Shown here in pieces: positions 1 to 64,000 of a stretch of 64,000 bases of DNA. Source of the stretch: Buddleja alternifolia (taxonomy: Eukaryota; Streptophyta; Magnoliopsida; Lamiales; Scrophulariaceae); the NCBI GenBank assembly GCA_019426215.1, contig CM033396.1:36632503-36696502 (forward strand). The letters run 5' to 3'. The position numbers and the translations under genes are program-made. The stretch's first letter is position 1. The number at the start of each line of letters is the position of its first letter. A model generated the notes under the pieces. That model saw only the letters and a list, made by a program, of their open reading frames with translations. It did no database searches and was not told the origin of the DNA.

Positions 1-331
1 CTCGAGCGATTATACATTGGTGGATCAAACCACTTGAAGAATCCACACCCTCCAGCATTCTATAAAACTTATTTCAGTCAAAAAATTCAATAAATTCCAA
101 TAATTATTATGTGAAAAAGCTTATTGGAGTTAGTTCGCAGTCGTAGAACCTTCTTCCCGGATTTGCATTAGTCCATGAATACTCAAGCTTGGCAAGACGC
201 ATGCAGTAACATATATTATTAACATTATTAGACATTGGTTATGAGGAGAGAATTGAAAAACAAGAGGAAAAAAATGGCAGAAGCATTCTGCCATGGCTGT
301 ATTAAAGCCACAAAACAGACGGGAGTAAACA
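1..331. other. Intergenic, no gene seen
   Basis: AT-rich sequence with short ORFs only. I see no conserved protein, RNA gene or clear repeat boundary. Confidence 0.5.
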
Positions 332-602
332 GGGGCAATTCCCGCTTGTTTATTTGAGGACCAAAGTGAAACTCACTTTGGTCCTTATGTGAGGATTTAT
401 GGAGAAAAGACAGATATGCCCCTCCCAAAAAGAGAGTGCAGCACACGCGTGTGGGAAGCCGAAAAATCTGGTTAGAATTTTGAAAAAAGGACCATCTAGG
501 TACAAATTATGGACATGAGGGATGAAAGTGATAATTTTTTCACAAAAGGGACTAAAGTGACATTTTTGCGTGACATGGGGGATGATTAGCGTTAATAGCC
601 CC
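332..602. repeat. Possible MULE-type MITE, boundaries uncertain
   Basis: The segment opens GGGGCAATT and closes AATAGCCCC, a short imperfect inverted pair. Inside lie phrases such as 'ggaccaaagtga' and 'gggactaaagtgaca', which also occur in the terminal repeats of better-defined elements in this window. No clear target duplication was found, so the limits are tentative. The reading frames across it (228-604) have no protein features. Confidence 0.35.
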
Positions 603-2091
603 AAAAAAAGAAGTCAATTAATTAGAATCAAAAGTCTAAACTCAAAACTCACTTCTCATTCTCTAATAACGGATGACTTGTAGTGGATGTGTTTATGTTG
701 AATCATCGATTCGATGTTATTTACTTATTTATTTGTTTTGAATGCGTTTGTGAGAACAAAATAGGCAAAAAAAAGTAAGAAAAAAGTAAAAAAATAAAAA
801 TCAACCGGGTCTAACGGGTAGGACCTGGACTCGCTGAGTACCCGCCGGGTCCGGGGCGGGGTGGGTAATGACTGGGTCCGGGTATTGAAATTTCTTAACG
901 GGGCGGGTCCTGAGTCCAGCTATACCCGCCCCGTTGCCATGCTTATTTTCCACAGATTGTGCGTTGCGCAGTGGAGTGAGAGAGAGAGAGAGATCTGTTT
1001 TTTTTTCTTTTTTTGTTGGCTGAAAGAGATATTTGAGTTTTATGTATAGACTATTGAGTATTACATTGTTATTAAATTATTAATATAATATATAATTAAT
1101 ATTTATAATATAAAAATAAATATATATAAAAAAATTTGAGAAGCTCGCGAGTCTTCTATAAAAACAAATTGGGCTTGGGCTTGGGCTCGGTGGAGGCTCG
1201 AGTTCAAAATGGGCTCGATTCGAGCCGGCTCGGCTCAAGTTGCACCCCTAGCGCATTGGTCCTAGTCTATTTATCATTAAATGGGGGTGAGTGGTGAATA
1301 CCACCTATCCCCTGTAATTATATGATGGTGGATGGACTAGGACCAAAGCACTAGGATTAGCATAGAAATTCACACTAAATTGATTAGTCTAGGGCCCGTC
1401 ACACGTGGCCTAGAGTCATCATTTCGGGACCCGACATGTTGGGATGATCGCGTAGGGTAGTCCCCTCCTCATTGTATCACAAGAAAAAAAGAATTATGAA
1501 ATTTAATTATGAATATGTATATCAACCATCAAGGACTCTTCGAAATATATTGTCTTTTAATATATATATATATAGTTATTATTTTGTTAATAGTTATTTA
1601 GAGTATCAACTATTATTGTAAATTTTATAATATTTTATTTTATTCGTTTAAATATTGATTCGATTCTTTTTAATGAAATCAATAGGATTATTTTCTACCT
1701 TGTTTACATTTGTTTAAATATTGCATTTCTTCTTAGTGGTCTACACAAGTAGATTCAGTTATTCCGTTCTATTACTCTTTTTAATAATGTAGAAAACATA
1801 TTATCAATCTTTATATTGTTGTATGCAGTAAAATATAGATTATATTATTTATAATGATATTACAAAGAAAAAGTAAATGTAAATATAAGAATGCATAAGA
1901 ACTTGTGCTATGAATCTTTTTTAAGTTTAAATACGTAATACATTCTATTTTCGCTCATATTTTTTTTTCAACCGTTATTCATTCAATTAACTTTAAATAA
2001 ATACGATTTTTAGATATAAGATGATAATTTATTTGTGCAAGTATGTTGTAGTTTTAACTCATAATCCTTATAAATATGCATTAAAAGAATT
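603..2091. other. Intergenic with MITE remnants
   Basis: No gene was seen. About 780-960 is a GC-rich patch of 'gggtacccgcc'-type sequence typical of a hAT-like plant MITE family. About 1140-1251 is rich in 'ggctcgag' and ends TTGCACCCCTA, matching the right end of the complete element at 25459-25881, so it is probably a truncated relative. An imperfect hairpin (TTGGTCCTAGTC against GACTAGGACCAA) spans about 1255-1357. The remainder is AT-rich. Confidence 0.5.
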
Positions 2092-2759
2092 GGGTAAATG
2101 ACATTTTTTGTCCCTCACCTGGACGGAAAGTGGCACTTTAGTCCCCCATATAGAAAAAATGAAACGTTAATATTCCCTCTTGTGGTATATATGTATCTCT
2201 GTGATCCTTCCCTCCAGTTTCCGGTCATTTTTTTGGGGCTGAGCTTGCACGTGATACACACATGCCATTTACCAGAGGCATTTATGTTCTTAGAACCTAT
2301 TTTCTCAGCTCAAAAATAATTGTCATACTTTGATCCACCATAATGGCGGGAAAACATGATGTTCATTCCCACCTGAAGCATCTATGCCATTAATGGAAAT
2401 GCCAGAGGCTTTTCTCTTCTAAACAAAGCAGCTTCCTTCCATTTTCTATCCAAGAAATAGCCTCCTCTAACATATGCTATTGTATGCAACTCGCCAAGGT
2501 GCTCCTGAACAAATGCAAATTCGGGAAGGAATTTCTAGATTGTGAACTACACTGGGTAGGTTGTAAGGACATAAATGCCCCTGGTAAATGGCATGTGCGC
2601 ATCACGTGAAAACTTAGCCCGAAAAAATAGCCGGAAACTGGAGGGATTGATTAGGGAAATAAATACTTACCACACACGGATTAAAGTGCCACTTTTTCTA
2701 TATGGGGGACTAAAATGCCACATTTCCTCCGGATGAAGGACAAAAAGTGTCATTTACCC
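2092..2759. repeat. Non-autonomous DNA transposon with ~200-bp inverted repeats
   Basis: The left end GGGTAAATGACA is the reverse complement of the right end TGTCATTTACCC. The match extends with small differences for roughly 200 bp on each side, including 'actttagtcccccatatag', 'tccctccagtttccgg' and 'catgccatttaccag'. Long terminal repeats and iterated 'tagtccc' phrases suggest a Mutator-type MITE. The flanks (aaaagaatt and aaaattaag) do not give a convincing 9-bp duplication. There is no coding capacity. Confidence 0.78.
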
Positions 2760-3486
2760 AAAATTAAGTAATTTTATATAAGAAATTGAGTTATCAAATA
2801 TATTTCTACAATACATGTCTATGTGTTTAGCATCAAATATAATATTGCATGTGTCTCATTGTTACTGCTTCTTCTTTCTTTTTAGGACATGCCAAAATAA
2901 AGTGTCACAGCTTAATATGTCTTTCTTTTTTCTATTCTAAACTACCCACTTAAAGTATAATTTGACAACAATAATAATTAAACCGCTATTAAATACAAAG
3001 CTTTTTTATTTTTAAATTTTATTTCTTAAAATGGACTTTTTTTCTTGATTCTAATAATCATGAACCACAGTATTTTAAATGTTAAAAGTTTTTAATGTCA
3101 TTTAAAATTTATTATTTGGTTAAAATATATCTATAAAATTGGGATGGAAAGAGTGTTAGTTTAGATGAGTGAATTTGCTATTAAAAATTTTTCTCTCAAT
3201 TTATTTCTAACACCTCATATATAAAATAATATACTTGTAAATGGTAACAAGAGTATAAAACTTAGCTTCATTTAATTAATTAAGCCTAAGCCAAAAGGAA
3301 GCACATTTAATAACACAATTACACACACCCTTTTGGCATTAAGAATTATGAGTGATAAATACATCCAATGTAAAGTAGACAAAAGGTACACAAAAATCAA
3401 TAAGGGCTGATCTAAATTTTGTAAAATTCTGATAAAATAGGGAAGGAAGAAAAAAAGGAATGATAAAGTGTGAGCTTTGGCAAATG
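2760..3486. other. Intergenic 3' flank of the glycosyltransferase gene
   Basis: AT-rich sequence downstream of the minus-strand glycosyltransferase stop codon. It probably holds the 3' UTR, but I see no clear poly(A) signal and no other gene. Confidence 0.5.
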
Positions 3487-6322
3487 CTACATTACTCTCA
3501 TGCACCTATGCAATACCTCACCAAATTTGTGGAACATGTGCTTCTTCAAGTACATTTTCTCCACCTTCTCCCTCCCCTTCTTTCCCATTTCTTGCCTTTT
3601 TGATGGATTTTGAAGCAAATACTCAAGATTTCTTGCTAGAACTTGAACCCCCGGTCTCCCCAACGGATAGAGGAAACCAGTTACATTGTGTTCGACAATT
3701 TCTCTCGTGCCTCCTGAATCGGTACCAAGCACCTCCACAATCAAAACGATTTTCGTGAGGTAAGGATGTTATAAAAGTTGCTCAACTCTATGCAACTCTT
3801 TGACTAGGAAGAAATTTCATAATTTCTCGAAAATCACAAGAAACAAGTTGATTATTCTAAAAAGGTCATCGGACCACCACAACCATCTGCATGGTGAGGT
3901 CTACTATATGTGGACGTTAGTGATTGTCCTAATTCCTGAAGAATTACTCCCGGGTGAGATAATTTCCCATCGCATCCAATCAATTATACATGTACCTCAA
4001 GTATCAAGCCATAAAATTGCAATGAATAGTTTAACCTTTCGACTTTAGAGTTTAGATAGGATAATGACCCCGTAGACCACAAGAAATCACCAATCTCTAT
4101 GTATCTGTTGGTTTTGGGAAGACATGTTCAAAATAAAGGTATATTACATAAACACCCACTATCGTGAGACACTAATTACGAAAAGCATCCAAAGGTTTGA
4201 GATATTGCATAACTTCAACAATAGATTAAATATAATTTCATCACCTGTCAGTGAAATTAGATTACAAATGCACTTCCTATTTTTCGAGTTGTAGGGAAAT
4301 GACAAGGAGTGTATTGGTAATTTATAAAACTTCATGAGCATGTGGTAATTACCCAATCAGTGAGGAGGGTGCATGTAATTATCCCTAAAACTAGCTTTGA
4401 CCATGACAGGTAAACCCCGCTTTTAGATGTCTAATGTTCGATTATCAAAACAGATTAAACTAAAACGAGAGGAATTAGTGCGATACCGGAAGTCCAAACG
4501 CCATTGCTTCAATCGTTACTCTTCCGAACGTCTCTCCGAGTCCCTACACAAACATTACACACATACAATCAAGAATGCTATTTCATAAAAGGACTAATTA
4601 AACAGCATACTTGAGAATTCATGACATAAACATCTGCTGCAGCATAGAGCGATGCAACGCGGGTCGTTACCGGGGTCCACAGCACAGACTTCGACACATT
4701 CGAATGTGTGGACAGATATCTAAGTAGTGTCTTCACATAAGGTACCTTATTGCATTCCGATCCTACTGAACCGATAAGAATCTTAAGATTCTCGTCCTTC
4801 TTCTGAAGCAGTGTCCTCGAATGATAATAATCATAGTCCGTCAAGATTGAATCTTTATTCTTGATCAACGACCGTTGTTCAATCACCAACCGTGTCGACT
4901 CAAGAAGCAACAAATGACCTTTTCCCGGATATATAGTACTCAAGGTAACAACAAGCATATCATCATCAGTCAATCCCATTTCTTTTCTAACAGCATCTCT
5001 CAACAACATTCTCTTCTCTACCATTTTCCCTGTCGTCCCAGCTACAAATGCCAGCTCATCATTGACGGAGAGAGGAACGAGCGCAGGTTCAGATATTAAT
5101 TGAATGTTCTCTTCCTCACACCAGGCAAGCCACTACTTGGATTGCAATTCAGAAATAAAAATCAGCTTCTTTACTCGGTTTAGAACGTGTTTTTACCTGT
5201 TAAAGTGCTCTCTTCTGTTCTCCATGATCCACCACATGATCTGAGTCGAGCCAAATACATTACGCGAAAGGTATTTTTCTGAGTGAAATAAAAAAGTTGC
5301 ATAATTAGTGAACTTTCTATTCAAAGCAGTCAAAATAGTCCAAGTAACTACCTCGAAAATTCTGCAAATGACAAGAATATTCAGGTAAAAGTAAGTAATC
5401 CATTATTACCATGAACGACGCGATATTACTTCTTTATGATTGACTATATGCAAGATACGAAAGAAAGGCTTTTAAATCCAAACACTCGTGAGAAAATGAT
5501 AGCATTATTCTCACCGATCCAGGACCAACAGACAGCAGAGCCGACAATGATTAGATCTGCTTTCATGGCTGTTTTGAAGCGTAAATCAGATTCGTCCTCA
5601 AGCACTTCGATTTTCGTTCTAGAAAGTTTCGGCATCAAACCGCCCTTTTTGTTAAGAATTATTACAGAAATCGTAGCCCCACAACTTAGAAACTCCGTCA
5701 CCAGCTCCAGCATTGCAAGTGGAGCACCAGTTATGGACAGCTCATGGAAGATCAAAACAAACTTTCTTGACCAAACGAGACGGCCAAACGTGCCTTTCCT
5801 ACCGCACGTCCCCGACACTTTCTCCAAAATTGTGTCCTCTAAGGATCCAAATAGACCAACAAGAAGCCCGTAAGTCGTGTTTTGCTTAGGAATTTCCTCA
5901 TCAACTTCACTTTCTACATCTTCTATTACCACCTTTGGCTTCTCAGGAGATCTTTCACCACTTTTTTCGCTCTTATTTAATAGAACGCCACTTCCATTCG
6001 ACTTATTAATATCGCTTCGCGAATTAAGTGACTCGGAGTCGATATTCGCAATCAAGTCCCTCCTACTTGAGTCGCCTCCGTAACCACTAAAGAGATCTTC
6101 CGTGTTATCTCCATGTGCCCATATCGACCGAGAGAAAAATCCCGCACTCACCCAAAGAGTGATCAATAGCAACAAAAGGACAATACGGTTACTTGTGAAC
6201 AACTGAGAACTGAAAATGACACTTTTGCCATCCCTTCTTGGAGAGTTCAATCTTCTGAAAGAAAGTGAACCCATTGGTGACAGACTAATTACATTTCCAC
6301 CCTCTATTATTGAAATTATCAA
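3487..6322 (-). pseudogene. GT4-type glycosyltransferase, two in-frame stops
   Basis: Exons on the minus strand: 6322-5515, 5278-4611, 4543-4487 and 3732-3487, all with GT-AG borders, summing to 593 codons. The N-terminal part has one membrane segment (IVLLLLLITLWVSAG), as in a type II Golgi or ER protein. Conserved stretches include FHELSITGAPLAMLEL, the IMWWIMENRRE region, and the C-terminal nucleotide-sugar-binding segment GETFGRVTIEAMAFGLP-VLGTDSGGTREIVEHN, which is typical of family 4 retaining glycosyltransferases. It resembles Arabidopsis At3g15940 and At1g52420 (recognition from memory); the substrate is unknown. Exon 2 contains TAA at 5193-5195 and TAG at 5133-5135, both in a conserved stretch. 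The first ATG could instead be at 6274. It is probably a pseudogene unless these are sequence errors. Confidence 0.85.
4137..4387. repeat. Possible MITE in intron 3 of the glycosyltransferase gene
   Basis: The left end 'aggtatattacataaacaccc' roughly mirrors the right end, whose reverse complement begins 'agggataattacatgcaccc'. The inverted match is about 25 bp and imperfect. The target duplication is unclear. The element lies wholly in the 754-bp intron 3. Confidence 0.45.
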
Positions 6323-7830
6323 TCACTCTTCTGTTACAGATGCTTATACAGCATGTTTCAACAAAATGAACCTATATATACAAACAACAAAACTGATTCA
6401 ACTACTGTTTGCTGAGCCCTGTTTGCAAAAATTGGAAAAAAACGCTTTTGAGCTTTTAGTTGAATTTGAACTGTTTTTAGTTTCACTGATTATGTTTCTG
6501 TTTCTCTTGAAGTAAGCTAAAAGTAAAAACATAAACACTGTGTCTACCAGCTTCTTCTATTTCTTTTACTTTTTCAGCGATTTTTGCAAACAAGCTAAGT
6601 TTTTTTTTTTTTTTTTTACACTTTTACAACTTTTTCCAAAATTCAGCTTTATTTAAAAAGCACAATTTTTTGTGAATAGGTTTTTAAAATACGTTCGTAA
6701 ATTTGAATATCCAAATACACCTCGGAGATTAGTTCTTACGTTGCAATGGCACAAGGCTTGCCTGCACAAAGAAAAAAGAGTTACTAACACATAAAAAAAA
6801 ATTAATTCTCCAAGGAAATGTGCAGCTAAGTAGTGTGATTTCTAATAATACCGTAATAAGAAGTTCTTCATTGTATCATACATTTACATCAAACTTTCCA
6901 CCAGAAAATATTAATGGAATGCAGGAACATTCAATTCTTGAATAGTTAAACCAGCATAATTAATTAGAAGAACAGAAAACATCCAATATATAACTCACCA
7001 AAATTATCGGAACAAAGTCGAATAGAATATGAGTACTGTTGCAGCTAAGCTAGTGATCTTTGAACAAAGTTGTGAGCAAGTAAATGTAATTATTTACACA
7101 AGTAAAACTCGATTTTGAGAAGGTTTTACTGCAGAAGATCTCAGAATAAAATCTCATTTTTATTTTTTTTTTGGTTATGGGAGAGTGGGAAATTAAGAAA
7201 GATGGCACGAGACATGTGACTATCATTGTAACAAGTAACAACAATTAAAATTATTGAAGTCAAAAGTGTGCATTGACTCGAGTAGCCATAGGGAAAAAAT
7301 AAAAATAAATACGAAAAAAATGGTATAAAATGAGTATGAAAATTCAATTGTACCGAAACTTTCTATTCTTTATTTGGCTATTTTGCAATGACCCTCTTTT
7401 TCGCATTTTTCTCTTCTGGCCGTCTACCTGGCTTCTTGTCACCTTAATTTTTTACTTCTTGTCATTTCATTTTTATGCCTCTATATTAGTTTGCATGATC
7501 CATTCATTTTGATAGAGGATTTCGCATCATCCATTTTAATAGAAGTTACTGCATTTTGGGTGAACGGGAGATCCAACTTATCTCTTTTAAATTTGGAGGG
7601 ACTAGACCAAAAAGAAGTTGGCCAGATGGAATTTCTGGTCGTTTAACCAGGAAGTCTTGTGTTCAAGTACTTAATGATATGCAGAAAATTTTCTTGGGAG
7701 AGGACCCACAATTGTGCCCGACAGTACCTCGAGGAACTAGTTTTGAGCATTCGAACTTGAGGATACCTTGAGAAAAAAATAGAGGGACTAGGGAGGATGT
7801 GGCTTAGTTACTAAAAGTAAGTGGATATAT
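6323..7830. other. 5' flank of the glycosyltransferase gene
   Basis: Upstream region of the minus-strand gene, with no other gene. A T-run lies at about 6601-6617. A possible small hAT-type MITE lies at about 6417-6600, with GTTTGCAAAAAT on the left and its near complement ATTTTTGCAAAC on the right; no clean target duplication was found. ORFs at 7050-7771 show no recognisable protein. Confidence 0.45.
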
Positions 7831-7840
7831 AATTATATAT

Positions 7841-7995
7841 GAGAAAATTGCACTTTTGGTCCCACAGTTTTTGTAGGTGAGCACTGTTAGTCCCAAAGTT
7901 TACGGGACTTGCATTTTTGGTCCCCTCCATCTATTTTGGACAGAATTGAGCGAGTGTCGCTCACGTTTCCGTTAGTGGGGAGTGAACAAATGTTT
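7841..7995. repeat. MULE 1 left terminal inverted repeat
   Basis: Contains iterated 'acttttggtccc' and 'agtcccaaagtttac' phrases. It pairs with 23445-23629 up to 'ccactaacggaaacgtgac', the right copy being longer by about 30 bp. Confidence 0.9.
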
Positions 7996-8138
7996 TTGAC
8001 TTACTGTAGGCATGTGAGGGAGAATTGGTGGGAAAAACTCCCGCCTTTCTTCTACTTTATCTGCCATTGAAGTACAAGAGAGCTCCCCCCATCCCATTTT
8101 CACCTAATTCCACACAGACACAGTTGGGAAAGAAGAAA

Positions 8139-8462
8139 ATGTCACACTCATCTGATAATTCGAACACAAGATCAAGGCTATGCGACTGTGGACATTTGGG
8201 CACGGTGAAAACTTCATGGACCAACGATAATCCAAGGAGGAGATTTTTGATTTGTGAGAGGATTGAATGTGGGAAGTTCAAGTGGTGGGATCCGCCCATG
8301 TGTTCAAGGTCTAAAGCCATTATACCTGGTCTTTTGCATCGTTTGAATAGGCATGAAGATGAGATGGCAAAGGTCGAATTGAAGATGAAAAAATACAAGA
8401 GGGCTTGCCTTATCCTCTCATATGTGTTACTGCTACAACTTGTATGGATTCTTTTTGGTTGA
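8139..8462 (+). CDS. GRF-type zinc-finger protein carried by MULE 1
   Basis: A 107-residue protein. The N-terminal half has the GRF zinc-finger pattern: CDCG near residue 16, RRRFLIC near residue 37, then ECGKFKWWD, a set of Cys and aromatic residues typical of plant zf-GRF proteins thought to bind nucleic acid. It is followed by a charged helix (HEDEMAKVELKMKKYKR), likely a coiled coil, and a C-terminal hydrophobic segment (LILSYVLLLQLVWILFG), likely a membrane anchor. I chose the ATG at 8139 because the GRF motif follows closely; the frame is open from 8025 but the upstream part is not conserved in character. It starts just inside the left terminal repeat, which probably supplies its promoter, and it is uninterrupted although the transposase opposite is not. 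Small GRF proteins are common in plant genomes and in MULEs. Confidence 0.75.
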   Translation: MSHSSDNSNTRSRLCDCGHLGTVKTSWTNDNPRRRFLICERIECGKFKWWDPPMCSRSKAIIPGLLHRLNRHEDEMAKVELKMKKYKRACLILSYVLLLQLVWILFG

Positions 8463-9071
8463 AGTGTAGGGGTTTATGGGGTGCAAAGTAGGGATGAATC
8501 TGTAGTTTTCATGTGTGTAGGAACTTATGTGTAGGAACTAATATGTAAGTGGTTTTTGGCTTTTTCTAAGTTTGCAAGTGTTTTTTTGTTCTTAGCCTGG
8601 ACGGATGAAATTGTTTTGTGTAAGTTTGTTAATGATGGTGTGCAATTGAAGATTGAATTTTGTTGATTGGTTTGTAGTGAACAAAAGAACACAACCCTCT
8701 TCTACCTTTTTGTTAATTTGGTTCTGTAAGGTGTTTGTTAACTTTTTTTCAACATTCACGCTAAATTGGACAATACTCACATGGGCATAACACTTTTCAT
8801 ACATACAAAGTACAACTTGAACTAAAAAGGAGCAAAGTTTCATTGGATTACATCAACACAGAATCAACCTTTTACACTATTTTTATGGGATCATCATACA
8901 AATTGGACACTGTTTTTCCAATTGATGGGACCATCTCCACCAAACAATGGTCATCACTTAAATTCATTACAAAACAATGAAACAGGTGAACAAAACAACT
9001 TGCCAAAATCCCAAGATAAAAAAATTCCATCATCTACAATAAAATATACCCATCATCACACACCAAATCGC
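8463..9071. other. Convergent spacer inside MULE 1
   Basis: AT-rich sequence between the stop of the GRF gene and the stop of the transposase gene. It probably carries both 3' UTRs. No further gene is visible. Confidence 0.5.
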
Positions 9072-12000
9072 TAAGTCTTCTTTTGTTTATCTGTCATGGC
9101 ATCCTTTGATCCTTTTTGCTTTCCAACAGCAGCAACAACTTGACTTAAATTAGTCATTGTGACAAATTTCTTCCTTCCTTTCAACAACACTGGGTCTCCA
9201 CTTGAACTGGTTGCGCTGACATTTGAAGGGCATTGAGATAAATTTGGATGGCCAGGTGAAAAAGGTGCAGGTGCCCTGATGTTAACTGTATGCTAAGTTG
9301 ATTGAGGTAGAAAATTATGCCCTGGTGTAGGCATCATTACAACGGGAGTACTTATGGGCGATGTATCACTGGAAGTAGGCTGCACTTGGGGTTGGGGTGG
9401 AACTGCTTCAGACACTTCTAAAATGGTCATCTTCCTTGCCTGTAAAATGATCAATCAAGCACAAAAATTTAGATATGGTTAACTTAACAAACTTGGATTA
9501 ACTTAACAAAATATAAAGAACAACAAAAACTTGAAGTTAACTTTGTTTTTCCTGCTCCCAAAGCACTTGAACTTGTGCCTCTCCCAGTAACCTGTGTAGC
9601 CACTTTACACATAAGCAAATAAACACCACTACATATACAGCATATGCAAATAAAACTTTATTACTTACAGTCAAATTTGTTTTAGTCTTTGTTGGTGCAT
9701 TTATAATTGAGCTTCTTACAACTGTCCTTGATTTACTTGGTGCATCTCCTCCTCTTCCCCTTTGAGTTACACTCACATTTGTCCTTGTTTGTGGTGGTGG
9801 TGTTTTTTCTTTTCCTTTTCCTGTGGAAGCTGCAGTAGCACTTGTAGTTTCCTATATGAATCACAATAAAATAACATGACAAGCAAAACAGGGGTATCAT
9901 AACACACTTCAACAAATTTGCACATATATAGGCTCACTGTTTGAATAGGTGTTACAGTTTCTCCTTCTCTATTAGATGCAGCAGCAGTTGTCCTTGTGAG
10001 TTGTACATAGATAAATCCATAAGAAAGTACACTCAAAAACATATAATGAAACAACAAAAGAGTACTAATTTTCTCACCATATCTTCTCTTTTCTTCCCAC
10101 ATCCTTTTTGGTTATGACCTTGTTCCCCACAGTAGTGACATTTTACTTTATATTTCTATTTTCCAAGTGTGACTGGCTTCTTCCCTTGGACCTAGGCTCA
10201 TCTGGCTCCATCCTTCTTGCACTAGAAGGCCTTCCTGCCATTCTCCCAAAGTTTGGAGGTAAAGGTGGGATGTAACCAGTTTTTGGCCATAACCTTTGGC
10301 CATTAACTGGAAGTATTGCATGTTGGTACACTCTATTGTATGAATTAACACTGTAATATTCATGGACAAGGTCCTCAGGGTCAAGGGCTTGATCACAGAT
10401 AGCACTCATGCCATGTTTGCATGGAATTCCACTCAGGTCCTATCTTCTACAAGAGCAAGAACTAGTATGCAAATTGACAATGTATCTAGAACTATCATAA
10501 AAACATGAAACCTCATAATTCCAGTTATTTGACTTAATAGTAATGCAATCTCCAGCCCTCTCCATGTTTTTGTCTATTATTTTCCTGATATTTGGACACA
10601 CTTTCTTATTACCCCATCTTCTTGTTGCCCTATCCCTATTTTCAGTTAGCCTAGTCATTAAGTACTCTCTAATCCACTCAAGCATAGTGATTACTAGTTT
10701 CTCCCTAGCCTCAAGAATACTTCTGTTAAATGATTCACAGATATTGTTTAACATCATGTCACACTTTGAGAAAGTGCTAAAATGTGACTTGCTCCATTGG
10801 CCAGGAGGCTTGTCATGAAACCACTCCAAAGCCCTCTCATCTAATTCCCCCATTTCTTTCATCCTTACCTCAAAATCAGGTATTGTGGTTGCTAAAGCAT
10901 CATTCCACAGAGCATGTTTGTATGCTAAACCTTTAAACCCATCACTTGTTTTCATATTCCCAGACAAATGCCTAACACAATATCTATTGTCAACCCCTGG
11001 TAACACATTATGAAATGCAGGAATCAACCCCTTTTGCTTGTCACTAATGAATGTGTAAGCATCATCCCTTACCATATTTTAATCTTCCTTAAGTAGGGTC
11101 AAAAATCATTTCCAATTTTGTCTAGTTTCACTGGACACAACAGCATAGGCTAAAGGGTACAAACAATTATTGGGGTCAATTGCTACTGCAGTGAGAAGTA
11201 TACCAACATGGGGCCCTTTTAAATGGCACCCATCAACCCCCACAATAGGCCTACAGCCTGCCATAAAGCCTTGCTTCAGTGCATCAAAACAAATATATAG
11301 CTTGACAAATTTTTTCCTACCATCCTCATCTTCCCCATCTTCCATTACTAAAATCACAGTAGAACCAGGGTTTGAAATTCTCAATTCTTGAGCATAGTCC
11401 CAAAGCAACTTATATTGATCCTCTGCCTTACCCTCTATGTTTCTTAAGGCTTCTTGTTTAGCTCTATATGCTTGATATCTTGATACTTTGCACCTTATCT
11501 CTTTTACTACATCTTTTATAAATCCTTTCATACTTCTTTTAGGATCTGTCCTAAAAAGACCTTCATATTTCCCTGAAATCCATCTAGAGTTTGCATTTTT
11601 AACATGATAAGTCCTTGCACACTTATGTTTAGGTTGGTACTCTCTAACCTGAAAGGTATTCTCCTCTTTGACCTTAAGAACATTTATCCTTCAAACACAA
11701 CCCTTCCCAAGACACTTGGCATATATTCTCCTAGCATCATTTTTAGCAATTTTCAAATTTCTTTTAGTTATAACTGCATGTGAGTTCACAGCATCCCTAA
11801 AATGCTTTTTGGTATTGAAATACATCCCAATTTCAAATGTGGGCTTATATTTGCCAGAAGGGTCAAATGTAGGGAATTTGTCAATTTCTTTTTCATTAGA
11901 CTCTACCCCACTATCAAAATCGTCACCACTGTACACCATGTCCTCTTCTGAGTAATCATTAGATGAGGACTCATGACACCCTGGCACTTCCCCTCCCTTA

Positions 12001-12454
12001 ATTGCATCAACCTTCTGTGGATTCTTTTCTACTCCATCATCTTCATCATTCATCTCATAATCACTTTCATGAAACTCATCAGCGGTCTCACTATCACTAT
12101 CATCATCTTCCTAATCACAATCACTGTCATCTTCTTCTCCCTCCCCTTCCCCCTCACCACCCTCCCCTCAACCTCTCTTATCTCTTTCACCCTCCTCTTC
12201 CCCCCTCACCACCCTTATTAGTACCCATGTCCCTATTTTCGCTCACATATTCATCAACATGATCATCTACAATCCTATAAATATCATCACTCCAATCCTC
12301 AATAACGGGCTCATTGTGGGGGTGGGGCTCAATTACAGGTTGATTTGGAGTAACCTCTATATTAGAATCAAATAAGGATAATTAGGCATCTATATAGAAG
12401 GTCAATTCACGGCCTTTGGTAATAACCATCACACATCATTTGTATGTCTGTTAC

Positions 12455-12886
12455 TGTGAAAGTTGTTAGTTACATAAAAGAAGTTTGCTTTGTAGATGCG
12501 TTTTTCTTTCGATTTTAGAAAGTGCAGTAAATGTGAGCTGGAAATAAGCAAAGAGTTAGTTATAACCAACTCTTGAAGCTGATATATATATATATACAAA
12601 TATATATATATATATAACAGATTGGCTTGGGAGTTAAGCTACACACACAGAAAAGATAGATACAATAGAGAGAGATAGATACACGGTTAGATATATATCT
12701 AGAAAAGCTATGAATCTCCATTGTAATTGTATTCGAATTCTCTTGTTCAATAAAAGTAAACTAAAGAGTGCTTGACAGTGGATGTAGATCATTCAAGATC
12801 GAACCACTTAAATCTCTTGTGTATTGTTTCATTTTTACATATCAAATTGATCTTGTATTGCTTGTGAATCGATTGAAATATCAACA
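12455..12886 (+). repeat. 5' LTR of copia A
   Basis: Near-identical to 22120-22541. The main difference is a longer TA-rich run at about 12581-12616. Confidence 0.92.
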
Positions 12887-14747
12887 GTGGTGCAGTGAGC
12901 GTGGATCGATTCAAACAATGGGATCTGCAAAGTTTGATGTTGAGAGATTTACTGGAATGAATGATTTGGGCTATGGCGATTGAAGTTGAGAGCTCTTTTG
13001 GTTCAGCAAGGTCTTGCAGATGCATCAAATGGGGAGAAAGCATTATCTGAATCACTAAAGGATCAGGAGAAAAAGGAATTACTGGAAAAGGCTCACAGTG
13101 CAATCATCTTGAGTCTTGGAGATAAAGTTCTCAGAAAGGTTTCAAAAGAAAAATTTGTTGAAGGTATTTGGACTAAACTTGAAGCCTTGTATATGAATAA
13201 ATCCTTAGTTAATTGCCTCTATTTAAAACAAGCTTTGTACTCTTTTAAAATGAATGAAGATAAACCAATTAATGAACAATTGGATCTGTTTAGTAAATTG
13301 ATCTTGGATCTTGAGAATATTGGTGTACAATTGAAGATGAAGATCAAGCTTTACTGTTGTTATCTGCTTTGCCTAAAAGCTATACTCATTTTAAGGAGAC
13401 ACTGTTATATGGAAGAATCTCTGTCAGTAGATGAGGTACAATATGCTCTTAATTCAAGAGAACTAAATAACAGAAATGAAGTTAGAAATCAATCTCAGGC
13501 TGAGGGTTTGACAGTAAGAGGAAGACCTGAAAAGAGAGAATTCAAGAAGAAGTCTAAGGTTAGATCAAAATCTAATCCTAAGTTTGAATTTTGGCACTGT
13601 CAAAAGGAAGGACACACACGAAAGATGTGTCCTGAGAGGCAGAAGAACAAACCAGAAAACAAGAAAGAACAAGCTGATCTAGTGGTATCAAATGACGGCT
13701 ATGAGTCTGCTGATGTACTCTCTATATCAGACATCAATTCTGATAAGGAGTGGATATTAGATTCAGGCTGCTCATTTTATATGACACCTAATAAAGGTTG
13801 GTTTGAAGAGTTCAAGCTCAAGATGGTGGAAATGTCGTTCTTGGGAACAATAAATCCTGCAAAGTTCAAGGGATTGGTTCTGTAAGAATTAAGATGGAGA
13901 ATGGAATTGAGAAAGTATTTACACAAGTTAGGTATATTCCTGAATTAAAGAGGAACTTGATATCTCTTGGAATGTTAGACGAACAAGGATATCTAATTAA
14001 GGTGGAGACTGGTTCCTGGAAAGTTTTGAAGGGCTCTATGGTATTAATGAAGGGGGTTAGGAAGAATGGTATATACTCTCTGCTTGGAAGTACCATGATA
14101 GGCATGGTTTCACATGCTCAAAAGTCTCAATCAAATAAAGTCACTATATGGCATAAGAGATTGGGACATGTAAGTGAAAAAAGACTGCAGGAGCTGTCAA
14201 AACAAGGATTACTTGGAAATGATAAAATACAAAGTTTGGAGTTCTGTGAAATTTGTGCACTTGGAAATCTTGTAGAGTCAAGTTTGGCACTGGTATCAAA
14301 CAGACCAAGGGAACACTTGGCTATATTCATTCAGACCTTTGGGGTCCAGCCAGGACTCCATCACTCAGTGGAGGCAGGTACTTCATGTCTTTAGTTGATG
14401 ATTTTTTAAGAAAAATATGGATTTATGTTCTTAAGAATAAAACTGAAGCTTTTGAAAAATTTAAAGTGTGGAAAACACTAGTTGAAAACCAAACAGGAAA
14501 GAAAGTAAAAAGGCTAAGAACTGATAATGGCCTTGAGTTTTGTTCAAAAGAATTTGATGAATTCTGTATGAAACATGGCATTGCAAGACATAAAACTATT
14601 GCAGGAACTCCATAGCAAAATGGATTGGCTGAAAGGTTCAATAGAACCTTATTGGAAAGGATAAGGTGTGTGATGATAAGTGCTCACCTACCAAAGTCAT
14701 TTTGGGCAGAGACATTGAACACTACATCATACTTGATTAACAGATGC

Positions 14748-16301
14748 TGGTGGTCCCAAGTGGCATACGAAAGGGTCTAGAAGGGAGGGGGGTTGAATAG
14801 ACCCTGAAGTCTTTTTCGACTTCAAAAATATTTCGTATTAAAATGTAGATGCTTGTCTCAGCATTTACTTGAAGACAGTTTTGATAAAGTTAACTTAGAC
14901 TCAATATTTGAATACTATAACCAGATAGGTTTAACCGTTCAGTTCTTTAATCAGGGTTAACACAGCGGAATAATTTTAGAGTCTTCTCTTTTTGAAAGCT
15001 TTAGCGTCACAAGTTGTTTCTTAGTTGCTTAGCGTTTGATTATATTTTACTTAATCAATTTATGCAGTGAGATGATAATAAGAAAATTGACTGTAAAGTA
15101 AATAACACAATATTTGTAAGGTTCGTTGGGTGATGTAATCTCAACTACGTCCTTCTTCTCCTTGATCACTTGGAGGCAATCCACTAAAATGATTCTCAAA
15201 GAATCACACAGAATCTTCTACAATTTAGGGACAAAAGAAGAGATGGATATGGATGACTTGAGCTCCTTGGTCACACAGATTTCTGCTACAAGCCACTTCA
15301 ATCCTCTGCTTCTGGAAAGACGATCTCGAGCTCCTTCATCACACAGATTTCAACTCCAATAAAGATCTTCTCCAAGATGGCCTTGAACTCCTTGATCACA
15401 CAGACTTCAGCTCAAATAAAGACCTTTCTTCAACAAGCTTCTCTTACTCAAAAATATTGCTTGTGGAAGTCAACAATCTTTCTCACTCAGATGAAAGGTG
15501 TTGAGGGTTTATTGTAACAGGTTTGTTTGATGTTGGGAAGTTCAAACAACTTGGGATATCTCAGTAAGAATTTAGGTTTCTTCTTTGGAAGAGGTTTGAG
15601 ATATCTGGTGAAGGGTACTATTTATAGAGAATCTCGGGATTTGTCCGTTGGACATAAGTCAGGCGCGTGTACCTAACGCAGAGCTTCAAATAGTCCCTTT
15701 TCTGACATTCCTTAATTTCTGCTGATTCCGATTGGATAGGAGCAGGTTTGAACTCTGAAAAGCTGACAGTCTAGTCAAAAAAAGGTGGCTTGTCTACAAG
15801 TCATACTGTCTTGTTTACATTTAATGCACATATCAAGCATTTAATGCATTTTGAATTTATTTCCCATTGGAAATAAATGTCCGTTGGTGATTGCATTTAA
15901 GTCCTTGATAACTTAGGTTTTATCCTTCAAGTGAATCTGAAAGCTGGACGTTTGAGTCGGACGCTTGAGACAGCTGAGCGCTTGAGTCGCTGAGAACAGT
16001 CGCTGAGAACAGTCGCTGAGCGCTTGATTGAGCGCTCAGAACAAATCTTCTTCTTTACTTTGACTTTGGACGCTGATCTTCAACTTCATCACTTAATAGA
16101 CTCACACAGAACTCTATTAGTGATTTGGTATCACAAATTTAGTCTAAAATCTATAAAGATAAAAATTACAAGCCTAACAAAATAAGTAAACTTCCAAACG
16201 CTTATACAATATTTCTATGAAAGCATAAACTTACATTTTTGGGGTCTAACATAAAATCCTATCTTGTCATCATCAAAACATCTAACATGAAATTCCTAAC
16301 A
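14748..16301 (-). repeat. 3' LTR of element B (left copy)
   Basis: A 1554-bp copy of 18189-19887. It lacks about 127 bp that correspond to 19051-19177, with TGA microhomology at the joint. The reading frame at 15126-15362 repeats at 18565-18777 and is LTR sequence, not a gene. Confidence 0.88.
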
Positions 16302-17243
16302 ATTTCTCCCTTTTTGATGATGTCAAGACCTTAACTCTTATAACTCTTTTATAGTTTAAGAGTTCAAAGAAAAGCCCAAAAATAATATAAGTTAGCGTTA
16401 GAAAGTTAGATAAGTTAGCTAATGTTAGATTAGCTTTAACAAGATGTTTCAGCGATAAATCATTCAATCATGTATATGGAATTGAAAGCGTATATGATTT
16501 ATACTGAAACGATGCATACCTGCCTTTTCTTTCTCTTCTCCTTAAACTGTTTTTCTTTCTCTTCTTCCCCTTTCTTGGCATCATCAAGGGAAGACTGCAG
16601 TTCAAGCGATACTCGCTAGAAGAGGAGGACCAGTTGGTGTGGGAAAAACTCGGCCACTTCTATCGACCGCTCAGCGTCCACCGTCGTATCCACGTCTGGA
16701 CGGACAGTGTAAAACAATCTTCTAGCGATTTCCACAGTCACATCCACGTCTGGACGAACAATGAAAAAATTCTCTAGTGATTTCCACCACTATTGATACC
16801 ACTTGTAGATATCACTTGTTGGAAAATCAACATCCAACTATGTCTGCCTCTAGTTTTTTTTTTTTTAAATATGTATGAATTTTATAAAAGTTTCTATTAA
16901 GTGTTGAAGGAAATGTGTTCAACGCTTAACATATACCATTTGTTGAAATGATATCACTTGTTGTAAGATTTATGTTGACGCTTGAAATTAAATTCTTTCT
17001 ATGTTTGAGCGTTCAACACATCATGCACAAATAACAATAAGCGTTGATGATCAATGCATATGAAAAACGGTTTTTGATCATTGATGCTTACAGATATGTT
17101 CAAGTACAATTTTAAGGTTTCCCCTAAATTTGATAACTCGTAACAATTTTGAAAACACTTTTAGACAATATAATAAAGCGAATTCCCCCTACATTATATG
17201 TCTAATGAAAATACGATGCATAATGATTAAGCGTTTAAATTAT

Positions 17244-18075
17244 TCATACCTCGTTCTGGAATGACGAATAGGATTTTTCATATCTTAGAAATTTTTTGAA
17301 TTTCTTGACCAATAAATCCATTTCCTTTTCCTTACTCAATTCTGTCGCTTCCGCTTCACTGACTGATTTTCCCTTGCCCTTGATAGTAGTGATTAATGCT
17401 CCGGAATCAATTGAGGTGTAGCTGAGTGCATCCAATTCGAATTCAAAAGTCCTTAACTCCGAAAATACATGCTCTGGAGTTAGAATCTCCAACATCTGTG
17501 ATTCTCTCATAGCAGTTGTCTTCATAAAAAATCTACAGGGAAGACTTCTGAAAATCTTGTTGACCATTTCCTTGTTGGTCAACTCCATGCCTAGTGACGC
17601 TAACTCTGTAATGAGCGAAGTGAATCTCGTGTCTAATTGTTCTAGCGTCTCATTGGGCTGCATCTTAAAACCATTAAATCTTTCCTTGGCAATAGAAAGC
17701 TTATTTTCCTTCATTTGTGCTGAGCCACCACATATTATAGCAAACTTATCCCATATTTCCTTAGTCGTATTACATGACTTGACCTTGTTGAATAAGTTGT
17801 CGTTGTCACCTATGGTTGTATATAGACCGTTCCTCCCAACATTGTCCAAATTAGCTCTTCAATGCTCATCTGGGGACCATTCATGTTTCGGTTTCTCTAC
17901 ATAATCGTCAGGTGTTGTTTCTGTAGCTCCAGGCGCTCTGGTGATGACTTAGAGAATTTGAATCGGACCATCTGAAATGATATCACACATTTCATCATCA
18001 CACGAACACAAATAAGTAAACGCTTTCACCTGCCATGAGTCATAATTTGACTCGGTCAACTTAGGAACTCTAGCG
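17244..18075 (-). pseudogene. Copia-type gag of element B
   Basis: The clear part is the 201-residue frame 17849-17244, with a UBN2/Retrotran_gag pattern: TTKEIWDKFAIICGG, MKENKLSIAKERFNGFKM, then NKIFRSLP. In the same frame upstream, gag-like sequence (VPKLTESNYDSW, about 18045) continues through two stops near 17941 and 17859. No zinc knuckle was found before the stop at 17244. It would form the particle shell of a non-autonomous retroelement, but this copy is broken. Confidence 0.78.
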
Positions 18076-18174
18076 AAGGCAATGAAATTTTTTATTTTTT
18101 TTTAAAACAACTAAATTTTAAAGGGATCTGAACAAGAAGTTATGCTTGGAAATTTAAAAATTTCAACTTCAACT

Positions 18175-18186
18175 GCTCTGATACCA
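18175..18186 (-). other. Primer-binding site of element B
   Basis: On the minus strand it reads TGGTATCAGAGC, the usual complement of the 3' end of initiator Met tRNA. It fixes the orientation of the element. Confidence 0.85.
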
Positions 18187-18188
18187 AT

Positions 18189-19887
18189 TGGTGGTCCCAA
18201 GTGGCATATGAAAGGGTCTAGAAGGGGGGGTTGAATAGAACATGAGGTCTTTTTCGACTTCAAAAAATATTTCGTATTAAAATGTAGACGCTTGTCTGAG
18301 CGTTTACTTGAAGACTGTTTTGATAAAGTTAACTTAGACTCAAGATTTGAATAATATAGCCAGATAGGTTTAAGCGTTCAGTTCTTTAATTAGGGTTAAC
18401 ACAGCGGAATAATTTTAGAGTCTTCTCTTTTTGAAAGCTTTAGCGTCACAAGTTGTTTCTTAGTTACTTAGCGTTTGATTATGTTTTACTTAATCAATTT
18501 ATGCAATGAGATGATAATAAGAAAATTGACTGTAAAGTAAATGACACAATATTTGTAAGGTTCGTTGGATGATGTAATCCCAACTACGTCCTTCTTCTCC
18601 TTGATCACTTGGAGGCAATCCACTAAAATGATTCTCAAAAATTCACACAGAATCTTCTACAATTTAGGGACAAAGGAAGAGATGGATATGGATGACTTGA
18701 GCTCCTTGGTCACACAAATTTCTGCTACAAGCCACTTCAATCCTCTGCTTTTGGAAAGACGATCTCGAGCTCCTTGATCGCACAGATTTTAGCTCCAATA
18801 AAGATCTTCTCCAAGATGGCCTTGAGCTCCTTGATCACACAGACTTCAGCTCCAATAAAGACCTTTCTTCAACAAGCTTCTCTTACTAAAAAATACTGTT
18901 TGTGGAAGTCAACAATCTTTCTCACTCAGATGAAAGGTGTTGAGGGTTTATTGTAACAGGTTTGTTTGATGTTGGGAAGTTCAAAAAACTTGGGATATCT
19001 CAGTAAAAATTTAGGTTTCTTCTTTGGAAGAGGTTTGAGATATCTGGTGACTGTCTGGAATGTATTTGAGAAGCTTGAAGGATTTTGGCTATGGGATTTG
19101 CAAGCTTTTCTCTCAAATTATTTCTCAACTCTTTTTCACATTTACGTCTTTTTTCACACTTGCACAAAGATAGCTGAAGGGTACTATTTATAGAGAATCT
19201 CGGGATTTGCTGTTGGACACAAGTCAGGCGCGTGTACCTAACGCAGAGCTTCAAATAGTCCCTTTTCTGACATTCCTTAATTTCTGCTGATTCCGATTGG
19301 ACAGGAGCAGGTTTGAACTCTGAAAAGCTGACAGTCTAGTCAAAAAAAGGTGGCTTGTCCACAAGTCATACTGTCTTGTTTACATTTGATGCACTTATCA
19401 AGCATTTAATGCATTTTGAATTTATTTCCCGTTGGAAACAAATGTCCGTTGGTGATTGCATTTAGGTCCTTGATAACTTGGGTTTTATCCTTCAGGTGAA
19501 TCTGAAAGCTGGACGCTTGAGTCGCTCGGATGCTTGAGACAGTTGAGCGCTTGAATCAGCTGAGCGCTTGAGTCGCTGAGAACAATCGCTGAGATCAGTC
19601 GCTGAGCGCTTTACTGAGCGCTCGGAACAAATCTTCTTCTTGACTTTGGCTTTGGATGCTGATCTTCAACTTCATCACTTAATAGACTCACACAGAACTC
19701 TATTAGTGATTTGGTATCACAAACTTAGTCTAAAATCTATAAAGATAAAAATTACAAGCCTAACAAAATAAGTAAACTTCCAAACGCTTATACAATATTT
19801 CTATGAAAGCATAAACTTACATTTTTGGGGTCTAACATAAAATTCTATCTTGTCATCATCAAAACATCTAACATGAAATTCCTAACA
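18189..19887 (-). repeat. 5' LTR of element B (right copy)
   Basis: 1699 bp. It is the longer, more complete copy and is adjacent to the primer-binding site. Confidence 0.88.
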
Positions 19888-22119
19888 GATGCCCCTCTAC
19901 AGCTTTCAGTTTTAAAACTCCTAAAGTGATATCGTCTGGACATCCAGCTAATTACACTGGCTTAAAGGTGTTTGTTTGTACTGCTTACGCCCATATCAAG
20001 CAGGATAAGCTTGAACCAAGGGTAATAAAGTGTGTATTTCTGGGGTATCCAGAAAGGGTAAAAGGATACAGGTTATGGTGTCTTGAACCTAGTATGAGGA
20101 AATGTATAATTAGTAGGGATGTGGTGCTCAATGAGCAAGAAATGGGTTATCCTCACTTAAATAAAGTAGATAAACAGAAAGAAGAAAATTTAGATTCAAA
20201 TGAAGCCAATATTGAGGTGGAGCTATGGAATAGAACTGAAAAGGAGCTAGAAGGTGAAAATCTTCTTGTTTTTGATCCTACTGGAATTGATGAGGGTGAT
20301 TATGATCTTGAACATGGCCAGCTAACAGACTATACCTTAACAAGAGATAGAGAGAAGAGGGCAGTAAGAGCTCCTTGCAGGTATGGTTATGCAGACTTGA
20401 TGGCCTTTGCATTTGTTACTGCAGAAGAGACTGATTCTGAAGAGGCAAAGACATTTGATGAAGCTGTTAATAGTGAAAAAAAGGTGAAGTGGCTGCAGGC
20501 AATGAATGAGGAAATTAATTCTTTGTATAAGAATGATACCTGGAAATTAGTGGAGAAACCTAATAATCATAAACTTGTGAGCTGCAAATGGATATTCAAG
20601 AAGAAACAAGAGAATGATGGAATCAGATACAAGGCCAGACTGGTTGCAAGAGGTTTTACTCAGGTAGAAGGAGTTGATTACACTGAAATATTTTCTCCAG
20701 TGGTTAAGCATAGGTCCATAAGGTTGATGTTAGCTCTAGTAGCTCAATTTGATCTAGAACTAGAGCAACTTGATGTGAAATAGCTTTTCTATATGGTGAA
20801 TTAGAAGAACAGATTTTAATGAAACAGCCTGAAGGTTTTGAGATAAAAGGACAAGAACATAAGGTGTGTCTTTTGCAGAAGTCACTGTATGGTTTGAAGC
20901 AATCACCAAGACAGTGGAACAAAAGGTTTGATCAGTTTATGAGTAAACTTGAATTCAGCAAAAGTGACTTCGATTCATGTGTTTATTTCAAAAGTTTGAA
21001 AGAGGGGCAGATGATATATCTTCTACTATATGTGGATGATATCTTAATTGCATGTAAGTTCAAGCAAGAAATTCATAAAGTAAAGGAGGCTTTCAAGAAT
21101 GAGTTTGAAATGAAAGATCTTGGAACTGCAAAGAAGATACTTGGAATGGAGATTACAAAGGATAAATCCAGCAGTGTTCTATACCTAAGTCAGAATGGAT
21201 ACTTGACAAAGATATTGAGCAAATTTGGTTTGAGTAACTTGAAACCTGTATCAACTCCTATGTCAGCTCAGTTCAAGTTAAAAGCTCTAAAAAGTGATGA
21301 GGCAGACAAAGAGAAGAAATATATGGAGAAGATTCCTTATGCTAACATTGTGGGATCTCTCATGTATTTAATGGTATGTACTAGGCCTGACTTATCTTAT
21401 GCAATCAGTCTTGTGAGCAGGTTTATCTCAAATCCAAATAGAGACCATTGGTATGCTCTAAAGTGGATTTTGAGGTATGTTACATGGACAATTGATAAGG
21501 GGTCGGTATTTGAAGGAAAGAAGAAGAAATGGCAAGAAGAAGTCATGATTGATGGATTTGTTGACTCTGACTATGCAAGGTGCTATGATACTAGAAAGTC
21601 TTTGGCTGGTTTTGTGTTTACTGCTTTTAGTACTGCTATCAGCTGGAAAGCAAGTCTTCAAAGAGTAGTTGCTTTGTCAACAACAGAAGCTGAGTACATG
21701 GCTTTGGCTGAAGCCATAAAGGAAGCCATGTGATTATATGGTTTTGTTCAAGAGTTACAAATTGAACAAGAAGTCTTAAGTGTATTTTGTGATAATCTAG
21801 GAGCTGTGAATTTGTCAAAGAATGGTATGTATCATGAGAGGACAAAGCACATTGATATCAGAATGCATTTTATTAGAGAAGTGGTAGCAGCTGGAAATAT
21901 AGTGGTAAAGAAGATCAAGACAAAAGATAACCCTGCTGATATGTGTACTAAGCCGATTCCAAATAGCAAATTTGAATATTGTTTGGAGTTGATTGGAGTT
22001 GGAAAAGTTTGAGTCTCTTTAATGAGACCGAATCTCCTAGTGAGATTGATGTATTGATTCTCTAGGGTGAGGATGAAAGGTCAAGTACTGAAGGTTTTTT
22101 TGTAACTAAGGTGGAGATT

Positions 22120-22541
22120 TGTGAAAGTTGTTAGATACATAAAAGAAGTTTGCTTTGTAAATGCGTTTTTCTTCCAGTTTTAGAAAGTGCAATAAGTGTG
22201 AGCTGGAAATAAGCAAAGAGTTAGTTATAACCAACTCTTGAAGCTGATATATATTGACAAATATATGTATAACAGATTGGCTTGGGAGTTAAGCTACACA
22301 CACAAAAAAGATAGATACAATAGAGAGAGATAGATACACGGTTAGATATATATCTAGAAAAGCTGTGAATCTCCATTGTAATTGTATTCGAATTCTCTTG
22401 TTCAATAAAAGTAAACTGAGGAGTGCTTGACAGTGGATGTAGATCATTCAAGATCGAACCACTTAAATCTCTTGTGTATTGTTTCATTTTTACATATCAA
22501 ATTGATCTTGTATTGCTTGTGAATCGATTGAAATATCAACA
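22120..22541 (+). repeat. 3' LTR of copia A
   Basis: 422 bp, from TGTGAAAG to ATCAACA, directly after the polypurine tract. Confidence 0.92.
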
Positions 22542-22769
22542 GTTAGAAAGCATACCTCATAGAAACCCCTACTCTTATCAAGTCTACGGAACTTTTTACT
22601 CTCAAAGTACCCCAAACCTTCACACATCGCATTCAAAATGTCAATACCTAGATTTTATAGGCACATAATCATATACACTTACAATCCCTCCTACGTACTC
22701 TGCACTAGGTTTAGTGATTAACTTCCCACCATGATGAAACCTTACTGTAACATTATTCCCTTGTTTCAT

Positions 22770-23444
22770 CTGCACACAAAAAAATAAAAATAAACAACAC
22801 TATCAGTCGATTAAAAGTAAAGACATGAGACATGTGGGTCACTTATACCAAAAAAAAAAAAAAAAAAGACATGTGGGTCACTGCATATTCAAAAAACAAG
22901 AACATGTACAAAGGAAAGGACAAAGAAACATTTAAAAAAACAAAACACACAAATCGACATAAATGCATACATATAATATACACCAAGGGACCATCTGGGA
23001 CCACAAATTTGTTGTTTAATGGCAATAAATCATCGTACTATATTAGGGTTTAAATACACATTGAAAATGTTAATAAACACCATTTCCTATATAATACTAA
23101 CAAAGCCACATCATATTAACACCATAACACAAAAAAAACCCATCACAGATTGAAGACACTTACTGCATTTTGGGGGTGGCTGGTCCGCAAGCCTATGAAG
23201 CCTCAACTTCATCTTCAATTGTTCTTTCCTACTTCGATTTTGTACTAATTTAACAGTTGTTCTCAAAGATTTGAAGAACAATTTAGAGGGCAATGGGTAA
23301 TGTTTTCAGAGTCGGGAATTTGGGGGAAGATTTGAAGAACAATTTAGGTTTTAAGTTTAATGTTTAATTTGGGGGACGATTTGTTTATTCTGGGAGTTTT
23401 GAATCCAAAGGCCCACACATATGGGTCAAATGTGTGCAATACAA
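22770..23444. other. MULE 1 right arm, transposase upstream region
   Basis: Between the transposase start and the right terminal repeat. It holds an A-run at 22849-22868 and a short minus-strand ORF starting at 23293 (MPSKLFFKSLRTTVKL...) of unknown status. It is probably the 5' UTR and promoter of the transposase. Confidence 0.5.
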
Positions 23445-23629
23445 ATATTTGTTCACTCCCCACTAACGGAAACGTGACCGACACTTGCTCAATTCCGTCC
23501 AAAATAGACGGAGGGGACCAAAAGTGCAACACTTTTTTGTCCAGTGGGACCAAATGTGCAAGTCTCGTAAACTTTGGGACTAATAGTGTTCACCTACAAA
23601 AATTATAGGACCAAAAGTGCAATTTTCTC
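23445..23629. repeat. MULE 1 right terminal inverted repeat
   Basis: Inverted copy of 7841-7995 with one extra 'gcacttttggtccc'-type unit of about 30 bp. Confidence 0.9.
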
Positions 23630-23639
23630 AATTATATAT

Positions 23640-25458
23640 ACATCCAGCAATTTTGGAGGAGAAATGAGACGGAAATAAGTAAAGGAACTTTATCTGCAGC
23701 TAATGTTCAATAAACGTGGGTTTTGTGTGTGGGTAAAAGATAGTTATCTTTTCTTTTTTTTTTTTGAAGATGGGGTAAAAGATAGTTATCCCACACCAAA
23801 GATTGACAGTCCAAAAATGTGTATTTGGCCATCTCCAATAATTAATAAGTAGTTTAAGCAGTATAGACTTTAAAAATAATTTTATAGATACATAGATAGA
23901 TAACTTGATTATTGAACCATTTCTTTATTTAATAAATTAAAGTAAAATGTCATGAGATTTAATTATAATTATGTATATGAGGAGCCCTTATAAATATATT
24001 TAGTCCTTTAACAAAAATATATAATTATTATTTTATTTGAACATAATTTTCGTATCTGGGTTCTTATAAGTTTTTAGGAAAAATTCATTTTACCCTGGCC
24101 TATCCCCCCCCTCCCCCCCCGGTTCGTAAGAAAATCACTTAAACAGCTATGGATATATTGATGGATGAAAAATGCCCTTGATTCAGTTTCCACCCATCTA
24201 TTATAATTTATAGCATTTTGTCCCTCTAAAAATAAATTTCAGTACACTTGACCCCTAAATTGATTTGATGCTACATTTTTTTGTTATATATCAGACTCAT
24301 ACTTATACTTTAATATATTGATAATTCATGTTATTCATTGTAACAATAATTATTTTTGATAAAACTAGTCATTTATTTTCTTATATATTATATTACTCAT
24401 TAAAATAAAGTGATAAACCTATTTCTATTGCATTGTTATTAATTATATGATACGTACACACTTATGTATGGTATAAATAAGTGCTAAATGCCTCTTTTTT
24501 TTACTTTTTTCTATTAATGGTATAAATAATACTGCTATGTGAATATAATGTGCATACATAGTTCAATATTTTTTTAATAAATAGTTTTAGTACTTAACTA
24601 TTCATTTTTATGGAAGTGCAATCAAAATTAGAAGCACAAAAAAACGAGAATTTTTTCTGATGTCTATTAATGCAACTGAGTCATTCAAAAAAAATAAATA
24701 AATAAATCTATGAAATTCTTTCTAAAGGAAAAATTATAATATAGTAATTATATAGTCTTACATAAAATAATATAAGATTTATGTTGATTCTCTCTACATT
24801 ATTTCAATTATATTATTTATTTATTTTATCTGTAATTAATTCCATTGTTATTTACTTAATGAAATTGCCGTTAAATAAATTTTTGGGTCAAATTAAATAT
24901 ATAGGAGCAAAGTACTATCTAGAGTGTAATAAATGTGTGCCATATGAATTTATCATTTTAAACGAAGAGTGTTTTTAAAATAGGATATTAGGGTCTTATA
25001 TATAAGCTTCTAAAAAAATGAGTTCAAGATATATCCGAAAATTTTCAAATATCTTGACAAACCTACTTACCTATCTAAATTACAACATAATTTTGTCCTT
25101 AGTCACATCTTATAAACCTCATAATCTTATTCTATTCCAACACTTCAAAACTTTTTCAATATCTGATCCGTTTAAAAAAGTCTTATACGATGTAAAATCT
25201 TGTAAGATGTTTTAAATAAGCTTAGTCATACCGAAATTCATTGCAACCAAAATTCCGGGTTTTACGTTTGTCGTATGGTCTAGTCTTGCTCCTTTTTATA
25301 AACAAAAAAAAAGAGAGAGAAAAAAAATGTATTTTGAAATATATGAAGATTTGAGTGATGTGTGTTTGAATGTGAGATTTATTGACAAAGAGATATAATG
25401 ATATGTTAGAAAAAAATATGTAACAATTATAGTTGATGTGAATGTGATATATCTTCTT
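23640..25458. other. Intergenic, AT-rich
   Basis: Contains a C-run at about 24106-24120. ORFs at 24781-25215 are AT-rich chance frames. No gene or RNA was seen. Confidence 0.5.
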
Positions 25459-25881
25459 TAGGGGTGCCCACGAGACGAGCTGGAGCAGAGCCTAGCCGAA
25501 TATCTGTGCTCAAGCTCGAGCTTGACGAGATTGAGAAAAATGAGCTCAAGCTCGTTCGAATTCAAGCCCTGGTCAAGCTGAGCTGAGCCAAGATCGAGCT
25601 CAGAAAAAAAAATTAATTTTCTTTAACTGATAAATATATTATTATTAATTTTGTATTAATATATATAATTAAATGTAATCATCATAAATATTTAATATTT
25701 AATACATATATAATATTATATTATATATATGTATATAGTAAAAAATAAATAAATATTATATTATATATATATTGAAAAGGTAAAAAATAAATTATTTTTT
25801 GTTCCGGCTCGTGCGAGCTCGAATTTTCTCGAGCTCGAGTCGAGTTTTTTCTTAGCCGGCTCGGCTCGTTGCACACCCCTA
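25459..25881. repeat. hAT-type MITE with 8-bp target duplication
   Basis: Ends TAGGGGTGCCCACGAG and GTTGCACACCCCTA, an imperfect inverted pair with the 'AGGGGTG' start common in plant hAT elements. It is flanked by the perfect 8-bp repeat atcttctt (25451-25458 and 25882-25889). Both arms are rich in 'gctcgagct'; the centre is AT-rich. There is no coding potential. Confidence 0.85.
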
Positions 25882-25889
25882 ATCTTCTT

Positions 25890-26562
25890 GTAAAATTGTT
25901 TGTTTAGATAAACTGAAATATTTGACAACCATCCGCTTCCATAATTTTTTTTTTTCGCAATTTCTTAATGGAAAACTAATATATGGGCTTTTATGACTTT
26001 AACAAATCTTAATGGACTTTTTCTTAGTGGCGGCCCAGATGGACCCTCTGCACCGCTGTTGGTTCAGACTTCAGCCCACAGTGTTTCTTTTTAACTTTAG
26101 ATATTATTGTACGCCAGTTACCTTTCATTTTCACTCTTCTGTTTTATTTCCTCTTTCCAGCCTAAATATTTCACTTTTTCCTTTTCTTTTATTCCTCAGT
26201 TTTATTTAATAATTGTACATATATATTTTCAGTTTTTATTGGAATGATTTGCAAAGGGGAGGGGTGGTAGTGGGGGAATTTATTCATGCGCCATAATTTT
26301 GATTAAGGGCAATTCAGGCATTTTAATCTTAAATAACAATATATATGTGAGCTTATTATAAACGGGTTATAAATTATAAGGTTTGATTCATTAATTCTAT
26401 TGACTAAATTAAAGGCCCAATAAACACCTCTATTAAAATATTAGAATATTCAAATCATTGAGGGGATTATGAAATCACTGTAAAAATCTCTGTTGATTAC
26501 CAATATCGTAACTTGTAAGGTACGAGAACTAATCTGTCCTGTCGTGTCGTAAGTTGGACTCA
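25890..26562. other. Intergenic
   Basis: AT-rich, with no conserved ORF or structured RNA seen. Confidence 0.45.
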
Positions 26563-26574
26563 ATCCATCTTGAC

Positions 26575-27297
26575 TAAAATTCACTTTTGGTCCCGTAGGA
26601 GTCGCACCAAAACAATTTTAGTCCCGTAGGATTTTTTTTTACACTTTTAGTCCCATAGGATTGAAAAAGTGACACTTTTGGTCTCATAGGAGTGCTGCGT
26701 GTAACACACGCACGCCCGGGCACGTGATTTTGACTGTTCATCAAAAAAAGAAAATAAAAAAACAATTCAAAAATTAATTAAATAAATAAAAAACAAAAAC
26801 AAAAGAGAAAAGGAAGAAGATGAATAGTGTTTTCGACTGTTCATCTTCTTCCCCAACACCACCCCAACACCATCCCACCCCGCCGCCACGCTGCCCCCCA
26901 CCACCGTCGCCAACTCCATCGCCGGCAAGTGTTTAGAGGGGGGGGAAGACCCACCATCACCACCGACCTCTCGCCCCTCCCCCGCTGCCCCCCGCATCGC
27001 CACCTCCATCGGCGGCGGCGGCGGTGGCAATGTTTATTGTTTTGGAAGGTATTTTTGGGGGAGGGGGGGGGGGGTTTTCTTTTCTTCTTTTTTTTTTATT
27101 TTTTTATTAATATTTTTGAATTTCTTTTTTTTTAATAGCGAGTGAGATCTACTCGCCACTCCTACGGGATCAAAAGTGAGATTCGGGACAAAAGTGTCAC
27201 TTTTTCACTCTTATGGGACTAAAAGTGTCAAAAAAAATCCTACGGGACTAAAAGTGTTTTGGGGCGACTCCTACGGGACCAAAAGTGAATTTTTCCC
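26575..27297. repeat. MULE-type MITE with GC-rich interior
   Basis: Terminal inverted repeats of about 110-130 bp begin 'aaaattcacttttggtccc' on each side. Each contains four iterations of a 'cacttttggtcccgtagga' type unit. The 12-bp sequence atccatcttgac flanks both sides (26563-26574 and 27298-27309); the true duplication is probably 9-11 bp of it. The interior at about 26850-27060 is strongly GC-rich, unlike its surroundings. Frames across it are low-complexity Pro/His/Arg and not convincing proteins. Confidence 0.85.
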
Positions 27298-27309
27298 ATC
27301 CATCTTGAC

Positions 27310-28657
27310 CTGTTTCCCAAGATATTTTGACTAGAATTTGACTTCCCTGACCCCGACTCAATTTCCACGACATCACATACATAACTACATTTGTTTTTGT
27401 AAAACACCAACTCAATTCCACAATTGTGATTCATATAATTAATTAATGTTATTCATGACTAATTTATTTCGTATTTGTGAAGGACAAACAATAGAAAATT
27501 TATCTTCTAAACAAAACGCCACTTAAAAGTTAAAAATATATGATGTTTTTGATACTGATTGCAGTAATCGTGTTTTACGGTTAAACTGGTTAGACCGATC
27601 CCCGATAGTAAATTATATACATACACATGTAATAATGTAAATAAAACAGAATCTACCGTATCATGCACCTGAAAGAATTTATCTATTTGGACTCATATAT
27701 ATTGATACTTATATATGCATATAAATTATATCTTGAATATATTATAATAAATGCATCTATAAAGATATCTATACATCTCAATTCATGAATTTTAAGAGAT
27801 CACTATTTCCAATAAAACACTTTACATTCAATTTAATATTTTATGCACTATATCGATTTCGAAAACTAGTAGTGCACTTATTCATTGTAACATTATGAGA
27901 TCCATCTAAAATAATTTCACATGCAATATTGTAATGAATTTTCACAAGTAATAATATATAATACCATGCAAGTGTATCATAATTAAATACAATAAAGTAG
28001 ATCTTTTTAAAGAAATCGAACCAAAAGCGAAAGCATGGAGTGGAAGATGTATACATGAGAAAAAAATATATAAATCTGTAGTTCTATTCGGCTCTAATTA
28101 ATTGTTACTTTTAAAAAATTTGCAAAACATGTGACCCTCTAGTTAACCGGGTCAATTGAGTTTAGACCGCAATCATTTTTTATCGCTAGAGCTGTTTAGA
28201 TGCTCAAGAGTTTGTTCCCGATCTCTCGGCTCTTCTTGTATCTGCTTTTGATGTCTGACATAATTAATGATATGATTACCGTTTCTTCTTTAAAAAAATA
28301 TTATCCAATCATGAACTTATTATTAAAAATAGTCAAATTTAAACATACAATTAATTAGAAAAAGAAAAAAAGAAGAAGAAAATTGGAGGCCTTTCATTTT
28401 TATGATGTGATGATTTGTATGAATATTGAGACCGTGCAAGTGCACGCTTGGCTATGTGAGTACAGATGAATAATTGTGAGCAAGTTAAATTTGCATATGA
28501 AATGTGTTATGCAATCACTCTCCAAAATGGCTATACAATTTCTGACAATCCCATTGTGTGGTTGCGTGATCATACACACACACATATACATATATATATA
28601 TATTATCATTATTTTCCCTTCCTCAACTCCATGCAATTCACTTCAAACTAAAATACT
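27310..28657. other. Intergenic
   Basis: AT-rich sequence with a CA/TA microsatellite at about 28572-28602. No gene was seen. Confidence 0.45.
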
Positions 28658-28662
28658 TTCCT

Positions 28663-28941
28663 TGTTATGAAATAACCCCAAATATTATGAAATATATACA
28701 AATATTCTAAAGTAGAGAGACTAGAGAATTAAGAAGAGAATTCTTTCTTTGATTTTGGTATATTTCTCAATACAATGACAAAGCCTATTTATAGGCACAA
28801 AACAAGATCAAATATTGATTACAAAATGAGGTAATGGAATTGTAGGTGAATCCACTAAATGAGATATTGAAGTTGTAGGTGAATCCACTAAATTATGTAT
28901 TGGAGTTTTATGGACATCCACTTAATGAATTATTCATAACA
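28663..28941 (-). repeat. 3' LTR of copia C
   Basis: 279 bp and nearly identical to 33911-34190, which suggests a fairly recent insertion. Confidence 0.92.
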
Positions 28942-29162
28942 CTCCCCCTTGGATGTCCATCACTTAAGAATATGCCTCGTTAAAACCTTATTAGGAAAAA
29001 CCCTGTGGGATAAAAACCTAGTGAAGAAAAAAGAGTACATAATTCTTTCAATACGCAATCAGATGCTGCCTCATTAAAAACCTTACCAGGAAAACCCAGT
29101 GGGAAAAACCTTGGTTAAGGGAAAAAGAGTGCAGCGCGTATTATCTCCCCCTCATGACAATA

Positions 29163-32100
29163 TCAGTCAAGATCTTTAAGTCTACGCACACCAATATTGT
29201 AGACTAGCTTTTCAAATGTTGTTGTGGGAAGTGCCTTGGTGAACAAATCAGCAAGATTATCTCTGGAACGGATTTGTTGAACATTGATATCACCATTCTT
29301 CTGAAGATCGTGAGTGAAAAAGAACTTTGGTGAAATATGCATTGTTCTATCTCCTTTAATGTACCATTCTTTCAATTGTGCGATACATGCGGAATTATCT
29401 TCATATAAGATCGTCGGGATTATTTTTCCAGAAGATAAACCACAAGTCCCTCGAATATGTTTAATTATAGATCTTAACCAAACACATTCTCGACTCGCCT
29501 CGTGAATAGCTAAGATTCTGCATGATTAGATGATGTGGCTGATATGGTTTGTTTCATAGACCGCCATGAAATGGTTGTGCCACCACATGTAAATAAATAG
29601 CTTGTTTGTGAACGACCATTATGAGGATCAGACATATATCCAGCATCTGCATATCCAACCAATTCGGACTTGGGTACATTTGAATAAAACAAGACCATAT
29701 CGATTGTTCCTCTAAGGTAGCGGAGTACCTGTTTAACCCCATTCCAATGCCTTCGTGTAGGAAAAGAACTATATCTTGCTAATAGATTAACAGCGAATGT
29801 TATATCAGGTCGAGTATGACAAGCAAGATACATTAGTGCACCGATTGCACTTAGATATGGTACTTCAGGACCAAGTAGTTCTTCATCACTTTCTCGAGGT
29901 CGAAAAGGATCTTTGTTCACATCTAGTGACCTTACGACCATCAGGGTGCTCAATGGATGTGATTTATCCATGTAGAAACGCTTTAACACCTTTGATATAT
30001 AAGCGTCTTGATATACAAAAATTCCGTTCTTTAAATATTCAATTCGTAGTCCAAGGCAAAATTTTGTTCTTCCAAGATCTTTCATCTCAAATTCTTTCTT
30101 TAAGCAATTAACATTTTTTGAAATCTCTTCAGGAGTTCCAACGATATTTAAATCGTCAACATAAACTGTAATTATACCAAACTCATTTCCAGATCTTTTC
30201 ATGAAAATACAAGGACAAATTTGATCATTCTTATATCCTTCCTTCAACAAATATTCACTGAGACAATTATACCACATTCATCCAGATTGTTTCAATCCAT
30301 ACAATGACTTACTTAATTTAATTGAATAATGTTCTCGAGAACTTGATTTATATGCTTCAGGCATATTAAATCCTTCGGGGATTTTCATATATATATATAT
30401 ATCATTATCAAGCGAGCCATACAAATAGGCTGTAATAACATCCATTAGACGCAAATCAAGTTTTTCATGCACTGCCAGACTTATTATATAACGAAAAGTA
30501 GTTGCATCCACCACAGGAGAATAAGTCTCCTCACAATCTATGCCAGGTCGTTGCGAAAACCCTTGGGCAACAAGACGTGCCTTATATCTTACAATTTCAT
30601 TTTTCTCATTTCGTTTTCGCACAAATACCCATTTGTATCCTACTGGCTTTACATCTTCAGGTGTACGGACTACAGGTCCAAAACTTTTACATCTTCAGGT
30701 GTACGGACTACAGATCCAAAAACTTTTACATCTTCAGGTGTACGGACTACAGGTCCAAAAACTTTTACATCTTCAGGTGTACGAACTACAGGTCCAAAAA
30801 CTTTTCGTTGGTTCAAGCGAGTTTAACTCTGCCCTCATTGCGTCTTTCCATTTTGGCCAATCATTTCTTTGTCGACATGCATTAACAGACTTTGGTTCTT
30901 GATCCTCATTATCATTCATCATATTTAGCGCTACATCATATGCAAATTTATCGTCAACGTTGACTTCATTTCGATTCCATCATTTCCCGTTCATAACATA
31001 ATCTATTGAGATCTCATTATTTTCACAAGTTTCAGGTACCTGAGGTTCTTCTGGAACCAAAATATTAGTTATGACTGGGGACTCTTCTGGAGTTATTTTA
31101 TCCTCGATTAGACCATCTTGATTCTTAGCTCCTTTTCTTTTTCGAGGATGACTATCTTTGGAACCGATAGGTCTACCACGCTTCAGGCGTGCAGTAGACT
31201 CATTACTTTGACCTTCAGGGACAACAATTCTTACTGGAGCATTAACAGCTGGTACATGTGACTTAGTCACTTTTTTTTAGGTCAGTAAATGCGTCTGGCA
31301 GTTGGTTAGCTAAACTTTGCAAGTGAATTATCTTTTGAACTTCCAGTTCACTTTGTTTTGTTCGAGGATCAAGATGATATAAAGATAATTCATTCCAACT
31401 AATTTTCTTTTCCAGCTGCTTATTTTCTCCCCCTAATGTTGGGAAATCTGATTCATCAAAATGACAATCAGCAAATCGAGCCGTAAATAAATCGCCAGTC
31501 AATGGCTCTAGATACTTTATTATCGATGGAGACTCGAATCCAACATATATTCTCAACTTCCTTTGAGGACCCATCTTAGTGCGTTGTGGTGGAGCAATTG
31601 GAACATATACCGCACATCCAAAAAATTTTAGATGGGAAATATTTGGTTCCTGACCAAAAACCAAGTGTAATGGGGAGAATTTATGATAACTTGTTGGCCT
31701 TATGCGAATAAGTGCTGCTGCATGCAAAATAGCATGTCCCCAACAAGAAATAGGAAGTTTTGATCTCATAAGTAAAAGTCTTGCAATTAACTGTAGACGT
31801 TTAATAAACGATTCTGCTAGACCGTTTTGTGTATGAACATGTGCTACAGGATGTTCAGCATCAATTCCAATAGACATACAATAGTCATTGAACGTTTTGG
31901 AAGTAAATTCACCTGCATTATCAAGGCGTATCTTCTTCATTGAATAATCAGGAAAATGTGCTCGTATTCTAATCAATTGAGCAAGCAATCTCGCAAACGC
32001 CAGGTTGCGAGTTGATAACAAAGATACATGTGACCATCTTGTTGATGCATCAATTAAAACCATAAAATATCTAAATGGTCCACACGACGGGTGTATTGGT

Positions 32101-33310
32101 CCACAAATATTGCCTTGAATACGTTCCAAAAGCGTAATAGATTCACTTCCTATTTTTGCTTATAAACAAGCAGCACATGAAAAATCATTCGATTGAAGAA
32201 TCTGCTGGCTCTTCAATGGATGACCATATGAATTCTCAATTATCTTTCGCATCATAATTGATTCGGGATGGCCCAACCGGTCATGCCAAACAACAAACTT
32301 ATTTTGATTTGTAAACTTCTGGTTTACGATAACATATGTTTCAATAGTAGATATATGCGTGTAGTACAAACCGGAAGACAATGCTGGCAACTTTTCCAAT
32401 ATACATTTGTTACCAGATATTGTATTAGTGATGTAAAGATACTCAATATTGCCATCACTTGTTGTCTCAATATGATATCCATTTCGGTGGATATCTTTGA
32501 AGCTTAGTAAATTTCTTTGAGACTTAGTAGAATATAAGGCTTCATCAATATAAAATTGTGTTCCTCCGGGTAACAATATATTAGCTCTGCCGGAGCCTTC
32601 AATTAATTTTGCACTACCCGATATAGTATTAACATTGGCTTCTTGCATTACTAAATAAGAGAAGTATTTTTTTTATTTTTGAGGATGGTGTGAGTTGTTG
32701 TACTATCAGCGAGACATATATTTTCATTATTGATGTTGTTGCTGATCGAGTAAATACTCATTCTTTATTGAAACATAAAAAGAAATAAATCAATATCAAA
32801 CAATATTATTTAATATAAGAAACGATAATCTTATGAATAAATTCATTTATTGAACTTTAAAACAACATACTTAAATATTTATTTATAAATTACTAGAATT
32901 AAAACTTAACAAATTTGTTTTTGAACACTTCCATCTCCAATCAAGTGATCAATTTTTTCATTAGGATCATCAAAGAAATCAGCAACATCTAAATGAGTGT
33001 CATCAAAATCGGCCATGATCAGAATCGCCTTCTTCAAGAGCAAAATTTGTTTCTATTTTCTTTCTTTTACTTTTTACCGATTTTTGGTAAAGGTCAACAA
33101 GATGCTTTGGTGTACGACAGGTACATGACCAATGACCTTTACCACCACAACGATAGCATAAATTTTTCACAAATTTGCTATTTTGGCCACTTTCATGTTT
33201 CTCTTCATTATTTTTCCACTTCTGGTGGAAAGATGTGTTCTTTGAATAACCACCACGATTTCCATAACCATATCCACGACCACGTCCACGTCCATGATTT
33301 CTTTAATGAT
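29163..33310 (-). pseudogene. Gag-Pol of copia C, degraded
   Basis: On the minus strand, gag remains as an Arg-Gly-rich stretch and an intact CCHC knuckle CYRCGGKGHWSCTC (about 33110-33155). Then come protease-side sequence (32648-32160), the pre-integrase motif WHDRLGHP (about 32260-32285) and an integrase core with VLIDAST, RLDNAGEF and NGLAESF (32129-31263). Reverse transcriptase follows (30622-29510) with YVDDLNIVG near 30160. RNase H and the tail with LADLFTKALP end at 29163. Stops or frameshifts fall near 33306, 32160, 31263, 30979, 30640, 30277 and 29510, so no functional protein can be made. A 39-bp tandem duplication disrupts the start of reverse transcriptase. Confidence 0.88.
30651..30805. 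repeat. 39-bp tandem repeat, four copies, in copia C
   Basis: Units start at 30651, 30689, 30728 and 30767. On the minus strand each 39-bp unit encodes the 13 residues KVFGPVVRTPEDV. One unit is 38 bp and so shifts the frame. Confidence 0.9.
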
Positions 33311-33910
33311 TAAAATAGTTATGTGCTGCTACTTTCACTTCAGGGAATGTAGCAGAACTAGTTGGACGGGACTCATGATTAAAATAACTATATATTGCTC
33401 AACACATTCACTTCAGGGAATGGAGTATAGTTATTTGCATCAAGATGAATTTCAATATCTAACACCCAAGAAAAATAATTTTTCCTCGTAATATCAAGAG
33501 TCACAAAGTCAAGTTTTTTTCAAGATTCATCATATAATACTATTATCAAAGTATAAAATGAATAACATAACAATCATTCAACTTCTTAAAATATTTTCAA
33601 CATGATAGGATTATTCAAAAGAATAATACTAATCAAATATATGCACATATATATACATATGTCTTCTTTCTAAACATCAAGAGAATTATTGCATATTTCT
33701 ATTTTTGTTAAATATTGAAATATACATACTTTTTTTTTACCTTTTCTTCTTGCTTTGTTTTGAAAACCTTGTCCATCAATTTTCTTTACAAATTCATAAT
33801 AACTCATAAAAATTTCTCACTACATTTACATCATATGTTGAGTACCACATGTATATCTTTTGCCAAATTTCAAAATGATTAACACCTTGAGACGGATCGT
33901 GCTGATAATG

Positions 33911-34190
33911 TGTTATGAAATAACCCCAAATATTATGAAATATATACAAATATTCTAAAGTAGAGAGACTAGAGAATTAAGAAAAGAATTTTTTCTTTGA
34001 TTTTGGTGTATTTCTCAATACAATGGCAAAGCCTATTTATAGGCACAAAACAAGATCAAATATTGATTACAAAATGAGGTAATGGAATTGTAGGTGAATC
34101 CACTAAATGAGATATTGAAGTTCTAGGTGAAATCCACTAAATTATGTATTGGAGTTTTATGAACATCCACTTAATGAATTATTCATAACA
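33911..34190 (-). repeat. 5' LTR of copia C
   Basis: 280 bp, adjacent to the primer-binding site. Confidence 0.92.
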
Positions 34191-34195
34191 TTCCT

Positions 34196-35148
34196 TATTA
34201 TTTTTTTCTCCTCGTTTTATCTTTTTACCTGATATACTAAACTGTCCTTATACTAAACTGTCTTTCAAAGTGTTTCCCCTATACCCCACCCTTATTATAA
34301 GTTTTTCTTTGTTGATTTGATTTCGTTGGAATCTCCGTGAATAGGGTAGGGTTATATATCTACAATTATCTCCACCACAAAAATAATAATAAATAAAAAT
34401 ACAGGGCCGATCATTTTCTATAAATAAATAGCAAATAGAGAAGAAGAATCTTTCGTTTTCACAACGCGTTTTATATTTTATGTGATACTAAACTCTCTCA
34501 AAGTCTTTGCCTTAGTCTTATCAACCTTGTTACCATTTTTTTTTCTTTTTGGCGATTCAAATTGATTGGAATCTCTAGTATGTAGATAGGGTAGAGTTCC
34601 ATACCTACGACCCTCTCCATCCCATAAAAAAAATTGTAAAAAAATAATTTATGCAAATTCGATATGTCTTTTAAGAGAAAAATTGATTGATCCCGCAAGT
34701 TTTTAAGTGGTAATTATATGTGTGAACTAAGATAAAATATATATTATCATGTCATTTTACTATAAGAGAATCATGTCAACATAACAATAATGTGAACTCA
34801 TATAGGTGTTCCAAACATCACGACGAACGCTCAAATAACGATCGATGATATATTTTGATAGACTAATTACTGAATTGTATAAACATGATTAGAATAATAT
34901 TATATGCAAAAGTAGATTTAAAAAAAGAAAATAAATACATCTTTTTAATTTGCTTTGAACATTTCTTCCGTTCCTATCTTGCAGTTAATTCAGAAACATT
35001 TACATTAACAGATGTATATATATATATGTGTGTATATATAATAATTATAACAAACAATAAAATTATATATTAAATGCACAAAGAACAAATATATATGTAT
35101 ATATAATAATTATAACAAACAATAAAATTATATATTAAATGCACAAAG

Positions 35149-35187
<39 letters not shown>

Positions 35188-35397
35188 GGTAAATAAAATG
35201 GACAGTTAATATATAAGGATCGGGGACCCAATTATACAGAGAATAACAGTGGTTTCCCTAGTCATATTCCCGAGCTGAGTACAAAGATCAAAATGTGTTG
35301 ACATGATGGGATGAAATTATTAATTTTTTTTTATTCTTCTTGTCAATTACCAAAAAATAAAATAAATGAAATCCAGCCTAAAAGGAATATATATATA
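34196..35397. other. Intergenic with TA repeats
   Basis: AT-rich. A 65-bp tandem duplication occupies about 35032-35160, followed by (TA)n at 35154-35180 and again at 35388-35407, which is the target site of the following MULE. ORFs here look like chance. Confidence 0.5.
35032..35160. repeat. 65-bp direct tandem duplication
   Basis: Two copies of a unit beginning gtatatataataattataac (at 35032 and 35097). They are practically identical, so the duplication is recent. Confidence 0.8.
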
Positions 35398-35407
35398 TAT
35401 ATATATA

Positions 35408-35476
35408 GGGTCAAGATCCAATATATATCCTATATTAGATAAGATATAAGATCCAATATACACCATTGGATCCATT
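35408..35476. repeat. MULE 2 left terminal inverted repeat
   Basis: Pairs with 44803-44870; core TTAGATAAGATATAAGA at about 35434-35450. Confidence 0.8.
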
Positions 35477-35766
35477 AAATCCAACAGTCCATAATAACCC
35501 TAGAAACAGGCGGGAAAACCCAATTTTACTTAACTAGGGGTATAATAGTAAAAAGACACCCAATTATACAACTTGCACTCCCCCCCATTACATCCACGAT
35601 CTCCTGATTTCTCTCGCATTCAAACCCACTCCTAAAGAACCCAAAATCACGATTTGAATCGAATTAAAGACATATCTTTCCGAATCTAACTGCATAATCT
35701 TGTTTCGCACATCAAAAAAACCCTAAAAAAAAAAATACCAAAAGCGAGTTTTTTTTTCAGCAGAAA

Positions 35767-38700
35767 ATGAGGTCAAAAAACCCTTCCATCTGCGCAGGTA
35801 CCCATTGAATCAATGATGTTGTTCGACCATATGGATGATAAATTTATGAATTTAGATGATTTCGATGTTAAATAACTTCGATTTTGTTTCATTTGCTGTA
35901 ACTACACGCTATTTATTGGGGACGAATAATGACTTTTTATTGATTTTGAATCCATATTTGTATAATCACATGCTGGTTTTTTTGAAATTAGTGTGTAATG
36001 CTACTGTATGATGAGTTTGCGTACATTGTATATTGACTTACATGATAATGTATAATGATTTAAATATACTGTATAACGGTTTTTGTATTCTAACTGTATG
36101 ATGTATAAACATACACTGTATATTGCCTTATATGTTGCTGTGTACTGATTTTAAATGTACTATATAATGATTGTGCACGTAATGTATACTGAATTGCATG
36201 CTACTGTATAATGATTTAAATATATTGTATAACGGTTTTTATATTGTAATTGAATGATGTATAAACATACTGAATATTATATTGTATAATATGTTATAAT
36301 ATACTATGTAATGAAATCTTCTTTTATTAATAATATATGATACATTAACACAGACTGTATAATACATGAACTGATATATAATAGGTTTATTTGTTGATGT
36401 GTAATATCTTGATTGTTTCTGTATAATGTGTAAACCAATACTAATATTTGTATACTACAGGTTCTGAGGAAGAGCCATCCACCTCTTCCACCTCTGCTTC
36501 GGAAGATAGGTACCAGATTGTTCCTGTAGATGCAGTGCCTGTAGATGTTATGGAGCCTCTAAAAGTCGTTGAAAGTGATTCGGATGACGAATACGTAGAA
36601 TCAGCCGAAGAGACAGAATCAGAACCGCAACGCACATCTACGAAGAGGCGCGCGAAACAACCTCTTGCGAAAACATCATCAAAACGAACAAAAACAGATA
36701 CTGTACAGAAACATCAAACTAAGGGGAGGAAAAAGTCTGTCGATTATACACAAATACGAATTTCTATGAAGGTGTTGGTGGAAACCATTTCAACCCTGAC
36801 AGAACCGCAACAAAATTGGGTTAAACTGTTTGGTTTTGGAGCGTTTTTAGAATTCAAAATCAAGGAGCTCCCTCACAATCTCGGTTTTAAAATTGTAAAG
36901 GCGTTAAATCCAGGAAATTTTAGATTATCTCTACCTGGAGGCAAGATTAATATTAAAGAAGAAGATGTGGCGGAGGTTCTAGGTTTTCCACACGGTGAGC
37001 GTCGTATAGACCTAACGGTCAAGAATCAAGAGAGGGTGGACCTGTGGACAGATCAATTTGGGCTTCCTAAGTCCAAAAAATTTAAAGTTACGGCTCAGAT
37101 GATATTAAATGAACTGAGGTCTGAACATGAAGCAACCGACCAATTCAAGCTGAACTTCATGATGATTCTCTACAATTGCTTGATAGAGACACCTAGTACA
37201 GCATTTGTCAACAAAAAGATGCTGAATTTCAAAGGTGATCTTGCTGAGTTGACAAGTTACAACTGGCCCAGACTTGTTATAGACAGTTTGGCAGACACAA
37301 AGAAATCATGGGAAGAGGATCTGGCGCCTCGTATGTATACGGGTCCTCTTCTTTTTCTGATTGTAAGTGTACATTAACTATTCTAATTTTATTTGTGTTA
37401 AAAAAATGTGGTTTTGATGATTACGTATGATTTATATTTTTTAATTTGACACTGTATTTTAACTGTGTGATGTGTGCATTCACACTGTTTAATGTATTGT
37501 ATTGTATATACTCTATTGTGTAATGTCCTAGAATATACTGTATAATGTATTAGGATACACTGTATAATTTTTAATGAGTTGCTGTCTATTGGGTTGTAAC
37601 CTACTAAATACTAATATTTTTTAACTTTTTTTGTTTTCTATTAATGCAGATATTGTATGCTGACAGAGTGAACTACAAGGGCCATGCGACAGTCCCACGA
37701 TCAATCCCAGCATGGCTTACTTGGACAGATGCCTCCCTACGAGAAAAGAGTGTCGTAGAACTTCAACCAAGTAATTTCGGAACGGGGGTAATATCAAAGG
37801 CACAATGGTTGTTGAAGAGTGACAAGGGTAAACATGTTGTTCAACACGTTGAAGATCCAAACGAACCCCCTTCCTCGCTGCAACCTCCGTCACAACTAGT
37901 GCAAACATTCACGGATTTGAATACGCTTGAAGAGGTATACATGTCTCTGTAAAATCTATGTACTGTATACTGTTTAATAAATTGCTCTACTTTAACCGTA
38001 TGATGTGTAGCCATATAATGTACACTTCAAATAAAAATATTCACAGGGAATGCTGGCAAATTTGGAAAAAGCTTCCTTGAACCTGATTGACAATATTATC
38101 AGGTACAACGGATACATGCAGTCATGTGATTCTGTACTCCCGTCAAATCCACGATTAAAAGAAATTCAAAAAATTGTGTTCAATACTATCGGGAGAGTGT
38201 ACAAAATACAACCGGGGTCAGAGGATGAACCACTATTTGTTCCTCACAAACCTACCGAGCAGCACGAAAAACCGCCATCCCCCAAACAACATGCATCCGG
38301 TGCTGATCAGCCTGTCCACCCCAAAGAAGTCGCACCCGCATCCGATAGAACAATTAGTACGCCAATGCCTTCACGGCCAACTTTTGACTTGTTGTCACAA
38401 CATACGCCACCGAAAGAACACCAAGCGGCTGAAGTTAACCCACGAGAACCAATCATCCTCTCAATGCCAAGCTTTGACTTGTTGACACAGCAAACACCAC
38501 CAGAAAAAATGCAGCGGCCTGAGACGGGTGGCAGAGAACTGGCTGAGGCGGTGACAATTGCTAGACAATACACCGATGATGCCTCCAATGTCACAGAACA
38601 AGAGACTTCGTCATCTACAAATTTGACCGTTAAACCGGCTGCCGTGGAATTCATTGGTGAGCAAAGGAGACTGTTGAAACCAGCGCCAGACACTTGTTCT

Positions 38701-40359
38701 CCGTACATTCAACGGGTCGTGCATATAAGCTCAAAGCAAAGCGCAATGGAAAAAAGACTATGGGAATGGATGAAGCATGTTGATGAGGAGAACATGTGAG
38801 TACATATCATTTTTAAATAAATTTGTTTTATTGAGATTCCTGTTAATACTATATGCACACTGTATACTAACTCATTGTATATTGTATAATGTTACACTGA
38901 TTACTGTATAATATATCATTATACACTGTATAATATGGTCTGCATAAATACAACCTGTATAATGCATAAAATCCTTTTGTATACTAACTCATTACAAACT
39001 GTATGCTGTTTTTTCAGGACTATTGTTTTCCATTGTGGTGATATGATGTGCACTATTTGGGATATAAAGTCCTTGTATCAACGCACTGAGCTTTTATCTG
39101 GTGTGATTGATACTTGGTCATTCCTGTTGAACAACGCTGAGGCGACGAGATCTCCAACATCACCACTCAGATTTTTTTTCAACCTGGCCGACACGGTAAA
39201 ATATACTTCTTATATTTCGTTAATAGATACGTTATAATGATATGCATGCTAACTAATTTTTTTAAAAAAATGGATAACAGATGTTTTTCGCTTCAAATAA
39301 ATCAGAAAAAAGTACTCATGTGCTGCAACAAAAATTCAAGGATAACGTTAAACATCGTATGAACACGTTTCCAAGAGTCAACATAACCGATGTTACGTTG
39401 GTAAGTTAATATTGTTCATTTTTTATAATTAACGTATTTTATGTAACTTTATTAACACCACTTTCATCCATCAATATATAGGCCGTCTTTCCAATTTTCC
39501 ACGCTGGACACTACTATGTGATATGCTTTAATTTGAAGCAACCAGCTATTGAGATCTTGGACAACAGCGCAACGGAGGTCTCGATTGAAAACAAATATCA
39601 ACATGTGCCATTCACTTTGGTACCTATCCTCCAAACACTAAAAAAATTTTGATGTCGAAATATCGTTGTTAAGTCTACACTATAACATAATGAATATACT
39701 CAATTGACTTTAAAGTATACAGTGATGCACCATATAAATGTATAGTAAAATCACTGTATAATGATGTAGTCACTGACTGTGTATGGATATATTACAACAC
39801 TATATAATGCTACATAATTGCACTGCATAATTATTTATTACATGCTGTATAATGAAAATAATACTCTACTGAATAATGACATATTAAGATACAGTATATT
39901 AATATATTTATACACTGAATCTTACATTTTTTGTTTGTTGTTTCAAAAAGAGGGACATGTTTGTGAGTTTCCTGATGGATATCAACCATCCGGCTGGAAA
40001 TGCATTGTCAGCTGAAGAAATTGTAAGGCTTCCAATGCCTTGGCGTACACACTGAAACAAATCGGATTGTGGTATTTTTGTTATGCGTCACATGGAGACT
40101 TACCTCGGTGGAGGACTGAAGTATTGGGACCCGGAATTGGGTCCAGAAAACGTAACGTTTTACACTTTTTTATTTATATGTATGAAATTTTGTGAAATTC
40201 TTTATTTCCTACCTATCTAACCTTAATATTTATACAATGCAAAAATCGCAAATTACAAAACTCAATAGATTGAGGGGGCTTTATCTGGAAAAGATCCTAA
40301 TTTCTGAGCTAAACATACACAAAGACGAAATCCTCACACAGTCAAGGGGGTTGGAATAG
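35767..40359 (+). pseudogene. MULE-borne protein with Ulp1/C48 SUMO-protease domain
   Basis: Nine exons: 35767-35797, 36461-37362, 37650-37934, 38047-38795, 39018-39195, 39281-39400, 39482-39619, 39951-40151 and 40243-40359. Together they make 907 codons in one frame. Residues 12-100 are acidic, then basic (nuclear-localisation-like). Residues about 110-400 form a conserved module (LFGFGAFLEFKIKELP, EEDVAEVLGFP, YNWPRLVIDSL) like the DUF1985/plant-mobile-domain-like parts found beside Ulp1 domains. A Pro-rich linker has two FDLLxQxTPP repeats. The C-terminal C48 domain has His in HAGHYYVICFNL (about residue 765), Asp in EILDNS (about 782) and Cys in DCGIFVMRHMETY (about 841). Lesions: TGA at 40053-40055, just before the catalytic Cys, and a last acceptor that reads CAA instead of CAG (40240-40242). 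The rest is intact, so loss of function is recent. Confidence 0.82.
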
Positions 40360-43300
40360 GAACAAGCTCAACATAAAAAGGGGAAGAAGGGATAGGATTA
40401 ATCAACGCGTATTTGTTAGAACAATTATATTTGGTGTTAATAGATTGACTTTTAGCATTTCATTGTACATGTTTTTTATTACTTATTAATTTTTGCTGCA
40501 ATACAACATTTATTTGGGTTGTTTAACTCTATAAAGTTTATTTAATGTACATAACCTGTTGTTCTGATTATTGAGTGTCATACTATATATGTTCTGCAAA
40601 ACATATACAGTACACAATATGCATGTTATGCAATAATTAAAGTTTCGATATACAGTTAACAATTTTACATTATACAGTATACTTATAAGCAGTATAGAAA
40701 AAATCATATTCATTATACATTATAAAAAATACTCAATTGTATTATGGAATTAAACTAAATAATACAAAAATTACTCAATTATACATTGAACATTATGACA
40801 TTTTTTCATGCATTGAATAACACTTCATTGAACAGTCAATGATTTTGTATATATTGAGAAAACTGCATCTATTATACATTGAATAACACACCAGTATACA
40901 GTGTATAAGACTATATTATACAGTGAAATATACTTCATTCTACAGTAACTAAGGTATCTTCTATTTTCCCTTTAATGGACAAGTTCTTGCATTGTGCCCA
41001 TCAACTTTTCCACACGCAGCGCATTTCCTCCTCTTGGGAACATGCTTGGATATCTCCGCACTGCTCTTAATTCTTTTACCACACCCTTTGGTTCGGCTCA
41101 TTTGAGGATTTCTGATCCCAAGCTCGTTCTCAATTTGGGGGCCCACAAGTGTCTCAATAACAGCAATCTTGTTCTTCTTATTTTTGTCGTCCGCACCAAC
41201 ACTCAAATGAGACTTTATATCCACCAATTGATTTTTTATGTATTCGAGTTTTTCTTTGTTAAAACCCGCAATATTTAAACATGCTTGAAAATCGATCCAA
41301 ATTTGACTCACATCATTTGTAGTCTTCTGAATCATCATGCGATATTGAGTCATGTACTTGTTGATTGAATCAGAAGCCATAATTCCTGCGTTTTTCCTCC
41401 ACCTCCTTAAAACATACTTGTCTGGGATTTTATGTATTCGGCTTTGGTTTAATGCAAATATAATGTGTCTACACAAAATTCCCCGCCTCCCAAACATTCT
41501 GCAAGAACAATCAACCTCATTGTTCGATACAACATGCTTCACCTGCAAACATGTGTACATTGAATATACTGTAACAAATATTAACTATAAGTACAATATA
41601 CAGAATATATAATGATGGTATACATTATACAAAATATATACCTCATATAAATTGGTTTCGTTGTCTGAATCAAATACGACAAATGCTTTCACACCATCGA
41701 CAGCATTTAGACTTTGAAGAATCACTTCATAAGCAGACTTTTTGATTTCCACTTGTACATCGTAGAAAACAGCACGTGTGTATACCTCCGAAGCATTATC
41801 CTCTATCGGCATAGGGGTTTCGGTTGATGGCTTAGATACCAAAGATTCATGGTTTAATCTTGCATTCTTATTCCTTTGCTTGTCCATAGCACTCTCAAAT
41901 CTACTGTAGAACTCAATTATTGTGTCACCCTTTACGTAGAATTGGTTAAAGAATGAATTAACCAACTCTGAAATAGAAGTAGTCCTCAACAGCCCACCCA
42001 TCGAAACATCTCTATAAGTGGACACCCAAGAATGTCTGTTGTCGTATATTTCAGAAAGCCATTCAATATGGCTTAGACCATACTTTGAAACAAGATCGTT
42101 CCAACCCTCTTCAAACTCCAGTGTAGTTAAATCGTCATTATACACAAAATTATTCACCTTTCTCACTACTTCAGCATATTTACCAGTATGTGGTGAAATC
42201 TGTATAAAAAACAATCACATGTATACATGTTATACAGTATATTTCATCACAATATACACTATCTAATGCAACATTGTACAATTTTTTACACTAAGCTATA
42301 CATTATGAACTGAACTTGTTAAAATTGCACTATTCACTAAATACAATATCATACTACTGAAATATAAATACTACTATCACAAAAAATAATATATAATGTA
42401 ACAGACAATAAGGATTAAAATGGTGTAAAAAATCCGCACCTTGGTTGGGAACTTCTTCATGATATGCCACGCACACAGACGATGCCTAGCCTTTTTAAAA
42501 GCACTAGGAATAGCTTGTTTCATAGCAGGACATTGGTCAGATACAATATATATTGGTTCCCGTCCCATCGCACGTGTAAAAGCTTCAAAAATCCATGTGT
42601 ACGACTCAATATCTTCTTTTGCGATTAGAGAAGCACCAAATGTGACTATTTTCTTGTGGTTATCTAAACCAGTAAAAGGAACAAACTTCATTTGGTACCT
42701 GAAATGTAGAATAGACTAAAATGTAAAAAAATACAAGAAAACATTAACTAAAACTATATTATACACTAAAAGACTAAGCATTATACAGGGATTAACAAAT
42801 TGTTATACATTACATGTACACTGCCTATAATAAAAAAATGTATTCAGACATTGTACATGAATGAAATTTATATTCATTACCTATTGGGAACAAAAATGTA
42901 TATTATCATATCTTAATATCAATTAAATGTGCTTACTTGTTGGATCGAAATGTTGCATCAACCGAACAAACTTCCCCAAACAATTCAAAATTTCGTATTG
43001 AAATAGGGTCGGCCCAAAACAACCTACACATAAACCCGTCGTCATCAATGTCGTAATCAAAGAAAAATCCTTCACATCCTTTTTTTCATGTTCATGAACT
43101 TTCTAACAATCATCTCACCGTCGTTCTCACCGACGTATTGCTTCACGTCTCTTTTTGCATTTTTAAAATCAGTAGACGTTGACCCAATGTTGTTAAACCC
43201 ACCCACAATTTCCTTTAGAAAAGAATATGATCTAACCGCACCAACGTTCACCTTTGATGCATTTAGGCAGAACATTATCTGTGACGAGTCAATATTCCGA

Positions 43301-44200
43301 TTGATTTTCATAAACTGTTTACCCTCGTCTGTTGCAAGTTCGTGATTGTGCCGATCAACAAACTTCTTTATAACATATCCATCTATAGCACTAAACCTCA
43401 TTACAATCTTAGCATTGCAGCCACAACGACTAATCATGCATTTCTTCTTCCTACCGACATCATCGGAATTTTTGTAAATACCGGATCAACTGCATACAAA
43501 GTGCTTCGACAATACCGTACCATCGTTGTGTGTTTTTTGTGAGCATTTACGGACATCGAAAGCGAGCGTATTTTTTGTAAAATTCAAATGCAATTTTCAA
43601 ACTATCAAATGCCTTTCCAATGCAAGGTTTTGCCTCAGAGGCACACATTGGAATCCAATATTTGGATCCTCCAGGTGATGTGATCGAATTCGATGACAAT
43701 GAAGATCCGGGACAATGATTCTCATTATCGTTATTGCTAACCGCTACTGATCCTGTTAAGAATGTACAATGAATTGCATGTTACTGTATACAATTATCAT
43801 AATGTGCACATAATGTATACTGAATTGAATGTTACTGTATACAATCTTATATGATAACATAATACATTTTGTATTAACAAGATGTCATATAATGCTTAAT
43901 GAGCCGTCATACTATATAATAATGAGTATATAACGCTGTATAACATCGATGCATGTTCTATATATTGTTTTATTTATTTAATCTATCAGCTCGTGTATAA
44001 TGTGTTAACATGCAACGTATAACGCACTTTGCAACACTGCATAAATCTGTGCATTATATTGTATATAATTATGCAACTAACACTGTTTTAGTGCATTTTA
44101 ATATACGCTGCATACCCACTAAAAATGAACTGTACAAATACATATAACATCACTGTATAGTATGTCTTAACGTTCTGTATATTATACATGCAGACCAAAC
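35941..44200. repeat. Dispersed TGTATAATG-type motif array in MULE 2 non-coding DNA
   Basis: By eye, exact TGTATAATG starts at 36049, 36205, 36420, 37539, 38883, 38956, 39755, 39846 and 43994. The reverse form CATTATACA starts at 38917, 40668, 40711, 41623 and 42779. Many one-base variants (TGTATGATG, TGTATATTG, TGTATACTG, TGTATAACG) lie between them, often as ACTGTATAATG. All exact copies are in introns or the convergent spacer and none in the inferred exons. Most point in the direction of transcription of the gene they lie in. Confidence 0.85.
40360..40960. other. Convergent spacer of MULE 2
   Basis: Lies between the stops of the two element genes. It is AT-rich and dense in CATTATACA-type motifs. 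No gene was seen. Confidence 0.6.
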
Positions 44201-44320
44201 TAGTTCATTACCACTTAACACCATCTGTAACTTCACAATTAAAGCGTAATCAAATCCGCAAAACAATATCAAACAAACGCAATCGAACAATTTAATCATA
44301 CCTGAGTCTATTTCTGCCAT
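40961..44320 (-). pseudogene. FAR1/FHY3-like MULE transposase
   Basis: Inferred exons on the minus strand: 44320-44302, 43752-42937, 42698-42440, 42199-41642 and 41542-40961. Domain order: FAR1 DNA-binding region (KAFDSLKIAFEFYKKYA, then GCNAKIVMRF and DRHNHELA), MULE core with first Asp in CSVDATFRSNKY, second in YIVSDQCPAMKQAI, a CAWHIMKK motif, and a likely Glu in RTTSISELVNSFF. Then follow a SWIM finger (DCSCRMFGRRGILCRHI) and a C-terminal zinc knuckle CAACGKVDGHNARTC. Lesions in exon 2: a frameshift near 43571, TGA near 43484 and a frameshift near 43076. Exons 3-5 are open. It belongs to the transposase family from which the plant light-signalling factors FHY3 and FAR1 were derived. This copy is inactive. 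Confidence 0.87.
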
Positions 44321-44802
44321 CAAAACTTAATCAAACGCTATTGTAATGAATGAATATATACTCAATTGAAGACGCTGCTTTCTTGTTTATGAATATCTCT
44401 TGAATTGATGTTGAAAAATCCCTAATTCCGATTGAAATTGCCGATGATGTGTCGATTATATAAGACTTGAATACTATCTCAAATCGCCGATGATGAAACG
44501 AATATGTATATGATATCTGATACTAGTTCCAGTTGAGAAATACGATGTTGATTTGATAAGAACTTCCAGTCATACGAATCTGGGAATTTCTGTATTTGAT
44601 CGTGCAATACTTTCTTCCGATATTGGATTTATTAATTAAAATGGAAAGATGAATTTGTTACTGCGTAATATATGGGATTTGATTTTCATCTGCATGTTAA
44701 TTGCATGGGCTTGTTATGACTATTGCCTAAAATGCCCTTTTCATCATTAAATTAAATATTATCTCCGAAAAAATGGGCAAAACTATGGACCTTGGGATCA
44801 AT

Positions 44803-44865
44803 TGATTTATATGGCATAGATTGAGTCTTATATCTTATCTAACCCATAGGGATGTATTTGATCCA

Positions 44866-44870
<5 letters not shown>
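44803..44870. repeat. MULE 2 right terminal inverted repeat
   Basis: Inverted partner of 35408-35476, sharing the core TCTTATATCTTATCTAA. Confidence 0.8.
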
Positions 44871-44880
<10 letters not shown>

Positions 44881-44905
<25 letters not shown>

Positions 44906-45255
44906 TATATATCAAAGATATTTAAAATTTATGAATTTTTGCTGTGCGTAGCTGAAATATCTATTTAGTAGTACCCCACCTGCGCACTCACTTATTTGTA
45001 TGTATTACACCCTAGAACGTGGAGGGGAACCCTACCTTTCTTCCCACGCTCTGCTATAAAGCTGCATGTTTTATACATATTGTTTCCTGAATTATATAGA
45101 TAGAGTGGTCCTTCCTTCTTCAATTTTTTTCATTTCCACCAACTGTGGTAAAATATATATATATATATATATATATGATTTACTTATTTTCCCACAAAAA
45201 AATATTTTCAAGTAATTAATTAAAAAAATTATTACATTGATTATCTTTTTGGTGT
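44881..45255. other. Intergenic between MULE 2 and MIR396
   Basis: (TA)n at 44870-44902 and 45151-45175. Another TATAAA-like box lies at about 45054. This is probably upstream MIR396 promoter sequence. Confidence 0.45.
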
Positions 45256-45263
45256 TATAAATA
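45256..45263 (+). promoter_or_regulatory. Candidate TATA box of the MIR396 transcript
   Basis: TATAAATA in a suitable context, about 275 bases upstream of the hairpin, followed by a pyrimidine-rich stretch that could hold the transcription start. Position is the only support. Confidence 0.4.
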
Positions 45264-45531
45264 CTACAGCCAGCTTCCTCCCTTTTGCTTCCCATGAATA
45301 TATATGTATATGTATGTATATTCCTCCTTCCTTTATACACACAGTGAAGTGAGAATTTTGGTATATTCTTCGAGAATTTGATATATAGAAATTCAAGAAA
45401 TTAAGCTAGTGAGAAAAGGGTTTTATTTATTTTTCACAGATTTAATTTCTTTCTTTTTTTCTGTGTCAGCACACACAGAGAGAGATATATGTATATATAC
45501 ATATATATTACACACTGGATTTTGAATGAGA

Positions 45532-45647
45532 ATCCTGTCATGCTTTTCCACAGCTTTCTTGAACTTCAATTTGTAATATTTTTTCAAGAATTATATATGC
45601 ATTCAGAAGTTCAAGAAAGCTGTGGGAAGACATGGCAAAATCAGGAT
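45532..45647 (+). ncRNA. MIR396 precursor hairpin
   Basis: The 21-nt mature miR396b-type sequence lies at 45546-45566 (begins TTCCACAGC, ends TTGAACTT) and the star strand at 45609-45629 (begins GTTCAAGAAAG, ends GTGGGAAG). The arms pair around a loop of about 40 nt. The lower stem extends through CATG pairing to ATCCTG (45532-45537) against CAGGAT (45642-45647). The mature sequence matches a deeply conserved plant microRNA that directs cleavage of mRNAs for growth-regulating factors (GRFs) and so limits leaf cell proliferation. The final bases are those of miR396b rather than miR396a. It has its own upstream region with a TATA box, so it is likely an independent RNA polymerase II gene. Confidence 0.95.
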
Positions 45648-45676
45648 TTTAATTTGTGGGTTTTTTTCTTTCTGTT

Positions 45677-45707
<31 letters not shown>

Positions 45708-45965
45708 TTATATGCAGGAATTAATTATGGACCTCATCAGTGGACAATGGCGACCTCTGTGGTGGGAATTAAGTGAGGTAATTATTATTTATTTTACAAA
45801 AATATTTTGGTAATTGTTGAAATATATAAATATGTGTAATGCATTATTATTTCAAGCCCAATTTATCGTAGATTTGGCCTAATAAACATTTTCCTCCAAT
45901 GGAGATGACATTGTCATTTATCTACTATTTTTTCCTCTTTTTTTTAACAATGAGAATTGGCTATT

Positions 45966-46215
45966 CTCCACATATTATTGAGTTCATAATGAAGGGATTA
46001 ATTAGATTTAATTTGTTTCACATTTAATTTCTCCACAGATTATTGAGTTCATAATGAAGGGATTAATTAGCTTTAATTTGTTTCACATTTAATTTCTCCA
46101 CAGATTATTGAGTTCATAATGAAGGGATTAATTAGCTTTAATTTGTTTCACGTTTAATTTCTCCACAGATTATTGAGTTCATAATGAAGGGATTAATTAG
46201 CTTTAATTTGTTTCA
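45966..46215. repeat. 65-bp tandem repeat, about 3.8 copies
   Basis: Units start at 45966, 46031, 46096 and 46161 with the phrase ctccacagattattgagttc. Copies differ at only a few bases, and the last is truncated. It lies about 320 bp downstream of the MIR396 hairpin and has no coding sense. Confidence 0.9.
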
Positions 46216-49200
46216 ACATCGGTTACTGCTAGCTATTTGTTTTAATGCAAATTCTGGTGATACTATGCAATTTCGATCCTTTCTTTCAAATTAGGGTTTT
46301 ATCTTGTATTACATTTATCACGTGCAAGTCGTGTGCATAAATTTTGTACACATATCCTGTGTATATAATATATAATACAAGATGAAACGTGATTTTGGTT
46401 AGAGGATTCGATATAACTTGTCTGGCTCTATATTGACGTAATTAGGTACCATATCTCGTTTTTACTTATAATTAATTTATTAAAGATAATTGTTTGTGTA
46501 GAATTGGTATTGATATTGTTGAAGTTGTTTTAAATCTTCTAAATGATTCTGCATAACCTAAAATGTGAGATGAATTCATTACATATTAATTATATGATTA
46601 CATTTATTTGGTTATGGCTTCATAAATATATACAGAATTTCCAATTTATAAGTACTTAAACCATAAACCCAGGTTTGTCGAGATAGATCGCTAGGTCCCC
46701 CCTTCTCTTTTCATTCATTTTTTTTTTATTCAATATGAAGTAATTAATTCTACTTTTCTTTTCTTTTATTTTGAAACAATTAGTTTTTAAACAATTTACT
46801 GGTTATTACTAGCATTCTAGCAATATATTCAGATTCACAAAAATGATATATAATAGTCCCATTTAGACAATCCACAAAGCTTCGAAAAAAGTACTTAATA
46901 TAAGTAAGAAATTGATCCCATGTTTTTGGATTAATCATCTTGTGTTTAAACTTTGAAGTTGTAATAAATAAATGTTGATTAAATTTTTCGGAATTCTTAA
47001 AAATATAAAACATCTCAAATATTTGACAATTCACAAATGAACATATATATATATGTGTGTGTGTGTGTAAACTAGCTTGATCCTTTATCCATTAATGAGT
47101 TGTTCTCTTGTGCTTTAAGTTTTATTTAATATACCACCGGTACGGTTAGTTAATCATCTCCAAAATGTGCAAGAACCAACTTTGACTTAAATGCCAAATT
47201 AATTTGCGAAAATCATAATTTATTTGCTTGAGATATATAGAAAAGAGAGATAAATAAATGGTTTAATGAAAAAATACTAATATATTGCTTAAGTGATGTA
47301 CGGTATACATTTTAAGAAGTTACTTAATTATCGGTTATGAAAAAGATATTTTTAAAATACTTTTGTTTCCTGTTTTCGTAGACGATGGGCTCGTCCCTAG
47401 TTGTAAAAATGCACTTATTATGTGATTAGTCGGTGTGATTGAATTTTACTTTTCATTGAACTCAATTTATAGTATATTCCTTTTACTGCAAAGAGTTACT
47501 GCAAGACAAGTGTTGGAGGAGTTGTAGATGCAGTTGGATATTTACTTGAGAGTGGGTGAAGAATGTCATTTCAGGAGTTTTGGTTTGTTTCACAAATATA
47601 GCTAAAGTTGTTTGCTTAGACGTCACCACCAATATAGACTCAGTGATTCTTATCATCATCTCATATCTCATGTCAACCTATACATACATACATATATATA
47701 TATGCACATGCCCGTTTTCTACGGATCTATTGTACTATAACTTCTCAGAATATGTAGAGAAAGTTAAATATATGTCTGCATGTCTACATGCACTGCATAC
47801 GGAATCTCATTATGATCATCAAAACTCGGACTCACTAATCACCAATCATTGCCGTAATTCTTGACCAAAGTTTATGATCACTTTTCTCTAGTTATGATTT
47901 CTTTCAATGAAGATTCGAACACTAGACCTTCCAGTTAATAGTGTGAGGTTGACGTTGCTTAATCAAATAATTATTGGCTCTCTAGTTTTCATCTCAAGTA
48001 CTATATACGAAGAGACTCGTGATAAGGAATGGCAAAGTTGCATTTGGATCCAATAATTTTGAGGGCCGAGGATTTAAAGTAATGTAATTCAAATTGGTTA
48101 GAGACTTGTTTGTGTATATATATTTAACTTATAATGGATTTGAAATTTCTGAAACGCTATTTTAGACTGAGCTTTTAATTATTATGGTGGATTTAACATC
48201 CACTAAATTAACGATTTCATGTCATTTAATATTATTTCTCTAAATTATTTTCTCAAATTCAAGTAATTTTATCCATACGCAACTTAAGACAACGGTCCGT
48301 AGAATCGGGCATTCTATTATCCAAACTAGGAGGAAATTGTACGATCCAAACTAGGAGCATTTCCTCCTATATTAATAAGATTCTTGGGAAATATGACTTA
48401 TAGCACATTCGTGATTTATGTGGATTAATTAATCTATTTCAACATGTATAATTCAATAGTTGTTGATGAATCGGGCCTGGATCCGACCTACACAAGAATA
48501 ATAAATGGCACAAGTAAGGTTGGAACACAAATATCATTACTCGATTATTTGTTCAAAGCACATCAAACTCAATTTAATTTGTTAACATCACAAATCAATC
48601 TAGAACAAATTTTTTCTATTTGATAATATTTAAAGCTGGACTACTAAAAATAATGAAATGTTAATAAAGATATCGAGTCACACAAGTTCAATTGTTCGGT
48701 TTCATTAAATTCTTTTGAGCTCGGTTCAATTTTGAGCAACTATTGCAAGATGATGGTGAAAAAAGAAGAAAAAGACTTGAGACGGAAAGTTGATGTATGC
48801 CTTCAATAAGACTACCTTGTGTGGGACACTACATATTGTACACATTTACTCAGCTATAGTACTACTACCAAGAAAGAGACCGTGTGGAACTTGTTGATTA
48901 AAATTCGATTTGGTCAGACTTTAATCAATCACGTGATGATACGAATCATTTATATTACCTAAATCAACCCAAATGCAAGAATAATAGTAATTATTAATTG
49001 GTATAAATGGCATCGATCGACGACAGCTAGACCAAGTTGTGGTTTGAGTTGGGTTTCTGGCCGGAAAGATTCATATATGGTAACAATATACGGATCTTGA
49101 TCTTGTTTGAGAAATATTGTGAAAGGTAAGGATTGTTTTTAGAGAATTACCAATTTACCATTTGTGGGATGTTTTTCCACGTCATATGGTAAATGCAAGG

Positions 49201-49554
49201 TGCGCACTAACTATGCGAACAAGTGAACAGGTTTGAGCTCAGTCAAGCTCCATTTGAACTAGAATTTCCTAAAATCTTGAATTAAAATATACTCGTACAA
49301 ATTTTAACACAACATCAATTTGACTAGATAATTTAAGAAGCGAGAAAATTTATATGTACATTGCGATTGATTATTGCTCTAAAGAAAGTGACAATCATGA
49401 GACAAGTGTAATTATGCTCGCTCTAGTATTTGTTTGGATTCAACAAAATATGGTCACAATAAGAATTTTCTAATTTATAATTAAGGTGCTCTGAGAAAGA
49501 CTTCCCAAGCTGATGAAGCCTATTTCTACTCTATTAGTAAAGGTGAGGCATCAA
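46216..49554. other. Long intergenic region
   Basis: AT-rich, with microsatellites at about 47043-47068 (TA then GT) and 47690-47702. ORFs such as 46780-47034 and 47556-47864 show no protein features. No gene, RNA or complete transposon was recognised. Confidence 0.45.
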
Positions 49555-49562
49555 GCTATTTG

Positions 49563-50028
49563 TAGGGGTGTTCATAAAAATCGAAAATTTAATTAACCGG
49601 TCAAACTGAACCGAAACCGAGAATTCGGTTCAAACCGAAAAATTCGATTCGGTTTTCGATTATTTTTTTACAAAAAATATGGTTTTGGTTTAGTTTCGGT
49701 TTTGAGGTTCGGCTCAGTTCGGTTAACCGAAAACATAATTTTTTTATTTTTATATAGTATAATATAGACCAAAAACTATAAGAAGTGTGTTTCCTAATGA
49801 CAACTTATAGGAAAAGAAAGAAAGTGATTTTTTTATAAGGGGGTTTTTTTCGAAATAATGCAACTGAAGCTGATTTTTCCTCCTTCTTCTTCTTATTTTT
49901 TTTTATTCGGTTTGGCCCGAACAGAACCAAATCGAACTTTTTTGGTTCGTATTTTCGGAAAGCGAAATTGTCTGTTAACCAAAATTTCGGTTCGATTTGG
50001 GACTGAGCCGTACCGATGAACAACCCTA
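49563..50028. repeat. hAT-type MITE with 8-bp target duplication
   Basis: Ends TAGGGGTGTTCAT and ATGAACAACCCTA. It is flanked by the perfect repeat gctatttg (49555-49562 and 50029-50036). Both arms are rich in 'cggttcggtt'/'aaccgaaa' phrases, a common plant MITE type. The minus-strand ORF at 49805-50023 is chance. Confidence 0.88.
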
Positions 50029-50036
50029 GCTATTTG

Positions 50037-50422
50037 AGGTCTTGTGTTTGATTTTCATGTTTTATGGCAAAGTTGAGGTCTTAGATATTTGATGATGTCT
50101 TGAGTTCGACTCTCACCGACGACAAGTGATCATTTCCCTACTTCCAAATTAAGTAATTCTTAACTAATTGTAATAATTGTAATTTATTTCTATTTGATAT
50201 TCATGACTTATATCATATAACCGACCCACTCAAAAAAAAACATTACCAACAATGCAAGAGAAAACTTACATAGGGACTATTTTGCAATTTATTCGTACAG
50301 TTATAATCGGTTGAAATGGGGAAAGCATCCATAAATGTTTTCGTACTACTATTACACACATAGTACATACACCTTCAAGATAAAAAAATTCTCACAAACA
50401 ATTCATCAAACACTTTGCGGTG
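50037..50422. other. EREX promoter and 5' UTR region
   Basis: AT-rich, with no second gene. There is no certain TATA box. The ATG at 50423 is the first in frame with the conserved exon 1 protein. Confidence 0.5.
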
Positions 50423-53400
50423 ATGAATCTTTACGGGCTCGATTACTCGCTGTTCGACGTTGGATTCAATGATCCGTCTATAATGGAATCCCTTTCAAGC
50501 TCGCAGCAGATGATCATCGATAGAAGACAATTAGAAAGGGAGGAAGAGGATTTACTCAAGCTTTCGAACTCAATTTTGAAAGAAGTGAAGAGAAATAGCA
50601 GTCCGCCGAAGCATCGACATGACGGAACGTCGCCGCTGCCTCTTGGGATGGATTGGAGCCCTTCTCCTCGCAATTGGGTACATTTTGATTTCATTATTCT
50701 CGCGTTTTAGGTTTTGATTTTCTGGGGATTTAAGTTTGTTTGTTAGTGATTGTCTTTTCGATAGTCGAGTTGATTTGTTTAATTACGTGGAATTTTACCT
50801 GAATTACTTGGAATTGTGAGTTTGAATTTGGAGTTTGGACTGTATGTGTTGAATTTGGAGTTTCATGCTGTCTTGTTGAATTATAATCTTCTTTGCATTT
50901 CAGCACATTGTTGTGTATGAACTACTGGTGTGGGCTGAACAATGTGATGTGTGACAACTTTTGATATGATTGTGACGATAGGCGGTTTCAGCTAGCTTGA
51001 GTAGGCTAAATTTACTCAAAGATTGAGATTGAGTTTTGGTTCTTGAGATGAGTAGGAACAGTCAAGTATGGTTTTTGCCTTATATGGTAGCAAATAGAGT
51101 ATATTGTAGAAAAAACTTCTTGTTTTGGTTGTTTAGTTAGGAAGTTGTGGGCTTTCTCACATTTTATTTTAAATTACTCCCTCCATCCACTGTAAGTGCT
51201 TCTATCTTCTTCAATCCCATCAGAGAATGCTCTTTTCCTGAAATGATATTTACATTCGGGTGTAATCTTATTTCGTTAGGATATTTGTGTAAACACATAA
51301 GATAAGTTTTATTTATGCCCGGTTAATGCCCTTTGAGTCCATGACACACTTGGTCATGTTGGGATTTGATTCCATCACAAGCTCTACGGCTACATGCCAA
51401 ACCGGGTTTCAAGTTCATAGGAAGATGTATCAAACATGGGTTACTTTTTGTTGCTTACATTGCATTCTGATCTTCTTTATGTTGTCTTCCTCTCTTTCAT
51501 AGCTTTTTTAAGACCCTAGGGACTATCAAAGCGCACTGTGTTGATCCATTATCAAAACACCAAGTACCCTTGAATAATAATAATAAAAAAAATAGTATGC
51601 CCGAAATTAAAATTCAAGCAACCAATGATGGAAAGAAGCATAAAGTTTTAGCATAAACTTTATCAATTTGCTACAATTTCTTTGTTTGGTAGATATCAAA
51701 TCTGCATCTTTTTTAGGATTTGTTTTGCATCATCAAGTTTCATCAATGCCAATGGTTTGTATCTTTACCGTGTTATATTGGATCAGATGTTGTATCGTTT
51801 TATGTCCCGCGACCCGTAACAGAGAGCAATGGACTAACTCTATGCATCATTGTGGCAAAAAAGGAACGTGGTGAAGTCTTGTTAAAGAAACGATTCCTAC
51901 CACATTATCAGAGAGTAAACGAAGGAAAAAAGAAAACTGACTGTTTTTTAATGGTGCTACAATCTTTATATAAAAGAAAAGTTTATCAGGATTTCTGCAT
52001 CCGTGTCTCATTGATTTAGTTACCGTTATACTAGGTAATCATCATAATGTGGTTACGAGGTTTATTGTATCAATTTGTGATGGACCTCTTGAGGAGCAAG
52101 ACTTTGCTAGCTGCATTATTCAAAAGAAGGATCGTTGCTGCTTTCCTCCCCAATCATGAAATGGGTCCTATACTATATGATCAACTTTAACCAGAACTGC
52201 CATTATATTTACTGAATTGTACCAGCAGAAAGTTATTCTCATGATTTCTGTGTTTTCAAAAATTTTAAGTTTATTTGTAACTGCATATAGTATGCCATGC
52301 GTTGTATGTATAAAACTCTCTTGTTTCTAATGTAGGATGGACCCAACACCATTTGGCCACATGATTTCCACACAGGATGGAGTTATTGTGTCACAGTTCC
52401 TTCTTGGAGCATCTTCTCTGAATCAGAAGGATCAGAGCCTATAGTGGTATAGAGTTTGTTATTTTGTCTCAATTTAGTCTTTTGTTGTTCTCTTCATAAG
52501 CATAAAACCATTACATATGTGTTTGGTAATGTATAACTAGATTTTAATGTATATGTAGTTCTCCACCCTGCTCTCTTCATTGTAGTATGTTGTTTTAAAT
52601 GGTCTATAATGCTGAAAGCCATAGACAAGTTACTTTTTTTTGTTCCCTCGTATTTTCATTTCCTCTGATCTCTTTTATCATCTTCACTTTGCATTATGTT
52701 GTTTATCTCCTATATTCCTCAACACCCCCCACTCCCACCCCACCCTGCCTGCAAAAGAAAAAGAAAGCAGAACTTATTTGATAAGGTTAAGTAAGAGAAC
52801 TTGCCTTGATTAAGGTTAATGAACTTATTTGAAAGTAAGAAATATGTATAACTGTGAAACAGATGTTAAAGGCAAATGTTAAGGAGATTAATGCATTTTT
52901 AGAAGGTAGAAATTGTTACATATTGTTTTAACATTCGTACATGACAGTTTTATAGGGTTCAAGTTGGTTTACAGTCGCCAGAAGGGGTCACCACCATACG
53001 AGGTGTGCTAAGAAGATTTAGTGATTTTTTGAAGCTCTCATCTGATGTGAGTTAGAATTTCTTCTCGAACATTTAAAAGACAATTGACTCGGTACCTTGT
53101 AATTAGACCATAAAATTTGTCTTATCTTGATAATTTGAATTCATTTTCAATAGATTTTCCCATTTCGTGAATTGCTAAATTATTTCTTACATGAGAATGA
53201 TATGAGCTCTGACATAATTCATTTTTTGTATTTTGCAGCTCAAACTAGCTTTTCGCGCGAAAAAGTTGCCCCTGGCTCCTTCGAAGGGGCTTCTGAGGAC
53301 AAAGAGCAGAAAACTCTTGGAGGAAGTTCGTAACTTTTCACTTTTCCCTTGTTAGCAGTTTGTAGTTTAGAATTTATCTTATTTGTAAAGATTTTTTCCT

Positions 53401-56400
53401 CACACCCTCTTATGATGAAAAGCTTCAAGGTAAAGCTGAAAGTTGATGTACCTGTGTGCTAGACGTTGAAAGTTATGCTGAGTTTCTTCACATGTATAGT
53501 GAAACTCGTATAGGCCTATAACTTGTTTAAATCAGCCAAGTATACTTCCAATAACATACAATAGTGAGAGATGACCCTGGTGATAGTGTCTTGCACTTAT
53601 CTAAATAGTCTAGCATCCAATTTAATAGTGTTGACCATTATTCAGTAATGTTACTCACAGTTTCTGAATAAATTCGCATATTGGATTATCTTGATGTGAG
53701 GATGGGGGAAGGACAGTTGGGGGGTTGTTAATCTAAAATTGCTGGAGGACAAGGCACCTTTTATTAGTATTATTGTGAGGTGACAAAACACTTATTAGTT
53801 ATTAGTATTAATCAGTTCGATTGGTTCCTATACTTTCCTAAGAGAAACGATTCATCACAGAGAAGATGTGCTTTGGAGGATTGGATGGGAAAAATACTCT
53901 CCAACATGGATTTCTCAAGAAGTGCTCCTGTAGCTTGCTTTCTTGAATTAGAAGCGGCTGCAAGATCATGTATGTATCTCCTTGCTGCATCAAAGAAATT
54001 TATTGTATATCTTTTCGTTCTTAAAGTAAAATATACATATATTTATTTCTTATATTGAAGCTCATTACTTGTACTCAACTTTTGTTCTAACACCTTTCAG
54101 CATTCTCTGAGTCAAGTCATCCCGAGCCAAATGTAAATTTGAGTTGCAATAGTGGCAGTTCATCATTTTCAAGCCACTCGGATGTATGTGTGGTTTCTGG
54201 CACTTCAGCATTAGGATCAAATTTAGGTAATAGTATCTCTGGCGATGATTTAGCCCCTCTGACTGAAGCAACTACAAGCGAAGCCTCTTCTGGGTATAAT
54301 AATGCCACTCTTTCCCAGGATGTTGGTGAAGGGAATGAAGAAAAATATTCACATAAGTTGGGTGATGGAAAAGTCAACTTGGATAAGACTCACATAGGTG
54401 ATTCTAATACTGTGTCTCGCGATAATGATAGAATTGAAAATTCATCTGGAATGGAAAACTCTCCAATGGTTAGTCATGTTAAATACTCAGAAAGTCTTGA
54501 AGCTTCTTCAGAAGCCCTAGAAACACTTGCCAGCTCAAATCTGCAATTTTCAATGGATAAACTGGTTGTTCTTCCAACAGAAAAGCAGCAGAAGATGAAC
54601 AAACTTCTCACTACTATGCAAGAAAAAATAGACGCATCAAAAATCGATATGGAAGATCTTACAGCAAGGTTGAATCACGAGCTTGCTGTTAGAGATTATC
54701 TTACCACAAAGGTAATTCCCTATCCTCATTCACTTGATCGCTGTTTACTATGTCAAATTCTAAGTGAAAAATATACTTCACAGGTCAAAGATTTGGAAAC
54801 TGAACTTAAATCGACAAAGACGAGTGGCAAAGAAAATCTGGAGCAGGCAGTTCTTATCGAAAGGGAGAGATTTACTCAAATGCAGTGGGATATGGAGGAA
54901 CTCAGAAGAAAATGTATGGATATGGAAGCTGAAAAGGTCTGAATTAGTTGTTCCCATGCAAATATTGTCCCGTTCTCCTTTTTTTTCTTCTGAAAAATGA
55001 ATAATATTTGGATAATTCAGGATCAAAATGCTCATGCTGAAGCAACAAAGACTTCGATAATTCAAGAGAATGAAGCATTGAGGCAAGAGTTGGATTCTGC
55101 TCGAGAGCAGCTAAAGAACTTGCAGAAATTTCATGAAGAGGCAAACTTGAAATCGAAATCAGATGTTAAACTTCTTGCGAAAGAGGTTAAATCACTTCGA
55201 AGTTCTCAATCAGAATTGAGGCAGGAACTTGACAGAGTAGCAAAAGAGAGGACAGAATTTGAGGTAATTCTTTATTTAGATTTACTACAATCGACAAAAT
55301 TTATCCTCACTAATAGATGGCAATGTTGATAAAATTCTAATTTGTGCTCGACAAGACTACGGCCATTGTTGTTCTTGGGCATGATCTTATAGTTCTTTTG
55401 ATACCCATATCACTAAATAGTGGATTATTATGTGATGATGCTATTCTGTAGACGAGACTAATAAAAGAAAGGACGAAAAGGGAACATATGAATGCCGCCA
55501 ATGCAAAGTTGCTGCATGAATGTGAAATTCTTCGCAGTCGGCTTGATGAATGCAGCGTTAATTTTCTGGTTGAGGAAGAAAATAAACTAAAGTTGGATGC
55601 TCCATCTCCGTCAGATGCTCTCGATATATTGGCTACTTCTGAAAACCGTATTGGGCTTCTTCTTGCAGAGGTACTTCTCATGATCAACTGCGAATCAATT
55701 GATATATAAAACCAACGTGTTGCCCATATGGGAATAAACTCTTTGTTTGGCTGAGCTTATAAGCTCCTAAAAACATCCTTATCACCTGTTTAAGAGCTTA
55801 TAAGCTCCTTGAAAGTGTTTAGTAATTTATTTTAGCAGAAGAGCTTATGAGCTCCGAAAAAGGTAAGTTAAGGTCTCCCCAACTTATGTTGCCAACATCT
55901 TATATGCTGTCCGTTTGAGCCATAAAAGGACCAAAATATCCTCAAGTATCTTTACACCCTACCCTCTCATATGTTAAATTGTCACACTGGAAAGAGCTTA
56001 TAAGCACTCATTGTTACCGACCACAACTTAAAAGTATTCACAACTTATTTCCAAAATAAGATTTAATAGATTACAAGTTCTAGGAGCTTATAAGCTCTTA
56101 AAAATAAGCTTAGCAAGGCACACTCTTCGTCTAAGATACCATTTTATGTGCAACATAGTTATACAGAAATATATGGATCACTATAACATCGCTACATTTC
56201 TATTTTATTTGCAAGCAAACATCAATCCAATTTGTGCTAATCTTACGTTTATTAATCTGTGGCACTAAACAGACGCAGCTCCTTTCACAAGATGTTGCAA
56301 CTCGTGCCACAAATGCAAGTCATGAGAGCGAAGTGACTACGACGGATAATGAATTGAAGAAGATGCTGACAGATGTTTTTATTGACAATGCCATCCTCAG

Positions 56401-56491
56401 GAAACAGGCATATTCTATTATCCGCTGTGCTCTTAGAATGATGGATACATCTGATAGCTCTGGGACAGTTAAAGCAGATGCTCCTTCATGA
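50423..56491 (+). CDS. EREX: PX-domain RAB5 effector, EREX-like
   Basis: Ten exons: 50423-50677, 52336-52446, 52948-53046, 53239-53325, 53861-53969, 54101-54711, 54784-54936, 55021-55263, 55452-55670 and 56273-56491. They total 702 codons in one frame (701 aa), close to the length I recall for Arabidopsis EREX (At3g15920). Residues about 86-220 form a PX domain: [18 protein letters not shown] and the phosphoinositide-binding RRFSDF, then [13 protein letters not shown] Ser-rich linker follows. From about residue 360 the protein is predicted coiled coil ([36 protein letters not shown]). In Arabidopsis EREX binds activated RAB5 (ARA7) on endosomes and promotes transport to the protein storage vacuole. 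Exon 4 ends at GAA|GTTCGT, a weak donor. Introns 1 and 9 hold repeats. No lesion was seen, and it converges with SRP54. Confidence 0.9.
55746..56121. repeat. hAT-type MITE in EREX intron 9
   Basis: Ends TTTGGCTGAGC and GCTTAGCAAGGCAC are imperfectly inverted, with 'agcttataagctcc' palindromes repeated inside. It is flanked by actctttg (55738-55745) and actcttcg (56122-56129), an 8-bp duplication with one mismatch. It lies wholly within the intron, so the coding frame is unaffected. Confidence 0.75.
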
Positions 56492-57216
56492 AAAACTGTA
56501 CTATCAACAAATTCTTGGAAAGATGATGAAATTAGCAGATGTGGTTTTCTTTGTAAAATGTAATCCATACGCACTAAAACTCTGCCATTTCAGAATAAAG
56601 GGAAATACTTGAGACATTTGTAGGTCCGTGCTTAATTTTTACTGCTTCAGCTTTTGTTCTGCTCATATTAAAGATTTCATATTAAAGATTTAGGTTAATT
56701 ACGGGGAGCTCCGCTGGAAAAATGGCTCAATTGACTCGATTATTTACTATATTAATCGAGGTCGAATTTTCTATAGCAAAATGTTGTTTCACTTAACGTG
56801 TTACCAAATTGATAAAATATCTGCTTAAATATAAATTGGCGTCATTTATATTGTGCAATAGTGTTGTGGAACAAGATGAATTACAGTTTTGGAGTATGAA
56901 ATCTAAAATGATATTCATCTTTCAAAGTTACTAAAATCTTTCCTCCAGGTTCATAGTTCCTACTATCTTTAGCGTTTCGAACTAATAGAAAATATCCTGC
57001 AACTTTACCGGTTTGAACAGACATAAAATACTTTAGTAAGCAAGAGTAAAGTCCCCATTTCTATTTACACTAACAAAAACATGGAAGAAAACATATGAAA
57101 ATTCGTCATTAAAAAGATTCATGTAAACGTAAGCAAATAATTTCCCTCCAAAACAAATTACAACAAAAGATAGAAATCTTTTGCCTTTTTGCAGTTGTGC
57201 TTATATCCAAGGGTTT
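56492..57216. other. Convergent intergenic region EREX/SRP54
   Basis: Holds both 3' UTRs. No third gene was seen. Confidence 0.55.
56594..56599 (+). terminator. Poly(A) signal of EREX
   Basis: AATAAA, 103 nt after the EREX stop codon, the usual distance for a plant near-upstream element. Confidence 0.5.
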
Positions 57217-62888
<5,672 letters not shown>

Positions 62889-63120
62889 TTTTACGGATTA
62901 TTATTCTGTAATTCGAACTGAATCGATTGGATTAGGGCAGATTATTGTGTAATTCGAACAGAAGCGATTGGATTAGGGCAAATTATTTGTGTAATTCGAA
63001 GTGAATTGATTGGATTAGGGTTACGGTTTAAGAGGATGGTAGGATTCGCCGATCGGAGAGAGGTGGATTTGGAGTGAAACTCTGTTTTGGGTGATATTGA
63101 TAACAAAAACTGGAAACGGC
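62889..63120 (-). promoter_or_regulatory. SRP54 5' UTR and proximal promoter
   Basis: Upstream of the SRP54 ATG. Contains three diverged direct copies of about 55-60 bp sharing 'gtgtaattcgaa' and 'gattggattagggc' (about 62908-63020), probably transcribed leader. Confidence 0.5.
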
Positions 63121-64000
63121 ACCGTATTGGAAAAGGGCCGGCATGAATTGTATTTGGGCCTCAAAGAAAACTTATTACTTGGACCAAAGCCCATAAACTA
63201 TATCATTTATATGCTGTTAAATTTTTATTTTATTTTTTATTTTTTAATTCTGGGGAGAAGGGGTATCTTGAACTATCAGCCCGACAAACCTGGGAAAGTA
63301 GTCGTGTTCTGGGACTACATGGTCTCCATTCTCTCTAGTTCTAGTAAAGTAGTACCATTTTCATCAAGGCATGATTAGACCACAAATTTATGTTGAGGCT
63401 CAACCATACTTTACTTTATCATTCATTTAAACTAATCGACGTACTTGATTAGTGTGCAAAAAAGAAAGCTTATTACTGGACCAAAGCCCTATAACGGGCC
63501 GATCATTTATATGTTGTTGAATTTGTATATGGCCTGTTGTCCAAATTGACTTTTGGGTACATATATTGCTCTAGGGTTAATTATATTAATTACGTTTCTT
63601 ATTTAGTGTAATTACAGTTCAGTTTGCTTTTTTGAACACATAACAAATAGTCCCCTCTTATAATAGAACATTACAATCGCCCCCTTCCATAAAAATACTG
63701 ACGGAATTTGCAACATCATCAAAAAATATTTCCTAAATTTCCTATTTTGCCCTTGAGGTATAATTTTCCATATCAAAGAAAAAGGAATTGTAATTTTCAA
63801 ATTTAATTTTAAATAAATTATTTCGTAAAGACTTATTAACATCCTGATACTGAAGTACAAATTCGTTTTATGCCAATTCGATTATTTTTGATAAATGATA
63901 TATCGAATCTCAATTTATTTTAGGAACAATATCACAATTCAATGCAGATGAATCTAAATTAAGAAGTTGCCAAAAATGTAACTTTTGACTAACAGTCGGA
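63121..64000. other. Intergenic with a diverged direct repeat
   Basis: 'ttattacttggaccaaagcc' at about 63171 recurs as 'ttattactggaccaaagccc' at about 63471. Both are followed by 'atcatttatatg(c/t)tgtt(a/g)aattt', so a segment of about 65 bp is duplicated about 300 bp apart. No gene was seen up to the end of the window. Confidence 0.5.

What the first reader, a model, noticed from the sequence alone, without database searches (positions are those of the whole stretch)
35941..44200. Motif array in a Ulp1-carrying MULE suggests a VANC-like self-recognition (anti-silencing) system
Seen: TGTATAATG or its complement occurs 14 times exactly, with many one-base variants, in introns and the spacer of MULE 2 and not in its inferred exons. 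Known: in Arabidopsis VANDAL elements, VANC proteins (DUF1985-bearing, related to Ulp1-associated genes) bind short motifs (YAGTATTAY for VANDAL21, from memory) clustered in the element's own non-coding DNA, and cause loss of DNA methylation there. Inference: the accessory gene at 35767-40359, whose N-terminal module resembles DUF1985 or plant-mobile-domain-like proteins, may have bound TGTATAATG to protect the family from silencing. A FAR1-type MULE outside the VANDAL lineage doing this would be new. Simple AT-rich drift does not easily explain sparing of exons together with the fixed G positions.
Basis: partly seen in the sequence, partly recalled or inferred. Interest (0 to 1): 0.9.

Follow-up and report, generated by a model that had tools for sequence, protein, structure and literature searches.

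The report
Transposon carrying phased self-recognition motif arrays
A plant jumping gene and its relatives in the same genome carry dense, evenly spaced copies of an 11-letter DNA word in their non-coding parts, probably a self-recognition signal read by a protein that the element itself encodes, much like the anti-silencing VANDAL elements of Arabidopsis but in a different transposon lineage.

Summary
The word is ACTGTATAATG: a matrix built on this element finds 86 sites in 3,640 bp of its introns and spacer and 3 in 4,864 bp of exons, in orientation blocks and most often exactly 22 bp apart. The element is a 9.5-kb FAR1/MULE/SWIM Mutator-like transposon with inverted ends and a convergent DUF1985-like + Ulp1 gene. 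In its own 853.6-Mb genome the 11-mer occurs 14,282 times against 1,676 for the reversed control, exact pairs 22 bp apart 2,348 times against 0. All 20 copies fetched by protein similarity carry the array, to dS about 1. Thirteen short copies without detected coding sequence carry it. One recently amplified clade has changed one motif letter in separate blocks. Three other DUF1985 families lack the motif; one has a different tandem array. Best reading: a cis-recognition array for the element's DUF1985-Ulp1 protein, working like VANC anti-silencing in a non-VANDAL lineage. Binding and demethylation are inferred; per-site constraint is weak. Ulp1-bearing VANCs and Ulp1 in Jittery-like MULEs are in print, so this is a new variant.

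The parts
35407..44873 (.). Whole Mutator-like element, about 9.47 kb, between inverted ends; AT microsatellite on both sides, so the target-site duplication cannot be fixed to the base
   Evidence: Inverted arms 35435-35493/44784-44842 (73% complementary) and 35387-35426/44852-44891 (88%, partly microsatellite); end sequence recurs in 17 of 18 motif-picked loci
35767..40220 (+). Accessory gene: DUF1985-like exon 2, variable exon 4, Ulp1 (Peptidase_C48) exons 5-8; exons 35767-35797, 36461-37362, 37650-37934, 38047-38795, 39018-39195, 39281-39400, 39482-39619, about 39952-40220; in-frame TGA at 40053-40055 just before the segment with the catalytic Cys
   Evidence: GT-AG junctions and one open frame through exon 7; Pfam DUF1985 and Peptidase_C48; TGA; exon 7-8 junction unresolved; no transcript data
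40961..44320 (-). FAR1/MULE/SWIM transposase gene, degenerate: exons 44320-44302, 43755-42937 (frames broken), 42699-42440, 42201-41641, 41543-40961
   Evidence: Pfam FAR1 1.5e-7, MULE 1.7e-21, SWIM 2.7e-8; junctions; broken frames of exon 2
35798..36460 (+). Motif array in accessory intron 1: 16 sites, all + (threshold 8.5)
37363..37649 (+). Motif array in accessory intron 2: 6 sites, all +
37935..38046 (+). Motif sites in accessory intron 3: 3, all +
38796..39017 (+). Motif array in accessory intron 4: 7+/1-
39620..39951 (+). Motif array in accessory intron 7: 5+/1-
40221..40960 (-). Motif array in the spacer between the two convergent genes: 13 sites, all -
41544..41640 (-). Motif sites in transposase intron 4: 1+/3-
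42202..42439 (-). Motif sites in transposase intron 3: 2+/3-
42700..42936 (-). Motif sites in transposase intron 2: 2+/4-
43756..44301 (+). Motif array in transposase intron 1: 9+/2-, mostly antisense to the gene; shares a 39-bp stretch (92%) with accessory intron 1
   Evidence: (family D9)
38371..38508 (+). Repeated peptide in variable exon 4 (FDLLxQxTPP, two copies 90 bp apart, DNA 77% identical)
   Evidence: family D16; translation

Best explanation
The array is a family-specific cis-recognition sequence of a FAR1-type MULE. Binding sites 11 bp long, two DNA turns apart and in one orientation, fill most non-coding parts of the element so that an element-encoded protein can coat it. The most likely reader is the accessory DUF1985-Ulp1 protein, acting like VANC: it binds clusters of its own motif, probably as an oligomer, and keeps the gene starts and the spacer free of silencing, which also lets array-bearing short copies multiply. 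Shown here: the array, its phasing, its near-absence from exons, its presence in all 20 protein-picked copies, its presence in short copies, and a shift of one motif position in one clade. Inferred: who binds, oligomerisation, and loss of DNA methylation.
For: Array in 20 of 20 copies chosen by protein alone: 605 sites in 33,845 bp without coding match (17.9/kb) against 25 in 35,975 bp coding (0.7/kb); 247 same-strand pairs at exactly 22 bp against 15 at 21 and 12 at 23. Genome-wide 14,282 against 1,676 (reversed control) for the 11-mer, 2,348 against 0 for 22-bp pairs. A full-length relative (62% identical over 221 aa of the DUF1985 exon, 93% in the MULE domain) has 94 sites, 90 outside coding matches, with the same order of orientation blocks. 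13 short copies: 253 sites in 25.7 kb (9.8/kb) against 40 in 89.6 kb of flanks (0.45/kb). DUF1985 exon under purifying selection between clades (window against 13 distant copies: dN/dS 0.12-0.24 at dS 0.7-1.3). In clade E1 (2 copies) the word is [G/A]TGTATAAT (26 G, 17 A) with 2 C; in the window clade (4 copies) 34 C, 12 T, 4 G, 4 A. In one full E1 element (it contains one of those two copies) all 18 exact words upstream of exon 2 have G or A, and 8 of 9 beyond the FAR1 exon, about 7.5 kb away. Exon 4 has the lowest identity of all exons in both full-length relatives (39% and 44%) and carries a repeated peptide, as described for VANC variable regions. Three other DUF1985 families have 0, 1 and 0 motif hits in 3.5 kb each.
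Against: No binding or methylation data. Between close copies motif columns change almost as fast as other intron columns: in 10 of 13 pairs motif divergence was 0.65-0.89 of the rest, in 3 of 13 it was higher (which crashed after 13 of 16 pairs), so selection on single sites is weak or most copies are dead; close pairs also have looser protein constraint (dN/dS 0.31-0.54 for the window against its 8 nearest copies, up to 0.78 in other close pairs). DUF1985 is below the curated cut-off in the window protein, and 3 of 14 members do not match at E 0.1. The spacer half of the 22-bp unit also has a weak consensus (nnnTATAAnaT), so part of the regularity comes from tandem duplication. In clade E2 the letters are mixed (30 C, 21 G, 18 A, 6 T), and other introns of the E1 element keep some C. 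Two of three other DUF1985 families show no strong intronic array in the part fetched.
Confidence: 0.6

Rival explanations
1. The motif is a binding site of the element's own FAR1-domain transposase, needed for transposition or autoregulation, like subterminal repeats of other DNA transposons.
For: Short copies without detected coding sequence have inverted ends plus array, as expected of transposase substrates, though these loci were picked by the motif; the transposase has a FAR1 DNA-binding domain.
Against: Sites fill introns and the central spacer, and exact motifs are absent from the terminal 359 and 552 bp. The transposase is conserved between clades (80-94% by exon in E1) while the motif letter changed. 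FAR1/FHY3 are known to bind a GC-containing site (recalled, from no call).
Confidence: 0.17
2. A neutral 22-bp minisatellite seeded in the introns, spread by slippage and gene conversion, without function.
For: Exact 22-bp period; long runs of 22-23 bp units in the relative; weak consensus in the spacer half; near-neutral divergence of motif columns between close copies.
Against: Arrays sit in separate introns of two convergent genes and in the spacer, divided by exons. In 247 pairs at 22 bp the spacer half is only 43% identical (about 31% by chance), although both cores are still recognisable (the core identity of 79% is raised by how sites are called). A core learned on one copy is found in copies at dS about 1. 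Orientation blocks are kept in the relative.
Confidence: 0.15
3. A host factor binds the array (transcription activation, splicing or nucleosome positioning), and the element exploits it.
For: Both genes have a tiny first exon followed by a motif-rich intron 1 in my models.
Against: The motif is rare outside the family (0.37-0.48/kb at threshold 8.5 in the window outside the element and in flanks of copies). Transposase intron 1 carries it mostly antisense, which argues against an RNA-level role.
Confidence: 0.08

Closest known systems
VANDAL21/VANC21 and VANDAL6/VANC6 anti-silencing (Hosaka 2017, PMC5735166, parts 1-3 of 6 read; Sasaki 2023, PMC10398659, part 1 of 6 and passages)
   Same: Short 8-9 bp motif clustered in introns, spacers and other non-coding parts of the element, same orientation, tandem units, change between relatives; accessory protein with DUF1985 and a variable region with repeated peptides; Mutator-like element. 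A mobile non-autonomous element with direct repeats that VANC6 might target is noted in PMC12312487 (passages)
   Different: Here FAR1-type transposase, recognisable inverted ends, Ulp1 domain on the accessory protein, motif ACTGTATAATG instead of YAGTATTAY or AGTTGT[CA]C, strict 22-bp phase (not mentioned in the parts I read)
KAONASHI/KIU: Ulp1-bearing VANC in non-TIR MULEs (review PMC13317346, passages; primary paper Sasaki 2022 not held)
   Same: VANC-type accessory gene with Ulp1 domain, reported to act on own motifs; in KI-MULEs in reverse orientation to the transposase (PMC2528002, section 10)
   Different: KIU elements are described as non-TIR MULEs of the Vandal type; this one has TIRs and a FAR1 transposase
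Jittery-like MULEs with Ulp1 (grapevine: Benjak 2008, PMC2528002, passages and section 10 read; melon as cited there)
   Same: Jittery-like (FAR1-type) transposase with Ulp1 sequence downstream
   Different: No motif array or anti-silencing is mentioned in the section read

Membership tests
VANDAL (VANC system) | Accessory protein with DUF1985 | tested here: inconclusive
   24.8 bits against cut-off 35.1; 11 of 14 members match at E up to 0.1, best 2.4e-5
VANDAL (VANC system) | Motif arrays in the element's non-coding DNA, same orientation, dense | tested here: met
VANDAL (VANC system) | Variable protein region with tandem peptides | tested here: met
   exon 4: two DNA-level copies in the window (D16); a strict peptide pattern hits 13 of 22 copies, twice in 3 of 22 (in 2 of these 3 in different frames) and not at all in 9
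VANDAL (VANC system) | MuDR-type (VANA) transposase | tested here: not met
   FAR1 + MULE + SWIM; no MuDR DNA-binding domain among the matches of its exons. That VANA is MuDR-type is recalled
VANDAL (VANC system) | Missing or degenerate TIRs | tested here: not met
   inverted ends recognisable in window and copies; PMC6446971 (passage) notes that some VANDAL-clade members have TIRs
VANDAL (VANC system) | Protein binds motif and removes DNA methylation | not testable with these tools
   needs binding and bisulfite data
KIU (Ulp1-bearing VANC) | Ulp1 peptidase domain on the accessory protein | tested here: met
   Peptidase_C48 29.0 bits against 20.7 (query joined over an unresolved junction, X at the stop)
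Jittery-like / FAR1 MULE | FAR1 N-terminal, MULE core, SWIM C-terminal, TIRs | tested here: met
Jittery-like / FAR1 MULE | Groups with Jittery in a transposase tree | not tested
   no reference transposases fetched

The most novel reading that the evidence does not exclude
A sequence-specific anti-silencing system has arisen or been carried over in FAR1/Jittery-type TIR MULEs, outside VANDAL. A DUF1985-Ulp1 protein reads arrays phased at two DNA turns as an oligomer, protects autonomous and many short copies alike, and one recently amplified clade has switched recognition letter (ACTGTATAATG to [G/A]TGTATAAT) in step with its protein.
Probability: 0.5. Interest if true: 0.8.

Novelty: new variant of a known kind. 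Interest (0 to 1): 0.64.

Why it matters
VANC anti-silencing is worked out in Arabidopsis VANDALs. Here a different transposase lineage, in a genome with 129 scored protein copies (a lower bound) and 14,282 exact motifs, offers natural variants of protein and motif. It makes three questions directly testable: what the DUF1985-type module reads, whether the Ulp1 part is needed, and whether motif switches accompany bursts of amplification. The strict 22-bp phase gives a structural hint about oligomeric binding.

Tried and rejected
A transcript-level reading (motif follows the gene strand) was considered because accessory introns carry it on + and transposase introns 2-4 mostly on -; rejected because transposase intron 1 carries it mostly antisense. 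A first EM motif search drifted to a diffuse AT pattern and was replaced by hard assignment. The search of 5.8 billion proteins scored 7,987 candidates and none passed E 0.001 (plants are perhaps not covered). A PDB search with the family profile gave one match at E 0.73, not meaningful. Motif constraint between close copies turned out weak (the script crashed with a missing-exon error after 13 of 16 pairs and was not rerun), which I report as evidence against. A peptide-to-motif correlation (strict FxLLxxQ pattern present where the motif is C-type) was imperfect (L029, L035 and L043 are C-type without a hit, L041 and L047 have mainly C words without a hit) and is not used. An ends-based survey of copies and a transposase-based survey were wanted but did not complete, nor was a control at another spacing.

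Selection of loci: L009-L026 were picked by motif places on one contig (one search lists only the first places; L025 and L026 stood on single hits), so their motif content is not independent. L028-L047 were picked by protein (20 of 129 scored matches, chosen by eye to span identity levels and preferring open frames). L049-L051 are 3 of 168 DUF1985 matches. L027 duplicates parts of L019 and L020 and was used only for the full-length relative. L009, L011, L016, L020, L022 and L026 were left out of the count of 13 short copies (one end only, complex, full-length, or no ends), and L019 beyond 6,400 was left out.
Full report
OBSERVATION. TGTATAATG occurs 15 times exactly in the window, all in 36049-44002; 100 shuffles gave a mean of 1.35 and at most 7. 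Unbiased k-mer counting gives ACTGTATAAT and CATTATACAG as the most enriched 10-letter words of the element, absent elsewhere in the window. With exon models read by eye 14 of 15 copies are non-coding and one (42136-42144) is inside a transposase exon. A matrix refined on the element's introns and spacer reads ACTGTATAATG: 86 sites in 3,640 bp (60 shuffles: 14.0 +/- 3.6), 3 in 4,864 bp of exons, 1.1/kb in the other 54 kb and 1.3/kb in its 35 AT-rich tiles. Base composition therefore does not explain it.

ANATOMY. The element runs from about 35407 to 44873 between inverted ends embedded in AT microsatellites, so the target duplication cannot be read to the base. Two convergent genes: on + an accessory gene with a 31-nt first exon, a DUF1985-like exon 2, a variable exon 4 and Ulp1 exons 5-8; on - a FAR1/MULE/SWIM transposase with a 19-nt first exon. 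This copy is defective: a TGA at 40053-40055 in the Ulp1 gene and broken frames in transposase exon 2. Motif sites lie in accessory introns 1-4 and 7 (+), the spacer and transposase introns 2-4 (mostly -), and transposase intron 1 (mostly +, antisense to its gene); accessory introns 5 and 6 have none.

PHASE. In the window element same-strand sites are 27 times at 22 bp, 15 at 44, 2 at 21, 2 at 23. In the 20 copies picked by protein: 247 at 22 bp, 153 at 44, 15 at 21, 12 at 23. The spacer halves of these 247 pairs are 43% identical, against about 31% by chance. Genome-wide, ACTGTATAATG-N11-ACTGTATAATG occurs 2,348 times and its reversed control 0 times; spacers listed there show a weak inner consensus nnnTATAAnaT (21 spacers that I chose from the list), so tandem duplication has contributed. 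A control at another spacing was asked but not answered.

COPIES. The genome holding the window (853.6 Mb, 429 contigs, unnamed) has 14,282 exact ACTGTATAATG against 1,676 for the reversed control. Of 18 motif-picked loci, 17 show the element's own end sequence. Thirteen short copies of 1.4-2.4 kb with both ends, in 12 of these loci, carry 253 sites in 25.7 kb, their flanks 40 in 89.6 kb, and no coding match at E 1e-4 was found in them. A protein search listed 129 scored copies of the DUF1985 exon among 578 candidates, many open, with a large near-identical group at about 65%. Twenty of them, spread over identity levels and fetched without regard to the motif, all show it: 8.2-29.4 sites/kb outside coding matches, 0-1.5/kb inside, modal spacing 22 bp in 20 of 20. 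A full-length relative keeps the order of orientation blocks: 94 sites, 90 outside coding matches.

EVOLUTION. The DUF1985 region is under purifying selection between the window and 13 distant copies (dN/dS 0.12-0.24 at dS 0.7-1.3) and looser against its 8 nearest (0.31-0.54); some other close pairs reach 0.57-0.78. At dS near 1 the core is kept. Clades A-D, the relative and L044 share the C-type word ACTGTATAATG. Clade E1 (2 copies) has G (26) or A (17) instead of C (2) before TGTATAAT; E2 (4 copies) is mixed (30 C, 21 G, 18 A, 6 T). In a full E1 element, which contains one of the two copies just counted, all 18 exact words upstream of exon 2 have G or A, and 8 of 9 beyond the FAR1 exon, while other introns still hold some C. 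Against strong selection on each site: in 13 pairs of copies (of 16 planned; the script crashed), motif columns diverged at 0.65-0.89 of the rate of other intron columns in 10 pairs and faster in 3. I read this as turnover of sites in mostly dead copies, but it weakens the case.

CONTROLS. One MuDR-type MULE in the same window without this accessory gene (10440-12110; DBD_Tnp_Mut) has 4 hits in the 5.2 kb around it. Three other DUF1985 families of the genome (3 of 168 matches at E up to 0.001) have 0, 1 and 0 hits in 3.5 kb each. One of them, highly amplified, carries instead a 110-bp tandem array with its own repeated word upstream of its DUF1985 exon; the other two show no strong intronic array in the part seen. 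Which kind of transposon they are was not determined.

MECHANISM. The pattern matches what was shown for VANC21 and VANC6: short motifs in non-coding DNA, same orientation, high density, tandem units, target change between relatives, and a protein with DUF1985 and variable regions that often hold repeated peptides (PMC5735166, parts 1-3 of 6 read). A review states that Ulp1-bearing VANCs (KIU) act on their own motifs and that Ulp1 capture in non-TIR MULEs dates to the separation of monocots and eudicots (PMC13317346, passages; it cites Sasaki 2022, which I could not read). The most economical reading is that the DUF1985-Ulp1 protein reads ACTGTATAATG at 22-bp steps. The fixed step of about two helical turns with poorly conserved spacers suggests neighbouring subunits on one DNA face; this is inference.

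MEMBERSHIP AND NOVELTY. It works like a VANC system but is not a VANDAL: the transposase is FAR1-type and the ends are inverted repeats. Ulp1 in Jittery-like MULEs is in print for grapevine and, as cited there, melon (PMC2528002, section 10 read); a survey table gives the plant Jittery subgroup, with N-terminal FAR1, one ORF (PMC6446971, passages). Searches for anti-silencing with VANDAL and Ulp1, Jittery, or FAR1 listed 1, 2 and 1 papers, none of which by title or by the passages or abstract starts I saw reports anti-silencing in FAR1-type MULEs; PMC3091746 and PMC8616336 were seen as listings only, and the library lacks most subscription papers. Hence: new variant of a known kind.

Noticed in passing
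L049 (G000 C1:11938387-11941860), 1868-2577 in locus coordinates: Another highly amplified DUF1985 family carries a 110-bp x 6.4 tandem array, with TTCATCAA 14 times in its non-coding DNA, upstream of its DUF1985 exon: possibly the target of a second such system.
   Followed up: partly
G000, whole genome: DUF1985 genes are very abundant: 168 matches at E up to 0.001 with 693 first-look candidates; the listed rows are all over Pfam's cut-off, many near-identical and open, suggesting recent bursts of several families.
   Followed up: partly
window 43803-43841 and 36172-36210: A 39-bp stretch of accessory intron 1 recurs (92%) in transposase intron 1 in direct orientation, as if array pieces move between the two gene starts (D9).
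   Followed up: no
window 36002-36270: A 113-bp unit of accessory intron 1 is repeated 156 bp further on, 83% identical (D8).
   Followed up: no
window 10440-12110, - strand: MuDR-type MULE transposase remnant (DBD_Tnp_Mut, MULE) without the motif array.
   Followed up: yes
window 12965-21733 and 29510-32672: Open frames that look by eye like Copia-type retrotransposon polyproteins; not tested.
   Followed up: no
window 36640-36739: A lysine/arginine-rich stretch just before the DUF1985-like region is partly conserved in 14 aligned copies and may help DNA contact or nuclear import.
   Followed up: no
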